From: Acidobacteriaceae bacterium
Lineage (GTDB): Bacteria > Acidobacteriota > Terriglobia > Terriglobales > Acidobacteriaceae
Assembly (NCBI GenBank): GCA_003134995.1
Contig: PLDC01000018.1
Span: forward strand, 1 to 64,000
Direction of reading: 5' to 3'
Length of the DNA: 64,000 nt
Under the pieces are notes generated by a model, which saw only the letters and a list, made by a program, of their open reading frames with translations, had not been told where the DNA came from and made no database searches. The translations under genes were made by a program, and so were the position numbers. Within the stretch, counting starts at the first letter, position 1, and each line of letters opens with the position of its first letter. Shown one piece after another: positions 1-64,000 of this stretch.

Positions 1-42
1 TTGGTCGTTGGTCGTTGGCCAACTCAAAGGCAGAGTCAAAAC

Positions 43-200
43 CTCTCACCACGGAGGACACAGAGGACACAGAGGAAGACACAGGGTAAAACGGGAATCG
101 GTGGTTGGCTAGGCGGGCTTCGGGCTTTGGGCTCTGGGCTTCGGGAACTTCAACACCAACACCTTTCACCACGGAGGGCACGGGGTTCACGGGGTAAACC
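43..200. repeat. Two copies of a CACCACGGAGG-type intergenic repeat
   Basis: Two related copies lie at about 43-92 and 162-200. Both begin with CACCACGGAGG, continue with CACAGAGG or CACGGGG units and end in GGGTAAA. Between them is a degenerate G-rich stretch of decayed GGGCTT units, and the first 20 bases are a short tandem repeat of TTGGTCG. Similar short repeats are familiar from intergenic DNA of soil bacteria. Open frames here are compositional artefacts with no ribosome binding site or recognisable domain. Confidence 0.55.
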
Positions 201-581
201 TTTGGGAATAGGTGGGTGGCTGCGAATAGGCTCTCGCCGAAGTGGCGGGTTACTATTTCTTCTTGGTTGTGGATGGCGGTCAGGTTGATGCGGGCGTTCC
301 AGTGTCGGAGTATATCGATGTACGTCGATATACTTTGGAGCTGAGTTGCGGAGAGGACAACAGGGACAGCAGGTTCCCTTCGGCGTGCGCCTCTGGGCAG
401 GCTCTCACCGGGCCTTTGGCCCGGTTCGGAATGACAAGGGTTTGATAGGAAGGGTTGGAGCAGTTCGGCTATGCGGGCCGGGTGCATGTGAATTTCGATT
501 GTAGACGATCGGTTGTCAGTCCCCACCCGCTTGTGCAGCAGTTCATCGGTAGGGAGTCAGTTTGAAAAACAGGTCCCCGCA

Positions 582-634
582 GCGGCTAAAGTCGCGATTA
601 ATTTCGAGGCATTTACGGCGCGGCTGAAGCCGCA
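582..634. repeat. Pair of GCGGCT-AAG-CGC palindromes
   Basis: Two near-palindromes, GCGGCTAAAGTCGCG (582-596) and GCGCGGCTGAAGCCGC (about 618-633), lie about 20 bases apart in the 720-base non-coding lead-in to the first kinase gene. Each can form a short hairpin. They look like dispersed repetitive palindromic elements. A similar unit, GCGCGAAGGCGCG, occurs near 31580. No gene is visible between 1 and 721. Confidence 0.45.
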
Positions 635-721
635 CCATTTCAAAGCGAATTCGGACTGGGACGCTACCAGTTCATCGCTTTCATTGACTTGACTGTTTCA
701 CAGACGTAGGATTTTGCTCTT

Positions 722-3475
<2,754 letters not shown>

Positions 3476-3615
3476 GTCTGCTTAAGAGGATACGAAGGAA
3501 GACCGCGGCGCTTTGACGGCATCTCGAGTCTCTGGAACGGCCCTGAACCCCTAGCCGCGCCGCAAGTCCGTCACCCCGGCTGCGATCCAAACTCGCGTGT
3601 TCGTCGGCGGCCCGA

Positions 3616-4028
3616 TCATCCCCGCAAGCACTCCAGCAAAACGCGCACCAGCGCCGCATCCGCGTTGCCTTCGATGCGCACCTGCGCTTGCCGCAGTTCG
3701 ATGTGAATCGTGCCCGGCTGTGCTTTCGGAAAGTCGGCGGACCCGCGCACCGGCAGAGGCTCCGGCACACTCTCATTCACCCGAACCGGCAGCAACTTCA
3801 TGGCCGGCTTGCGCTCCCCAGTCTTCCCGCCTGGTAGAGCCGACGCCAGCCAAATACCTGGTTCGCGTTGATCCCATGCGCCCGCGCTACCCGCGCTACC
3901 GACGCGCCTTCCACCAACGTCTCTTCGACGATCCCCCGCTTCTCCGCGATACTGCGCCGCTGCCGCGGAGCTGCGACTGACCGCTCTCTGACTCTGGGAA
4001 TGAGTGTAACTTGCTGGGAAGTGTCCAT
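3616..4028 (-). pseudogene. IS66-type tnpA (HTH accessory protein), frameshifted remnant
   Basis: The N-terminal part (ATG at 4026-4028) encodes a helix-turn-helix protein with EKRGIVEETL and INANQVFGWRRLYQAG, typical of the OrfA/TnpA accessory protein of IS66 elements. It stops at 3798. The expected C-terminal half (LLPVRV, then IHIELRQAQVRIEG and ALVRVLLECL) follows in another frame and ends at 3616, so one base has been lost or gained near 3820-3830. The IS66 partners tnpB and tnpC should follow at lower coordinates but are absent; the DNA between this gene and the kinase stop holds nothing recognisable. This is therefore a relic and not a functional element. Confidence 0.75.
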
Positions 4029-4037
4029 CTCCGCTCC

Positions 4038-4066
4038 AAGTGGACGCCTAACCTAAGTGTCCACTT
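4038..4066. repeat. Palindromic candidate IS end (left)
   Basis: AAGTGGAC at 4038-4045 and GTCCACTT at 4059-4066 form a perfect 8-bp inverted repeat around a 13-base loop that contains CTAACC. The site lies just upstream of the tnpA start. A related palindrome with GGTTAGG in its loop region occurs at 10314-10344, at the far side of the beta-helix/FG-GAP gene block. Both may be transposon termini; the family is not identified. Confidence 0.4.
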
Positions 4067-4069
4067 CGG

Positions 4070-4440
4070 GAGAATGGCTCTTAACTACGAGGATGTCCAA
4101 ACGGCCATCACCGTACGCTTACCGAAAGTCTGCGAATTGGGGCGGCCCAAGGTCAACCGCGGAAGGGTCTAGTCCATCAATGACTATCTGCACCGGTCGA
4201 TCATCACCGTAAAATTTGACCTGCATCAGCGCCAGAATGGCCTCCATCTTGCCCGATCCAGCCCTCATCTCGAGAAAAGTACAGCTCGGGCGTGCGAATA
4301 TGCCGAAGAGCTAGCGGCGCTCGACAAAAAAAGCTCACCGAAAGGTGATCTCCGAAGCTCTCTGAAACCAACGTCAGATACACTCAGGTACCACGAATGT
4401 CATACACTGACACCAATTGTCGCCTGATTCGCAAAGCTTA
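4070..4440. other. Gene-poor stretch with an unassigned minus-strand open frame
   Basis: No complete gene is recognised here. On the minus strand an open stretch of roughly 65 codons (about 4310 to 4115) reads through MEAILALMQVKFYGDD and VIVIDG-like segments. That resembles protein-coding sequence, but it has no plausible start and no family I can name. It may be a relic of a gene disrupted together with the neighbouring transposase. Confidence 0.25.
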
Positions 4441-4444
4441 CGCC

Positions 4445-5887
4445 CTAATAAGGTACCGCCGTCCATGTCGGAGTCGTACCGGCTGCACAAACCCATAAGG
4501 GGCTGCCACTCCCAGTGTTTGAGAACAGACTGCCCGCCGCACATCCCGTGGTACCTGCTTGTGGTGCTGCGGTTCCGACGGCCCAAGTCGGCACTGACGA
4601 ACTAGTTGTAAAACGCGAATACCCGTGATTCGAACTGCCCAAGGCATACATGCCGAGATATGGATCGGCCGGGGCGGACAGTTTCGTTAGAGTTTCCTCG
4701 TCGTCGATAGTAAACGTATGGCAAGGCACTCCATGACTTGGCGTGCATAAGTTGGTTACACCTAACACGACTAGGTCGGTGACCGGATATGCAGCATTCG
4801 GGATGTAAATCGTGGCATCGTCCTGACTTGGTGGAGTAGTATCTGTCACGTTCACTATCGAGTTGCTAGATGCGGTTCCGTTCATTCCGAGAGCGATTCC
4901 ATATTTGAAACCTTGGATCACGACATCCTCTACTGAATTACTGGAAGAGTCGATTTCGATGCCTGCCGTTGCGGACGTGTCGCTAGAAAGGCAACTAATG
5001 CCGTGAATCCCCTTGGTACCACCTACATTGAGAATCTGCGCACACACGGTTCCTGTCGATGATCCGCTCGTGACATCGAACGTAATGTTCGAATATGGTC
5101 CCGAATTTAGTGCTCCAGATCCGGATACTAACAACCCGGTTCCCTCAATCCCGTTCATCCCGACATGGTTTATATAGCTGCCTTGGCCCGAACTGTTGTT
5201 AAGTATGCCAGAGATCGTCGTTTGGTTTCCACCTAGAAGAGTCAGATTCTCAATCGTAATTCCCGTGCACGGCGAGCAGGTTGACGACCCCATCGTTAAC
5301 ATCGTGTAAGCGGCCGAGACGGTCGGCGCAACGAGAACCGTTTCTATACAGAGCGTCGTGGAACTGCATCCGCTGTAATTTATTGTCCCTGAACCAAGCC
5401 CTGTCCCGGTGCCGATGAGCCGGGTCTGATTTGGTATAACCCACGCTGCGGACATGTAAATCGCAGCCGCAGGAAGCAATATAGACGCGGGCACAGCGCT
5501 GGTCGCGCCGCTCCACGGAGTTTCTCCGCTGTTGCAGGACAGGCTTGTCACGCCGCGCGCGTCCACAACTCCGCTCGCCGTCGGAATCGTTCCCCTACTC
5601 TTCATCGTTGATAACAAGTTCAATGCCGCGGAAATACGGCCGCAGATGGTCGAACTGTATCCGGTGGCAATCTTGAGTGTGCTCGCATCGATGATCGCTA
5701 GTGAGGGCGTTTGAGCCGAGCATACCGACCCTGTCGTGCAAATTGCCTTGAGCCCAGGAGTCGGGCTGACAAGTGGAACTTGCGCTTTGAGCGTATTTAA
5801 GCCCGTTAGACTCATCAGGAAGATCAGAAAAGCCGCCAGCCGAGATAGCTCACGGTGAGGAGAAGATTGTCTCTCGATAGTTGTCAT
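4445..5887 (-). CDS. Secreted parallel beta-helix (pectate-lyase-like) protein, paralogue A
   Basis: 480 residues, starting at ATG 5887 with a GAGGG ribosome site about 7 bases upstream. A hydrophobic signal peptide (about residues 15-35, ending near LKAQ) precedes a long Ser/Thr/Gly/Asn-rich chain with short repeating strands such as ITIENLTLLGG and GIHGISCLSS. That pattern fits a right-handed beta-helix of the pectate lyase/GH28 fold. The C-terminus is a small cap (AAGSLFSNTGSGSPLWVCAAG) also seen in the two neighbours. I see no catalytic signature that would name a sugar substrate, so enzyme activity is not claimed. It is the only complete member of three tandem paralogues and the most likely to be functional. 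It is presumably exported and acts outside the cell. Confidence 0.72.
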   Translation of the reverse strand: MTTIERQSSPHRELSRLAAFLIFLMSLTGLNTLKAQVPLVSPTPGLKAICTTGSVCSAQTPSLAIIDASTLKIATGYSSTICGRISAALNLLSTMKSRGTIPTASGVVDARGVTSLSCNSGETPWSGATSAVPASILLPAAAIYMSAAWVIPNQTRLIGTGTGLGSGTINYSGCSSTTLCIETVLVAPTVSAAYTMLTMGSSTCSPCTGITIENLTLLGGNQTTISGILNNSSGQGSYINHVGMNGIEGTGLLVSGSGALNSGPYSNITFDVTSGSSTGTVCAQILNVGGTKGIHGISCLSSDTSATAGIEIDSSSNSVEDVVIQGFKYGIALGMNGTASSNSIVNVTDTTPPSQDDATIYIPNAAYPVTDLVVLGVTNLCTPSHGVPCHTFTIDDEETLTKLSAPADPYLGMYALGSSNHGYSRFTTSSSVPTWAVGTAAPQAGTTGCAAGSLFSNTGSGSPLWVCAAGTTPTWTAVPY

Positions 5888-5925
5888 AGCGACCCTCGTT
5901 TGTCAGTTGTAATGGCTGACGTTGC

Positions 5926-6858
5926 TCAAAAGAGCGTGATTGGTGTCCACCCGCTTGTCGTGCAGCCCCACAGAGTTGTTGTTGTCGCGATGGTGGAGGT
6001 GCAGCTGCCTCCGCTCTGTTTCGTGCAACTGTAGAGGCTTCCTATGCCACACGAGGTCCCACCGGTTGGTGAGCTCGCGCCGAAGGACCAATTGACAGGA
6101 TTCGATGTAGCGCCGCTCGTTGCACCCGCCGTAGTCATCCGGGAATAAGGTGGTTGCGTACTGGTTCCAGCGGCAATCTGCTCGCCAAGGGCGTACATAG
6201 CGACGCTAGGGCCTACCGACGCCGACACCGTAGTCTGGTTTAAGTCATCTTGGATGACAGCATTGCTCGCATTTGAAGCAGCGAATATAGTGATGTCGCA
6301 GGCGTTGGGAAATGATCCCGATACAACGGGGCAGACTGACGCGGTGCTGGTATGAGCGGAAATATGCACCAGGTTCGTCACACCGGTCCCGGCCAAAATG
6401 TTGACCAATTCGTTATTGGCCGCGTACGCGTTCTGTCCAATATAAACGCCATCGGTATAGCCACTAACATAAACGTCTTCGATAGTATTGTTGGGCGCGT
6501 CCACAGATACGGCAGTAGCGCCGCCCGACATGGTTGCCGTCAGGCCGTGGATTCCGCGCGTACCTGTCGTACCTTCGATTTGCGCGCACGTGGTTGTGTT
6601 CGAGCAATAGATATTCGAATATGGACCCGAATTGTTGGCATCCCCGTTGCTAGCGGTAGTAATCAACAATCCGGTCGCCCCGGTACCAACGACATTGGTG
6701 ATACCGATATCGTTGACCAGGCTCAACTCCTCTCCGTAGTTGTTCTCAATTCCGATTGTGGCAAGACCGGCTCCATTGAGCGTAAGGTGCCAACGCACAC
6801 GTATATCGTGTTCGTCGCACCGGATGTGTTTGAATAGATAGCTCCAGATGTGGTACAA
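5926..6858 (-). pseudogene. Beta-helix paralogue B, N-terminal half missing
   Basis: The frame is homologous to paralogues A and C only from about residue 25 (position 6786) onward: LTLNGAGLATIG matches LTLLGGNQTTISG in A and LTIDGEDSATIV in C. Everything that should precede it is gone: intergenic region, ribosome site, signal peptide and roughly the first 170-200 residues. The bases just upstream belong instead to the C-terminal cap of paralogue C in another frame. This looks like a deletion that joined the tail of C to the middle of B. The C-terminal cap (GIGSLYSCTKQSGG, LWGCTTSGWT) is intact. Without an export signal it is unlikely to work as a secreted protein. An assembly collapse between similar genes would look the same. 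Confidence 0.6.
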
Positions 6859-6867
6859 GCCCCCCCG

Positions 6868-8205
6868 CTAACTGCTATTATTCCGACTCCCCAAGTGGGC
6901 ACCAATGTGGCTGCCTGCCGGATTAGTGCTGAATCGACTGTATTGAACAGGTGTTGTTCCTCCGCCCACGGGATCACCGAGAATGTACGCTCCGACGGTC
7001 CAGTTCGGGTGGGTGCTTCCACTGGGGGGAGCGATTGTCGTAGCCGTGACGTCATCGCGAATCGCGGAAACAGAGGTCCCGTAGACGGCATTTATCGAGG
7101 CTTCGACAACCGACACGTCGCTAACCGCCTCTGGTGTGCCCGAGGGGAAGCACACGTTACTTGAATTATTAGGATTGGTTCCACATATGTGCACTGCGTT
7201 CGTAGAGCGACCATCAGTAGGATTGCTCGCCGCCGTAATGTTGCCGATCGCGACACCCTGTACAGTTGACGTTGTGCTTCCCACCTGCACACCATCCCAG
7301 AATGCTTCAATGTGAACGTCTTTGACTGAATTGTTACTTGCCTGTACCGAGATTGCCGCATTCCCTTGCGTGCCGGACACTGCTGGACTACCGATGCATG
7401 AGGCTCCGTGAATCCCCCGAGTTTGCGCTTGAAGTACTACACATTGAGGGCAACTGCCGGCGGCACATGTAGGATTCGGTGCAACGACATAAATGTTCGA
7501 ATAGGCTCCGGATTGTTGAGCGTTCGGCCCGACTAGAACACCTGCCAGAGCAATATTGTTAAGCTTTACGTCGTTGACATAACTTTGATCTTGGGCGGCT
7601 AAATTATAGATCCCATTCAGGGAATGAACTATCGTGGCCGAATCTTCGCCGTCGATAGTAAGGTGCTCAACAGAAACCCCGCTGCATGGAGCTGTGGTGC
7701 TTGCGCACATCTGAATCATGGTCGAATTTGTGGCGGAAAAAATCGTTTGAACTTGTAGGGTGGCATAGGTAGTAGCGGGAAGCGGGTCGCCGCCAACGAT
7801 TCTCGTATTACTCGGCAATACCCATGTGTCCTTTATTTGAATGTTGGCTGCGGGTAGAAGAACTGTTGACGGCACTGCGACCCCAGAAAAAGGGTTGATG
7901 CTGCATTGCAGTGTATCGCCGCTAGTGGGAAGAATTCCACGCGCGTCGACTACTGCGCCTGCATAAGGAACGTATGTCGTCAAAACTGTGTTAATTGTCT
8001 GACAGATATCTCCGTCAGCAGGGTAAAACGCACTGGCATCCAAATAGGCGGTCGAAGCGACCAAGGCCGTCGAGCCGCTGCATGTCCCATAGACTGCGGG
8101 ATTGCCCTGCACACCGCATGTTTGCGCACCGGCGTGCTCGGGCAACAATAGGCAACAGGCGCAACCCACTGCTAAAACGAGGCGAACACACAGTGCTCTT
8201 CTCAT
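6868..8205 (-). CDS. Secreted beta-helix protein, paralogue C, frameshifted at its C-terminus
   Basis: The start is ATG 8205, set by AAGGAGG immediately upstream and by the signal peptide MRRALCVRLVLAVGCACCLL, which ends near EHAGAQ. Three AC-rich elements and repeated beta-strand motifs (VSVEHLTIDGE, GIHGASCIGS, NSVKDVHIEAFWDG) match paralogues A and B, so this is a right-handed beta-helix protein. The frame stops at 6868 after YSRFSTNPAGS. The expected tail (TLVPTWGVGIIAVSGGACTT, then AIYSNTSGATNTIYVCVGT) is present in another frame down to about 6786, which indicates a one-base frameshift near 6915-6925. Beyond 6786 the sequence passes directly into the middle of paralogue B. Mutation and sequence error cannot be told apart here. 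Confidence 0.65.
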   Translation of the reverse strand: MRRALCVRLVLAVGCACCLLLPEHAGAQTCGVQGNPAVYGTCSGSTALVASTAYLDASAFYPADGDICQTINTVLTTYVPYAGAVVDARGILPTSGDTLQCSINPFSGVAVPSTVLLPAANIQIKDTWVLPSNTRIVGGDPLPATTYATLQVQTIFSATNSTMIQMCASTTAPCSGVSVEHLTIDGEDSATIVHSLNGIYNLAAQDQSYVNDVKLNNIALAGVLVGPNAQQSGAYSNIYVVAPNPTCAAGSCPQCVVLQAQTRGIHGASCIGSPAVSGTQGNAAISVQASNNSVKDVHIEAFWDGVQVGSTTSTVQGVAIGNITAASNPTDGRSTNAVHICGTNPNNSSNVCFPSGTPEAVSDVSVVEASINAVYGTSVSAIRDDVTATTIAPPSGSTHPNWTVGAYILGDPVGGGTTPVQYSRFSTNPAGSHIGAHLGSRNNSS

Positions 8206-8279
8206 TGTTAAATCCTCCTTCGATGACCCTTGGAATTCAAAACTTACATACGCCGTTGTGGCTGAAGCCCTCGTTGACT

Positions 8280-9767
8280 TCATTTTTCTGTCTGCGGATA
8301 AACATTGAAGCCCGCACCACCTAGTTGAAAAATGAAGTCCAAAAGTCCATCGGAATTGAAATCCCCCGTAGCAATGCCCAATTCCCCGCTTGCAAAGGGA
8401 CCTGGAATCTTGACAGGAGTGAGCGGTTGAAAAGTCCCGTCGCCATTTCCCAGCAGGATGCCAAACTGATCCTTGACCCCAGTTTCCGAGACGATGAGAT
8501 CCGTTTTCCCGTCGGAGTTGAAGTCCCCAGCAGCAAAGCTGAATTCACCCACCGCCGAGCTTACGTTGAAGTATGCCGGCTCCCGAAAGGTTCCGTCGCC
8601 GTTGCCGAGCGAAATGCCGATGCTAGAATCCGTGCAATAGGCTAAATCGAGATTGCCGTCTCCGTTGAAGTCGCTGGCAATCAGAAGGCGGCCAGTTCCG
8701 CAGCCGCCGTACAGGGTGGTAATAGTTACTGGGGGCCGAAAAGTTCCGTCGCCATTTCCCAACGCAATTGATATGGGGTATTCCTGTTGGCCCCCCACGA
8801 CCGTATCTCCAAAAAACGCCAAGTCGAGAATGCCGTCGCCGTTGAAATCGCCCGCGACGATGTTTACTCCGCCTTCACCCTGATAGGTCGTCGATAACCG
8901 AAAGGTTCCATTGCCGTTTCCCAGGAAAACATAGTTGAAACAACAATCTCCACCAACAATGTCGAGCTTACCGTCCCGATTAAAATCTCCCGCCACAAGA
9001 TCAACTACGAGGCCTGACGGAGGGTTCCTGTACTTCCATCCCGCGTCAAAGGTCCCGTCGCCCTTGCCTAAGCTAACGGCCAAGCCCGTAATTCCATCGG
9101 CGACCTGAAAATCCGCCGCAAATGCCAAGTCTAGATTTCCGTCACCGTTAAAATCGCCGAACGCAGTCGTTATCAAGCCAGCCAAACCTGAATAGTAAAC
9201 ATCGGTTGCATTTCTTGGATCGCTAAAAGTGGCGTTGCCGTCGCCCAGGCTGACGACGATTTGTCCGCCATCAAGCCCGGCCGCGAGATCGGGTATGCCA
9301 TCATTGTTGAAATCTGCCACCAATAATGAATTCACCGGTTCGATGCCGTCGTAGTCATATTCAATCGGCGCGGCGGGCACAATCGTGGCCGTCGGCGTGT
9401 GCACTTCCACCAGACTCCAACTGGAACTGGATTCACCCCCACCCGGAGCCGGATTGGTCACGGTGATATAACCCGCCCTTGCAGTCGCCACGTCAGAAGC
9501 GAGAATTTGCGCCTGCAGCTCTCTCGCAGAAATGTAGGTGGTCGTTCGTGCCTGCCGGTTCCAGTTCACTACTGCTCCGGGCACAAAATTCGCACCGTAG
9601 ACGGTAAGAATAAATGCATCGTTACCGGGGACGACCGCCTGCGGATGAGGAGGTCCGACTACTTCCGGCACCGGATTATTCTGACCAAAAGCCACCGCTA
9701 GCAAGCTCGCGGTGAGCACTGACACTTTCAAAATCGAATTGATGAAAGCAGCTAACTGGTTCTTCAC
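8280..9767 (-). CDS. Secreted FG-GAP/VCBS repeat protein with IPT/TIG-like N-terminus
   Basis: A GTG start at 9767 is preferred because GGGAGG lies 6-7 bases upstream; an in-frame ATG at 9800 has no such site. A signal peptide (about residues 5-30, ending near LAVAFGQ) is followed by an IPT/TIG-like domain (TVYGANFVPGAVVNWN). Then come seven copies of a DFNxDGxxDL calcium-binding loop, for example DFNNDGIPDL, DFNGDGNLDL and DFNSDGLLDF, each linked to a LGNGDGTF strand. This is the signature of an FG-GAP/VCBS seven-bladed propeller that binds calcium outside the cell. Such proteins usually act in adhesion or carbohydrate binding. It follows the beta-helix genes on the same strand but has its own ribosome site. 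Confidence 0.8.
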   Translation of the reverse strand: MKNQLAAFINSILKVSVLTASLLAVAFGQNNPVPEVVGPPHPQAVVPGNDAFILTVYGANFVPGAVVNWNRQARTTTYISARELQAQILASDVATARAGYITVTNPAPGGGESSSSWSLVEVHTPTATIVPAAPIEYDYDGIEPVNSLLVADFNNDGIPDLAAGLDGGQIVVSLGDGNATFSDPRNATDVYYSGLAGLITTAFGDFNGDGNLDLAFAADFQVADGITGLAVSLGKGDGTFDAGWKYRNPPSGLVVDLVAGDFNRDGKLDIVGGDCCFNYVFLGNGNGTFRLSTTYQGEGGVNIVAGDFNGDGILDLAFFGDTVVGGQQEYPISIALGNGDGTFRPPVTITTLYGGCGTGRLLIASDFNGDGNLDLAYCTDSSIGISLGNGDGTFREPAYFNVSSAVGEFSFAAGDFNSDGKTDLIVSETGVKDQFGILLGNGDGTFQPLTPVKIPGPFASGELGIATGDFNSDGLLDFIFQLGGAGFNVYPQTEK

Positions 9768-9800
9768 TGAAACCTCCCAAGGGTTCGGCCCACAAGACAC

Positions 9801-10313
9801 TTCAACGACGCGGAGTTACTAGCAGAAACAGAAATCAATTTCCCTGAGGGGAAAGGGAAGCTGCAGCTCGTTAAAATTCAAAAGCTGCAAGATTTAGCCG
9901 CAAGTAAAGTCGGCTAGTTTGGCCAAACCTTACTTCAGTTTTCGGGTTGGTGTCAACAAAAATCCACAGCGTGAGTCGAGGTTTCGTATTCGTAAATTAT
10001 TGAAAAACGGTCGAGAAATCATCCTCGAAGGATCGCTGCTGGCGGTCACGCTTGTAATACTATGTGCTTTCATACCCTTAGCCTATTTTACAAAATCTTG
10101 CATTGCCCAGCCGAGGAGTACGCGACAGGTGCAGAATCGTCCGAAATCCGATGGTTGTGCATGGTTCTTCACACTAACCTGTCGAGACATTCACGCAACA
10201 CGGGTCTTGAGGAAGCCGCACTGTCTATCTACTGCCTTTCCATAGTGCATTCCGCCGAATATGAAACGAGCTCTGCCCCTGCTTCGTAAGCGTACGCCGA
10301 GCACCGTATTGCT
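9801..10313. other. Intergenic stretch without a recognisable gene
   Basis: About 500 bases between the FG-GAP gene and the palindrome at 10314. The open frames here have no ribosome sites, no domain and poor composition. I see no RNA gene and no strong promoter. It probably holds the FG-GAP gene's promoter on the minus strand together with decayed DNA. Confidence 0.4.
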
Positions 10314-10344
10314 AAGTGTCCACGAATCGGTTAGGTGGACACTT
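10314..10344. repeat. Perfect 10-bp palindrome, candidate IS end (right)
   Basis: AAGTGTCCAC (10314-10323) and its exact inverse GTGGACACTT (10335-10344) flank an 11-base loop, GAATCGGTTAG. The element shares AAGTG, the GTCCAC/GTGGAC arms and a GGTTAGG core with the palindrome at 4038-4066. The next gene appears to have lost its start exactly here, which supports a mobile-element end or scar. Confidence 0.45.
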
Positions 10345-11299
10345 CAGCAGATGTGGGATTGATGTTCCAGGGCACCAAACCGGCAATCCCAAGCTGCAGG
10401 CCGAGTCGCTAGTGGAAAAGGCAAATATAGAGTTTGAAATCGCCCAACTCAGGAACACTTGGCCCATCGAATTCCAGCGTCACACTGAAGATGCGAATGC
10501 GCTGATGAGCGATGCTATGACCCAATGCACCGGCTGCAGCGATGATCAAAAGGCTGAAATATTGAGGCTGTGGAGTCGCGGTCTCTACGACTTGGCTCGG
10601 CCGCCCTCAGGGAAGTTGAGCGACGACTGGGATGGAGCCAATTTAGGTGTTTCCTACGACAAGATGCGCGAGGTGATTCGACTTGCCCCAAACGAACTGA
10701 AGAACTACACGCAATTGGCGAGAGTGGTCCAGAAAGCCGGCGAGAACCCCCCTCGAAGGGCGGACCCGTCTTGGACGGTAGTCATGCGAACAACCCTTGC
10801 CGAACTTCGGGAGAAATGGGCCAATGTGGAAAGCTCGAAGACAGAACCTGACCAGAGGATCCCACCCTTAAATATTCAGGCCGTACTAACTTTGGACACT
10901 GTGTCTCGCGAATGGAAGGCACAGCAAAAACTTCCGGCCGCTGAAAGGAAAATCCGTTTGAGGGGTGACCTCAAGGAAATTGAGGACGGTAGCATCCGGC
11001 CCCAGAGCGAAGTGTTGGCCCTTCTGCCAAACAGCTTCTGGCGCGACTCATTTAAGTTCGATGCTCGCTACGATTTGGCAAGAATGTATGCGATGCGCTA
11101 CTCATTATTGAATTCACTCGATGGGCCACACAGCGATAGGACGACGAGCGCACTAAAGCAACTGAAGTCGGAATTCGCTGATGCCTTGTCCTTCGCTACC
11201 AAACTACAACGAGATAGTGTCGCGGATGATCTTAACAAGAGAACGGGGCTAAACCAACTCGCTGAGGAACAAAGGGCAGATCTTCGCAAGCTCATGTGA
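10316..11299 (+). CDS. Hypothetical protein, probably 5'-truncated at a palindrome
   Basis: A 327-codon frame of unknown family. The first 20 or so codons are made of the palindromic element itself and have no ribosome binding site. The natural protein probably began upstream and lost its N-terminus to an insertion or deletion. The remainder, from about HQTGNPKLQAESLVEKANIE on, is rich in Glu, Lys, Arg and Leu and looks alpha-helical (AESLVEKANIEFEIAQLRNT, SALKQLKSEFADALSF). It has a CTGC pair (around residue 57) but no clear catalytic motif. It ends 4 bases from the end of the convergent truncated helicase gene. If the element described at 11346-18684 is real, this gene is the chromosomal neighbour just outside it. 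Function not assigned. Confidence 0.5.
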   Translation: MSTNRLGGHFSRCGIDVPGHQTGNPKLQAESLVEKANIEFEIAQLRNTWPIEFQRHTEDANALMSDAMTQCTGCSDDQKAEILRLWSRGLYDLARPPSGKLSDDWDGANLGVSYDKMREVIRLAPNELKNYTQLARVVQKAGENPPRRADPSWTVVMRTTLAELREKWANVESSKTEPDQRIPPLNIQAVLTLDTVSREWKAQQKLPAAERKIRLRGDLKEIEDGSIRPQSEVLALLPNSFWRDSFKFDARYDLARMYAMRYSLLNSLDGPHSDRTTSALKQLKSEFADALSFATKLQRDSVADDLNKRTGLNQLAEEQRADLRKLM

Positions 11300-11303
11300 T
11301 ATG

Positions 11304-12068
11304 TCATTTATCGTGCCTCTCTTCTGAGGGCGTCAGGAGTATGTCTTGGTTGCGGGGACTGACAACACATTCCTGAATAGGGTTCACATCCTGGTATTCA
11401 TCGACGATCACATGCCGAATCCGCTCGCCCAGCCGTAGCTTCAGATCAGTGATTTGTGAAATGGCTTTCACAGCGTCTAGCATGATGGCGGAATAATCCA
11501 AGTAGCGGCGATCTGTCAGTAGTTGTTGGTACAACTTCAGGCCGTTGACCACGGAGCAACCCTTAAGTTTGGGTTCATTTAGTCTGGCCTCACGAAGGAT
11601 ATTGAGGGCGTCAATGTAATTCTTTGTGTCGATGAATCGACGCAGCACATTGCCCCTCAAATCAGTCGAAGCTGTCAGGCCAGTTTTCTTGGAGTACCGG
11701 TTGACAAACAGAACCTGCTGAACGTCGCCGAGAACGCCAAACTTGAGGAACTCGGGCACCTCGGTCTTTAGTAGGTCCAGACAGAATCCGTGGATAGTAC
11801 CCACGTACATCTCGGCCAGTCCATTAACCTCGCCAACTACTTCCGCTACACGGGTGACGATTCTATCTTTGAGTTCCGCCGCGGCCTTTTCCGTAAATGT
11901 GAACGCGACGATATTACGCGGAGCCAGTCCCGTGGTTAACCCGGTCTTTAGCAGCGCCGCCACGCGCTGTGCGACCACTTCGGTTTTTCCGGAGCCCGCG
12001 CATGCGATTAGCTGGAGATTTCCTGGTGGCCATCCGATCGCTTCTGTTTGTGCGTCGGTAAACTTCAT
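11304..12068 (-). CDS. UvrD/Rep-type helicase, N-terminal fragment only
   Basis: 254 residues with the N-terminal hallmarks of superfamily 1A helicases: a Q-motif (TDAQTEAI), Walker A CAGSGKT at 23-29, motif Ia (VAFTFTEKAAAELKDRI), motif Ib-like GTIHGFC, and motif II VDEYQDVNPIQE around 222-233. Family members run 500-700 residues. This frame ends about 20 residues after motif II with an unrelated tail, so motifs III-VI and the second RecA domain are missing. The start is well supported by AGGAGA 5 bases upstream of ATG 12068. The truncation point falls within about 15 bases of a 12-bp copy of the tRNA-fMet 3' end (11346-11357), suggesting loss at the element boundary. It cannot be an active helicase on its own. 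A relic of a defence or replication gene is possible but not shown. Confidence 0.75.
   Translation of the reverse strand: MKFTDAQTEAIGWPPGNLQLIACAGSGKTEVVAQRVAALLKTGLTTGLAPRNIVAFTFTEKAAAELKDRIVTRVAEVVGEVNGLAEMYVGTIHGFCLDLLKTEVPEFLKFGVLGDVQQVLFVNRYSKKTGLTASTDLRGNVLRRFIDTKNYIDALNILREARLNEPKLKGCSVVNGLKLYQQLLTDRRYLDYSAIMLDAVKAISQITDLKLRLGERIRHVIVDEYQDVNPIQECVVSPRNQDILLTPSEERHDK
11346..11357 (+). repeat. Candidate distal attachment site (tRNA-fMet tail copy)
   Basis: TTGGTTGCGGGG is identical to the tRNA-fMet 3' end at 18673-18684 in the same orientation. Its position next to a truncated helicase gene and about 7.3 kb from the integrase fits the far end of a tRNA-targeted element. Confidence 0.5.
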
Positions 12069-12631
12069 GACTATCTCCTAACAGGCGGTTGGAAGGCAAC
12101 CCGCGATATTTCCATCAACTTCAAGCGGCGACGACCCACTACAGTCCAGTTCCAGCCTACATAAAACGATCAGAGGCCAGAATTGTGGACGGTACAGGGA
12201 TCAGGCGGGAAACTATCTGACAGCCGCAACAACTATTACGCCTCTCGCATTGGATCTGTCTAGAGGCACATTCGTGCCAGGTCCGTAGCCCCAAAGAGGC
12301 ACGGACGATCTGTTTACGCTGGCTTTCCCAACGGCAGCCTTTAGGTCCGAGGGTCCGATTCGCCCTGGAGAGGGGTCTGACTCGATGCCAGCGTCTTTTT
12401 GTGGCAGTTGTGGGAATAGTTTCGAAAACTCGTTCCTGCGGTGCAGCCGTGCGACTCACTCGAATCAGGGCTTCGTGGCCAGGAATACGAATTGCCCGAA
12501 AACACCTGATTATGGGCGGCTAGTATCAGGGAGTTCTTACCCCACGATTTCAATTACTTGTCGGGGACTCGCGCGATGAGGTTTTTGGGCAATATCTGAA
12601 GACCGCGTGAAATCCTGAAACTCCGACTATC
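12069..12631. other. Gene-free stretch inside the putative element
   Basis: About 560 bases between the helicase start and the end of the next gene. Apart from the AGGAGA ribosome site of the helicase gene near 12073-12078, I find no convincing frame, RNA or repeat. Short frames are present, but their Arg/Ser/Cys-rich composition looks non-coding. Confidence 0.4.
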
Positions 12632-13324
12632 TTATTGAATCGGGCTTTCTGGAGTTGATTCCACGAGATCGATTGCCCGCGCAGCCGTTTCGCGGAGACT
12701 CGCTGTCACCAGGCCAAGGGGTAACGCGCACTCTGGCCAGCGGAGTTTTCCATCTTCACCTGCGATTCCCAATCCAGGCACCCTGTCGCGGACCATTTGA
12801 CCCGGGTAGGTAAAGAAGAAGAATGAATGTCGCCCATCCCTGTCCCAGAAGATGTTCCCCAGTTCGATTTGTTTAGCCTTCGCCAGGGGGCGGAGTTGGC
12901 TCGCGATCAGCACTTCTGACTGTTCCGTCAATTCTAATGCGACGATCTGCTCGGCTGTTTCCACTGTAGCAGTCAGATACAGCATTAGGTTCTTTCCTTC
13001 CTCGCCTAGCCGACATCTCGTCACAAGAGGACTCGCCGGGAAATTGAGGTCTGCAGCAGACAGGAGTGCGGTCGAAAAACAGTCGAGAATGTTTCGGGAG
13101 ATTGAGCAAAACTCCGGTAGCGGATTTCCCTGGAAAACATGTTCAGAATAAACAAACCGCTTGGGATCAAGTCCCAAGAATGAAGGCTTCAGGATGGGGT
13201 TGAGTAGCCCCTGTTCCAGTTCCTTCTTCCAGTCGTCCAGAAATTTGTCCTTCTCCGCCCCCGAGAGTTTTGGATACCTGGGCTCGAACTCTTTGGTCGG
13301 CTTCGGATTTGATCGTTCCGGCAC
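12632..13324 (-). CDS. Hypothetical protein, unknown family
   Basis: 230 residues, probably cytoplasmic: no signal peptide or membrane helix. The N-terminus is charged and helical (EKDKFLDDWKKELEQGLLN). The middle has alternating strands (NLMLYLTATVETAEQIVALE) and an aromatic stretch FFFFTYPGQMVRDRVPGLG near residues 169-187. I recognise no catalytic motif and make no functional claim. It sits between the truncated helicase and a DUF932 gene, all on the minus strand, within the putative integrative element, so it is likely mobile-element cargo. Its length, composition and lack of overlap suggest a real gene. Confidence 0.6.
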   Translation of the reverse strand: MPERSNPKPTKEFEPRYPKLSGAEKDKFLDDWKKELEQGLLNPILKPSFLGLDPKRFVYSEHVFQGNPLPEFCSISRNILDCFSTALLSAADLNFPASPLVTRCRLGEEGKNLMLYLTATVETAEQIVALELTEQSEVLIASQLRPLAKAKQIELGNIFWDRDGRHSFFFFTYPGQMVRDRVPGLGIAGEDGKLRWPECALPLGLVTASLRETAARAIDLVESTPESPIQ

Positions 13325-13384
13325 TTTTGCCTTTCACCAGCAGCAATTGTCGCTAGGACGGCTTTCGCCGGCTCGTTGCCTTAC

Positions 13385-14410
13385 CTAGTTAGCCCACGCC
13401 TTTACACATTTCTCCGCGACGGTAAAAGCTCGCACCTTCGTCGAGTATCCCTCGCCGAACCAGATTGTGTTCAACTGGCGATCGTCGCTAGCTTTTTCAA
13501 ATCGGCGGTAGTCAATGTATTCCGCGACGCCGTTATACGCGGCCCAGAGGCTTCCTTTCACCTCCGCCTCGTCATTGCCGCGACCTTGATCAAAGAGATA
13601 CGCTGAGCCTTCGCGATCGTATTTGACCTGTTCTAAAGCGCGCTGATACCGGGTTTGATCTTGGCGTTGCACTGGGTCAGGAAAGACTCCCTTAAGGTAG
13701 TCGTCAAGCTTGCCTTTATTGACCCGCACCTTCGCCATGCTCTGGAACACGGTTGCGAGTTCGTCATAGTGGACTTGAATCCTCTTCAGGAGATTCTGCG
13801 CGATCACCAGTCGTTCTCGCAGGTCTTTGCTATGTGCGATGCGGAGGGTTGGACCCTGGCTCAGTGCTTGTATCAGTGTATTTTGGCAAACGACTCGGAC
13901 GGGCGTGAACTTGATCTGCACCGCGCTGGTGCCGTCGTGGCTGTTACTCAAGAGCAGGTACTTATTGGTGATGTCATCTCCGATAACGCGAATGTCTTCA
14001 GGCAGTTTGGCAAGAACCCAGACGCGCTCGCCCTTCCCCAGAGCGCCTGCCGTGTGGTACGCGGCTGCCTTCCGGCCCACGATGGGGTCGAAGAAACCGA
14101 ATGCCTCCTCATTCTGCAGCGTCTGGTACGCGTCCCCCACAATGCCCAACACTCCGTCATTCACGCCAGAACTCCAATCGTCGCGACGCCATACGTCCTC
14201 CCGGACAACAGCCCAACGCTTAGCCAAAGGACGATGTTCGCGCTCGCCAACAAACAACGGCAATTTGCTGACCTTCCAATCAAGGCCCGCGTGTTTGATA
14301 GCTTCGGCCGCGGTTGCCGGGGCGTCTAGTTGCTTGCCCAGACGATGCCAAGCGGGACCAACCGTCATTACGGCAGCCGTTCCGGTCGTCCGGTCTATGT
14401 TAGCGGGCAT
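13385..14410 (-). CDS. DUF932 phage/plasmid-like protein
   Basis: About 341 residues from ATG 14410. This start is chosen because family members begin just before the conserved segment (here MPANIDRTTG... GPAWHRLGKQL); a GTG at 14455 is possible but neither has a strong ribosome site. Conserved family features seen are PAWHRLG near the N-terminus, VVGDAYQTLQNEEAFGFFDP-like text (here GIVGDAYQTLQNEEAFGF), KYLLLSNSHDGT, and VRVVCQNTL followed by a helical C-terminus. The molecular function of DUF932 proteins is not established; they are typical of plasmids, phages and integrative elements. The gene is divergent from a small XRE regulator, which could control it. Confidence 0.85.
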   Translation of the reverse strand: MPANIDRTTGTAAVMTVGPAWHRLGKQLDAPATAAEAIKHAGLDWKVSKLPLFVGEREHRPLAKRWAVVREDVWRRDDWSSGVNDGVLGIVGDAYQTLQNEEAFGFFDPIVGRKAAAYHTAGALGKGERVWVLAKLPEDIRVIGDDITNKYLLLSNSHDGTSAVQIKFTPVRVVCQNTLIQALSQGPTLRIAHSKDLRERLVIAQNLLKRIQVHYDELATVFQSMAKVRVNKGKLDDYLKGVFPDPVQRQDQTRYQRALEQVKYDREGSAYLFDQGRGNDEAEVKGSLWAAYNGVAEYIDYRRFEKASDDRQLNTIWFGEGYSTKVRAFTVAEKCVKAWAN

Positions 14411-14594
14411 GAGGAAACTCGATTGAGAGCGGAAAGGAATGACAAATGAAAACACAACGACCAGAATCCGTCAGTGCACACAACTGTCGTAAAGAAGTCA
14501 CCATAGTGGAATTGGCATTTGCGGCGCGCCGGGGGCCACGGTTATGTCTGGGATGCCAGACACACGCCCGCAATAGTATGCCCACCATGGAAGC

Positions 14595-14819
14595 ATGTCC
14601 AGCGGCAATCATGCCCTTTTGGTCCTGTTGGGCAAGCGCATTCAGACGCTTCGAAGATGTAAAGGATGGACACAAACCGACATGGCAGTGTATCTGGACA
14701 TGAACCGGGGACACATCTCAGACATCGAGAGGGGCAAGCGTGAACCAGGGATTATCACCTTGCAGGTGATTGCCCGAGGTTTGGACACCACGATGGCTAA
14801 GCTACTCAAGGGTCTGTAG
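14595..14819 (+). CDS. Small XRE-family transcriptional regulator
   Basis: 74 residues, essentially one helix-turn-helix domain of the HTH_3/Cro-cI type: RIQTLRRCKGWTQTDMAVYL, then NRGHISDIERGKREPGIITL for the recognition helix and the conserved acidic turn, ending in LDTTMAKLLKGL. It should bind DNA as a dimer. It is divergently transcribed from the DUF932 gene and convergent with the serine recombinase, so its likely targets are the intervening region near 14410-14595 and the element's own genes. No ligand domain is present, as in many phage and plasmid repressors. Confidence 0.82.
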   Translation: MSSGNHALLVLLGKRIQTLRRCKGWTQTDMAVYLDMNRGHISDIERGKREPGIITLQVIARGLDTTMAKLLKGL

Positions 14820-14862
14820 AACCGCCCGGAAATCGTTCCCGCATACCGTGCATCAAATCCAC

Positions 14863-15504
14863 CTAGACAGTTTTGGGAAAAGATGCAAAAGCCCGCTGCG
14901 CTGTTCCCTTGCTCACTCTCAGTTCGGTCTGGATTTGCGACCACGAGTCCCCGCGAGCGCGAAGAGTGGCAATTCGTGAGGCGTCAACAACGACTCGTGG
15001 CCTCCCCAGTCGTCTCCCTTTGGCGCGTGCATTCCTTAGGCCCGCACGAACCCGTTCCTGAATAAGAGCGCGCTCAAATTCTGCCATTGCGCCAATGATT
15101 TGAAACATCAAGCGCCCGGAAGGCGTACTCAGGTCGATGTTGTCTCTTAGACTAACGAAAGCCACTCCCAGTGCTGAAAGTTCAGCGAGAGCATTAACCA
15201 AGTGCTTCAAAGACCTCCCAAAGCGATCGATCTTCCAGACCAGAACTGCGTCAAAGCGGCGACGGCAAGCATCTGACATCAGCCGATTGAGCGCTGGACG
15301 GGATTCCTTGCAGCCGGAAACGCCTTGGTCTGTGAATTCTTCAACGACCTCCCAACCGCGGCGTCCCGCATATTCGCGCAATTCGGCGAGTTGCATTTCG
15401 GGGTCTTGATTGTTGAGGGTGCTGACTCGAGCGTAGAGAGCCACACGAGCGATCGGTTGAGTGGATTCTTGAGCGAAAGTGGTGGTACGTTGCTGTCTAG
15501 CCAT
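14863..15504 (-). CDS. Serine recombinase (resolvase/invertase family)
   Basis: 213 residues from ATG 15504, set by AAGGAGG just upstream. The catalytic domain starts VALYARVS with nucleophile Ser28. It continues with QLAELREYAGRRGW, the GVSGCKESRPALNRLM segment, VLVWKIDRFGRS (active-site Asp/Arg) and the long helix FQIIGAMAEFERALIQERV. The C-terminus has a GRRLGRPR arm and a short Hin-like HTH (SWSQIQTELRVSKGTAQRAF). It is the size of resolvase/invertase enzymes, not large integrases. A perfect inverted repeat lies in its upstream region (15539-15568), which could be a crossover or operator site. It is part of the putative element next to a tyrosine integrase; such pairs often combine integration with dimer resolution or inversion. 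Confidence 0.9.
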   Translation of the reverse strand: MARQQRTTTFAQESTQPIARVALYARVSTLNNQDPEMQLAELREYAGRRGWEVVEEFTDQGVSGCKESRPALNRLMSDACRRRFDAVLVWKIDRFGRSLKHLVNALAELSALGVAFVSLRDNIDLSTPSGRLMFQIIGAMAEFERALIQERVRAGLRNARAKGRRLGRPRVVVDASRIATLRARGDSWSQIQTELRVSKGTAQRAFASFPKTV

Positions 15505-15538
15505 GGTCTGCCTCCTTATTAGGCGACTTTTGGTTAGG

Positions 15539-15568
15539 GCTGGATGGGTGCTAGAACACCCATCCAGC
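15539..15568. promoter_or_regulatory. Perfect 12-bp inverted repeat in divergent promoter region
   Basis: GCTGGATGGGTG (15539-15550), a 6-base loop CTAGAA, and the exact inverse CACCCATCCAGC (15557-15568). It lies between the divergent recombinase gene (start 15504) and a small gene starting at 15677. A second short palindrome GCTTGCACGCAAGC lies at 15631-15644. Position suggests an operator, a resolution site or an RNA hairpin in the recombinase leader; the sequence alone does not decide. Confidence 0.45.
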
Positions 15569-15676
15569 TCGTTCTCGGTGACGGAGGAAATTCTATGCGT
15601 ACAAGCACGCATTGTCAAGTTTAACTGCTTGCTTGCACGCAAGCCTTCATGAAAGACTCTTTGCGAAGGAAGCTAA

Positions 15677-15814
15677 ATGACGAAAGCAAAGGATTCCTAC
15701 GCGGTGGAGTTCGCGCGCAAGGGCGGTAAGGCGCGAGCTAAGAAGCTCACAGTTGAAGAGCGCCGAGCCAGCGCCAAGAAGGCTGCTGAAGCACGCTGGG
15801 CCAAGCGACGTTAG
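15677..15814 (+). CDS. Small basic Lys/Arg/Ala-rich protein (45 aa)
   Basis: A 45-codon gene with a GAAGGA ribosome site 6-8 bases before ATG 15677. The product begins MTKAKDSYAVEFARKGG, continues KARAKKLTVEERR and ends KKAAEARWAKRR. Such short, strongly basic, helical proteins with a KGGKARAKKL motif recur in soil-bacterial plasmids and chromosomes and are probably nucleic-acid binding, but no function is established. It follows the inverted repeat at 15539-15568 and overlaps the 5' end of the next frame, with which it may be translationally coupled. Confidence 0.5.
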   Translation: MTKAKDSYAVEFARKGGKARAKKLTVEERRASAKKAAEARWAKRR

Positions 15815-17201
15815 CTATTCGAGATGCGAATTTGGGACCGTCGCCAAAGAGCTACTGGAGAGTGGAAACTTGCACAGCCCGGATCCCTCGAAGCGCTTCA
15901 TCAGCGCCGCGAAACAGGTCATTGATGTCTGGCGGCAGCTCGACCCCAGATACAACCGATTGGTCAAGCTGAAAACCCAGGCAGCGGCCAAACAGCTTCG
16001 CAAAGAAGTCAAAGCTGAAAGAATGCAGATTCTTTTCAGGAACCGAGGGAACGCAAATTCAGGCATCATCCCCGGTGAAATTCTTGCAATGGAACTGCGT
16101 AAGATCGACGCTTGGGCCGCACGGTATTACTCAATCTATTGTGAGGTGTGGGAACTGCAAGGAAATAAGAAATCTGCCGCTTTGGTGCGAACAATTTACA
16201 CCCATTTCCTGAGAAAGCTCATTGCAGTTAGAAAATCGTCGGTGACTCACGAAGCGCAGCGCTCAGCTTGTGCTAGAGGACGGTTCGATAGTATCGCCAG
16301 GCTGCGGATCGAGTCTTTCAAGCGTTCAGCAGATCAATTGAGTTGGGATTGGGCGGGAAAGATAGAAATCGAGGCATTGGAGCTTGAGGCTCGTGCCCGC
16401 GTAGAAAAGTCGACAAATCAAGCATTGTTCATTTCGCGGACCGGCGAAGAAGGCAGGGCTGGTGCCGAAAGCACGCCTCATCGCGCCCCAACAAAGGGAA
16501 CGATGATGCCAGAGAAACCGTCAACAAGGACTACAGGGCCATTGAGGCCGGAAAGCATCAACCCAGTAACACCAAACACCAAAGCACGAAAGCGACTTCC
16601 AGGAGCAACCATCTACGGAGTGCGACCAGACAGCAATGAATATGTGGCCTGGGACGGCGAGCAATATGTGTTGTATCAAACAAAGGAAAGGGTCTTGGCC
16701 GACGATAGCTTGATACCCATTGGCAGTGTGCAGGAGCTGAGAGTGGATCATCCGCACCCTGGGCCGGTGGATCGGGTTGAGGTGGTGATTCCTACGCCAC
16801 AACTGAAAAATGGACACAGAGAATCCCAAGCCGGGGTTCCATTCCCGCATCCGATCCCTCTCTCAACATTCGAAGCTAAAGTCGGCGAGTTGATGGTAAA
16901 AGCACGAACGGCGAGTGCGACAAAGTACCTTCCTAAGGCTGAAATCTTGAAAATTGCTACTTTGCTCGATGATGCAAAATTGCCAGTTCGGAGCAATCTG
17001 GAACGTGAAGCCGCCCGAATCATGGGCGAATACAACCAGCGACACCCCACGGCTGCAATAAAGAGTTGGAAAGCCGCATTTAATCATCCTCAGTTCCGAC
17101 GTGCCGTCCGAAAGCGGTTTTCGAGAGCAGAGGAGAAGTACAAGAAAGCAACTTCGCACGTCCCTACCGTGTCCGCGGGATCTCCTCGGACAGCTATCTA
17201 G
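15753..17201 (+). CDS. Hypothetical element-borne protein, start uncertain
   Basis: Up to 482 residues, hydrophilic and mostly helical. The N-terminal 230 residues are Lys/Arg/Ala-rich with long helices (LVKLKTQAAAKQLRKEVKAE). A central part has a compact predicted domain (GATIYGVRPDSNEYVAWDGE, then QYVLYQTKERVLADDSLIPI). The C-terminus (KYLPKAEILKIATLLDDAKL, HPTAAIKSWKAAFNHPQFRR) is again helical. I recognise no family. The first ATG (15753) lies inside the preceding small gene and lacks a ribosome site, so the true start may be a later GTG or TTG. It is followed after 290 bases by the integrase gene and belongs to the putative integrative element. Confidence 0.5.
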   Translation: MKSAEPAPRRLLKHAGPSDVSYSRCEFGTVAKELLESGNLHSPDPSKRFISAAKQVIDVWRQLDPRYNRLVKLKTQAAAKQLRKEVKAERMQILFRNRGNANSGIIPGEILAMELRKIDAWAARYYSIYCEVWELQGNKKSAALVRTIYTHFLRKLIAVRKSSVTHEAQRSACARGRFDSIARLRIESFKRSADQLSWDWAGKIEIEALELEARARVEKSTNQALFISRTGEEGRAGAESTPHRAPTKGTMMPEKPSTRTTGPLRPESINPVTPNTKARKRLPGATIYGVRPDSNEYVAWDGEQYVLYQTKERVLADDSLIPIGSVQELRVDHPHPGPVDRVEVVIPTPQLKNGHRESQAGVPFPHPIPLSTFEAKVGELMVKARTASATKYLPKAEILKIATLLDDAKLPVRSNLEREAARIMGEYNQRHPTAAIKSWKAAFNHPQFRRAVRKRFSRAEEKYKKATSHVPTVSAGSPRTAI

Positions 17202-17488
17202 CATTTGCCCCCTTCGTCGCTGCAGTCGCTATTTTCAAGCACCTTCTTTGTCCGGCGGACAAATTCGGACAATTTTCAGCGTTTACAAGCCAACCTAATC
17301 GGGCCTAAAGTCGCGCTATCCGAACGCGAAAGTTTATGTTCGGACAGCAGATCTATCTCGTGATCTCGGACCGTTCAAAACTCGGGCTCGTGGCGACTGG
17401 CGGGACTACCGCACCTTTTGCACGCTGTGGTATTGTTTCGGACCAGGCGAACGCCGGCGCGTTTTCTTCAAGAGAGGAACTTGAAAAA

Positions 17489-18667
17489 ATGGCGCGCCGA
17501 AGGTTTCAACGCGGTAGTGTACTGCTCAGAGGTAAGCGTAAGCAGAAATGGGTTGGCCGCTGGAGGGAAGATGTTATCAATTCAGAAGGCCAACTGGTAC
17601 GGATCAACCGTAAGGAAGTCCTCGGAACAAAGAGCGATTTCCCCACCAAGAAACTGGCGATGCGTGAGTTGGAATTACGGATCGCTCCAATTAACAACGT
17701 CAACTATCGAGCCTTAAGATCGGCAACATTCGCTGAGTTTGCAGCAATTTGGAAGAATAACGCTCTGACTCAGCATAAACCATCAACGCAGCTTGCGGTT
17801 CGGAGCCAGCTCAAGAAATGGCTGGTCCCCTACTTCGGGAGTTGTGCCATGAGGGAAGTCGGAGGACAAACGGTCCAAATGTTCGTCCAACGTTGCTCTC
17901 TGGCTCCAAAGAGCTGCCGAAACCTAGTACTCACACTTCGGATGATGTGGAGTAGCGCCAAAGCTTGGGGCTATGTCTCACACGATCCATTTGAAGGACT
18001 CGTGCTTCCAAAGGTTGCGCGGCAGGCGCGGTTCTTCTTCACGCTGGATGAAATCCAGCGGATCATCGCTGCGGCCAGCGGGCCATTGAAATCCTTCTAC
18101 TGGCTGGCAGCCGAAACCGGAATGCGGGCTGGAGAATTGTGCGGTTTGCGAATCGAGGATGTGGACTTGGGGCAATGCTTCGTCAACGTTAAGCAGTCAG
18201 TCTGGCGCGGCAAACTTCAAACCCCAAAAACAGCGAACTCGATTCGGCAGTTCGCCATCTCTCAAAAACTCGCCTCTCATCTCCGTGCTTACCTTTCGAC
18301 GTGGCGACCGAACCTGTTGAATTTGGTGTTCGCCACCAAGAACGGAACGCCGTGGGATCAGAATCTAGTCGTGAAACGGAAGCTACACCCGCTGCTCGAA
18401 TCCCTCGGGGTTCAGCGCTGCGGGCTTCATGCATTCCGACACACAAACGGAAGCCTGATGGACAGGCTCAATGCGCCCATGAAGATACGCCAGGAGCGAT
18501 TCGGACACGCTCCCGGATCGAACCTCCTGCTTGGCGTCTACACTCACACCGTTGAGGAAGATGACAGGCTGGTCGCCGAACAATTGGGTGAGATGTTGTG
18601 TCCAAATGTGGCCAAGTTGGCACAAGAGAAAACCTTCGCAGAGAGCGAAGGCGTGGTGATTCAGTAG
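17489..18667 (+). CDS. Tyrosine recombinase (phage-type integrase)
   Basis: 392 residues from ATG 17489, chosen because AGAGAGGA lies about 10 bases upstream and the protein begins with the usual basic arm-binding segment (MARRRFQRGSVLLRGKRKQK). It has an AP2-like N-terminal domain, a SAM-like core-binding domain (about 78-165) and the catalytic domain. Catalytic residues visible are Arg213 (ETGMRAGEL), Lys247 (PKTANS), His314-x-x-Arg317 (HAFRHTNGS), His340 (RFGHAPGS) and nucleophile Tyr351 (GVYTHTV). The gene ends 6 bases from the 3' end of the tRNA-fMet gene. Integrases next to a tRNA 3' end normally catalyse insertion of their element into that tRNA, so this is very likely the enzyme that mobilised the 11.3-18.7 kb region. 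Confidence 0.93.
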   Translation: MARRRFQRGSVLLRGKRKQKWVGRWREDVINSEGQLVRINRKEVLGTKSDFPTKKLAMRELELRIAPINNVNYRALRSATFAEFAAIWKNNALTQHKPSTQLAVRSQLKKWLVPYFGSCAMREVGGQTVQMFVQRCSLAPKSCRNLVLTLRMMWSSAKAWGYVSHDPFEGLVLPKVARQARFFFTLDEIQRIIAAASGPLKSFYWLAAETGMRAGELCGLRIEDVDLGQCFVNVKQSVWRGKLQTPKTANSIRQFAISQKLASHLRAYLSTWRPNLLNLVFATKNGTPWDQNLVVKRKLHPLLESLGVQRCGLHAFRHTNGSLMDRLNAPMKIRQERFGHAPGSNLLLGVYTHTVEEDDRLVAEQLGEMLCPNVAKLAQEKTFAESEGVVIQ

Positions 18668-18673
18668 GTTAGT

Positions 18674-18750
<77 letters not shown>

Positions 18751-18885
18751 GTTCGATCATAATCAATGGCATCGCCATCGTCAAACTGCAGAACCTGAAC
18801 ATGGATTGACTTTCGCTGCCGCTGTGCCCGATGGATTGTGCCCGGGGCCTTGCTTACGCGGGAGTTTCTGAAGAACAGGCTGTGG

Positions 18886-19374
18886 TCAACTCCATCGCGG
18901 CGCTGGCTGGCCTTGTCGAAGCCACTCGATGAAGTCGGTGCCGGGAGGCACGCCTCCGAGTTCGCGCAGCCGGGTGGCATTTTGTCCGCGATGGTAGTGG
19001 CTGTGCATTGCCGCCTGCGTCAGGGCGTGACGCACGCTGATCTTCAGAGGCGGCCGAAACCAGGGTACTGCGACCGACTCTGCAAGACGGGCGTCGTCTA
19101 TTGCGCCGAGCGTTGCGCACATTTCTGAATGATATTTTCGGGCAAAAGTTTTTAGCTCGGCTATGTCCGGATAATCTTCGACCTTGGTGATTACGAACCT
19201 CGCCGCCGGATCCCTCGTCACCCATAGAAATGCCGATTGCACCAGATGAATGTGATGCAGCCGCGAGCGAATGGCCATATCCGCCAAGGCGGCAGGGAAG
19301 TCCTCGAACGCGCGCCAGTGCTCGGCATCGGCCCATTCCTGATGTGCGTAGAGTTCGTGAAGGTAAGTAGTCAT
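18886..19374 (-). CDS. DinB/YfiT-like family protein
   Basis: 162 residues of the DinB four-helix-bundle superfamily. Likely metal ligands are a His in the second helix region (RLHHIHLVQSAFLW, around residues 39-50) and the HSHYHRGQ motif (around 124-131), matching the usual His triad. Family members bind divalent metal; some are mycothiol- or bacillithiol-dependent transferases and many have no known role. The N-terminus (MTTYLHELYAHQEWADAEHW) is typical, and an AAGGAA ribosome site supports ATG 19374. It is divergent from an aminotransferase gene. The upstream region carries two direct copies of CGAGAATTATA (19411-19436), which on this strand create two TATAAT boxes. Confidence 0.82.
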   Translation of the reverse strand: MTTYLHELYAHQEWADAEHWRAFEDFPAALADMAIRSRLHHIHLVQSAFLWVTRDPAARFVITKVEDYPDIAELKTFARKYHSEMCATLGAIDDARLAESVAVPWFRPPLKISVRHALTQAAMHSHYHRGQNATRLRELGGVPPGTDFIEWLRQGQPAPRWS

Positions 19375-19410
19375 CGATTCCTTAAGGCGGCGATCATTAA
19401 TTATTAAGAG

Positions 19411-19436
19411 CGAGAATTATAGGAACGAGAATTATA
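19411..19436 (-). promoter_or_regulatory. Direct repeat creating tandem TATAAT boxes
   Basis: CGAGAATTATA occurs twice, 15 bases apart (from 19411 and 19426). On the minus strand each contains TATAAT upstream of the DinB-like gene. No good -35 hexamer is visible, so this is only a candidate promoter or a regulator-binding repeat. Confidence 0.3.
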
Positions 19437-19531
19437 CGAGCCGGTCTGGCTGCGTGTTTCGGTCGCCGGTAGAAAGCCCGGTTCCGCAGGGTATAATGTG
19501 CCCTTTGGCTTAATCAGGAGCATTGGCGGCC

Positions 19532-20722
19532 ATGGCACAAACTACGCAACACGAATTACAACTCGCTCGCCGTATGTCGCGGCTGGGCACTGAAACGGCT
19601 TTTGAAGTTCTGAATAAGGCGCGCGCTCTGGAGCGTCAGGGCAAGAGCATCATTCACCTCGAGATTGGCGAGCCTGACTTCGACACTCCCGCGAATGTCG
19701 TGGAAGCTGGCGTCGACGCACTGCAAAAAGGGTGGACACACTATGGTCCCGCGGCTGGATTGCCCGAATTGCGCCAGACGATTGCCGACTACGTGGGCCG
19801 CACTCGCGGAGTGAAAGTTACGCCTGAAGAGGTTGTGGTCGTGCCCGGTGGTAAGCCGATCATTTTCTTTACGATTTTGGCGTTAATTGATGAAGGGGAT
19901 GAAGTCATTTATCCCAACCCTGGTTTTCCGATTTATGAGTCGATGATTCACTACGTCGGCGGCAAAGCTGTGCCGACTCATCTTCGCGAGGATCGCGATT
20001 TCTCTGTCGACGTGAATGAACTTGCCTCTCTGATTACCGACCGCACGAAGCTCATCATTCTGAATTCTCCTCACAACCCTACAGGTGGCGTGATGCAGCG
20101 CAAAGATGTCGAGCAGGTTGCGAAGGTGATTGGTGACCGCAACATTCTCGTGTTGTCGGACGAGATTTACAGTCGGCTGCTGTTTGAGGGCGAGCATTTT
20201 TCGATGATGTCTGTGCCCGGCATGCAGGAGCGCACCATTCTGCTGGATGGCTTTTCGAAGACCTATGCCATGACCGGGTGGCGCATGGGCTATGGCGTAA
20301 TGCGGGCGGATCTGGCAGCGCACATAACGCGGCTGATGACGAATTCAAATTCCTGCACGGCCAGCTTCACGCAGATGGCGGGCGTCGAAGCTTTGCGTGG
20401 AGATCAGAGTTCGGTGGAGCACATGTGTGCCGAATTTAAGAGCCGCCGTGATGTGTTCGTCGCCGGGTTGAATAAGATCAAAGGTTTTTCCTGCCGCATG
20501 CCGAAGGGCGCGTTTTATGTTTTCCCGAACATCACGAAGACAGGATGGAAATCGAAACCGCTGGCCGATGCATTGCTCGAGCAAGCCGGAGTAGCGGCAC
20601 TTTCGGGGACGGCTTTCGGCGAGTTCGGCGAAGGCTACCTGCGATTCAGCGTGGCTAATTCGATGGAGAACTTGCAACAGGCGCTCGATCGCATCGATCA
20701 GTGGACCCAGAAAAATCTGTAG
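19532..20722 (+). CDS. Pyridoxal-phosphate aminotransferase, class I/II (aspartate type)
   Basis: 396 residues from ATG 19532. An in-frame TTG at 19523 sits too close to the AGGAG ribosome site at 19516-19520. Class I/II fold-type I signature: EIGEPDFDTP near the N-terminus, YGPAAGLPELR, the NSPHNPTGG segment, SDEIYSRL for the PLP-binding Asp/Tyr, and DGFSKTYAMTGWRMGY containing the Schiff-base Lys243. C-terminal YLRFSVANS carries the substrate-carboxylate Arg. It should transfer amino groups between an L-amino acid and 2-oxoglutarate in the cytoplasm; sequence does not decide between aspartate, alanine and aromatic substrates. A TATAAT at 19492-19497 could be its -10 box. Confidence 0.9.
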   Translation: MAQTTQHELQLARRMSRLGTETAFEVLNKARALERQGKSIIHLEIGEPDFDTPANVVEAGVDALQKGWTHYGPAAGLPELRQTIADYVGRTRGVKVTPEEVVVVPGGKPIIFFTILALIDEGDEVIYPNPGFPIYESMIHYVGGKAVPTHLREDRDFSVDVNELASLITDRTKLIILNSPHNPTGGVMQRKDVEQVAKVIGDRNILVLSDEIYSRLLFEGEHFSMMSVPGMQERTILLDGFSKTYAMTGWRMGYGVMRADLAAHITRLMTNSNSCTASFTQMAGVEALRGDQSSVEHMCAEFKSRRDVFVAGLNKIKGFSCRMPKGAFYVFPNITKTGWKSKPLADALLEQAGVAALSGTAFGEFGEGYLRFSVANSMENLQQALDRIDQWTQKNL

Positions 20723-20776
20723 CCGGAATCAATCGGACATGCTTGTTCGTCTTGTGTAAATCCCCAGCAAAATAGG

Positions 20777-20804
20777 TTGACGCGACCCGGTTTGCGTATA
20801 AAAT
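20777..20804 (+). promoter_or_regulatory. Sigma-70-like promoter of the G1 peptidase genes
   Basis: TTGACG (20777-20782), a 16-base spacer, then TAAAAT (20799-20804). Transcription would begin near 20811, giving a leader of about 48 bases before ATG 20859. It is the best match in the gap after the aminotransferase gene. Confidence 0.5.
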
Positions 20805-20858
20805 GGCGCGGTTCCGAGATGGCAAGAGCGAAATCCCGGAGCGAATACAGGAGCCTTT

Positions 20859-21701
20859 ATGCAATCGAAAGGGTTAGGACTCTCCGCAATTTTGTTAGCG
20901 CTTGTTGCGGTACCGGCCTCGGCTCAGGTACCCAGCGCGCCCGCTGCAACGCCAGACACAGCAGTAATCTCGCCTCGCCAGCATGCACCAAGAAGAGTCT
21001 ATCCGGGTCGGCCGGCTCGCGTGATTGACAATGTCACGGTCGAGGACAGCACCAACTGGAGCGGCTACGCCGTGGAAGGCTCTTCGTTCACTAAGGCGTT
21101 GGCCTCATGGACAGTGCCGACAGTCAACTGCTCGAAGACGCCCAATACGTATAGCTCATTCTGGGTGGGCATCGATGGCTGGACCTCGAGCACCGTCGAG
21201 CAAACCGGAACCGATTCCGACTGCCATGGCTCCAGTCCATCCTATTACGCGTGGTACGAGTTCTATCCGAACCCGTCCTATGAGATCACCAGTGTCTCGG
21301 TTTCGCCCGGCAACCACATATCGGCCTCGGTAACTTACAGCGGCAGCGAGTTTACGATCACGCTGACCAACGAGACGACCGGAAAGACTTATAGCAAAAG
21401 TTCGAAAGTCTCTGGCGCGAAACGATCGTCGGCTGAGTGGATTGCGGAAGCCCCTTGCTGCACCAGAAGCGGTGGCATCCTGCCGCTATCCGACTTCGGC
21501 ACCGTTTACTTTGGTGATGACTATACCGGGGTAAGCAGCACGAACGATGCGACCGATTCTTCCGTATCCGGAGCAATCGGTGCGTTTGGCTCCAACGTTT
21601 ACGAATCAATCATGGTGAGCACCTCAGGCGCGGATGAAGCGGTACCGTCGTCGCTCACTTCGGACGGCACGAGCTTCTCGGTGGTTTGGGACTCTGAATA
21701 A
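20859..21701 (+). CDS. Secreted peptidase G1 (eqolisin family), first of tandem pair
   Basis: 280 residues with a signal peptide (about 1-23, LLALVAVPASAQ) and AGGAG 6 bases before ATG 20859. The mature part matches the G1 glutamic peptidase family (eqolisins). The catalytic glutamine region is SFWVGIDGW...TVEQTGTDSDC with Gln115, and the catalytic glutamate region is SSAEWIAEAP with Glu193. NWSGYAV near the start of the mature chain is also characteristic. These enzymes are best known from fungi and cleave proteins at acid pH. Between signal and catalytic domain is a basic propeptide-like segment (about 40-55). An almost identical layout follows 83 bases downstream, so the pair arose by tandem duplication. 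Acid extracellular proteolysis is inferred from the family. Confidence 0.88.
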   Translation: MQSKGLGLSAILLALVAVPASAQVPSAPAATPDTAVISPRQHAPRRVYPGRPARVIDNVTVEDSTNWSGYAVEGSSFTKALASWTVPTVNCSKTPNTYSSFWVGIDGWTSSTVEQTGTDSDCHGSSPSYYAWYEFYPNPSYEITSVSVSPGNHISASVTYSGSEFTITLTNETTGKTYSKSSKVSGAKRSSAEWIAEAPCCTRSGGILPLSDFGTVYFGDDYTGVSSTNDATDSSVSGAIGAFGSNVYESIMVSTSGADEAVPSSLTSDGTSFSVVWDSE

Positions 21702-21784
21702 GGAGTGAGGGCGAGGCAGCGCAGTTGCTTCCCGGCGTTTGTTCCGCGATACTTTCATCGCGCCTAATGCCTGGAGGAATTTCC

Positions 21785-22615
21785 ATGCTATCGAAATTCG
21801 TCGGGATTTTCGGAGCTACTGCGCTGCTCGCCCTGTCTCCAGCGCTTGCGCAGACGTCTTCGTCTGAAGCTGGCGCGCCAATTTCGCTTTCTGCATCAAC
21901 AGCAATCACCATCCGCCACAGCGCGCGGCGGCAAATCACCGGCCTCCATCCCGACCGGGTGATTGATAATGTTACGGTTACGGAGAGCAACAACTGGGGC
22001 GGATACGCGGTCACGGGCGCTTTGTTCACGCAAGCGCGCGGTTCGTGGATCGTTCCCGCCGTTGACTGCAGCGCCGTGCCGAATTCATCAGTCTCGTTTT
22101 GGGTTGGAATTGATGGATGGGAAAACGACACCGTGGAGCAGACTGGAACGGATTCCGATTGCAATGGTGAGACGCCCGTCTACTACGCCTGGTACGAATT
22201 TATTCCGGCGGGCGGCGTGACCATCACGAGCGTGCCGCTCTCGCCTGGCGACCGAATGTCGGCAGAAGTGTTTTATAACGGCTCGGATTTCGTGGTCACC
22301 ATGGCGAACGAGACCACGGGAAAATCCTTCACTCTAAGCCATCCTCCGGGGTCCGCGACGCGTTCGTCTGCCGAATGGATAGCCGAGGCGAACGGATACT
22401 TTCTCTCCGATTTCGGCACGGTTTCTTTTGGCGAGGACTACACCTCTGTGGGCCGCACCAATTACGCGGCCGACTCCAAGACTTCAGGCCAGATCGGTGA
22501 TTTTGGCGGGCATGTGTGGAAGTCCATTATCGTGAACAGCGGCGTAGAGGATGCGATGCCGTCGTCGCTGTCGCCGGATGGAAGCAGCTTCACGGTTACT
22601 TGGGAATCCGATTAA
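21785..22615 (+). CDS. Secreted peptidase G1 (eqolisin family), second of tandem pair
   Basis: 276 residues from ATG 21785, supported by GGAGGA 6 bases upstream and by the signal peptide MLSKFVGIFGATALLALSPA (cleavage near LAQ). Catalytic motifs are conserved: SFWVGIDGWENDTVEQTGTD with Gln119, and RSSAEWIAEANG with Glu197. It shares VIDNVTV, the YYAWYEF stretch and the DFGTV-FG-DYT C-terminal pattern with the upstream gene, but lacks the extra CCTRSGG insert of the first copy. A basic propeptide-like segment (about residues 44-58) precedes the domain. Both copies keep the catalytic pair, so both could be active, perhaps with different specificity. The two genes probably share the promoter at 20777-20804. 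Confidence 0.88.
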   Translation: MLSKFVGIFGATALLALSPALAQTSSSEAGAPISLSASTAITIRHSARRQITGLHPDRVIDNVTVTESNNWGGYAVTGALFTQARGSWIVPAVDCSAVPNSSVSFWVGIDGWENDTVEQTGTDSDCNGETPVYYAWYEFIPAGGVTITSVPLSPGDRMSAEVFYNGSDFVVTMANETTGKSFTLSHPPGSATRSSAEWIAEANGYFLSDFGTVSFGEDYTSVGRTNYAADSKTSGQIGDFGGHVWKSIIVNSGVEDAMPSSLSPDGSSFTVTWESD

Positions 22616-22618
22616 GCA

Positions 22619-23179
22619 TTGGCAGAGCAAAAACTCCATTTGGAAGCTGCAAAGAAAAAAGCAAAGTCGCACCGCGCTCCCAAGGCGAGCCGTCCTCACA
22701 TGCCCGGCTATGGCTTGCCGGAAGGGAACAAAGGCCTGCTCCCGTGGAGTTGGGCTGAGCAGCGCCTGAAGAAATCGCACAACTACTGGATCACCACAGT
22801 CAATCCCGGTGATTCTCCGCACAACGTTTCGCCTCACACGATGGTGGTCTGGGGCTTATGGCAGGACGGACGGTTTCTCTTCAGCACCGGCAGCAAATCG
22901 CGAAAGGCTCGTAACCTGGCGGAGAACCGTGAGTGTGTTGTATGCACCGAGGATGCCAACGAAGCGGTCATCGTCGAGGGCACAGCCGAGATTGCCGATG
23001 CCGCAGCGCGCCGCAAATTCCTTCCGGTCTACGAGCGCAAATACAAGTTCGACATGTCGGGAATGAAGAACGACATTCTCTCGATGAAAGAACCAGTCTT
23101 CGCCGTGCGTCCGCGCGTCGTCTTCGGCTTGTGGGAGAAACATTTCGCCGGAAAATCCACGCGCTGGAAATTCGAGTAG
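22619..23179 (+). CDS. Pyridoxamine 5'-phosphate oxidase-family (PPOX) protein
   Basis: Up to 186 residues; the TTG start at 22619 is 3 bases after the previous stop and has no strong ribosome site, so the start is uncertain. The split-barrel flavin/F420-binding fold of the PPOX family is suggested by WITTVNPGDSPHNVSPHTMV (substrate/cofactor strand), WQDGRFLFSTGSKSRKARNL (the phosphate-binding SxKxRNL-type segment) and VIVEGTAEI. Members reduce or oxidise small molecules with FMN or F420, or bind haem; the exact reaction cannot be given. It is convergent with the large receptor gene, with only 37 bases between the stops. It may be cotranscribed with the peptidase genes. Confidence 0.75.
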   Translation: MAEQKLHLEAAKKKAKSHRAPKASRPHMPGYGLPEGNKGLLPWSWAEQRLKKSHNYWITTVNPGDSPHNVSPHTMVVWGLWQDGRFLFSTGSKSRKARNLAENRECVVCTEDANEAVIVEGTAEIADAAARRKFLPVYERKYKFDMSGMKNDILSMKEPVFAVRPRVVFGLWEKHFAGKSTRWKFE

Positions 23180-23216
23180 TGCGTCTCGTCACCTCCGCCG
23201 GAATTCGCCCGCGAGT

Positions 23217-26200
23217 TTAGAAATCAAAGCGCAAACCGAATTCGGCTTCACGCGGAGCGCCAACCGCGAATACGCCGCTACCGCGCCCGATTCGGACAGT
23301 GTTGGTATCTGCATTGGTGCCGGAGACTGTTCCATTGATTGCGCCGCCTCCTCCAGTCAGGCCGCTTAGAGGTCCGAAGTTCACGAAATTGAAAGTGTTG
23401 AAGAACGAAACGCTGGGCGAAATGGTCACTCGCTCGCGGAATTTGAAGGGCCAGCTCAGGATTGTGTCAACGTCTTTGTAATAGCCGTTCCCCGCGTTGT
23501 TCGCGGGCGGCGCCTGGACTGTTGGAACCACCGCACCCAGAGTCACCAACTGAGACTGTGTGAACAAACCAGCTGTGACCAAAGTCTGGCCGGCTGGCGT
23601 GAGCGTGCTGCCGTTGCCCACCGTGTTGTTAAAGTTGGTGAGGTAGGCATTCAGATTCCCGGACGAGACCGAGCGCATGAAGGTCCCGGGATGTCCGATG
23701 CCGTTGGAGGCAGAGTTCAGGAAATCGCCGGTCGTGCCGTCCCCGGTCACGTCGGAGCGGAAGATTTCTCCCACGGTTCCTTGCGTAGGCAACCGGAGAT
23801 CTGACGGTTGCGGCGAGGCAAAGCCTCCGATCAGGCTGAGGCGAGGACCGCGATGAGCAAATTCGAAGGTTGCGCCGAATTTGAACTGATGGGTGCGGTC
23901 CTCTGCTGTGGGGCCCATAAAGGCGGTGGGGTTGCGGAAATCCCAGGCGTTCGTAGTGAAGTGTTGGTCGCTGCCTCCATCGCTAACGAAGCGGGATAAG
24001 GTGTAGTTGACCTGGAGGTCGAGATTGCCAACGCCTCGAAACGGATTCTTGACGTGTTGACGCCACTCGCTTTGCAGGCCGTTGTACACGGAGCGGCCCA
24101 TGGGATAGTTCATGAACATGCTTCCCACGTTGGGGTTGATACCGCCGAAGGCCGCACCCGTGTCGGCAGTGAGTCCATAGTAAGCGGCGGAATATCCTCC
24201 GTAGTAGGGACCGCCGGAATCCAGTCCGTTGCCGGCGAAGTCATTGATGCTGGCGCCCGGAGTATTCGCGATGTAACAGGCTACTGTAGCCGAGGCATTG
24301 GCCTGGGTCACGCCGCTTCCCGGGAAACAGCCGGAAGCAGCGCCGTTGTTGGCGTACAGGACGGTAGACCCGATGGCATTGAGCGCCGCATTCATCTCCA
24401 GGTAGCGGGAATCGCCGGCATGGTTAACATCCACGCCGACCTGAAAGTGCAGGCCAATATTTCGCAGGTAATCTACGGTTAAGACGCCGCCCTTGGTGAG
24501 TTCGCGTTGAATGCCAATGTTCATTTGATAAGAACGAGCAGTGCGGAAATTGGGGTTGTAGGGGTAACCGAGTTCCAGGGTATTGCCCACAAAATTTGGA
24601 TTCGCTCCGGCTGCGCCAACCGCTGCCGTGGCGGCAATGTATTGGGCTTGCAAATCGGCCATTGCCTTGGCCGCGCCCTCTGCGTTGATGGAGCTAGGAC
24701 CTAGAGGCGCGAAGCAAACCTGCGTAGCCAGATCGTAGCCATCCACTGAATAAACTGGGGTTCCCTGGGTACTGCCTGCTAGAGGCATGTAGAAGGGCAG
24801 TGAGCCTGCACTTGCACCAGGTTCACAGTTGAGATAAGGCGTCTGGTTGAACAAACCAGTCGCCAGCTTGTCACTGCGATCATAAGAAACATTGTTGAAG
24901 ATGTTGTTTTCGTAATACAGGCCGCCGCCGCCGCGGATCGCGGTTTTTCCATTGTGCCAGGGATCCCAGGCAAAACCAATCTGCGGAGCGAAATTCAGAT
25001 TGGGCTGGCGAACGCGGTTGCCCAATCCAGCTCCCCACTGATCCAGCAGATTTCCCGTGCAAGTGATCAAAGTGGTAGCCGAGCAGGGGATGGGCGCCAG
25101 GTCGCTATCGGTGCGTCCCGTGTCACGGATGTAGCGCAGGCCATAGTTCAAAGTGAAGTTGGGTTTGATTTTCCAGGAATCGCCCACGTAGGCCCCAAAG
25201 CGGGTGTCGAACAAGCCACCAGCAGGATAGCCGAAGCCGGGCAATTCAGTACTGAAGCCTTGGCCATTACCCAGGTAAGCGCCGGTGAATGGATAGTCGG
25301 CGATATTGGGATCGCAGCCACTGAAGTTGGTACCGAGGTTGCAGGAGTAAAACGGCGTTGTCTGCACGCTTCCGGCGGGCAGCAGATTGAAGTTGACATA
25401 GGAATACAGCAACGGGGCGATTCCGTTGAAAGAGGCGAACCCGCCGGTGGAGATGCGGTTGACCGTGGCGCCAAAACGAATGATGTGCGCACCTAGTACC
25501 CGGCTGGCATCGTACTTGATCTGCTTGTTGCTCTGAAACGTCTGCTGCGGCGCCAGATAGTTCGGTCCCGTGTACAAACTGGTATCGTTGAAATAAATTT
25601 CGGCCGAGGGGAACGGATTGATGGAGAGTGGTTGCGAGTTGGTGTCCCCGATAATTTGGTTATGGAACTTTAAATATCCGAAGCGGATGCTGTGGGACCA
25701 GTTGCCATCGCTGATATCAACGCCCACTGCGTGAGTGGGGGCGTAGTCGCGATTGGCGTAATAGGAGAAGCCGGTGCTGGCGGATGACGTGGAGTAGTTC
25801 CAGTCGTAGGCGAACTTATAGAAAACCCTTATGCGCTGCGTAGCCTGCCAGTCTAGCCGGCCGCTGGCCTGCGAACTTTTGAACGGGGAGTTGATGCCTT
25901 GCGTCAGGAATTGAAAGGGAGCGCCGGCGACGATCGAGTTGGCGCTATCCTGCTTGAGCCGTTCGGAATCAATGAAGAAAAAAAGCTTGTTCTTGATGAG
26001 TGCGCCGCCGAAGCGGCCGCCAAACTGATTCCGCTGAAATTGCGGAGACACCGCGCCCGGAAGATCGGCAAAACCAACCGCGTAATCGCGGAACAGATAG
26101 AACGCCTGGCCGTGGTACTGATTCGTGCCTGAACGCGTAGCCAGATTGACAGAGCCCGTGCTGGTAATCTCAGTCGAAATGTCCAGAGAGGAGCGGCCAA

Positions 26201-26897
26201 TGCTGAACTCTTGAATAGAGCTTAGCGCAATGTTCTGGGTGGTGGTGCCTACGGTTTCGTCGCTTACATCAAGGCCGTCCACTTCGATGCGCGGAGTGCG
26301 GCCGAAATCTCCGTTGATGGAAAGCGAATTGTAGCCGACCTTGGTGGGATCGAAGTTCTGTCCATCCTGCATCTGGACGCCGGGTTCCAATTGCGCGAGA
26401 TCGAGAAAGCTGCGTCCGTTGACCGGCATGTTGTCGATCTGCTCGCCGGAAAGTACGCCTTGTACGGCAGATTGTTCCGTGTTGACAGTGACGGAGGAGG
26501 CTTGCACTTCGACTGTCGTTGTTTCCTGGCCAACTTCCAGCTTCACATTGCCAGACGATGTCACGGTGATTTGGACAGAAATAGTCAGTTGCTCAGTCTT
26601 GAAACCTTTAGCCTGCACGCGAACCTGATAATCGCCGACAGACAGGCCGCCCGAGTTGTAGGTACCCGCCGACGATGTCTTCACCGTGACAACCTGGCCG
26701 GTGGCGAGAGACTTGATCGTGATGATCGCGCCCGGAACAACCGCGTTGGTCTGGTCGGTGACCGTTCCTTGAATACTTCCCTGGCTGACGGTTGTCTGGG
26801 CGAGCGACAGAAAAGATAGCGACGACACGAGGAATGCAGCGAAGAAAGTTTTTAAGAAGAGGCGGACGCACCTTCCGGAAAATCCACTGGCTGACAT
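23217..26897 (-). CDS. Oar-like TonB-dependent outer-membrane receptor
   Basis: 1226 residues. A signal peptide (about 12-34, LVSSLSFLSLAQ) is followed by a carboxypeptidase-regulatory-like domain (about 38-125: GSIQGTVTDQTNAVVPGAI, the GTYNSGGLSVGDYQVRV strand, KGFKTEQL). A plug-like region follows (IDNMPVNGRSFLDL, IEVDGLDVSDE), then a large C-terminal beta-barrel ending in the aromatic residue pattern EAEFGLRFDF. This is the Oar/TonB-dependent transporter layout that is greatly expanded in acidobacteria, thought to import large organic ligands. No clear TonB box is identified. Ribosome site AAGGTGG precedes ATG 26897. The ligand is unknown. It is paralogous to the receptor at 50.4-53.9 kb and not in an obvious operon. 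Confidence 0.9.
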   Translation of the reverse strand: MSASGFSGRCVRLFLKTFFAAFLVSSLSFLSLAQTTVSQGSIQGTVTDQTNAVVPGAIITIKSLATGQVVTVKTSSAGTYNSGGLSVGDYQVRVQAKGFKTEQLTISVQITVTSSGNVKLEVGQETTTVEVQASSVTVNTEQSAVQGVLSGEQIDNMPVNGRSFLDLAQLEPGVQMQDGQNFDPTKVGYNSLSINGDFGRTPRIEVDGLDVSDETVGTTTQNIALSSIQEFSIGRSSLDISTEITSTGSVNLATRSGTNQYHGQAFYLFRDYAVGFADLPGAVSPQFQRNQFGGRFGGALIKNKLFFFIDSERLKQDSANSIVAGAPFQFLTQGINSPFKSSQASGRLDWQATQRIRVFYKFAYDWNYSTSSASTGFSYYANRDYAPTHAVGVDISDGNWSHSIRFGYLKFHNQIIGDTNSQPLSINPFPSAEIYFNDTSLYTGPNYLAPQQTFQSNKQIKYDASRVLGAHIIRFGATVNRISTGGFASFNGIAPLLYSYVNFNLLPAGSVQTTPFYSCNLGTNFSGCDPNIADYPFTGAYLGNGQGFSTELPGFGYPAGGLFDTRFGAYVGDSWKIKPNFTLNYGLRYIRDTGRTDSDLAPIPCSATTLITCTGNLLDQWGAGLGNRVRQPNLNFAPQIGFAWDPWHNGKTAIRGGGGLYYENNIFNNVSYDRSDKLATGLFNQTPYLNCEPGASAGSLPFYMPLAGSTQGTPVYSVDGYDLATQVCFAPLGPSSINAEGAAKAMADLQAQYIAATAAVGAAGANPNFVGNTLELGYPYNPNFRTARSYQMNIGIQRELTKGGVLTVDYLRNIGLHFQVGVDVNHAGDSRYLEMNAALNAIGSTVLYANNGAASGCFPGSGVTQANASATVACYIANTPGASINDFAGNGLDSGGPYYGGYSAAYYGLTADTGAAFGGINPNVGSMFMNYPMGRSVYNGLQSEWRQHVKNPFRGVGNLDLQVNYTLSRFVSDGGSDQHFTTNAWDFRNPTAFMGPTAEDRTHQFKFGATFEFAHRGPRLSLIGGFASPQPSDLRLPTQGTVGEIFRSDVTGDGTTGDFLNSASNGIGHPGTFMRSVSSGNLNAYLTNFNNTVGNGSTLTPAGQTLVTAGLFTQSQLVTLGAVVPTVQAPPANNAGNGYYKDVDTILSWPFKFRERVTISPSVSFFNTFNFVNFGPLSGLTGGGGAINGTVSGTNADTNTVRIGRGSGVFAVGAPREAEFGLRFDF

Positions 26898-27097
26898 GAA
26901 GCCACCTTTCAGGAATGGAAAGCGGTAATTCTACACCCATTGCGCCGACTGGCTTTGGGTCCGCTTAAAAGGCCTGGCATTGTTGTCACGTCTGTCGGAG
27001 ATTCCGCCCTGACGAGTATGATGTTTCGGATGTCGCACGCGATGGGAATACAGGCGTGAATTTTCTACTTGAACCGCAGTCGTTCTGAACAAAACTC

Positions 27098-28210
27098 ATG
27101 ACCAATAAATTCCGCGTTTTTGCCACATGCGACATTGGAGAAGCCATCAACCTGCTGCGGCAGCGCGGCTATGAAGTCGAGGTCTATCCGGGTCCGCAGG
27201 CTCCTCCCAAGAGCCTGATTATCGAAAAGGTGAAGTCTGGCATCGACGGCTTGATCAGTACTCTGCGCGATCCTATCGATGCCGAGGTCTTCGAGGCCGG
27301 CAAGAATACATTGAAAGTTCTGGCCCAGTACGCCGTAGGGTTTGACAACATCAACCGTGCCGACGCCAACCGCTTCAAGATTCCTTTCACCAACACGGCC
27401 GACGTGCTCACCGAGGCAACAGCCGAGTTCGCTTTCTTCATGCTCGGCATGCTCGCGCGCAAAATGTGGCCGGCCGAGCACCTCACCCGCGACAACCAGT
27501 GGGGATACTGGCATCCTTACCTGCCATTTCTGGGCGACGAGGTGACAGGCAAAACCATCGCGATTATCGGCACGGGGCGCATCGGACTGGCGATGATCAA
27601 GAAATGCGCCGGCTTCGATATGAACATGCTGTGTTACGACCCGGCTTACGAGAACCACGATTACATCAAGGCCATTCAAGAGAATATGGACTTGCGCCAC
27701 GCGCGCGGCATTTCGCAGGAAAAGAACTGGATTAAATATGTTGGCTTCGAAGACGCGCTGCGCCAGGCTGATTTCGTGAGCGTGCACGTCCCGCTGCTGC
27801 GTCCCGGAGAAAGCGCGACGCCCACCTATCATTTATTTAACGAGAAAACACTGCGGCTCATGAAGCCGACCGCGTATCTGGTAAACGACTCGCGCGGGCC
27901 CGTGATCGACGAAGCTGCCCTGGTGAAAGCTCTGCGCGAGAATTGGATCGCGGGCGCCGCTCTCGATGTATACGAAAAGGAGCCGCTGCCCGCCGATTCG
28001 CCGCTGCGCGATCCGGCGATCGCCGACCGCTGCCGGCTGATGCCGCATTTTGCCAGCGCCGCGCGCATCACGCGGCTCTCCACCGATCCAAAGAAAGGCA
28101 TGGCAGGCCGGTGCGTGCAGGGATTGATTGACGTGCTGGAAGCGAACTACGGTGGCGACCTTACGAAGATGCCGTACGTCGTAAACAAGGAAGCATTTCG
28201 AAAGTCTTAA
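27098..28210 (+). CDS. D-isomer-specific 2-hydroxyacid dehydrogenase
   Basis: 370 residues with the two-domain fold of NAD(P)-dependent D-2-hydroxyacid dehydrogenases. The nucleotide-binding loop is GTGRIG (about 158-163) with an Asp following the second strand (CYDPAYENHDY). The catalytic triad is likely Arg in NDSRGPVID (about 264), Glu in YEKEP (about 290) and His in MPHFASAAR (about 316). HFASA replaces the common HxGxA, and AQYAVGFDNIN carries the substrate loop. The enzyme would interconvert a 2-oxoacid and a D-2-hydroxyacid in the cytoplasm; glyoxylate/hydroxypyruvate or D-lactate are possible. An unusually long segment (about 200-225) lies between the first NAD strand and the catalytic region. 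Confidence 0.87.
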   Translation: MTNKFRVFATCDIGEAINLLRQRGYEVEVYPGPQAPPKSLIIEKVKSGIDGLISTLRDPIDAEVFEAGKNTLKVLAQYAVGFDNINRADANRFKIPFTNTADVLTEATAEFAFFMLGMLARKMWPAEHLTRDNQWGYWHPYLPFLGDEVTGKTIAIIGTGRIGLAMIKKCAGFDMNMLCYDPAYENHDYIKAIQENMDLRHARGISQEKNWIKYVGFEDALRQADFVSVHVPLLRPGESATPTYHLFNEKTLRLMKPTAYLVNDSRGPVIDEAALVKALRENWIAGAALDVYEKEPLPADSPLRDPAIADRCRLMPHFASAARITRLSTDPKKGMAGRCVQGLIDVLEANYGGDLTKMPYVVNKEAFRKS

Positions 28211-28218
28211 GAGGCCCC

Positions 28219-28662
28219 GTGCTCGCTTCCGTCACCCGTCTTCGGGTTCGCTCGCTGAGGTATTTGCCGGCGTTCTTGTGGCAGACATTTCTTTCTCAAC
28301 GTCAAGTCGTACGCGCAGCTGGCTTCTCCGGTGGAAAGCTGCTCATCGACCGACGCCGCACGTTCTGGACCTTGACCCTGTGGCAGGATGAGCGGGCGAT
28401 GAAAGCGTTTCGCGGATCGGCTGCGCACGCGAAAGTAATGCCGCGGCTTGCGGAGTGGTGCGATGAAGCCGCGTACGCTCACTGGACTCGAGACGGCGAC
28501 TCCGTGCCGGACTGGCAAGAAGCGTACGGACGCTTGGTCGCAGAAGGCAAGCTGTCTCGCGTGGCACATCCATCGCGTGAGCACAGCGCGCGGCAGTTTC
28601 CCGAGCCGCGCTTGAATCCTTTGATCGGAAACGACCTGAAGCCTCACCCCACGTTCGAATAA
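28219..28662 (+). CDS. DUF3291/monooxygenase-like small protein
   Basis: 147 residues from GTG 28219 with GAGG 4 bases upstream. Features are TRLRVRSLRYLPAFLWQT at the N-terminus, FSGGKLLIDRRRTFWTLTLW in the middle and HAKVMPRLAEWCDEAAYAHW toward the end. This resembles proteins with the ferredoxin-like antibiotic-biosynthesis-monooxygenase fold (spheroidene monooxygenase/DUF3291 type). The activity is unknown. It starts 8 bases after the dehydrogenase stop and is followed closely by an aminotransferase, so the three may be one transcript. Confidence 0.65.
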   Translation: MLASVTRLRVRSLRYLPAFLWQTFLSQRQVVRAAGFSGGKLLIDRRRTFWTLTLWQDERAMKAFRGSAAHAKVMPRLAEWCDEAAYAHWTRDGDSVPDWQEAYGRLVAEGKLSRVAHPSREHSARQFPEPRLNPLIGNDLKPHPTFE

Positions 28663-28688
28663 GAGAGACTTTGTTACTCTCTTTCAGG

Positions 28689-29858
28689 ATGTTCTCGGAC
28701 CGCACCAACTGGAAGCTCACGCGCAATCGCCTCACCGAGGCGCTCGAACAAGTCAGGTCGACCGGCGCGCGCGTGCTAGATTTAACCATCTCGAATCCCA
28801 CCCGGGCCGGCCTGCACTACGATGACGCGCGCATTCTCCAAGCGCTCGCCTCACCGAAAGCCATGGATTACGATCCTCAGCCGAAAGGCTTGCTCAGCGC
28901 ACGTGAGGCAGCGGCAGCTTATTACCGGGAGCAGCACGGCGTTCGCAGCTTCGATCCGGAGCAGTTAGTGTTGACCACCAGCACGAGCGAAGGTTACTCG
29001 TTCGTATTCCGCTTGCTTTGCAATCCCGGAGACGAACTGCTGGTTCCGAAGCCCAGCTATCCGTTGTTCGAATTTCTCGCAGATTTGCAGGATGTCACGC
29101 TCGTGCCTTATCCACTGATCTACGATCATGGCTGGCAGATGGATTTTCCGTCGCTGCGGAAAGCAGTGACGGCGCGGACGCGTGGTGTGGTCGTGGTTCA
29201 TCCCAATAATCCCACGGGCTCGTTTGTGCACGCGCACGAGCGGCAATTGCTGAACCACTTTTGCCGCGAACACAGACTCGCTGTGATTGCCGACGAAGTG
29301 TTCCTCGACTACGGCCTCGATCAAACTGCGCCGTCAAGCTTTGCGTCGAATGAAGACGCGTTGACTTTCACGCTGAGTGGAGTTTCAAAAATCTCGGCCC
29401 TGCCGCAAATGAAGGTGGCATGGATCGCAACCAGTGGCCCGCCTGTGGAGGTTGAGCCGGCACTCGCGCGGTTAGAAGTAATCGCCGACACGTATCTTTC
29501 GATGAACGCGCCCATCCAATTCGCGACTCCGGCTCTCCTCGATCAGCGGAAAAGCATTCAGCAGCAATTACTAGATCGCGTCCTCGGCAATCTCGCCGAA
29601 CTCGACCGCCAGCTTGCGCTACAAAAGACTTGCGGGCGTTTGCATGTGGAAGGCGGGTGGTATGCGGTGGTGCGCGTCCCGGTCACGCAGACAGATGAGG
29701 AGTTGGCGGTTGATCTGCTGAGACGAGATTCTGTGCTGGTGCATCCCGGACACTTTTATGACTTTCCCAGCGACGGATATCTGATCTTGAGCTTGATCAC
29801 CACGGCGGATGATTTTAGTGAGGGAGTCAAACGCCTGCTGGGAACGGTCGGCTCATGA
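28689..29858 (+). CDS. Pyridoxal-phosphate aminotransferase, class I/II
   Basis: About 389 residues from ATG 28689 (an in-frame TTG at 28671 is less likely). Fold-type I aminotransferase features are LDLTISNPTRAGL near the N-terminus, YDPQPKGLLSAREA, TTSTSEGYSFVFR, VVVVHPNNPTGS, VIADEVFLDYGLD and the PLP lysine in SGVSKISALPQMKVAW (Lys234). The C-terminal GYLILSLIT replaces the classical Arg-containing motif, so the usual alpha-carboxylate Arg is not obvious. Substrate is unknown. The ATG of the next (thioredoxin-like) frame overlaps its stop by 4 bases. Confidence 0.85.
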   Translation: MFSDRTNWKLTRNRLTEALEQVRSTGARVLDLTISNPTRAGLHYDDARILQALASPKAMDYDPQPKGLLSAREAAAAYYREQHGVRSFDPEQLVLTTSTSEGYSFVFRLLCNPGDELLVPKPSYPLFEFLADLQDVTLVPYPLIYDHGWQMDFPSLRKAVTARTRGVVVVHPNNPTGSFVHAHERQLLNHFCREHRLAVIADEVFLDYGLDQTAPSSFASNEDALTFTLSGVSKISALPQMKVAWIATSGPPVEVEPALARLEVIADTYLSMNAPIQFATPALLDQRKSIQQQLLDRVLGNLAELDRQLALQKTCGRLHVEGGWYAVVRVPVTQTDEELAVDLLRRDSVLVHPGHFYDFPSDGYLILSLITTADDFSEGVKRLLGTVGS

Positions 29859-30232
29859 TTTCACTGTTGCGGCCGCGAAAAACAATTCGCTTTACTTCAA
29901 GAAAGAAGATGTTGGATGATCAACCAGTGAGGTCGTTTCTCTTCAGTTCAAGCCTGTTGCTTCTCTTTCTTCTGCCCGGCTGCTACAGCAGCTCGCGCCC
30001 CTCGCGCATTGGGACAATCGCGCCGGATTTCACGGTGCAAGATTCCGACCGCAAGGTCACACTGAGCCAGTTTCGCGGCAACATAGTCGTACTGAATTTC
30101 TGGGCCACCTAGTGTCCGCCGTGCGTGGAAGAACTTCCTTCCTTGATGTCCATGCAGACTCGCATGAAGGCAAAAGGCGTGATCGTACTGGGCGTCAGCA
30201 TCGATGTCGATTCCGACTTTTATCATCGCTTT
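29855..30232 (+). pseudogene. TlpA/ResA-type lipoprotein thioredoxin, nonsense-mutated and truncated
   Basis: The frame begins at 29855 or, more likely, the ATG at 29909, which starts a lipoprotein signal (SSLLLLFLLPGC). APDFTVQDSDRKVTLSQFRG and VVLNFWAT follow, typical of the AhpC/TSA-TlpA family. The next codon, expected to be Trp (FWATWCPPC), is TAG (30110-30112). The redox motif CPPC (30113-30124) and VEELPSLMSMQTRM...GVIVLGVSIDVDSDF follow in the same frame, so one G-to-A change explains the stop. Homology ends near 30232, where a histidine kinase fragment begins, so the C-terminal third is also missing. The protein as written cannot reduce disulfides because the Cys pair lies after the stop. 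Confidence 0.75.
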
Positions 30233-31544
30233 CTCTGGCTATCGCGTGCACTGCGAACTCTTCGATTTTCAGGAGGGCCTCATCGGAACGGCTCCGCAGC
30301 TCCGGCCCATCCCAACCCTGGTGTCTAGCTCAGACGGACGATTGTGGTTTTCAACCACCCAAGGCATCGTTCAGATCGATCCGAATCATCTCTTACGGAA
30401 CACGATTCCCCCTTCGGTTTCTATTCGAGAAGTTGATTCCGGAGGCGTAGTGTATGCCGCGCCAGGGGACGTGAACCTGCCACTGCGGACAAGCCGCGCA
30501 CACATTGAATACACCGCCCCAAATCTATCGGTGCCGGGACGAGTCCGTTTTCGATACCTGCTCGACGGGGTCGACAAGGACTGGCAAGATGCGGGAAGCC
30601 GCCGCGAAGCGTTTTACACGAACCTCCGCCCTCGCCGCTATCGTTTCCATGTAATCGCCTGCAACGAAGATGGTGTTTGGAGCGATGTAGGCGCTGTCGT
30701 AGATTTCAGCATCGCGCCCGCATGGTACCAGACGAATTGGTTTCGTCTCCTGTGCGCGGTTGCGGTGTTACTTGTCGTTTGGGTGATCTATCGATTGCGA
30801 GTGCGGCAAATTGCTAAAGCCATGAGCGCCCGCTTCGATGAGCGCTTGCATGAGCGGACTCGCATGGCGCGAGACCTTCATGACACGTTCCTGCAAACCA
30901 TTCAGGGCAGCAAGCTGGTTGCTGACGACGCGCTAGATCCGTCGACGGATCCAACCCGCATGCGTCGAGCCATGGAACAGTTATCGGTCTGGTTAGGACG
31001 TGCAACAGAGGAGGGTCGTGCAGCTCTGAACTCTTTGCGTACTTCAACCACAGAAAAAAACGACCTCGCTGCAGCTTTCCGGCGGGCGATGGAGGAGTCC
31101 CGTATACATACCTCCATGGAAGCCTCTCTGTCTGTGGTCGGTGAAGCGCGCGAGATGCACCCCATTGTTCGCGACGAGGTCTATCGCATCGGCTACGAGG
31201 CAATCCGCAACGCGTGCGTGCACTCGCAAGCCAGCCAAATGCGGGTCGAACTCACTTACGACCACGACCTCGCCTTGCGCGTAAGCGACAATGGCGTCGG
31301 CGTGGACCCTGCGGTTGCCGATCGGGGCAGGGAGGGACACTTCGGTCTGCAGGGAATGCGGGAGCGAGCCGCCCGCATCGTGGGCAAGCTTACGCTCGTA
31401 AGCTCTGCGTCCTCCGGGACTGAGATCAAGCTTGTTGTTCCCGGCAGCATCATCTACCGCGAGAGAACTTCCAACGGGCGGAAGTTATCTGCGAAAATCA
31501 AAGCGGTCCTTAAACAACTGGGTCTGACATCCACCCCCGACTGA
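30204..31544 (+). CDS. Sensor histidine kinase, N-terminally truncated (Y_Y_Y, HisKA_3)
   Basis: Homology begins near 30270 with a last beta-propeller repeat (SSSDGRLWFSTTQGIVQIDP). A Y_Y_Y domain follows (SRAHIEYTAPNLSVPGRVRF, RYLLDGVDKDWQDAGSRREA). Then come one membrane helix (about 180-197), a HisKA_3 dimerisation helix with the phosphoacceptor His in MARDLHDTFLQTIQGSKL, and a HATPase domain (YRIGYEAIRNACVHSQASQM, RVSDNGVGVDP, GHFGLQGMRERA). Full-length relatives carry a 14-blade propeller of some 700 residues before this point; here it is replaced by the tail of the thioredoxin gene. The upstream 20 codons are therefore not native and the gene has no proper start. No response-regulator gene follows. 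Likely a pseudogene. Confidence 0.72.
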   Translation: MSIPTFIIAFSGYRVHCELFDFQEGLIGTAPQLRPIPTLVSSSDGRLWFSTTQGIVQIDPNHLLRNTIPPSVSIREVDSGGVVYAAPGDVNLPLRTSRAHIEYTAPNLSVPGRVRFRYLLDGVDKDWQDAGSRREAFYTNLRPRRYRFHVIACNEDGVWSDVGAVVDFSIAPAWYQTNWFRLLCAVAVLLVVWVIYRLRVRQIAKAMSARFDERLHERTRMARDLHDTFLQTIQGSKLVADDALDPSTDPTRMRRAMEQLSVWLGRATEEGRAALNSLRTSTTEKNDLAAAFRRAMEESRIHTSMEASLSVVGEAREMHPIVRDEVYRIGYEAIRNACVHSQASQMRVELTYDHDLALRVSDNGVGVDPAVADRGREGHFGLQGMRERAARIVGKLTLVSSASSGTEIKLVVPGSIIYRERTSNGRKLSAKIKAVLKQLGLTSTPD

Positions 31545-31598
31545 ATCCGACTACTGAGACTTTCACAACAACCATCGTAGGCGCGAAGGCGCGACTAA

Positions 31599-31724
31599 CG
31601 GGCAAACCGGAAGTTATGCCCAAGGACTCATTCTTGACGACGATGGCCAGAAGTCGGCTTCTAGGAAGTCAGCCGTTTCACAGTCGCTGAGATTCCTCCC
31701 GAGTGACGGGCAAACCGGAAGTTA
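31599..31724. repeat. 18-bp direct repeat CGGGCAAACCGGAAGTTA
   Basis: CGGGCAAACCGGAAGTTA occurs at 31599-31616 and again at 31707-31724, 108 bases apart. Looser shared words flank both copies (AGTCGGCTT near 31652 and 31738). This suggests a decayed tandem duplication or an intergenic repeat family. Confidence 0.5.
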
Positions 31725-32062
31725 ATCCGGGCCAGGAGTCGGCTTGTGCGAAGTGGAGCTATAACGGCCGAGAAAGTGCGAGCAAGAAAGTCGAAAATTA
31801 TTAAAAATCTCCGCCTCTGATAATTCTTTCCCCCGGAGAAAGTTTCGATCTCGTGACTCCCGCTAGGCAAGCAGTCACACGCCAACCCAACCATGCCGAT
31901 TCAGAGCTTCGAAGTGGCCAATTTAAGCCACAGAATCGCCAAGGATTCGCCTTCGAACTCCTTTGGAAACCCCACCGGTTAGCAACGACTCCGCGGCTAG
32001 CAGGCAGTCGCAGAGAATTCTTGAAGCTCTTGATTCCGCGTAACTTACGCAAACGTCGGCTC

Positions 32063-32112
32063 TTACAGGTTTCAGACCTGTACCAAGGGTTCGAATCTTT
32101 TCCGCTCCGCCA
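32063..32112 (+). other. tRNA 3'-half-like sequence with TCA anticodon loop
   Basis: TACAGG-TTTCAGA-CCTGTA forms a 6-bp stem with a 7-base loop whose central triplet is TCA. It is followed by a T-arm-like AAGGG-TTCGAAT-CTTTT and CCGCTCC-G-CCA, which reads as an acceptor strand, discriminator G and CCA. No matching 5' half (GGAGCGG or D-arm) is found upstream and the variable loop is very short, so this is not a working tRNA as written. It could be a tRNA relic or an attachment-site scar. Confidence 0.35.
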
Positions 32113-32886
32113 CGCAGTCTGGACTTCGGAGAATTTCTTCCCTTAATCTCCGCAACATTCGCGAAAAATGCCCGTATTTCGCGATTTCTGCTCGACAAAC
32201 CGGACTGCAGAGACCGGACTGCTCGGCATCAAATACGGTCAGTATTCTGGCTTTTCTCCGGAAGGCACATTCGTAGTCCGGTTTCCAATAGTGGATTAGG
32301 CGAATGCAATGCGATCAGAAGCCGGGGATTCGGCCCTAGCGAGTTGACTTTTCCCAGCGCCTTGGAAACCGAGTTCGGCGCTATGTCATCGTCAGCCGAA
32401 CAGACCAAAACTTTGGACCGCCCTTGGCCCAGCCCCATCCTGGACGGCTATGGGGCTTTCGAGTGTAGCGAGGCGTATTTCTTGCTCCGTGGAGCGGATG
32501 CACGTCAGCGAAAAGAAAAGAACATAGAGCCGGGGGGCACATCAATCGCCGTCGCTCGTGACTGCCTCTACCGCCGGTTTGCTTTGCTTTCTCAGAACCC
32601 ACCCAGCAGAAATAGGTCGGTGAGCAGCGCTCGAGTGTGGACAGAAGCGTTCAGGTTGTCAATCAACCGGGAACTGATCGCGGGCTGAGCGAGTGTGATG
32701 AATGCCGTTGACTTCGGTGGGCAGCTTTTGCTGTACTAGTGTTGTTAACCACGGTGAAGGAGTTCACCGCCAACCGCTGTCCCAATTCTTAAGCCGGAAC
32801 AGCTGATGACTCCTGACAAGCGGATTGTTCTTGTCACGGAGTCATAGTGCCGGCAATGATCCGCAGAAATGGTCGAGGTTGCACCC

Positions 32887-34089
32887 ATGGAGAATGTGTG
32901 GGTACTGGCCGCTGTTTGGGTCGGCCTCGCCTTGATCGCGACGCTCGTTGCCATCTGGTTCCGGATTTCTACTGCCCTGAGTGAAATTGTCGTTGGCACT
33001 GTCGCCCAGTTGGTGATCGGTGCTCTTTTCGTGCACGCTGAACTCGGAGGGAAAACAAGTTGGATTAGCTTTCTAGCCGGCACGGGCGCAATCGTTCTTA
33101 CGTTTCTGGCAGGAGCCGAACTCGATCCCCAGATCTTCCGGACGAAATGGAAAGAAGCCACAGTTGTTGGACTCGTGGGCTTTTTCGGACCGTTCTTTGG
33201 GTGCACAGCAGTCGCCCACTACATCTTGCATTGGTCGGGACGATCGAGTTGGCTGGCGGGCGTTGCGCTTTCGACTACTTTCGTGGCAGTGGTCTATGCC
33301 GTGATGTTGGAACTGGGTTTTAACGTCACGGATTTCGGGAAGGCGGTACTGGCCGCCTGCTTCATCAACGATCTCGGAACCGTGATTGCGCTGGGGCTGA
33401 TCTTTTCGCCTTTCACGTTGAAGACGTTGGTCTTCATCGGAGTGAGCGTCGTGGTGTTCGCAGTTCTCCCCTTTCTCACACCCCGATTCTTCAAGAAGTA
33501 TGGAGGACGAGTCTCCGAGCTGGAGGCGAAGTACATACTGTTTCTACTATTCGCAATGGGGGGACTGGCGGTCTGGTCCGGCAGCGAAGCGGTCTTGCCA
33601 GCCTACATAATCGGCATGGTCCTGGCGGGAACCGTGGGAAAGGACCACAGTCTCATAAGGCGTCTTCGCACCCTGACCTTCGGATTGCTCACGCCGTTTT
33701 ACTTCATTCGGGCGGGGTCGTTTGTATCCGTGCCTGCTCTAATCGCGGCACCGCTCGTATTTACTGCGTTGTTCTTCGCCAAGATGCTGTCGAAAGTAAT
33801 TCCTCTGTACCCCACGGTGAAGGCCTTTAACTATCAGAAGGAAGAGGGACTGTACTTCACGCTGATGATGTCGACGGGCCTAACGTTCGGGACTATTTCC
33901 GCACTGTTCGGGCTGAATCACGGTGTCATCACCCAAGCGCAGTATTCATATTTGGTCGCCACCGTGATCGGGAGCGCCGTGATACCGACCGTGATCGCCA
34001 ACGCTTGGTTCATGCCGAGGCACTTGTTGGCCACTCAGGCAACGGAAAAGTCGGCGTTACCTCAACCTGTAAGCGAAAACGCAAACTAG
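32887..34089 (+). CDS. Cation:proton antiporter (CPA2/KefB-type)
   Basis: About 400 residues from ATG 32887 (GAGG 8 bases upstream); an ATG at 32869 is possible. The chain is almost entirely hydrophobic, with 11-12 predicted membrane helices, as in Na+/H+ exchanger-domain proteins: LAAVWVGLALIATLVAIWF, IVLTFLAGAELD, VALSTTFVAVVYAVMLELG, AACFINDLGTVIALGL. The acidic FINDLGT pair (Asn-Asp) is the expected ion-binding site. It lacks the C-terminal TrkA-N and RCK domains of full KefB. It would exchange Na+ or K+ for protons across the inner membrane. A frameshifted UspA gene begins 8 bases after its stop; antiporter-UspA pairs are common. Confidence 0.88.
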   Translation: MENVWVLAAVWVGLALIATLVAIWFRISTALSEIVVGTVAQLVIGALFVHAELGGKTSWISFLAGTGAIVLTFLAGAELDPQIFRTKWKEATVVGLVGFFGPFFGCTAVAHYILHWSGRSSWLAGVALSTTFVAVVYAVMLELGFNVTDFGKAVLAACFINDLGTVIALGLIFSPFTLKTLVFIGVSVVVFAVLPFLTPRFFKKYGGRVSELEAKYILFLLFAMGGLAVWSGSEAVLPAYIIGMVLAGTVGKDHSLIRRLRTLTFGLLTPFYFIRAGSFVSVPALIAAPLVFTALFFAKMLSKVIPLYPTVKAFNYQKEEGLYFTLMMSTGLTFGTISALFGLNHGVITQAQYSYLVATVIGSAVIPTVIANAWFMPRHLLATQATEKSALPQPVSENAN

Positions 34090-34097
34090 GAGGAAGC

Positions 34098-34531
34098 ATG
34101 ACGGGAAAACGACAGAACGCGTATTTTCGGAAGCTGCTGGTGGGCTACGACGGGTCTCCACAGTCGGAAAAAGCAGTGGATGTGGCCTTCTCGTTGGCCT
34201 GGATGCGACAGTACTGATCTTTGCGGTTGCACGGCCCCCGGAACCGTCGACTTCAGTCGAGTTAGAAGCCGTACTGGACAATGCGAAGGAACACTTTGAA
34301 GAAGGATTCAAGAAGCTCATGGAAAAAGCCGGCGGGCGCGACCTCCACGTGACGACCGACATGGCGGTGGGACACCCGGCAGAACAAATCATTCACCGGG
34401 CTGAGGTGGACGGTGTTGACCTCATCGTTTTGGGTCGCCGAGGACGATCCAGCATTTCCAGGATGATGTTAGGTTCGGTCTCCGAGCGAGCTTTGAGATA
34501 CGCGCACTGTCCAGTGATGGTAGTTCACTAG
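34098..34531 (+). pseudogene. Universal stress protein UspA, frameshifted
   Basis: The start ATG 34098 has a perfect GGAGG site. The first frame (YFRKLLVGYDGSPQSEKAVD) matches the UspA N-terminus and stops at 34217. The rest continues in another frame from about 34190: DATVLIFAVARPPEP, HVTTDMAVGHPAEQIIHRAE, then the ATP-binding signature LIVLGRRGRSSISRMMLGSV, SERALRYAHCPVMVVH to 34531. One base has been lost or gained near 34187-34203. Repaired, it would be an ordinary single-domain UspA of about 144 residues with the GxxG-9x-GS nucleotide motif, cotranscribed with the antiporter. Sequence error is as likely as mutation. Confidence 0.8.
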
Positions 34532-34587
34532 TTTGGGTGAGGGATATGTAGCCGCCAGCGAGCCTGGCGCATTGGTGTGAGATCAAC

Positions 34588-35325
34588 ATGATGCCGGAAT
34601 TTATTTTTGACCGTGAAGACGAAAGACAGGTCATTAGGCAGCGCCTCGCGAAGAGGCGCCCCTTTCTTATTCATGGACCCACTGGTGTTGGCAAGACCCT
34701 GCTGTTGCGCAGCTTGCTGCCGGAATTCCAATCGGTCCTTTACTGTGAAGATTCCGCCACCACACAGTTGGTGTTTCGCAGTCTAGCGAATAGCTTGCTG
34801 CGCCTCCATAGCCCACGCGCGCGGAGCGCCTTTCGGAACGAGGAGGCCATCAAGACGAAATCGGCAGTCTCCCTGAAAGGAATTGTGATGGACGCCTTAA
34901 AGAAGGGGCAATACGCGATTGTCTTGGACCACCTCGGACATCCTTCGCACTCCTTCGCGGCAGCTGTTCGCGAGATGATGGCCTGGGGATCGACGCCCGT
35001 GAGTGCGGTGGCCCGCTCAAGTCACATGGAGGACACCGGCTTTCTCCAGCCACTTTACTCGGACCGTTCCGAGAAATACGAAATCCGAAACTTTGAGAAG
35101 TCGGTGGCAGAGCAGTTCGCTCGCGAGGTGGTCAGGCGCACAAATCTCACGGCATCGAACATGAATGAGTTCCTCGACAAGATCCTGCAATTCAGCGAGG
35201 GAAACCCAGGAGCAATTGTGTCGCTGGTGGAGACGGCGAAGCACCCAAAATATCGTTCGGAACAGCACATAAAGATCAGCCCACTCTACATCGACTTTCG
35301 TATGAATTGGAGAGTCGCTGGATGA
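34588..35325 (+). CDS. AAA/ORC-type P-loop ATPase
   Basis: 245 residues with a start at 34588 or 34591. The P-loop is HGPTGVGKTLLLRSLL (residues 29-44); YAIVLDHLGHPS (about 109-120) is a Walker B-like strand, but with Asp-His instead of the usual Asp-Glu. VSAVARSSHMEDTGFL is a sensor-1-like segment, and the C-terminal FSEGNPGAIVSLVE resembles the helical lid of ORC/Cdc6 and STAND-like ATPases. It would bind and probably hydrolyse ATP. It lies between the antiporter-UspA pair and a dynamin-like gene on the same strand, which suggests but does not prove a shared stress or membrane role. Confidence 0.75.
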   Translation: MMPEFIFDREDERQVIRQRLAKRRPFLIHGPTGVGKTLLLRSLLPEFQSVLYCEDSATTQLVFRSLANSLLRLHSPRARSAFRNEEAIKTKSAVSLKGIVMDALKKGQYAIVLDHLGHPSHSFAAAVREMMAWGSTPVSAVARSSHMEDTGFLQPLYSDRSEKYEIRNFEKSVAEQFAREVVRRTNLTASNMNEFLDKILQFSEGNPGAIVSLVETAKHPKYRSEQHIKISPLYIDFRMNWRVAG

Positions 35326-35410
35326 TTGGCGACGCATGGCCCGCTGTTGACACAGGGCGGGCTTGGATCTCTGTAAGACGGAGTTCAGACACTACAGGTA
35401 ATGCGACGCG

Positions 35411-36692
35411 ATGCCCGAAGAGTCGGTAAATTCGCTCAATTCGAATCATGAGCGCCGTTTGAGCGTGACCTGTCGCTACGTCGATAAGCTGCTCGCCGAT
35501 ATGGAGAGCATATTGAGTGTTTCCTCGTCCAGGCTGGCGTTCCCGCAGTACATTCCCGATCTCACTTCTGCCCAGCGACGCGTGGTGGAGGGCCGCTGCG
35601 GTTGGGTTTGCGAAACGGCAACTCGAAAAACGACTTCAACGACATTCTATCGGCCCTTTCTTCGAGGTCAGCGCGGCGGAACAGATCGAACAGCGCGGAA
35701 CTGGTCGGGACTGGGAGAAGCTCATCGCTTCACTGAACCAGTTGGTCGAAGAATCAGGCCGGAGTCTGATCCAGAAAGCTTGCGAACGCGGACTTGAGCG
35801 TATCAGCGAACAACTCCTCGCCATTATTATGGAAGAAAAGGGGACTCTACGGCGACTGATCGAAGACTCTGAGAGACGTATTGCGGTTATGAAGCAGACG
35901 ATCGCCGATGCAGAGCGTTCGATGCGAGAGCTCGCGTACCTCTTCATGGCTGAGCAACAACATCTTTCGGACATGTTCGTCGATCGCCACAAGGCATTTC
36001 TCGCGCGTGCAGTGCCGCAGGCGAGCAAAGAGTTCGAGGTTGCGCTTCAGTCCATATCGGTCGGGCTAGGTCCATCGTATCGTCGGCACGCATTCCATGA
36101 GGCACAGGGAGTTGCGCGACGTCATATCGTGCCGTGGCTAAAACCCGAGCAGGAAGAAGCAGAGAAAGAATATGGTCGTATTGCCTTGCGGTTCGTAGAA
36201 CTGGCGAACGAGTTTCTCAAGAAACTCGCCGCCGCAGGCGTTCCCGAGCTTGGGCGAATGCCCAACGCCCTCAATTCTGAAAACGGATTTCGGGTTCGCT
36301 CAGAACTCACTTTCATGGACTTCGTTGAAGTTGCACAGCCTGCCTCACCGCTACGCTGGCTGGCTGACTTGGTCCTTCGTCTGGTTGGACTCCGGAGGAT
36401 CATTACGAGCGATGCCCGAGAATTCCTCAGACGACTGCTGGAAACCAACAGCACTCGTGTGCAGAGCGACATCCTTAATCGGGTTCAGGAAAGCAGAGGA
36501 AAGTTGGAAGCAGAGATTCGCAAACTGTTGCACGAGGTCACTCGCATCGCCGACCAGGCACTGGCGCGCGCAAAAAAGGTACGAGAGGAAGGCGATCCAG
36601 CAGTCCAATCTGTGTTACGGCAGCTCGACTGCCTTGAAGACGAAGTGCGTACATGGCGTGTTCACAACAACAGTGCTCTAGGAAACTCGTGA
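35411..36692 (+). pseudogene. Dynamin-like GTPase gene with the GTPase core deleted
   Basis: The N-terminal frame (ATG 35411) encodes HERRLSVTCRYVDKLLADME and FPQYIPDLTSAQRRVVE, which I recognise as the start of a bacterial dynamin-family protein. It then runs into unrelated text. A second frame, open from about 35580 to 36692, gives the C-terminal half: FFEVSAAEQIEQ (end of the G domain), long coiled-coil helices (ERGLERISEQLLAIIMEEKG, RSMRELAYLFMAEQQHLSDM), the amphipathic SPLRWLADLVLRLVGLRRII paddle-like segment and a last helix bundle. The P-loop, switch regions and DxxG motif are absent, so several hundred codons are missing at about 35585. The gene cannot make an active GTPase as written. 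A deletion in assembly would look the same. Confidence 0.65.
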
Positions 36693-37050
36693 GCATTTAG
36701 CCGCCGTCCTTTGGCTGTCCAGTTACGATAGCCGGCGCCAAAGCCTCGGTAATCAGGCCGAGGATTCTCTCCCATCATTTCTGGTCTGTTGGCTAATGCG
36801 CAGCAGATCCACGATTCGGACAGATTGTCGGCTATCCAGATTGGGAAACGTGGATCGGTAACGATAAGTCGGCTTGTGGGAAGTTGGCAGCGGAACTGAG
36901 CGCAAAGCTGGCAAGAACAATCATTCGAGCGATGTGAAACATTTTGGAAACCATGATGCTCTCTTCCTCCCTTTTTCTTGCTTGCGTTCGTCTATCTAGC
37001 CCGGAATTTCCTTTTTGGCCCCGCCGGGGAATCCTCGTTTGGTTTACCGG
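36693..37050. other. Intergenic stretch, nothing recognised
   Basis: About 350 bases between convergent genes (dynamin-like relic and exported lipoprotein). No frame with a ribosome site, no hairpin plus T-run and no repeat is evident. Confidence 0.35.
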
Positions 37051-39153
37051 TTAGCGTTTCGGTTTCGCTTGGCTCTTGACTACCGGTCCTCTCTTCACGT
37101 GCATTGCCTTCAGCGAGCCGGCACTCTCCTCCTGGAAGGTGCCCAGCCACGCGCTGAGGACGTCCTCGTCGATCGAGAACACAAGCCCCGGACCAGCTTC
37201 GTACATGACCACGGTGAAGTCTTTAGTCGGACCGTCATCGCCCCCTACGGGACCGACGGCAAATGGAGTAGCCGACCGGAAGGTGTAACGCCCCGCGGCG
37301 TCAGGTCCGGCCGCAGTCCCCGTGATGGGAACGGAAGTGTACTCACCCGGCGTGCCCGTCGCGAAGGACGCGAACGGATCACTGATATCTACCGGAGTGG
37401 GGGGCCCGCCGGTCCCGGTCTTGAAAGCAAGCGACGCAAACGTTCCTTGCCCGACGAGGTCGAACTCCCAGCCCACGTTCCCGGTGGGCCAGCTGCCGTT
37501 GCCGACGTAGGCCTGCGCCCCGAAGCCGTAGCTGTGGTTGAGGTCGGATCCGTCAGACGCTATGGTCCCTTGCGGAACCACGATTCCCGTGCCCTGGGCG
37601 AAATCATCCAGATCGATGACAAGGGCGGCTCCCAGGTTGGCCGCCGTGGTGTTGTTGGGATCCAGAAGGTTGAGTCTTGGATCCGTCGCATACAGCCCGA
37701 GCGTGTGAATGGATCCCAACCCGGTGATATCCTTCATGCTGCCATAACCGAGCACGGTGGGGGAGAAGGAGTAGTTGCCCGCGACTCCGCCCGGGGTGCC
37801 CGTGGCCATGACGGTGCCGCCTTCTTGATCATCGCCTTCACCCGTGAATGTGGCGTTAAACGTTCCAACGGCGGTATGGGCGGCAACGAGTTGCCCCGCT
37901 GCGGCAAATATGGCGTCCTCCGGGTTGTCCAGGATACCGAAGACGTCCTTTGACAGCACCGTGCTGTCGAAGGTGGTGGCTCTGCCCTGGCCGTAAGCTG
38001 AACCCGCCAGAGCATCGGCGTAGTCCACGTCGATGATGCGTAATACTTCTGGACCAACGATGTAGTAGACGAGCGAGATGGGTGCGTTGCCGTAGTTGGG
38101 ATCCGTGAAGCCGGTGATGCTGCCCCGCCCGTACACGTCCGCTCCGACGCCGTTGTCCGTCGCGGTGAGAGTATTCCCCACGAGCACCTTCCCGGATTCA
38201 TTTTCGTCGTACGTGCCATGGATGGTGCCGCTGGTGTTCGAGAACACACCTCCATACGCAACCCCGAGGATGGGGTTGGTTTGCAGCCCGGAGAGGGTGA
38301 AGGCAAAATTACCGCCGGCACTACTCGTTGCCGTCTGCAGGTCGAAGCTTCCGCTGGAAGTTGCCGATCCATCAAACTGCGTGATCAGCGCATGACTTGC
38401 GTTTATAAACTGAACGGCGAAGGTCTCGATGCCCTTCACCCCAACATTAGGGTTGCTGGCCGAAACATCAAGGATGAGCGTCCCGGTGCCAGTGGTTGAA
38501 TTCACCGTCATCGAACTGCCAGCGGGGTTGATTGCGTCGGGGTTCGTGGGTTCGCCGGGTGACGTGAAGCCGCTTCCGTCGTTATAGTCCTGTTCGCCCC
38601 CGAGGATGTTTCCGCTTGAGTCAAAGCCCACCGCGCCTGCGACGGCGTAGTAAACCGGCCCGGGTCCGTAAGCGGGGCTGTTTTCCAGCCCGTTCACATA
38701 AAACACGAACACGATGGGAGCCTTCTTCTGTGCTGTGTTGCTTTCGGTGAAGCTGGCCGTTGCTGTGGCTCTCGCCGCCGCGGCTGTTACTGAATAGCCG
38801 CCGGGCGCCGAGTTTGCAGTGCATGTGATCGATGCGGTGCCATCGGAGGCGGTGGTAACAGTGGTAGCGGAGGGGGTGCAGCTCTGACCGGCTGACCCCG
38901 CGACAGGCGTGAACGTAACCGTTACGCCGCTGGCCGCTGTTCCGTTGGAGGTTATAGTGGCTACCAGCATGTTGGTAAAGGCCTCACCGACGGTTGCGGT
39001 TTGTCCCGATCCGCTCGTCGCCGTGATCGCGATGGTGGGAGGTGGAGGCGGAGGCGCCGTATTCGAACTACCGCTGCTGCTGCAACCCGTCAGGAACCCG
39101 AAAACCAGGGAAACCAAAATCAATGCGAGAATGCTGGTGAAGTTGCGGTTCAT
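37051..39153 (-). CDS. Large Ig-like-domain lipoprotein
   Basis: 700 residues. The lipoprotein signal (about 1-24, LVFGFLTGCSSSG, lipobox LTGC) places it in a membrane facing the periplasm or outside. A short Pro tract is followed by a bacterial Ig-like (Big_1-type) domain (about 40-140: VGEAFTNMLVATITSNGTAA, TASDGTASITCTANSAPGGY). The rest is beta-rich and divided into several repeats containing VVYYAVAGAVGFDSSGNILG and similar strands, with a terminal basic tail. Function unknown; similar proteins are abundant in acidobacteria. ATG 39153 overlaps the stop of the upstream gene by 4 bases, so the two are translationally coupled. Confidence 0.78.
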   Translation of the reverse strand: MNRNFTSILALILVSLVFGFLTGCSSSGSSNTAPPPPPPTIAITATSGSGQTATVGEAFTNMLVATITSNGTAASGVTVTFTPVAGSAGQSCTPSATTVTTASDGTASITCTANSAPGGYSVTAAAARATATASFTESNTAQKKAPIVFVFYVNGLENSPAYGPGPVYYAVAGAVGFDSSGNILGGEQDYNDGSGFTSPGEPTNPDAINPAGSSMTVNSTTGTGTLILDVSASNPNVGVKGIETFAVQFINASHALITQFDGSATSSGSFDLQTATSSAGGNFAFTLSGLQTNPILGVAYGGVFSNTSGTIHGTYDENESGKVLVGNTLTATDNGVGADVYGRGSITGFTDPNYGNAPISLVYYIVGPEVLRIIDVDYADALAGSAYGQGRATTFDSTVLSKDVFGILDNPEDAIFAAAGQLVAAHTAVGTFNATFTGEGDDQEGGTVMATGTPGGVAGNYSFSPTVLGYGSMKDITGLGSIHTLGLYATDPRLNLLDPNNTTAANLGAALVIDLDDFAQGTGIVVPQGTIASDGSDLNHSYGFGAQAYVGNGSWPTGNVGWEFDLVGQGTFASLAFKTGTGGPPTPVDISDPFASFATGTPGEYTSVPITGTAAGPDAAGRYTFRSATPFAVGPVGGDDGPTKDFTVVMYEAGPGLVFSIDEDVLSAWLGTFQEESAGSLKAMHVKRGPVVKSQAKPKR

Positions 39154-39605
39154 AGGGTCACCCCTTTCTCGGCGGCGCGTTCACGGGTTAGTGGCGATAC
39201 CTCGATCCCATGCTTATTGCGCATGGTGTAGGTTTTGCCGTTGGCTTTTACGCTGCGGACCACGAAGACTTCCTTGTCGCAAACCGTCTTCATGACGCCG
39301 GTGAGTTCAATCTGCTGGCCGGGGGTGACGGGCAGCGCGCCTTTGCCTTCCAAACCGAATCGGCCCAGACTGGCGTCTAACCTGCCGAAGGCAGTCTCGA
39401 CTATGAGATGGGAGCCCCAAATCATTCCCGGGGCGGGTTTGTGGGGCACGCTCGATACGGTGCCGCTCAGCGTGACTTCCTTGCTGACGTCATACCGCGA
39501 ATCAGAGTCGTCTGCGTTAAGTGGAACAACCAGGATCGCGAACAGGAGGCCGGTCAGCAGCCCCGCGATCAGTGGGATCAAACTGATGAAACCACTATGC
39601 CTCAT
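39150..39605 (-). CDS. Small exported protein of unknown function
   Basis: 151 residues with an N-terminal hydrophobic segment (about 7-29, LIPLIAGLLTGLLFAILVV). A compact beta-rich domain follows (YDVSKEVTLSGTVSSV, GSHLIVETAFGRLDASLGRF, PVTPGQQIELTGVMKTV). Proteins with this SGTVSSV...LTGVMKT pattern recur in acidobacteria; I know of no assigned function. The OB-like strands suggest a small binding domain anchored in or exported across the inner membrane. It is the first gene of a two-gene operon with the Ig-like lipoprotein. Confidence 0.7.
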   Translation of the reverse strand: MRHSGFISLIPLIAGLLTGLLFAILVVPLNADDSDSRYDVSKEVTLSGTVSSVPHKPAPGMIWGSHLIVETAFGRLDASLGRFGLEGKGALPVTPGQQIELTGVMKTVCDKEVFVVRSVKANGKTYTMRNKHGIEVSPLTRERAAEKGVTL

Positions 39606-39731
39606 GGATTCGCTCCTCTCTCCGCCTCACTGAGGGGTTTTGAGCCTTGTTCAGATAATTCAACAGCCGACACTCGTCTCACACAACCACTTAATATGGA
39701 GAAGTGTGCATTCAATTTGGCCAGCGCACGG

Positions 39732-40196
39732 TTAGTCCCTCTCCTCTTCCAGCCTTGTTCCCTCTCCCGTGATAACTTTGTCCGGCTCAAAGCTGATCAC
39801 GGAGAATCTCTTGCCTCCGTCAAGGACGATGATGTTCTCAATTTTTGTACCATTTGCATTGAAGAGCGAGCCGGTACAATCTGGATCGACCGTGTAGCTT
39901 CCGTTCGGCCACGGGACATTGGTCCAGTCGTAGGATTCGGGGTAGCTGATTCCGGTCGAGCGAGTGATGCCGCGCGTCCCGTCTCCGTTAAAGAAGTCGA
40001 GGCCCATCTCGGCAACAGGGCCACCCATGGATTTGTTCGCGCCCGACCTGCGCCAGGCATAGGTCCCTTTGAGTCTGGCAACGCTACAGGCGCGATCGTG
40101 CGCATGAACGTTGATGACAGCCCCCGGAATGCGAGCAAAAGTCGCAAGGAGCGCGAAACCTGTCACGAGAAGAAAATACTTTCCGAACTTGCTCAT
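39732..40196 (-). CDS. Small secreted protein of unknown function
   Basis: 154 residues with an AAGGAG ribosome site 8 bases before ATG 40196 and a signal peptide (about 5-25, FLLVTGFALLATFA). The mature part starts near HAHDRACSVARLKGTYAWRR and has repeated Gly/Thr strands (MGLDFFNGDGTRGITRS, GSYTVDPDCTGSL), compatible with a small lipocalin-like barrel with two Cys. No family is assigned with confidence. It stands 130 bases from the next exported gene on the same strand. Confidence 0.65.
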   Translation of the reverse strand: MSKFGKYFLLVTGFALLATFARIPGAVINVHAHDRACSVARLKGTYAWRRSGANKSMGGPVAEMGLDFFNGDGTRGITRSTGISYPESYDWTNVPWPNGSYTVDPDCTGSLFNANGTKIENIIVLDGGKRFSVISFEPDKVITGEGTRLEEERD

Positions 40197-40466
40197 TTTT
40201 GATTCTCCTTATCTTTTTCCGGCTCAAACTGGAGTTCGTGTCTCTGGGGCGCTCGATACGCGAGCTTTTACAGGCGGTCCGAGAGTCGCTTGCCCTCTTC
40301 CCCGCTCTACCTCCTATAACGAGAACGGGCAACAAAAACTGCAATGCCCACAAGAAAAAAATTGTTGGCGGACAGTGAACGCGGGGGAACTCATTCTGTG
40401 GAAAGGGCCATCCAGCTGTGCTACTCTTTCTGACCAGTCAGGGCTGTAGGCTTACGCGAGGGGTCA

Positions 40467-41051
40467 ATGGGGTCACCCTCAGTTCACGAGGTCACTCAAT
40501 TATTGCGGGCCTGGAGTGCCGGGGATGAAGAAGCGTTGGATCGGTTGACGCCTCTGGTCTACCGGGAGTTGCACCGGGCGGCCCAGCGTTACATGGCCCG
40601 GCAACAGCCCGACCATACTCTGCAAGCGACAGCGTTAGTCAATGAGGTTTACCTTCGGCTGATCGCTTTCAAGGAAGTAAGCTGGGCGGACCGCGCCCAC
40701 TTCTTCGCCGTCTGTGCGCAATTGATGCGTCGCATTCTTACAGACTGGGCCCGCGGCCAACAATATCTGAAGCGGGGCAAAGGAGCCTGGCATGTGTGTT
40801 TTGACGAGGCATTGGTCGTATTCCCTGAGCGCGGTCCCGACCTGGTCGCATTGGACGAGGCCTTAAAGGCTCTTTCCGATGTTAACTCCAGGAGAAGTCA
40901 GGTTGTCGAGTTGCGATTTTACGGTGGCTTGAGTGTAGAAGAAACGGCTGGAGTGCTGAAGGTTTCACCTGAAACGGTGATGCGGGATTGGAAGCTGGCC
41001 AAACTGTGGCTGCTGCGGGAAATGAGTGGAGGCAAGCGGGTTGGAGCCTGA
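40467..41051 (+). CDS. ECF-type RNA polymerase sigma factor
   Basis: 194 residues with sigma-70 region 2 in the first half ([59 protein letters not shown]) and region 4 in the second half ([40 protein letters not shown] helix-turn-helix). This matches the ECF subfamily found mostly in acidobacteria and planctomycetes beside Ser/Thr kinases. No anti-sigma gene is present; control may be by the next gene's kinase. The stop overlaps the start of the kinase gene, so the two are translationally coupled. Confidence 0.93.
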
Positions 41052-43935
41052 GAGTCAATCCCGAGTCGAGCAGCTCGTGCAGGAGGCTTTAGAGCTTGCG
41101 GTGGAGCAGCGGTCCGAGTTCCTGGAGCGGCGATGCGCTGGGGACGGGCATCTGCGGGCCGAAGTGGAGTCCTTGCTGGCGTTCGAGAAGGATGCTCACA
41201 GCTTCATGGAAGCACCTGCCTTGCAAGTAGCGGCCAAGGCGCTGGCGAGGCAAGCTCCAGAGGAAAGAGATGATCGAGCCTTAGAAGGCAAGACCATCGC
41301 GCACTACCGGGTCGTGTCAAAACTCGGCAGCGGGGGGATGGGCGTGGTGTACAAGGCTGAGGACACCCGTCTGCACCGTTTTGTCGCGCTGAAATTTCTT
41401 CCCGAAAATGTTAGCGATGATGCGCAGGCACTCGCCCGGTTCCGGCGGGAGGCGCAGGCTGTCTCGGCTCTGAACCACCCGAACATCTGTACCCTGTATG
41501 ACATTGGGGAAGTAGATGGACGTGCGTATATCGCATTGGAGTACCTGGAAGGCACGGCGCTAAATCGGCTGATCGCGGGTCGGCCCGTGGAGCTTGACAC
41601 TCTGCTGACACTGGCAATTGAGATTGCTGATGGGCTGGGGGCGGCGCATGGGAAAGGAGTGGTGCATCGCGATATCAAGCCGGCAAATATCTTCGTGACC
41701 GAACACGGACACGCCAAGATCCTGGATTTTGGTCTGGCGAAAGTGTCAGTCACGCACCACCCGGAGCAGGAAACGCTCGCGGAATCCCACACCCCCATGC
41801 AGACCAAGCCGGGTACGGCGATGGGGACGGTGGCCTATATGTCTCCAGAGCAGGCGCGGGCCAATGACCTCGACAGTCGGACGGACCTGTTTTCGTTCGG
41901 GGCGGTGCTGTACGAGATGGCGACGGGAACCCAGCCGTTTCGGGGGGCAAGCGAAGCGGCCATCTACGACGCGATCTTGAATCGGGATCCAGTATCACCG
42001 GCAGAGTTGAATCGCAAGCTTCCGGCGAGACTCGAAGAGATCATCCACAAAGCTCTGGAGAAAGACCGGCAGCTGCGTTATCAGCACGCTTTGGATGTTC
42101 GCACCGACTTGCAGCGGCTGAAACGTGACAGCGATTCCGGCGTTTCGCGAGCAACTCCGTCCACGGTGTCCGCGCCGAACCGTTACACCTGGGTGCTGTG
42201 GATTTTTGTGGCGTTGCTGGTGGCGGGATTGGGCGGGTGGTTTGCCGCCAATGGCCCCCGGCCAGCGGTCCGAAATCCACTTTCCAGTGCTCAGTTCACA
42301 CGGCTTGCCAACTTCAATGGAGCCAAAAGCGACCCTGCTATTTCGCCAGATGGGAACTTCGCTGCGTTTATTTCCAATCGGAGCGGCCCGTTCGACATCT
42401 GGCTGATTCAAACGAACGGGAACAACCTGACAAATCTTACCCAGGGCCGAATCGGGGATGCGCGTGCGCCGCTCCGGGCGGTGGGATTCTCCGGAGACGG
42501 ATTAGAAGTGTGGAGCGGGGGAACAAAAGGCAGCGAGGGAACAGAAGGCAAGAGGGTCATGCTGTGGCCACTGATTGGTGGGGCGCCACACAATTTTCCA
42601 GATGAAAAAGCCGCCGAAGTTGCCTGGTCTCCGGATCGCGCTCGGCTTGTCTATCACACCTGGCAAGCAGGTGACCCGACCTTTGTCGCGGATCACTACG
42701 GCGGCAATCCACGCCTGATCCTGCAAAGCGATCCCGGAATACACAACCACTATCAGGTCTGGTCGAAGGATGGGCGCTGGATTTACTTTGTACAAGGCCG
42801 ACCCGCCACTCGTGAGATGGACCTATGGCGCATATCGCCGGAAGGGGGAAAACCAGAACAACTCACACATCTCAACACTGATATTGCTTTCCCGACACTG
42901 ATCGACGAGAGGACGGTACTGTTCGTAGCCCACAACAAAGACGGGGCAGGCCCATGGTTGTGGGAGTTCGATGGAAAAACGCGAACTACAAATCGCGTGA
43001 GTTCAGGTTTGGAACAATACACCGCACTAGCAGCCACCGCGGATGGCCGTCGTCTTGTGGCAGGTGTCGTGAACGCTCAGGCCAGCTTATGGAGCGTTCC
43101 AATCACCAGACGCCTTGTTGAGGAACGGGACGTCGAGGCCTTCCAACTGCCCACCTCGCGCTCCCTGGCACCGCGATTCGGGGGCGGAACGTTGTTCTAT
43201 TTATCTTCGCGAGACGGGGCTGACGGACTGTGGAGCTATCGCGGCGGAAAAGCGCTGGAGATCTGGAAGGGCTCTGAAGGCGCACTGCAGTCGCCAGTCG
43301 CGGTGTCTGCGGACGGGAGTGGCGTTGCGTTTGCGGTGACGCGAGAGGGGAAGCAACAGATGCAAGTAATGGTGCCGGATGGAACACGGCTCCGCCCTCT
43401 TTCGAGCGATGTTGATGTTCGAGGAACGGCTTCCTGGTCTCCTGACGGCAAATGGATTGTCGTGGCGGGCAGCGACCGCGACGGACTGGGCATATTCAAG
43501 CTTCCTGTTGATGGCGGCTCACCGATTCGGATTGCGACCGGGCCGTACCTCGATCCTGTGTGGTCGCCGCGTGGAGACTTAATTGTGTATAGCGGCACCC
43601 AGGCGTTTACGTTCGCGCCGCTGCTCGCAGTGCACCCGGACGGCACCCCGGCGAAGCTGCCGGAGATCAATGTTCAGCGCGAAGGTGAGCGGGCCCGATT
43701 TCTGCCCGACGGCACTGGCCTGGTTTACATGCTGGGAAATACGATGGCCGAGCAGGACTTCTGGCTGCTCGACCTCGGCACGATGCGCTCGCGGCGGTTG
43801 ACTCGATTGAGCAGTTCGGCGGTAATGCGGACCTTTGATATCACACCGGATGGCAGCCGAATTGTATTCGACCGCTTAACCGAAGATTCGGACATACTTC
43901 TCGTTGATCTTGCGACGGATCAAGGTCGACAGTAG
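41041..43935 (+). CDS. Ser/Thr protein kinase with TolB/WD40-like propeller, coupled to ECF sigma
   Basis: About 964 residues. TTG 41041 is preferred because GGAGG lies 8 bases upstream; GTG 41026 is an alternative. A helical N-terminal segment (about 1-85, [20 protein letters not shown]) precedes the kinase domain (about 88-355): [21 protein letters not shown] lysine, HRDIKPAN near residue 209, DFGLAKV, and [13 protein letters not shown] membrane helix (about 382-402, [19 protein letters not shown]) leads to an outside domain with repeated [11 protein letters not shown]-, WSPDRARLV- and [10 protein letters not shown]-like blades. It is a paralogue of the kinase at 722-3475. Sigma-kinase pairs suggest that the kinase modulates the sigma factor in response to an outside signal; the signal is unknown. 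Confidence 0.92.
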
Positions 43936-43958
43936 TCCGGCGGCATATTCGCAACGAA

Positions 43959-44309
43959 GTGCTTGCATTTTCTACCCGCTCCGAATCGTCGGCTCCGCGA
44001 TTACGTCGTCTTTTCGGTCACGCCCAGATTGGCCGGGCGCTGGCCCACTTTGCGCGGGGCGACCTGGGTGCAGCTCGCGCTGATCTAGAGAAAAGCCTGC
44101 CCGTGTGGCAAAGGGCCGCAATCCCACAACCAGACTTGGCCTCGCGTCCTTCGCCGAGGTGTGCATGCCAAGAACTCCATCCGGTCTCCCGTGTCGAAAA
44201 AAAGGGCAACGCGCCTAGCCGCGCAGCATTACATGCACTGAATGTTCATGGGTCTGAGTCAAACTGTCGTTCAGCGGAAGTGCAGGAGGCAAAGCTCTGC
44301 CCGAGCTAG
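43959..44309 (+). pseudogene. Possible TPR-protein remnant
   Basis: A short frame whose middle reads HAQIGRALAHFARGDLGAAR followed by ADLEKSLPVWQRA, typical of the last tetratricopeptide repeats of a kinase-TPR protein. Flanking residues are random-looking and no ribosome site is present. It may be the decayed tail of a gene removed by the rearrangement that left the transposase relic just downstream. Confidence 0.3.
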
Positions 44310-44439
44310 AGTATCCGTGTTCAACCTCGGACGGATCTCTAGGCGGCGCGCCGTTCGTAGCGATGATGCAGCCCTCCAACTTGTGGGATTTCGATCACCT
44401 CGCCTAATGCTGGCGGCTGAATGACCCTATTGGGCGGGA

Positions 44440-44898
44440 GCATCTTTGCCCAGCGCCAAGTGGGTTCGTGATCGGTCGTAGTAGTCGAAATAGGTCTTTA
44501 GAACCCGTCGCAGGCCAGCTTCGCTGATGACAATTACGTGGTCGAGAAACTCACGCAGGATGGAGCCAATAAATCGTTCCACGTAGGCGTTCTGCCAAGG
44601 TGAATGGGGGAGCCGTCAATACCTCGCGAATACCCATCCAGTCGGCTGCCTGGCGAAACGCCTCGCCGTAGTTTCCATCGCGGTCGCGCAGCAGATAGCG
44701 AGGCGCGCTGTCCCAGGGAAACGCTGCCATGAGCTGCTGTGCCGTCCACTCCGCCGTGGGTTCGCGCCGATGGTTTCGGTTTCTGCGTTGTAGGACTAGT
44801 AGCTGATGACGCAGGGCGAGAATCTCAGCTTGGAGGTCAGCGCGCACTCGGAAGGAACTTCGGAGAGACCACAACAACGAAAAGAGGATACGCATCAT
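44440..44898 (-). pseudogene. IS-type integrase-core (rve) transposase relic
   Basis: From 44898, MMRILFSLLWSLRSSFRVRA begins a typical N-terminus, but the text jumps after about 45 residues to the catalytic core PTAEWTAQQLMAAFPWDSAP and RYLLRDRDGNYGEAFRQAAD, so an internal segment is deleted. Near 44600 the frame shifts. The correct continuation (PWQNAYVERFIGSILREFLD, then HVIVISEAGLRRVLKTYFDY, then RSRTHLALGKDAP) is read in another frame to about 44440. The rve-type DDE transposase is therefore doubly broken. No terminal inverted repeats are found. The surrounding 43.94-45.1 kb has no intact gene. Confidence 0.75.
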
Positions 44899-45101
44899 CG
44901 CTTCGGCAGGTTACACGGCAGAGCCCGTAAGTTCCAAGGGATCAAGGCGGACCGAGTTTCTGGTAGGGACAGCGCAGATTCAAGGACTTAACTTCTCGGT
45001 TGGTTCGTAGAGCGCAGCCTTTGGCAAGCTGCGTTCGAAGGCAATCCTGGTAGCCTATGACTGACGAGAGCGGAGAAAAGGCTCATCCCAAACCCTGAGC
45101 G

Positions 45102-46103
45102 CTAAGGAGCGGCGGGAGGGTCTGAGAGTTGAACCATCAGTTTGCCATTATTGGAACCATCGAATAATTTGTTGATCGCCGCTGGTGCGGACTCGAGACC
45201 GCGGACGATATCTACCCGATACTTTAGCTGGCCTGAGCTGTGCCACTGCGCGAAGTTACTCACCATTTCCTTTACTTTCGAAGAGTAATCAGTGGCGAGG
45301 AAACCTTGGATCTTGAGGCGCTTGCTGATCACCAGCGCAAAGTTGGAGGGTCCCGGAACGGGTGCCGTGGCGTTGTACTGCGAGATCAGGCCGCAAAGCA
45401 CCACGCGACCAAAGGTGTTCATGAGGTAGAGCGCGCTTTCCAAGATTTCTCCACCGACGTTCTCGAAATAAATATCCACTCCGTTCGCACACGCAGCCTT
45501 CAGCTGTTTCTTGTAGTTGTCGTCTTTGTAGTTCACGGCGGCGTCGAAAGCGAGTTCCTCTCGTAGCCAATTGCACTTCTCGTCGGTCCCGGCGATGCCG
45601 ACTACACGAAGTCCCTTGATCTTGCCGATCTGGCCGACGAGTGATCCGACCGAACCTGCGGCGCCGGAGATCAGGAGAGTTTCGCCGCCCTTGGGCTGTC
45701 CCACTTCCAAAAGTCCACCGTAGGCGGTTAACCCAGCCAGTCCAAACAGTCCAAGGTAAGCCGAAAATGGAAGTCCGCTCTCCGGCAATTTCGTCACAGC
45801 TTCACCATTGGAAAGCAGATATTCTTGCCAGCCGAACATCCCTTGGACTCGGTCACCGGCGGCAAATTTTGGATGATTTGATTTCTCCACTATTCCGATA
45901 GCCAACCCGCGCATGATTTCGCCAATCTGCACGGGCGGAACGTAGGACGGACGGTCAATCAGCCACCCCCGCATCGCTGGATCGAGCGAGAGATATACGC
46001 TGCGAATCAGCAGCTGGGCCTCCACAGGCACCGGCATGGGTTGGGACACAAGCTCGAAGTCGTCAGCTTTAATCAGCCCGTGGGCCGCGATTTGAGCCGC
46101 CAT
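45102..46103 (-). CDS. MDR-family NADPH oxidoreductase (CurA/zinc-less quinone reductase type), N-terminus frameshifted
   Basis: 333 residues in this frame. Zinc-less medium-chain reductase features are LSLDPAMRGWLIDRPSYV, GDRVQGMFGW, the NADP Rossmann motif SGAAGSVGSLVGQIGKIKG, VNYKDDNY and DIYFENVGGEILESAL, typical of CurA/leukotriene-B4-dehydrogenase-like enzymes. They reduce alpha,beta-unsaturated ketones or enals with NADPH. The usual N-terminus (VNRQWRLKSRPTG) is present just upstream in a different frame, starting at ATG 46132, and stops near 46075. One missing base near 46077 would restore a 343-residue protein. As written, translation must start at ATG 46103 and lose about 10 native residues. 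Confidence 0.78.
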   Translation of the reverse strand: MAAQIAAHGLIKADDFELVSQPMPVPVEAQLLIRSVYLSLDPAMRGWLIDRPSYVPPVQIGEIMRGLAIGIVEKSNHPKFAAGDRVQGMFGWQEYLLSNGEAVTKLPESGLPFSAYLGLFGLAGLTAYGGLLEVGQPKGGETLLISGAAGSVGSLVGQIGKIKGLRVVGIAGTDEKCNWLREELAFDAAVNYKDDNYKKQLKAACANGVDIYFENVGGEILESALYLMNTFGRVVLCGLISQYNATAPVPGPSNFALVISKRLKIQGFLATDYSSKVKEMVSNFAQWHSSGQLKYRVDIVRGLESAPAAINKLFDGSNNGKLMVQLSDPPAAP

Positions 46104-46151
46104 TGGCGGTTTACAGGGGTAGCAGCAGCCATAGCGGAGGACGAGTTAATG

Positions 46152-47933
46152 TCAGACTGTGTAGCGCGCGGCGGCCAGAAGTCGGCCGGCAATATTGCGC
46201 CGCAGTGCAACCCCATCGAGCGGATCGTAGTTGGCAAAGCCTCGTAGAGTCGCCATATTCTCCCGCAGGGCGTGGCCAGCCGAGCAGGCGCCGATGACAT
46301 TTCGCGCCGAGACTTCTACTCGATCCATGGCCTCGCGCAAAAACACGGCGCACATGTTGGCGGCATTGGTCCCTTTGCCCGAGGCTGCAAGCTTGCGACT
46401 TCGAAGCAAGCTCGACTCCATCGCGAAAACTTCCATGACGATGTCGGAAATGTTCATCACGATCTCCTGCTGTTTTTCCAACTCGGCCCCGTATTTTTGA
46501 TAGGCAATCCCGATCATGAACAGCGCAACCTTCTTCGCGCTCTGTACAAGCCGCGCGTCTTCATCTTTGTCGGTGCTCGCAGAGGCCGTTGCCCCATTGC
46601 CAGGCCCGCCGACTACGGCCTGAACAGCGGGGATAAGCCCCAATTGCCCACGGGCGGCACGTTTCAGCAGCATTCCCGTTATGAGGAGCCGGTTGATTTC
46701 GTTGGTACCTTCGAAGATCCGGTTGATTCGCGAATCACGGTAAGCCCGTTCCACCGCATAATCTTGATGGTAGCCATAACCACCGTGGATTTGCACGCCT
46801 TCATCGACAACGTAATCCAGCATCTCGGAGGCATACACCTTAATCATCGAGCACTCCGCGGCGTACTCTTCAACGGCTTTGAGCTCGGTCTGTGAATCCG
46901 CGTGCTTGTCGTGAGCGGACTGCGCCAATTGGCTCTCGATGAGTCCCACCACACGCCACATCATGGATTCCACCGCGAACGTGCGAATCGCCATCTCCGC
47001 CAGCTTATGCTGGATGGCGCCGAACTCGGCGATCGCCGATCCAAATGCTTTGCGTTCTTTGGCGTATTTCAAGGAGATGGCAAGCACGTTTTTTGCTCCA
47101 CCCACGGCACCAGGGCCGAGTTTCAACCGGCCGATGTTCAGGATATTAAACGCGATGATGTGCCCGCGCCCAATTTCGCCAAGCACGTTTTCGACCGGAA
47201 CCTGGACGTTGTCAAAATACACCGCCGTGGTCGAGCTGCCCTTGATGCCCATCTTGTGTTCTTCGGCGCCGCTGGTCACGCCAGGAAAGCTGCGCTCCAC
47301 CAGGAACGCCGTGAACTTCTCGCCGCCTACTTTAGCGAATACGGTAAAGAGGTCTGCCGCTCCTCCGTTGGTGATCCACATCTTCTGTCCGTTGAGGACG
47401 TAGTATTTGCCGTCTGCGCTGAGATCCGCCCGGGTACGCACGGCGAGAGCATCGGAGCCGGCCAGCGGTTCGGTTAGCGCGTAAGCGGCCAACAGCTCAA
47501 CCTTCGCCAGCTTGGGAAGATACCTCCACTTCTGTTCTTCGTTGCCAAAGAAAAGAACGGGCAGCGTACCGATCCCGGTATGGGAGGAGTGCCAGGACCC
47601 GTAAGAAGCGTCCCGGGCCAGATGCTCACCCGCGATCATTACAGACGGCAGGTCCATTTCCATGCCGCCGAATTTCTCGGGGATCGGTATTGCGGCGAGT
47701 CCCAGTTCGGCCGCTTTGCGAAGCACGGTTAGTGCGACCCCCGGAGTCTGCTGGCGGATCGCCTCAAGATGAGGTTCCACCTCATTCGTCCAGAATTGGT
47801 CGACCGTGCTGGCTATTGCAAGGTGTTCTTCGTTCAGATCTTCGGCCGTGAAAATTTCGTTGGGCGAGCGATCCTCAATGAGGAACGCGCCACCTTTGAC
47901 TTGAAGAGGAGTTGCCGCCGCAGTTGTCATCAT
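46152..47933 (-). CDS. Acyl-CoA dehydrogenase (large, VLCAD/ACAD9-like)
   Basis: About 593 residues from the ATG pair at 47933/47930, after GGGGAAG. FAD-dependent acyl-CoA dehydrogenase: LGLAAIPIPEKFGGM, AYALTEPLAGSDA, GQKMWITNGGAADLFTVFAK, IKGSSTTAVYFDNV, YAKERKAFGSAIAEFGAIQH, the QIHGGYGYHQDYAVERAYRD signature and the catalytic glutamate in RIFEGTNEINR. A C-terminal extension of about 170 residues, as in very-long-chain enzymes, suggests long-chain or branched acyl substrates and membrane association. It oxidises acyl-CoA to trans-2-enoyl-CoA, the first step of beta-oxidation. It is divergent from tetR; an operator-like promoter lies at 48078-48112. Confidence 0.93.
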   Translation of the reverse strand: MMTTAAATPLQVKGGAFLIEDRSPNEIFTAEDLNEEHLAIASTVDQFWTNEVEPHLEAIRQQTPGVALTVLRKAAELGLAAIPIPEKFGGMEMDLPSVMIAGEHLARDASYGSWHSSHTGIGTLPVLFFGNEEQKWRYLPKLAKVELLAAYALTEPLAGSDALAVRTRADLSADGKYYVLNGQKMWITNGGAADLFTVFAKVGGEKFTAFLVERSFPGVTSGAEEHKMGIKGSSTTAVYFDNVQVPVENVLGEIGRGHIIAFNILNIGRLKLGPGAVGGAKNVLAISLKYAKERKAFGSAIAEFGAIQHKLAEMAIRTFAVESMMWRVVGLIESQLAQSAHDKHADSQTELKAVEEYAAECSMIKVYASEMLDYVVDEGVQIHGGYGYHQDYAVERAYRDSRINRIFEGTNEINRLLITGMLLKRAARGQLGLIPAVQAVVGGPGNGATASASTDKDEDARLVQSAKKVALFMIGIAYQKYGAELEKQQEIVMNISDIVMEVFAMESSLLRSRKLAASGKGTNAANMCAVFLREAMDRVEVSARNVIGACSAGHALRENMATLRGFANYDPLDGVALRRNIAGRLLAAARYTV

Positions 47934-48077
47934 CTTCCCCCGAGTCGAACGATTGCGACGCCACACGCGCAAATCTGTGACCGCAATGCTGATATTCCGA
48001 TGTTGCGAAGTCACAGCTCGCAAACCAGCCGATTCACCCCGTCCGTCGTGTTCGAGAAAATCGCGTTCTCAAATTAT

Positions 48078-48112
48078 GTTAGTCTATATCAGATATGAGT
48101 AACTAACGTCAA
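48078..48112 (-). promoter_or_regulatory. Promoter with candidate TetR operator, acyl-CoA dehydrogenase side
   Basis: On the minus strand TTGACG begins a -35 to -10 region with an 18-base spacer and TATAGA. The region includes GTTAGTTACTC and ends with CTAAC, forming GTTAGT/ACTAAC inverted ends. The same sequence, with only three mismatches over the first 26 bases, recurs at 50170-50200 in front of the receptor gene. The overlap with the promoter elements suits a repressor operator. Confidence 0.55.
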
Positions 48113-48268
48113 CATGGAACACAAACACTAGACACCGGCGGCGCCGAACTGGCCACTGGATCGCGATTTGCGAGAACAGCCGATCGCTCCATTGTTAGAA
48201 TCGATCCGGTGTCTTGAGCACCGAACCGGCAGCACGTCCTGTAACCTGGATAAGGAGGATATACGACT

Positions 48269-48952
48269 ATGGCTCGTGTTGAAGTCGCCGCCCCGCGAAG
48301 AAGTCGGAATCACAGGAACTCGGTGAAGCGAGATGCGCCAGCGCAGATCCACGAGATCCCAGGGCTTCGGGAACGCAAAAAGGCGCGACTTCGTCAGCAA
48401 ATTATCGAGACAGCCATCCGATTGTTTCGCAAACAGGGCTACGAGAAAACTCGCATCGATGACATCGTCAAAATTCTCGAAATCAGCCAGCCGACTTTCT
48501 TCCGTTATTTCCCGAGCAAGGACGCTGTTTTACGGGATGTGGGTAAGCGTGGCTTCGAGTGCATAGCGGAGCGCCTCAAATCAGAACTTTCCACCAAGGC
48601 TGATACCGCTGAGCGCTTGCATCGCCTGTATCACGCGATGGCGCTCGAAGCGGAAGCCGACCGGCCGCTATGGAAAGCGGTGGTGCTGTCGGGCGCGATG
48701 GATCCGGTTCGTTCTCCGGAGGTGCGCGGAGTCGAGGGAGTTGCGGTGAGCCGGCTGCGGGAAATCTTGGCGCAGGGTCAGGAACGCGGCGAAATCACAA
48801 GCGTGTTCCCCGTGGTGCATCTCGCGGAATTCATGGAGGCCCTCTACCACACCGTGGTCCGCCAGTGGACCGTCGACCTGACAGGACCCCACAAACTCAC
48901 TGAGCGCGTGGACAGCGCCGTTGAGTTTTTCCTGCGTGGTGTTAAGCCGTGA
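48269..48952 (+). CDS. TetR-family transcriptional regulator
   Basis: 227 residues; AAGGAGG lies about 11 bases before ATG 48269. The N-terminal 30 residues are basic and non-conserved. The TetR DNA-binding domain follows (RLRQQIIETAIRLFRKQGYE, TRIDDIVKILEISQPTFFRY, FPSKDAVL). The C-terminal half (about 95-225) is the ligand/dimer domain with unrecognised pocket. It lies between an acyl-CoA dehydrogenase gene and an alcohol dehydrogenase gene. Acyl-CoA-responsive TetR repressors commonly sit in such clusters. Twin promoter sequences with inverted GTTAGT/ACTAAC at 48078-48112 and 50170-50200 are its best candidate targets. Confidence 0.88.
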   Translation: MARVEVAAPRRSRNHRNSVKRDAPAQIHEIPGLRERKKARLRQQIIETAIRLFRKQGYEKTRIDDIVKILEISQPTFFRYFPSKDAVLRDVGKRGFECIAERLKSELSTKADTAERLHRLYHAMALEAEADRPLWKAVVLSGAMDPVRSPEVRGVEGVAVSRLREILAQGQERGEITSVFPVVHLAEFMEALYHTVVRQWTVDLTGPHKLTERVDSAVEFFLRGVKP

Positions 48953-49002
48953 TTGGTTCCTGGACCAGTCTGCTCTCCCCGTTCTTGCAAGGCTAAAGGT
49001 AA

Positions 49003-50018
49003 ATGAAAGCAGCTATCCTGCACGGTTTCAAGAAGCCGCTCTCGATCGAGGAAGTGGAACGCCCTCATCCCGAAGCACATGAAGTTTTGATCCAGGTGGA
49101 AGCCTGCGGTGCCTGCCATTCCGACTTGCACGTGGCTGATGGAGATTGGACACAGCTCGCGGGAATCGTGAAGAGACCCCTGATTCTCGGCCACGAAATT
49201 GCCGGTCACGTAGTAGAGAGAGGCCCGGCAGTGCACGATTTGCAAATCGGCGATCGCGTCGGCGTGCCCTGGATTCACTGGAGTTGCGGCGAGTGCGAAT
49301 TTTGCCGCGAAGGAAACGAAAACCTGTGCAGCCGGCAGAAGATCACAGGTGTCACCGTTAACGGTGGCTACGCCGAATTTGTGAAGGCGCCGGCAACTCA
49401 CGCGCTGAAAATTCCAGATGGTCTTTCTGCGCTCGAAGCCGCCCCGCTGTTTTGTGCTGGACTCACAGTTTATCGCGCCCTGAAGGGCGCTGGGATTGTG
49501 CCCGGTCAGCGCCTGGCTGTTTTCGGCATAGGTGGCCTGGGACACCTCGCAGTGCAGTTCGGACGTGCCTTTGGCGCGGAGGTGACCGCGATCGACATTT
49601 CGCCGGAGAAGCTTGAACTCGCCAATCCTTTGGCGCCTCCGACACACTCAATGCTGCCACGATTGATGTGGTCAAGCAGCTGCGCCGCAAGGGTGGAGTC
49701 CATGTCTCACTTGTCACGTCCGCGGCGAAGGCAGCTTATGACACAGCTTTTTCCTGCCTCCGGCCCGCCGGTACTCTGCTCGTCGTGGGCTTGCCTGCCG
49801 AAAACATCTGTTTCCCACCGATTCTCATGGCAGCGCGAGAAGTCCGGATCCATGCGTCAACGGTCGGTACTCGGCAAGACTTGCGGGAAGTACTCGCCAT
49901 GGCTGCGGCAGGGCAGGTGAGGTGCCAGGTGGTTGCTCGCCCGCTTGCTCAGGCCAACGAGGTGCTGGATCTGTTGCGCAGAGGCGAAGTCTCCGGCCGA
50001 ATCGTCCTGACTCCCTAA
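49003..50018 (+). pseudogene. Zinc-dependent alcohol dehydrogenase, one-base frameshift
   Basis: The first frame (49003 to about 49625) carries the N-terminal GroES-like domain: catalytic zinc Cys38 (ACGACHSDLH) and His64-Glu65 (GHEIAGH), structural zinc cysteines (HWSCGECEFCREGNENLC), and the start of the Rossmann fold (VFGIGGLGHLAVQFGRAFG). After EKLELA the reading should be SFGASDTLNAATIDVVKQLR, which is in another frame. It continues VSLVTSAAKAAYDTAFSCLR, GTLLVVGLPAENICFPPILM and VRIHASTVGTRQDLREVL to 50018. A single base missing near 49623 explains it. Repaired, it is a 338-residue class-III-like NAD alcohol dehydrogenase. It lies 50 bases after tetR on the same strand. Confidence 0.8.
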
Positions 50019-50169
50019 GGGGCTGGCCGCGGGAATCCGACGAGGTCGGAGTTTCGTCCTGCGCATCGTCGCCATTTTCCGAACGACTATCGCCTTGCCG
50101 CCATTGAATTATTGGGGCGCGCGATAACATGCGCGCCATACCGCCTCGAGAATATCAACGTTTCACTTC

Positions 50170-50200
50170 TTGACGTTAGTGACTCTTATGTGATACTAAC
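50170..50200 (+). promoter_or_regulatory. Promoter with candidate TetR operator, receptor side
   Basis: TTGACG (50170-50175) with a 17-18 base spacer and a TGATACTAA-type -10. The spacer contains GTTAGTGACTC, the same arrangement as at 48078-48112. The operator would cover the -35/-10 region of the receptor gene, whose start is 50388. Confidence 0.5.
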
Positions 50201-50387
50201 TCTCACAATCTGCGATTTCGTTGGACACGATTTGAATTCTTGATCGAGGACGAAATGGGCAGCTGGATCACAATGACGGCTTTTAGGGTTGTCGCCGCAC
50301 TGGGCGTGCTTTTGGGGAGTTGCTCAGCGGTGGGGAATACGCCGGACCAATGCGGCGATGTGCAGATACTTCCGTAAGGAGAATCCT

Positions 50388-53300
50388 ATGAAGTCACTCG
50401 CATGTACGTTTGTTTGCTTGCTATTGGCAGCCGGCGTGGTGCAGGCGCAGGGCGTCGGCTCCTCGGGAGAGATCACCGGAACTGTAAGCGATGCTTCCGG
50501 CGGAGTCATGCCGAAAACTAAGATCAAGGTGGTCGACACCCAGACCGGTTTGGAGCGCACGGCGACGACGAATGACACCGGTCAGTTCCGAGTCGTAGGT
50601 CTGTCACCCGCAACTTACGACGTCAGCGCGCAAATGGCGGGATTTGCCACTGAGATTCGACGCGGCATCCCGGTTGCGGTCGGGCAGACAGTCACCTCCG
50701 ACTTCAAGATGAAACCCTCGCAGGTGGCGACGGTTGTCGAGGTGACGGACCAGCCGCCCGTAGTGGAAACTGAACGCGGGAGCCAGGCGGATAGGATCTC
50801 ACAACAGTACATCGCCGACCTGCCCATCGACCGGCGCGACTATCTTACGTTTACATTGCTCGCGCCAGGAGTTTCCGATTCCAGCCGTCTGGCAGGCGAC
50901 CAAGATTTCAGAGTCAAGCAAACTCCACAAAGCGGATTGTCGTTCTACGGCAGCAATGGCCGTGGAAACAGCATAACCGTCGACGGTGGCGAGACCTCAG
51001 GCGATAGCGGCGGGGTGCGGCTGACGGTAAGCCAGGACGATGTACAGGAATTCCAGATCAATCGCAGCAACTACAACGCGGACTTGGGAGCAGCCACTGG
51101 CGCTTCCGTCAATATCGTGACCAAGTCAGGCACCGACAATATGCATGGGACGCTCTATGGTTTCTTCCGCAACGATGCCATGGACGCCGCGAATCCATTT
51201 TCGTTCAGCCAGGCATTGCAACCTGGCCAGACCTTCAATCCCGCCAACCCCGATACTTTCGGTTCGCCAATTAAGGATACTTTGAGCCGCCAGCAATTCG
51301 GCGCAACCCTGGGCTTCCCGATTAAGAAAGACAAGACGTTTCTGTTTATTTCGTTTGAAGGCTTGCGGCAGGACGCGCAGAACTCAGTTCCCCTGTTGAC
51401 GGACACAAACATTTTTCGCGCGACGGCAGCGCAGAACGCCATTCTTGGCGCGCTCGCGACTTCATCACAGCCGAGCGTGACTTGCTTATTGCCTCCGGCT
51501 CCGGCTGCTCCCGTAGTTGTGCCGCCGAGTGTTTGCGCCGGTATCCTCTATGATGCTTTGACAGTGAACCCGAATGCGGCTCCCATCCCGGGCCTCGTCG
51601 ATCCAGCGCTGAACGCCTTCCTGCTAAACCAGTTTGAAACCGAGGGTGGAGTTTTTCCTTACGACACGCGGGAATACCTGGCGTCAGGACGCTTGGATCA
51701 CCACTTTAATGCGAACAATGAACTCGCTGTGACCTACCGGTATGGACACGATCTGGAGGAGTCGCCAGATCTGCAATCTCTGACGGCTTATTCCGCAGGA
51801 AGTTCGATCCACACTTATGACAATACTCTGCAAGCCGCCTGGTTCCGCCAGTTCAGTCCAACAAAGCAAAACGAGGCCCGGGTGCAGTGGAATTACTACG
51901 GCTTTAACGTGATTCCTAATGTGCCGGGAGAGGTGGGACTCCAGATTCCCGGTTTTATCAACAATTTGGGAACGAGCATTTTCATACCCAACATCACCAT
52001 TCTGCGCCGCTACGAGTTTGCTGACAATTTCACCGTGATCCGTGGCCATCACACCTTTAAGTTCGGCGTCGACGAATTGCTACGAGGCAATCACACGGAA
52101 TCGCACACCTTTTTCCCGGGACGCTTTGTGTTCGGGTCGCTTCCCGGAGTTGCGCTGAGCCCGTGCTTATCTCCCACCGGAACTGCCGCCGCCACTCTCT
52201 GCCCCGGAGGAACCACCGCAGAAGGCGCCGCCGTCAATCCTTTGCAATCGGCTTCGTTGGGGTTGCCTCAGGTTTACCAGCAGGGATTCGGGGATCCGAC
52301 CTACCCGTATTACACCCGCCCGCTGACCGAACTCTACGGGCAGGATTCCTGGAAGATAACTCCAAACTTCACTCTGGACTACGGTCTCCGCTACTCACTC
52401 GACACACAATTCACCCCGTTGACCACGTATAAGAAAGATTTTGCTCCACGCGTTTCTTTCGCATGGGACCCGTTCAAAGATCACAAGACGGTGATCCGAG
52501 GTGGGTACGGTATCTTCTTCGGACCGGTGGACGTTCAAATCCCCGATGTCGACCTGAGTCTGGGAGTGGTGAACAGCAATAAGTCCGCGGTTGAGAACGG
52601 TGGCTCAGCAGGCAGCCAAGTCGCAAATCTAAGCTCGATCTGCGGAGTTTCGCAGTTTGGGATACCGATAATCCCGGGTACCGGCGCCAGCCCTTGCAAT
52701 CGGGAGATTTCTATTTATGTAGATCCGATAACAGCAACTGGTATTCCGGGGTTACAAACCGCGCCTGCGGTCTTTCAGACGCTTTTTGCGGGCGGAGCAC
52801 CGGGTAACTTGATCGCGTGTACGACCCCGACTCCGGGGAACGAGGCCTGCATCACCCCTGCAGCCGTGGCGCCGCTGGGCATCAATGTTACGAATAGCGG
52901 CCCCATCGGCCCTCTGCAGGTGGTTTTCGTGAACCAGCCGGGCTATCGGCCCCCGATCGCGCAACAGGCTTCGTTTGGAATCGAACATGAGATTGCACCG
53001 GGTTTTTCAATCGCTCTCAGTGGTATCTATTCGCATACCCAGAGACTGCCAGTCGCCATCGATACCAATCTGCTGCCCGCGCCGTTTAGCACGGTAACTC
53101 TGGCCAATGGGCAGACGGTTTCCTATCGCAACTGGAATACCAGCGCTGCGGCTGATCCGCTGGGGGGCACGGAGTTTCCAGGCGGAGTGTTTCCGTGTGC
53201 CACCACTCCATGCGTTGTGAATCCGCTGGTGGTACAGAACAACCAATACAGTTCTGAGGCATACGCTCTTTACGAAGGCGGTATTTTGGAAGTGAAGAAG

Positions 53301-53933
53301 CGTTTCAGCGATCACTTCACGCTTTTCGGAAATTACACCTACAGTAAAGCTTTTGACACATCCACGGATTACAACTCCGACTACGGGCCGCAGGATCCGA
53401 CGAATCTTAACTTGGATCGTGCTCTCTCTGAGTTCGATGAGCGGCACAAAGTGGTGATCGCCGGAGTGTTCGATAGCCCCTCGAAGCAGAGCATCTTGTC
53501 GGGTTTCCAACTGGCTCCGATTTTCTCCTACCACAGCGGGCATCCCTTCAATCTGCTGGCCGGAGGCGAGGTGAACGGCGACAATCACACCACCAATGAG
53601 CGTCCCATCGGAGCCTCGCGCGACACCGGTCTGGGCCCCGATTACATCGACTTCGACGCGCGGTTAAGCTGGCACCATAACTTGAGCGAAAGAGCGAACC
53701 TGTTGTTTACGGCGGAAGGATTCAACCTCGCGAATCGAACAAATTTTGCTAGCGTAAACAACGAAGTAAGCCCTCTATTCGGCCTTACGCCGGGGTTCAC
53801 GACCTTCAATGTAAGCGGGATTCGGCCGGGCACCATTGTGGATGGACAAGCGGCCACGCCTAGCACGCCGCTGGGCTTTACTTCCGCTTTTCCGAAACGC
53901 CAGATCCAACTCGGCATTCGGTTGACGTTCTGA
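50388..53933 (+). CDS. Oar-like TonB-dependent outer-membrane receptor
   Basis: About 1181 residues from ATG 50388, chosen because AAGGAG lies 8-13 bases upstream and the protein then starts with a signal peptide (MKSLACTFVCLLLAAGVVQA). A carboxypeptidase-regulatory-like domain follows (about 30-105: GEITGTVSDASGGVMPKTK, TNDTGQFRVVGLSPATYDVS). Then come a plug domain (ADLPIDRRDYLTFTLLAPGV, ITVDGGETSGDSGGVRLTV, VTKSGTDNMHGTLYGFFRND) and a large beta-barrel with DYGLRYSLDTQFTPL and ARLSWHHNLSERANLL, ending RQIQLGIRLTF. It is in the same family as the receptor at 23.2-26.9 kb. Its position at the head of the acyl-CoA genes suggests uptake of a hydrophobic substrate. An alpha/beta hydrolase gene follows 12 bases after its stop, so they are probably cotranscribed. 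Confidence 0.9.
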   Translation: MKSLACTFVCLLLAAGVVQAQGVGSSGEITGTVSDASGGVMPKTKIKVVDTQTGLERTATTNDTGQFRVVGLSPATYDVSAQMAGFATEIRRGIPVAVGQTVTSDFKMKPSQVATVVEVTDQPPVVETERGSQADRISQQYIADLPIDRRDYLTFTLLAPGVSDSSRLAGDQDFRVKQTPQSGLSFYGSNGRGNSITVDGGETSGDSGGVRLTVSQDDVQEFQINRSNYNADLGAATGASVNIVTKSGTDNMHGTLYGFFRNDAMDAANPFSFSQALQPGQTFNPANPDTFGSPIKDTLSRQQFGATLGFPIKKDKTFLFISFEGLRQDAQNSVPLLTDTNIFRATAAQNAILGALATSSQPSVTCLLPPAPAAPVVVPPSVCAGILYDALTVNPNAAPIPGLVDPALNAFLLNQFETEGGVFPYDTREYLASGRLDHHFNANNELAVTYRYGHDLEESPDLQSLTAYSAGSSIHTYDNTLQAAWFRQFSPTKQNEARVQWNYYGFNVIPNVPGEVGLQIPGFINNLGTSIFIPNITILRRYEFADNFTVIRGHHTFKFGVDELLRGNHTESHTFFPGRFVFGSLPGVALSPCLSPTGTAAATLCPGGTTAEGAAVNPLQSASLGLPQVYQQGFGDPTYPYYTRPLTELYGQDSWKITPNFTLDYGLRYSLDTQFTPLTTYKKDFAPRVSFAWDPFKDHKTVIRGGYGIFFGPVDVQIPDVDLSLGVVNSNKSAVENGGSAGSQVANLSSICGVSQFGIPIIPGTGASPCNREISIYVDPITATGIPGLQTAPAVFQTLFAGGAPGNLIACTTPTPGNEACITPAAVAPLGINVTNSGPIGPLQVVFVNQPGYRPPIAQQASFGIEHEIAPGFSIALSGIYSHTQRLPVAIDTNLLPAPFSTVTLANGQTVSYRNWNTSAAADPLGGTEFPGGVFPCATTPCVVNPLVVQNNQYSSEAYALYEGGILEVKKRFSDHFTLFGNYTYSKAFDTSTDYNSDYGPQDPTNLNLDRALSEFDERHKVVIAGVFDSPSKQSILSGFQLAPIFSYHSGHPFNLLAGGEVNGDNHTTNERPIGASRDTGLGPDYIDFDARLSWHHNLSERANLLFTAEGFNLANRTNFASVNNEVSPLFGLTPGFTTFNVSGIRPGTIVDGQAATPSTPLGFTSAFPKRQIQLGIRLTF

Positions 53934-53945
53934 CTGGGAGGCCGG

Positions 53946-54785
53946 ATGGCGTTCGTGGAGAATCAGAAAGCCAAGATTTATTGGGACGAACAGGGCCAGG
54001 GGGAGCCGGTTCTGCTCATCATCGGACTGGCTTACCCATCCCAAATGTGGTATCGGACGCGGCCCCTTTTGGCGTCGCGGTACCGGACACTGGCCCTCGA
54101 CAACCGTGGCATAGGGCAGAGCGATGTGCCACCGGCACCATATCCCATCGCGCTGATGGCGTCCGATGCTGCAGCGGTCCTGGATGCCGCCGGCATCGAG
54201 AGTGCGCATGTATTCGGCGTCTCTATGGGCGGCATGATCGCGCAAGAGCTCGCACTGCAGTATCCGGCGCGAGTGCGGTCGCTGATACTGGGCTGCACCG
54301 CGGCGGGCGGGCCGACCGCGGTGCGCGCCGAACAGGAAGCAATCCAGATGCTGATGAGGCGGGAGAAGATGAGCCCGGAGCAAGCTGCCGAAGCCTCCGT
54401 GCCGTTTATCTACGATCCGGCGACTCCGCGGGAACGGATTGATGAAGACATTGCGGTCCGCAGGCCATGGTTTCCAAGCCCTGCGGGATACGCCGCGCAG
54501 TTGCAGGGAATCCTCGGCTGGGAGGCGTACAGCCGCCTCGGCCAAATCGCCGCTCCCACGCTGGTGATCCACGGCGAGTCCGACCGGCTGGTGCCGCCGG
54601 GCAATGCCAAATTAATCGCAGAACGCATTCCAGGTGCGAAGCTCGTGATTATTCCGCATGCCAGCCATCTCTTCTTAACTGACCAGACGGAAGTTTCACA
54701 CCACGCTATTCTGCAATTTCTTAACGAGCGGGCCGGGAGTGCGGGAAGCGATGCCGGGTCGGAGAAGGAGAAGGTTTCATGTTAA
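53946..54785 (+). CDS. Alpha/beta hydrolase
   Basis: 279 residues of the alpha/beta-hydrolase fold: LLIIGLAYPSQMWY (HGxx-like oxyanion region), ALDNRGIGQSD, nucleophile elbow GVSMGGMIAQ (Ser around 92), acid HGESDRLVPPG and His in IIPHASHLF. The triad Ser-Asp-His is complete. No signal peptide, so it acts in the cytoplasm, possibly hydrolysing an ester or lactone delivered by the upstream receptor. It starts 12 bases after the receptor gene and overlaps the next gene by 7 bases (stop at 54785, next start 54779), an operon-type arrangement. Confidence 0.9.
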   Translation: MAFVENQKAKIYWDEQGQGEPVLLIIGLAYPSQMWYRTRPLLASRYRTLALDNRGIGQSDVPPAPYPIALMASDAAAVLDAAGIESAHVFGVSMGGMIAQELALQYPARVRSLILGCTAAGGPTAVRAEQEAIQMLMRREKMSPEQAAEASVPFIYDPATPRERIDEDIAVRRPWFPSPAGYAAQLQGILGWEAYSRLGQIAAPTLVIHGESDRLVPPGNAKLIAERIPGAKLVIIPHASHLFLTDQTEVSHHAILQFLNERAGSAGSDAGSEKEKVSC

Positions 54786-55618
54786 AGGAGGCCGCCAGCA
54801 CCACGCGGGATTCCACGGTGAATGTGAAGCAGCTTTTCGATCTAACCGGACGCGTTGCAATCGTCACCGGAGGGTCAATCGGACTGGGCCGCCAAATGGC
54901 GGCCGGTCTGGCGGAAATGGGCGCCGACCTGGTGTTGTGCGCTCGCAAGAAGGAACGCTGCCATCAGGCCGCCGAAGAATTGCAGCAACTCGGCGTCAAA
55001 GCCATTGCCCTTGGTTGCGATGTCAAGAACCCGGACAGTGTTCAGGAAATGGTGGAAGCGACCCTCTCCCAGTTCGGCCGAATCGATGTACTCATCAATA
55101 ACGCCGGAATATCCTGGGGCGCTCCCGTCGAGGAGATGCGGCTCGAGGATTGGAACAAAGTCATCGAGACGAACCTGACCGGAACTTTTCTGTGCGCCCA
55201 GGCGGTCGGCAAAGTCATGATCCGACAAGGCAGGGGCGAGAACCGCGCGTGCAAGAACAGTGCGGGAAAAATCATTAATATTGCGTCAGTGGCTGGACTG
55301 GGTGGGGCTCCGGCGGAACTTCCAGCCATTGGCTATCACGCCAGCAAGGGTGGAGTCATCAGTTTTACCAAAGACTTGGCCTGCAAATGGGCAAGCCACA
55401 ACATTCAGGTAAATGCAATTGCCCCTGGCTGGTTTCCCACACACATGTCGAACCGCGTTCTGGAACACCATGAGGAACTTTTTCTCTCTCACATTCCGTT
55501 GCGGCGTTTTGGCAATGAACATGACTTGAAAGGAGCTGCTGTGTTTCTCGCTTCTGCCGCCTCGAACTATGTCACCGGTCACGTGCTGGTGGTGGATGGA
55601 GGTCAGTCAGCCTGGTAG
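54779..55618 (+). CDS. Short-chain dehydrogenase/reductase
   Basis: 279 residues of the classical SDR type: cofactor motif TGGSIGLG (30-37), NNAG (around 106-109), catalytic Ser in IASVAGLGG, Tyr-x-x-x-Lys in YHASKGGVISF (around 183-187), and VNAIAPGWFPT. The C-terminus (GHVLVVDGGQSAW) is typical. NAD(P)-dependent oxidation of a secondary alcohol, or reduction of a ketone, in the cytoplasm. The overlap with the upstream hydrolase gene and the 15-base gap to the ligase gene indicate one operon devoted to a lipid-like substrate. Confidence 0.92.
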   Translation: MLKEAASTTRDSTVNVKQLFDLTGRVAIVTGGSIGLGRQMAAGLAEMGADLVLCARKKERCHQAAEELQQLGVKAIALGCDVKNPDSVQEMVEATLSQFGRIDVLINNAGISWGAPVEEMRLEDWNKVIETNLTGTFLCAQAVGKVMIRQGRGENRACKNSAGKIINIASVAGLGGAPAELPAIGYHASKGGVISFTKDLACKWASHNIQVNAIAPGWFPTHMSNRVLEHHEELFLSHIPLRRFGNEHDLKGAAVFLASAASNYVTGHVLVVDGGQSAW

Positions 55619-55633
55619 CGGCGAAATAAGGCC

Positions 55634-57241
55634 ATGAATATTCCGCTTACCCCCGTACGATTCCTGCGTTATGCCGAACAGCAGTTCCCCGGCAAGACCG
55701 CCGTGGTTTGTAGAGACCGTCGTTTCACTTACGCCCAGTTCGGTGAACGTGCCAGCCGTCTCGCCGGTGCTCTGCGAGAAGCGGGGGTGAAAGCGGGCGA
55801 CCGGGTTGCATTTCTCAGCCTGAATTGCCATCGGCTTCTCGAAGCGTATTACGGCGTATTGGAAGCCGGCGCGGTGTTGCTCCCGTTGAACTTCCGGCTC
55901 GCGCCTCGGGAACTGGCCTACATTCTGAACGACGCCGGGGTCAAAGTGCTCTTCCTGGAAAAAGAGTTCGCTGAGGTCGTGGATTCTTTTCGGCAGAGCG
56001 TTTCAACGGTGCAGACTTTCTTCGTGCTTGACGCTGAACCGCAGGGAACCTGGCTCTCGCCAAGAAATTATGAAGGCATTCTGGCGGCGGCGACGCCTTA
56101 CCGGGCGGATGTGATGGACTTCGACGAAAACTCCTTGGCTGAACTGTTCTATACCAGCGGCACCAGCGCCGATCCCAAGGGAGTGATGCTGACCCACCGA
56201 AATGTTTATCTCCACGCTCTCTCGGTTATTGTGACGTTCATGACCAAGCGGGACAGCGTAAATCTGCATACAATTCCACTGTTTCATGCCAACGGTTGGG
56301 GTACTGCCCATTCCGTCACTTTCGTGGGAGGGAAACATGTCATGCTTCAGCGCTTTACTTGCGCGGAAGTCTTCCAGTTGATCCAGCGCGAGCGCGTCGA
56401 CTCGCTGAGCCTTGTGCCGATCATGGCAACGGCATTGGTAAATTCGCCAGACCGGCAAAAATACGACTTGAGCAGTCTGGAGTGGATTTCGATCGGAGGA
56501 GCGGCTTCTTCTCCAACCTTGGTGCGCGAGACCGAGGAAAAGCTTGGCTGCGCGTGTTTTGCCGGATACGGCCTCACGGAAACTGCGCCAGTTCTCTCCA
56601 CCGCCAAACTGAAGCCGGGAGAACAATTCGATGGTGGAGAGCTTTACGTGGCACGGGCGATGACCGGGTACGCGATTCCGGGCGTGGAGCTTCGGGTCGT
56701 GGACTTCGAGGACAACGATGTTGCCCGCGACGGAAAAACCATGGGGGAGATTGTCGCTCGTTCCGATGGTGTGATGCGGGGCTACTGGCAACAGCCGGCG
56801 GCCACTGCGGAAGCGATGCGCGGTGGCTGGTTTCATACCGGAGACATGGCCACCATCAGCGAGGATGGACGCATCCTCATCGCTGATCGCAAGAAAGACA
56901 TTATTGTCAGCGGCGGTGAAAACATTTCATCGCTCGAAGTGGAGAAGGCGCTCCTGGCGCATCCCGCGGTTTACGAGGCTGCCGTTATTCCAGTCCCAGA
57001 CGAAAAATGGGGCGAAGTGCCCAAGGGGCTGGTTGTAGCGAAACCCGGATCAAACCCAACGGAAGCGGAACTGCTCGAATTCTGCCGCTCTCGGATTGCG
57101 CACTTCAAATGCCCGCGGTCGATCGAGTTCCTGGAGAGCTTGCCCAAGACTGCTACCGGGAAGATTCTGAAAAAAGGATTGCGCAAAAAATATTGGAGCG
57201 AACAGGAACACAACGCGCACGAATTTACGGCGCGCAAGTGA
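55634..57241 (+). CDS. Acyl-CoA ligase (AMP-binding)
   Basis: 535 residues of the ANL superfamily: the Ser/Thr-rich P-loop YTSGTSADPKGVML (about 173-186), HANGWGTAHSVTFVGG, GYGLTETAPVLS, FHTGDMATISEDGRILIADR (the A8-region hinge), KKDIIVSGGENISSLEVE and the catalytic lysine in PKTATGKILKKGLRKKY. It activates a carboxylic acid to acyl-AMP and then acyl-CoA. Similar to medium/long-chain fatty-acyl or aryl ligases, but the chain length cannot be assigned. It is 15 bases after the SDR gene and is followed by the multifunctional beta-oxidation gene. Confidence 0.93.
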   Translation: MNIPLTPVRFLRYAEQQFPGKTAVVCRDRRFTYAQFGERASRLAGALREAGVKAGDRVAFLSLNCHRLLEAYYGVLEAGAVLLPLNFRLAPRELAYILNDAGVKVLFLEKEFAEVVDSFRQSVSTVQTFFVLDAEPQGTWLSPRNYEGILAAATPYRADVMDFDENSLAELFYTSGTSADPKGVMLTHRNVYLHALSVIVTFMTKRDSVNLHTIPLFHANGWGTAHSVTFVGGKHVMLQRFTCAEVFQLIQRERVDSLSLVPIMATALVNSPDRQKYDLSSLEWISIGGAASSPTLVRETEEKLGCACFAGYGLTETAPVLSTAKLKPGEQFDGGELYVARAMTGYAIPGVELRVVDFEDNDVARDGKTMGEIVARSDGVMRGYWQQPAATAEAMRGGWFHTGDMATISEDGRILIADRKKDIIVSGGENISSLEVEKALLAHPAVYEAAVIPVPDEKWGEVPKGLVVAKPGSNPTEAELLEFCRSRIAHFKCPRSIEFLESLPKTATGKILKKGLRKKYWSEQEHNAHEFTARK

Positions 57242-57275
57242 ACCTTTGAAGATGCTGGAGAGAGAGTTCAGTGCC

Positions 57276-59402
<2,127 letters not shown>

Positions 59403-59505
59403 GAATTAAGAGCGCGACCGGGAGCTTAGTAACCCGATCGCCACGGATACGATACGCGGTGCGGATTTTTGCTCGTGGTGTTTGATTGTCTGCGCGGGAG
59501 AAGAT

Positions 59506-60693
59506 ATGCGAGAAGCGGTAGTGGTTGCCAGCTCACGGACCGGGCTGGCGAAATCGTTCCGCGGTTCGTTCAACATGACCCGCCCCGAAGATCTGGCAGC
59601 ACATTGCATCAGGGACGTCCTGCGCAAGGTGCCGCAGCTTGACGCGGCCGAAATAGACGACGTTGTGTTGGGATGTGCACAACCACAGGGTCCGCAGGGT
59701 CACAACATTGCCCGCACTTCCGCCATGCTGGCCGGGCTTCCCACTTCGGTCGCGGGCACGACCATAAACCGGTTTTGCTCGTCGGGATTGCAGGCGATTG
59801 CTGTGGCCTCGCACCAGATCATCAGCGAGGGCGTGGAGGCGGCGATTGGCGGCGGCGTCGAGAGTATCAGCATGACGCCGGCAGCCGGCAATCCTCACCC
59901 GGAACTGCAGAAACGATTGCCCGGATTGTATATGGGCATGGGTAACACCGCGGAAATCGTCGCCAAGCGCTACAAGGTGAGCCGGGAGGTGCAGGACGAG
60001 TACGCACTGCTGAGCCAGCAATGCACTGCTCGTGCTCAGCGAGAAGGTTTTTTCGAGGGCGAGATCGCGCTCATGAAGGTCACGATGGCGCTCCTCGATA
60101 AGAAAACTGGCGAGAAGGTTGGAACGCGGGAGGTCTGCTGCGACCACGACGAGTGCAATCGGCCCGACACCACGCTCGAAGGCCTGCTGGCGCTGAAGCC
60201 TCACTTTGATCCGCACAGCGGCGAGGGCACCGTGACGGCCGGCAACTCCTCGCAACTTTCCGACGGCGCTTCGGCCACTCTGTTGATGTCCCGCCAGCGC
60301 GCTGATCAGCTGGGTGTGCCGTACAAGCTGGTGTTTCGCGGATTTCAAGTTGCGGGTTGTGATCCGGACGAAATGGGTATCGGTCCCGTCTTCGCGGTGC
60401 CCAAGCTGCTCAAGCGCGCCGGCCTGGAGATGGATGATATCGACCTCTGGGAACTGAACGAGGCTTTTGCGGTGCAGGTGATCTACTGCCGCGACCGGCT
60501 GGGAATAAATCCGGGAAAGTTGAATGTTAATGGCGGGTCCATCTCCATCGGTCATCCGTTTGGCATGACCGGTTCGCGCATGGTCGGAACGCTCGCCAAT
60601 GAAATGGCGCGCCGGAAGGCGCGCTACGGCATCGTGACCATGTGCATCGGCGGCGGGCAAGGTGCTGCCGGTCTGTTCGAAGCGGTTCATTAA
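59506..60693 (+). CDS. Acetyl-CoA C-acyltransferase (thiolase)
   Basis: 395 residues from ATG 59506 (GGGAGAAG upstream); the usual thiolase start is [16 protein letters not shown]. Catalytic Cys91 ([14 protein letters not shown]), His in [17 protein letters not shown] (about 350) and the second Cys in [16 protein letters not shown] are all present. Degradative type by the GHNIAR and [11 protein letters not shown] segments. It cleaves 3-oxoacyl-CoA to acetyl-CoA and a shortened acyl-CoA. It starts 100 bases after the bifunctional enzyme gene and is very probably cotranscribed. Confidence 0.94.
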
Positions 60694-60728
60694 CTTGCCG
60701 AATCCTGCTTCTGATGGAGGAATCAGAG

Positions 60729-60854
60729 ATGAAAAAGAGCGAAAAGGCGAACAAGCGGCTCGATCACTGTGAGGTTACTTCCAGACTGCTGTTTGGAGCA
60801 GCGGCTTGCTCTAACCCCGGACAGACGGAACTGCTGATCCCGTCAATCATCTGA
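60729..60854 (+). CDS. Possible small protein (41 aa), uncertain
   Basis: A short frame with GGAGGA before ATG 60714/60729, starting MKKSEKANKRLDHCEVTSRL and ending ELLIPSII. It is positively charged at the N-terminus. It has no recognisable family and could be a leader peptide or chance frame between thiolase and the transporter gene. Confidence 0.25.
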   Translation: MKKSEKANKRLDHCEVTSRLLFGAAACSNPGQTELLIPSII

Positions 60855-60875
60855 AGCAAACGAAATTACAAAAAG

Positions 60876-62255
60876 ATGCCCGCTAACACGCCAACCGAAG
60901 CCACAACCGCCGCTGCTCAGACCACGGCTGACTCTACCGCGCATTCATTGAGGTACGCGTGGTACGTCGCCGGAGTCCTAACACTTCTGTACGCATTTTC
61001 GTTCATCGACCGCCAGATCTTCAGTCTGCTGGTCGGGCCGCTTCGTCGCGACTTACACATCGGCGACGCTAAGATGAGTTTGCTGATCGGATTCAGCTTC
61101 GCGCTGTTTTATACATTCTTCGGAATCCCTCTCGGCAGGCTGGCCGACATTTACAGCCGCAGGCTGATCATCGCGGCCGGCCTGGTACTGTGGAGCGGGT
61201 TCACAGCCAGTTGCGGACTGGCGCAAACGTTCGAGACAATGCTTTTGCTGCGCATGGGCGTCGGCGTGGGAGAAGCTGCGCTTTCCCCGGCTGCCTATTC
61301 GCTGATCACCGATTATTTTCCTCGCGAGCGGCTGGCTACAGCCCTTAGCGTCTACTCGATGGGCATCTACGTTGGCTCTGGCATGGCTTACTTGCTGGGC
61401 GGACTGGTTGTTGCCTACGCATCGACTCAGGCCATGTGGACGATTCCCCTGCTCGGAGCCGTGCATCCCTGGCAGATCATCTTTCTCCTGGTTGGCCTTC
61501 CCGGCATTGCAGTAGCGCCGCTACTCTTCACATTGAACGAACGTGCCGTACACCGCGGAGCGAGCCGACGGTCGACCGTTCCGATGAGGAAGGTATTCTC
61601 ATACATCTTCGAAAACCGGCGGACGTTCCTGCACCACAATATTGGGTTTGGACTACTCGCGCTCTCTTCATACGCCAGCGCCGCTTGGGTGCCGGAATTC
61701 TTTCGGCGACACTTTCACTGGACCATTGGAACCACCGGCGTAATTTACGGTTCCTGCGTCGCGGTCTTTGGCTGCATTGGAATCGTCAGTGCTGGACGGT
61801 TCGCTGATTACTTGCGCAAACGCGGCCGAGGCAACGCGACCTTGTTCGTAGGTGTGCTGATCGGATTAGTCTGGCTGCCCGTCAACTGTCTTTTGTACCT
61901 GGCGCCCTCTGCGACTTGGGCTACGATTTGGCTGGTTCCCGGATGCGCACTGGCGGCTGCTCCGTTCGGCATCGCCCCCGCCGCGATTCAGCAGATGATG
62001 CCGGCCACCATGCGTGGACAGGCCTCGGCTGTGTATTTGTTTTCCATCAACCTCATCGGGCTCGGAATCGGACCTACCGCTGTGGGAGCATTAACGCAAT
62101 ACGCATTTCGAAGCGACGACGCCGTGCGATACTCGCTGGTGATCGTGACATCTGTCGCGTGTGCGGTCGCTGCGGTAGTCCTCTATGGAGCTTTGAAACC
62201 ATTCGTAGCCAGTCTCGAGCGGGTGCGCGTTTGGAATGCCGCACATTCTGGTTGA
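60876..62255 (+). CDS. Major facilitator superfamily transporter (spinster-like)
   Basis: 459 residues with 12 predicted membrane helices. The MFS signature is FSFIDRQIFSLLVGPLRRDL, followed by FGIPLGRLADIYSRRLIIAA (motif A-like) and GVGVGEAALSPAAYSLITDY (proton/antiporter-like motif). Its closest family look is the spinster/MFS sugar or lipid-type group. It is predicted to move an organic solute across the inner membrane. It is on the same strand as the beta-oxidation genes, about 180 bases after thiolase, and could import the substrate or export an intermediate. Confidence 0.87.
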   Translation: MPANTPTEATTAAAQTTADSTAHSLRYAWYVAGVLTLLYAFSFIDRQIFSLLVGPLRRDLHIGDAKMSLLIGFSFALFYTFFGIPLGRLADIYSRRLIIAAGLVLWSGFTASCGLAQTFETMLLLRMGVGVGEAALSPAAYSLITDYFPRERLATALSVYSMGIYVGSGMAYLLGGLVVAYASTQAMWTIPLLGAVHPWQIIFLLVGLPGIAVAPLLFTLNERAVHRGASRRSTVPMRKVFSYIFENRRTFLHHNIGFGLLALSSYASAAWVPEFFRRHFHWTIGTTGVIYGSCVAVFGCIGIVSAGRFADYLRKRGRGNATLFVGVLIGLVWLPVNCLLYLAPSATWATIWLVPGCALAAAPFGIAPAAIQQMMPATMRGQASAVYLFSINLIGLGIGPTAVGALTQYAFRSDDAVRYSLVIVTSVACAVAAVVLYGALKPFVASLERVRVWNAAHSG

Positions 62256-62266
62256 GTTGACGTCTC

Positions 62267-63358
62267 GTGGGAGACACTTTCTGTCGGAAAGGCTTATCTC
62301 GATTGCATCTCGATACTGGCCCCGTTCGCCCAGGGGAAGAACTGAATCTACCTTCACTTGCCGACTGGCTGCGCGGACGAATCGCAGGCGCTGAACGAGG
62401 TATCACGCTCCAACAGTTTCCGAGCGGGCACTCGAACCTTACATATCTGCTGCAGATTGATGGACTCGAGTACGTCCTGAGGCGCGGCCCTCTGGGGCCA
62501 GTCGCCCCGAAAGCTCACGACATGGGGCGTGAGTTTCGAGTGCTTCAGATGGTGCATCCGCATTTTCGAGAAGCTCCAAACGTCTTTCACTTGTGCGAGG
62601 ATACAGCGGTGCTGGGGTCTGTGTTCTTCCTTATGGAGCGGCGGCACGGGCTTATATTGCGGGATGAAATTCCGCCACAACTGGCGAAGATACCGAATTA
62701 TGCGGAGGGAACCAGCAAGGGATTTGTCGATTGCCTAATACGCCTGCACGCGATCGATATTTCCCGGACCGGTTTGGTTGCCCTCGGTAAGCCGGAAGGA
62801 TTTCTTGAACGCCAAGTGCAGGGTTGGGCAGATCGTTGGAAACGGGCCACCACGGATGACATGCCGAAGATGGATTGCGTGATTCGATGGCTCATCGATC
62901 ACCGACCGTCTTCTCCCGCGCCGACCCTGGTGCATAACGATTACAAGTTGGATAACGTTATGCTCCGCGAAGACTCAGCCGAGAGCATCGAGGCGGTGCT
63001 CGATTGGGAGATGGCGACGGTTGGCGATCCATTGGCCGATCTGGGCTTGACGTTGTGTTACTGGGCCTGGGTTGAGGCGCCGCAACTGCGTGCTCGCGGA
63101 GTGCCCTCCCTCACATCGCAGCCCGGTTGGTACACGCGAGATCAGTTCGTTCAGCGTTATGCGGAGGGAACCGGACGCGACCTCTCGCAGATCGGTTACT
63201 ACGAAGTACTTGGCATCTTCAAGCTGGCAGTGATTCTGCAGCAGATTTACTACCGCTTCCGGCGTGGCCAGACGCAAGACACACGATTTCAGAACTTCGG
63301 AGACCGAGTGAAGGGATTGGTGGAATTGGCGGATTCGCTCGCGGGGAAATCCGCTTGA
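62267..63358 (+). CDS. Phosphotransferase (APH family, ACAD10/11-like)
   Basis: 363 residues from GTG 62267. Aminoglycoside-phosphotransferase/choline-kinase fold: GHSNLTYLLQIDGLEYVLRR (ATP loop and lysine-bearing strand), FFLMERRHG, the catalytic loop LVHNDYKLDNVMLRE (Asp base, Asn) and the DFG-equivalent VLDWEMATVGDPLADL. This combination is typical of ACAD10/11-type kinases. In eukaryotes and in some bacteria they phosphorylate 4-hydroxyacyl-CoA to assist 4-hydroxy acid degradation. Here an acyl-CoA dehydrogenase and beta-oxidation genes are nearby, so a lipid role is likelier than antibiotic resistance. The next gene overlaps its stop by 4 bases. Confidence 0.85.
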   Translation: MGDTFCRKGLSRLHLDTGPVRPGEELNLPSLADWLRGRIAGAERGITLQQFPSGHSNLTYLLQIDGLEYVLRRGPLGPVAPKAHDMGREFRVLQMVHPHFREAPNVFHLCEDTAVLGSVFFLMERRHGLILRDEIPPQLAKIPNYAEGTSKGFVDCLIRLHAIDISRTGLVALGKPEGFLERQVQGWADRWKRATTDDMPKMDCVIRWLIDHRPSSPAPTLVHNDYKLDNVMLREDSAESIEAVLDWEMATVGDPLADLGLTLCYWAWVEAPQLRARGVPSLTSQPGWYTRDQFVQRYAEGTGRDLSQIGYYEVLGIFKLAVILQQIYYRFRRGQTQDTRFQNFGDRVKGLVELADSLAGKSA

Positions 63359-64000
63359 GCACCGTCTACCTCGTGCGCCATGGGCAGGCGGGCACGCGCG
63401 AGGCTTACGATTCGCTTTCCGAGTTGGGACAGCGTCAGGCGCGGCTGTTGGGCGAGCACTTCATTTCACAGGGAATCCGATTTGCCTCCGCCTATGCAGG
63501 AGCACTGACGCGGCAGCAGCAAACCGCCGAGCAGATCCGTGCGGCCTATGCCGACGCGGGGGTTGGCTTCCCCACAGTTTGCGTCGATTCTGGATGGGAT
63601 GAATTCGATCTCGGGCGAGTGTATCGCGAGATTGCTCCGCTCTTGGCTGCCGAAGATCCGGAATTTCGGCACGAATACGACGAAATGCGCGAGCAGGTTC
63701 GCATTAGCCAGGGCGCGCACGGGGCACGAATTCATCGCAAATGGATGCCTTGCGATACAAAAGTAGTGGAGGCATGGCTCTCCGGTCGCTATCCGTATAG
63801 CGGCGAAACTTGGGACCAGTTTCACGAGCGCGTTGCGGCCTGCCGGTTGAAGATGCTGGACCGGCAAGAGAATGACGCGCGGCAAGAGAACATTCTCGTG
63901 GCTACGTCGGCCACGCCGCTTGCGATTTGGACTGGCCTGTCACTGGAGATTTCCGATGAGCGGATCATGCGGCTCGCCGGGGCAGTGTATAACGCATCCT
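63355..64000 (+). CDS. Histidine phosphatase superfamily protein, cut by window end
   Basis: At least 215 codons, starting at TTG 63355, whose last bases overlap the TGA of the upstream gene (TTGA). The start STVYLVRHGQAGTREAYDSL contains the catalytic RHG triad. Further family elements are LSELGQRQARLLGEHFISQG and SAYAGALTRQQQTAEQIR (the second His/Arg site). ATSATPLAIW carries the phosphate-side residues, although the expected His is replaced by Ala/Thr in this text. It is related to phosphoglycerate-mutase-like phosphatases. A histidine phosphatase next to an ACAD10/11-like kinase is a recurrent bacterial arrangement. The gene continues beyond position 64000. Confidence 0.85.
   Translation, partial: MSTVYLVRHGQAGTREAYDSLSELGQRQARLLGEHFISQGIRFASAYAGALTRQQQTAEQIRAAYADAGVGFPTVCVDSGWDEFDLGRVYREIAPLLAAEDPEFRHEYDEMREQVRISQGAHGARIHRKWMPCDTKVVEAWLSGRYPYSGETWDQFHERVAACRLKMLDRQENDARQENILVATSATPLAIWTGLSLEISDERIMRLAGAVYNAS

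Follow-up and report, generated by a model that had tools for sequence, protein, structure and literature searches.

A genomic island at the initiator tRNA gene of an Acidobacteriaceae bacterium, with a probably internal tRNA tail copy and a probable far end on a second contig

A tyrosine integrase gene that ends beside a tRNA-fMet gene raises the question of where the element that it belongs to stops. In the initial annotation of the window (the whole stretch of 64,000 nucleotides analysed, on contig C25) this element was given an extent of 7.3 kb, reaching from the tRNA to a 12-bp copy of the tRNA tail. An element that targets tRNA-fMet is well supported, as its closest integrase relatives are found at this gene or at a displaced 3' copy of it, but the 7.3-kb extent is not. 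We think it probable that the window contains the integrase-proximal part of a genomic island in the single tRNA-fMet gene, that the far end is at about position 847 of another contig, C22, and that the tail copy at 11346 is an internal scar.

The target gene, the integrase and the probable far end

The target is a tRNA-Met(CAT) gene identified by ARAGORN on the minus strand (18674-18750), which we take to be the initiator, judging by eye from the three G-C pairs closing the anticodon stem and from A11-U24. Here tRNA positions follow a linear numbering, nt 1-77. A search with the 77 nucleotides gave one full and one partial match in the source genome, i.e. the target is the sole full copy found. 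The tyrosine integrase (17336-18667, plus strand; PF00589 at 1.6e-16 in Pfam, phrog_1 at 7.5e-52, alignment A1) is an intact frame adjoining the 3' end of the tRNA at a distance of 6 bp, in agreement with the initial annotation. Its translation probably starts at 17489, and the R, HxxR, H and Y residues are retained as read by eye from alignment A1.

The partial match is a 46-bp exact copy of tRNA nt 32-77 at C22:847-892, the one further copy in the source genome beyond the target gene, where the corresponding att core lies at 18674-18719 (minus strand). It has the make-up of an anticodon-loop (A) crossover block. In the window the only displaced fragment is the 12 bp at 11346, and its contig ends before a full-type copy would be reached. 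Moreover, the 5.62-Mb assembly has two instances of an arm-type doublet, TTGGMCACA-N0-4-TTGGMCACA, i.e. on the integrase side at 18597-18615 (TTGGCCACATTTGGACACA, minus strand; nowhere else in the window) and at C22:742-761, 85 bp ahead of the C22 tRNA copy; the reversed control pattern occurs zero times in the 5.62 Mb, and since these two sites served to define the pattern, neither its uniqueness nor the match between the arm sites is an independent test. Because the doublets match and the C22 copy extends over 46 bp, C22:742-892 is the probable attR as judged from sequence. The orientation fits: seen from the tRNA, the island extends towards the first base of C25, and the C22 copy has its element side turned to the start of C22. 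C22 itself opens in a tRNA-Ser 3' part with 96% identity to C1 over 183 bp.

The flanks of displaced copies in the genus gave a mixed picture. Ten copies could be set beside the tRNA flank of their own genome, and 4/10 share at least 10 bases with it (two of them inverted) while 6/10 do not; in the comparison of 200-bp flanks, an 11-mer from G024 equalled the own-genome match. A 17-mer adjoining the integrase of G001 recurs in direct orientation ahead of displaced copies in G006, G064 and G004.

The genes between the integrase and 11346 were as initially described (DUF932, XRE, serine recombinase and two unknown genes) according to Pfam. A protein of no known family adjoins the integrase (15753-17201, plus strand; ORF list and Pfam scan), and a relative of part of it (32%) adjoins an integrase at tRNA-Glu in G014. 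Further leftward are a serine recombinase of the resolvase/invertase type (14863-15642, minus; PF00239, 1.8e-49), whose 86% relative comes after the integrase in G011, an XRE-type HTH regulator (14595-14819, plus; PF01381, 1.1e-11), a DUF932/TIGR03299 phage- and plasmid-like protein (13385-14455, minus; PF06067, 3.5e-55; TIGR03299, 3e-65) and a 230-aa protein (12632-13324, minus) with zero matches in Pfam, PADLOC, PHROG and NCBIfam. No transfer or structural genes of an ICE or a prophage were recognised in the 8 proteins scanned, which are perhaps only a part of the island.

Left of the tail copy (1-11345) there are a kinase gene, three genes without Pfam match, an FG-GAP gene and an unknown gene. 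This DNA may or may not belong to the island. The GC content is 0.50-0.55 across 4.0-11.3 kb and 0.55-0.60 across 1-4.0 kb, and by GC, the kinase and dispersed repeats the 1-4 kb part looks like chromosome. This likeness was counted against a large island, as were the only presumed adjacency of C25 and C22 and the tRNA-Ser part at the start of C22. The left flank at 10316-11345 matched, besides the source genome's own copy, only stretches of 58-62 bp in 5 other genomes of 45.

The initial annotation had called for a search of relatives for an empty site; none was demonstrated, the 5' flank of the tRNA being rearranged in the source genome and the genes of the C22 3' flank being cargo-like in relatives. 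In G035:C8 the tRNA-fMet is followed by exoIII and ABC-F genes as on C22, and this candidate was rejected. Among the matches listed, these two flank genes occur in some of the genomes only, and their best matches in other species mostly show 88-94% identity (82% in one exoIII row), as against about 75-83% for the aminotransferase and Dps blocks used for comparison. The C22 flank genes are thus probably island cargo too, so that G035:C8 proves no empty site. A simple inversion as the origin of the DinB neighbour was also rejected, as the DNA right of Dps on C20 is unlike the DinB loci fetched from relatives.

The initiator tRNA gene as a docking site in the genus

The gene is a hotspot of islands in this Sulfotelmatobacter-like genus, so that the initial view of initiator tRNA as an unusual target is out of keeping with what is seen here. 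By hand count, 23 of 45 genomes contain 39 displaced 3' copies with a start at nt 24-35, at the anticodon arm, and an end at nt 77; their length is 43-54 bp. Five further copies start later, at nt 41-57. A relative with more than 90% identity was not encountered among the 45 genomes. The closest relatives of the window integrase adjoin the full tRNA-fMet in G001, G003 and G066 and a displaced 3' copy in G004, G006 and G011. Among 15 distant integrases (at most 35% identity), 10 adjoin Glu, Val, Arg or Asp tRNAs, 2 adjoin tRNA-fMet or a contig-cut copy of it (L017, L016), 1 adjoins another CAT tRNA (L018), and no tRNA was found for the remaining 2. A contig scan gave 33 loci, three of which (L123-L125) are close relatives at 41-44%, with the integrase alone in common with the window element; the rest, at 28% or less, were left aside. 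The query frames other than G011_0 match known integrases at 22-31% (blastp, best E 4e-13 to 2e-20), and with G011_0, an off-frame reading, left out the count is unchanged at 16/25.

The integrase of G006 is 88% like that of the window over 210 residues and then, in another frame, 92% like that of G004 over 156 residues. This decay by fusion was counted in favour of the decayed-island view.

Displaced copies followed by an integrase are present in G004, G006 and G011, and in G011 the tRNA (30014) is separated from the copy (12764) by about 17 kb that carries an integrase of its own. Such arrangements lend some weight to a tandem array, in which a first element (18673-11358), its distal end lost, would stand before a second island that begins left of 11346 and extends to C22. 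The 12 bp would then be a remnant of the att copy between the two, and a deletion that ends within such a copy would account for what is left. We nevertheless hold this unlikely: neither an integrase nor an arm site of the window's type was recognised directly left of 11346, and the arm doublet on C22 matches the integrase side of the window rather than a second type.

The tail copy at 11346 and the cut helicase gene

The 12-mer TTGGTTGCGGGG has exact matches at 11346 (11346-11357, minus strand) and at 18673 only. The repeat is exact as initially described, but at 18673 the first T is outside the tRNA and just the remaining 11 bp, nt 67-77, are tRNA. It adjoins a fragment of a UvrD-type helicase (11358-12068, minus; approximately the first 236 residues; PF00580, 3.2e-36). 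The homology of this fragment ends at 11361, 3 bp short of the 12-mer, and five relatives, 37-62% identical and with open frames of 922-1025 aa, extend beyond this point, which confirms that the gene is cut here. The C-terminal half was not found in the source genome, where the best match, at 32%, is within a 922-aa frame of a resident helicase.

We regard the helicase as foreign, and not as the resident chromosomal UvrD, because the two other copies in the genome match at only 30% and 39%. A Gabija defence gene (GajB) was considered but found no support: the gene is cut, the fragment matches GajB profiles at 1.1e-25 and RTasHel equally well at 3.6e-26, and the other five window ORFs scanned gave no match to a GajA profile.

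Could 11346 be the end of the element after all? A 7.3-kb unit (11358-18673) with a 12-bp att site would need a crossover at the junction of T-stem and acceptor (the J subsite of Islander), and here the length of the block fits: nt 67, where the 12-mer begins, opens the 3' strand of the acceptor, and the helicase is cut at the same place as the 12-mer. The J type is frequent in Islander, with 1836/3919 islands (PMC4383910), and the genus has three 21-nt copies (nt 57-77), one of them (G016:C106) 116 bp from an integrase end. On the other hand, this class would be expected to have arm sites at both ends, and none of the window's type was found near 11346; the full core with its matching doublet is on C22 instead. 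The copy is 12 bp long as against 43-54 bp for the 39 copies of the genus, i.e. it is not a block from the anticodon loop to the 3' end, and the distal ends with a G001-type arm site carry tRNA copies from nt 28-29. Moreover, an element that truly ended here would not have to interrupt one of its own genes. The 7.3-kb unit is consequently quite improbable, and the copy at 11346 is probably not attR.

A chance match beside an unrelated deletion of the helicase is hardly credible: a match to any 12-mer of the tRNA has an expectation of 0.075 on the same strand of 18.7 kb, and matches with at most 2 mismatches are at chance level (10 observed, the two exact ones counted, vs 7.3 expected), but the exact tail is expected only 0.002 times on the same strand of 1-18672 (order-2 Markov model) and is 3 bp from the truncation point placed by the helicase relatives. 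For the 12-bp copy and the cut helicase the best reading is a scar left by a deletion within a decayed, composite island.

Mechanism and comparison with known islands

In the reading that we prefer, i.e. the large island with its far end on C22, the integrase would recombine attP and tRNA-fMet within the anticodon loop, the island would supply its own 3' half and so keep the essential tRNA intact, and the displaced original half would mark the far end on C22. The island would run leftward from 18673, past the start of C25, to C22:~847, and would comprise 18.7 kb in the window, 0.85 kb on C22 and whatever lies between them. A deletion may have fused the helicase gene with the final bases of an earlier att copy and so taken away the C-terminal part of the helicase. 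Such an island would be composite and partly decayed, with an integrase that is predicted to be still functional.

A wider view, about evenly poised in our judgement, is that several integrase types in this genus make lasting use of the essential and mostly single-copy initiator tRNA gene as a dock. Elements would stack there, exchange their integrase and arm modules and decay through fusion, and the 3' half would be repeatedly replaced by element-borne copies; in the source genome the tRNA would have been relocated together with the island and have kept about 38 bp of its former 5' flank. In other words, foreign DNA would repeatedly rewrite half of an essential tRNA gene and leave its sequence unchanged. 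The findings also suggest that a short repeat of this kind, next to a tRNA, can represent a scar of decay and not an element end, and that arm-type sites can indicate the true end even across contigs.

The kind of element is already known, i.e. a tRNA-targeting island; the initiator tRNA as a common hotspot is the more interesting part, and the genus offers a clear case of it in Acidobacteriota. In the available text of the literature searched, tRNA-fMet was nowhere described as a hotspot for islands in Acidobacteria, which is not proof of absence. As far as the accessible part of the source goes, class A of Islander comprises tRNA-targeting islands with an anticodon-centred attP (PMC4383910), and the window island resembles it in the tyrosine integrase, the 3' tRNA fragment displaced to the far end and the crossover near the anticodon loop; it differs in the initiator target, the far end on another contig and the internal 12-bp scar. 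The same text counts 125 tandem arrays of two or more and splits CAT tRNAs into initiator and others, with no initiator count given there. Essential tRNA genes are docking sites common to several elements in Sinorhizobium meliloti too (PMC11476347), where, in the portion available, one prophage is integrated in gene 045, which is compared with the Met/fMet genes; unlike in the window, however, its tRNA-fMet genes are mostly prophage cargo and not a named hot spot. A similar layout, going by the excerpt at hand, is that of PYG1 of Pyrococcus yayanosii (PMC9897764), an island of about 21 kb between a full and a partial tRNA-Gln with 44-bp direct repeats, although PYG1 is archaeal, uses another tRNA and has both ends mapped on one chromosome.

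Integrase-tRNA junction and candidate far end

The tRNA-Met(CAT) gene is on the minus strand at 18674-18750, and its three G-C pairs in the anticodon stem together with A11-U24, read by eye, are what we take to be the marks of an initiator tRNA (tRNA-fMet). It was noted in the initial annotation that an integrase gene ends 6 bp from this tRNA and that the 12-bp tail of the tRNA is repeated; both observations hold, i.e. the integrase occupies 17336-18667 and the 12-mer TTGGTTGCGGGG is found exactly at 11346 and 18673 only. A Markov estimate gives 0.002 expected occurrences of the exact tail, and 0.075 of any 12-mer of the tRNA, on that strand of the 18.7 kb. Named MAGs that carry close relatives of this integrase bear the labels Acidobacteriaceae (palsa_252, SbA1) and Candidatus Sulfotelmatobacter, which is why we call the genus Sulfotelmatobacter-like.

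The genome (5.62 Mb, 29 contigs) contains the window as bases 1-64000 of contig C25, so window position 1 is a contig start. A second tRNA match in this genome is found on another contig, C22, at 840-892 (96% over nt 25-77 of the tRNA, exact from nt 32). It is preceded by TTGGACACAACTTGGACACA at C22:742-761, and TTGGCCACATTTGGACACA is found on the integrase side of the window at 18615-18597. Their common pattern, a doublet of TTGGMCACA spaced by 0-4 nt and a candidate arm-type site, occurs exactly twice in the genome (reversed control 0) and in 8 of the 196 fetched loci, all 8 overlapping the window and C22 sites; it was derived from these sites themselves, which makes the test strong but not independent. 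On this reading, attL is at 18597-18750 and the most likely attR at C22:742-892. The known part of the island then comprises 18.7 kb and a further 0.85 kb, separated by a gap. We consider it probable that the island extends from tRNA-fMet to a far end on C22, and that 11346 is an internal scar.

Relatives show a comparable layout: the 17-mer AACTTGGGCAAAGAATC adjoining the integrase of genome G001 is repeated before displaced 3' copies of the tRNA in G006, G064 and G004, integrase and distal end here coming from different genomes. Upstream sequence of 150 bp is available for 21 displaced copies, ten of which can be compared with a tRNA flank from their own genome; four of these ten share a word of at least 10 with it: the source genome and one G064 copy directly, G012 and G014 in inverted orientation. 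The two inverted matches slightly lower our confidence in the reading of the island given above. The six copies sharing no such word are what multi-element arrays would produce, as would a wrong idea.

GC content is 0.50-0.57 over 4.0-18.5 kb versus 0.55-0.60 over 1-4.0 kb of the window. The first 4 kb may be chromosomal; the first 700 bases contain repeats dispersed in the genome. By eye, short stretches at 3600-4080 and 10316-10377 look like insertion-sequence remnants; for the latter, 5 other genomes of the genus have a 58-62-bp match. C22 starts within a tRNA-Ser copy: its bases 1-183 hold the 3' part, 96% identical to C1:415139-415321, a stretch close to another integrase, and this is possibly a second tRNA hotspot.

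The truncated helicase at 11346

The helicase had been described as cut at the 12-bp repeat, and the cut is real and coincident with it: five relatives (37-62% identity) extend past this point, whereas homology in the window stops at 11361, three bases short of the 12-mer. The C-terminal half was not found elsewhere in the genome when queried with the G163 relative (best match 32%, in a resident helicase), therefore this DNA was lost unless it is located in a gap. Since the 11346 site carries acceptor-strand letters only and lacks the arm doublet, it should not be usable by the window integrase in the ordinary way. Of the proposed 7.3-kb element (11346-18684), the repeat and the helicase cut stand, but 11346 is probably not an ordinary end. 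The presumed origin of the 11346 site is a deletion that began within the helicase and ended inside an older copy of the att site.

Fusions of this sort do occur at these loci, the G006 integrase being a case: it is 88% like that of the window over 210 residues and 92% like that of G004 over the next 156, in a different frame. This chimeric, frame-broken gene (L075, G006:C868, 2121-3153) is fused within the integrase and has second-type arm sites.

tRNA-fMet copies and integrases in the genus

The 77-nt tRNA matched 41 of 45 genomes. Full exact copies are listed in 27, one per genome and two in G063; near-full copies at 88-95%, additional or sole, are found in G003, G004, G065 and G017, and a 99% copy in G015. 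Displaced copies running from nt 24-35 through nt 77 number 39 in 23 genomes by a hand count of partial rows, which omits three copies for which truncation at a contig end is certain or likely (G002:C149, G020:C292, G065:C122; contig ends were checked in the fetched stretches), five later-starting copies (nt 41, nt 51 and, in three cases, nt 57; in G033, G063, G002, G016 and G022) and nine fragments short of nt 77. Re-reading the fetched stretches gave 23 partial copies, of which two are truncated at a contig end. Because at most 4 edits were allowed in nt 35-77, the search itself guarantees that these copies resemble one another, and it missed more divergent ones lying nearby in these stretches (in G025, and one each in G003 and G004). 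The 21-nt tail copies (nt 57-77; G016:C106:47241-47261, G002:C152, G022:C4) may represent a further class of crossover, located near the T loop.

A whole or partial integrase relative is present within 1.5 kb in 16 of 25 tRNA loci, the window included, and absent in 9 (the 25 being those with at least 196 bp downstream among 30 fetched loci whose tRNA is complete or almost so). In the species G025 (L021) and G014 (L035) the integrases adjoining tRNA-fMet are 97.5% identical and the 5' flanks match at about 84%, which points to recent transfer.

Flanks, cargo and placement

Two relatives (L082, L084) match the window over 18672-18789, beyond which DinB follows. At 18751-18790 the tRNA has about 38 bp of conserved 5' flank, followed by the DinB-aminotransferase locus. 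A Dps gene is within 1.5 kb upstream in 20 of 28 other tRNA-fMet loci (L050 is outside this list), so the source genome is not the sole one lacking it there; its Dps gene is on contig C20, and its 5' flank is rearranged.

ExoIII, ABC-F and a Vsr/ATPase/DNA-methylase module lie at C22:893-9300 (L073). The matches listed for these genes are mostly 88-94% identical, in other species, and in G035, G018 and G003 they share a contig with tRNA-fMet, within about 1-31 kb, as if they were cargo common to such islands. The cargo seen in the window comprises XRE, a serine recombinase, a TIGR03299 protein, the helicase fragment and unknowns; among 8 proteins scanned, none was recognised as a product of a phage structural gene or a conjugation gene.

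Islander (PMC4383910) describes a class of genomic islands with an anticodon-centred attP, and it is in this class that we place the island of the window. The kind of island is thus already known, and the notable part is the hotspot in an initiator tRNA.
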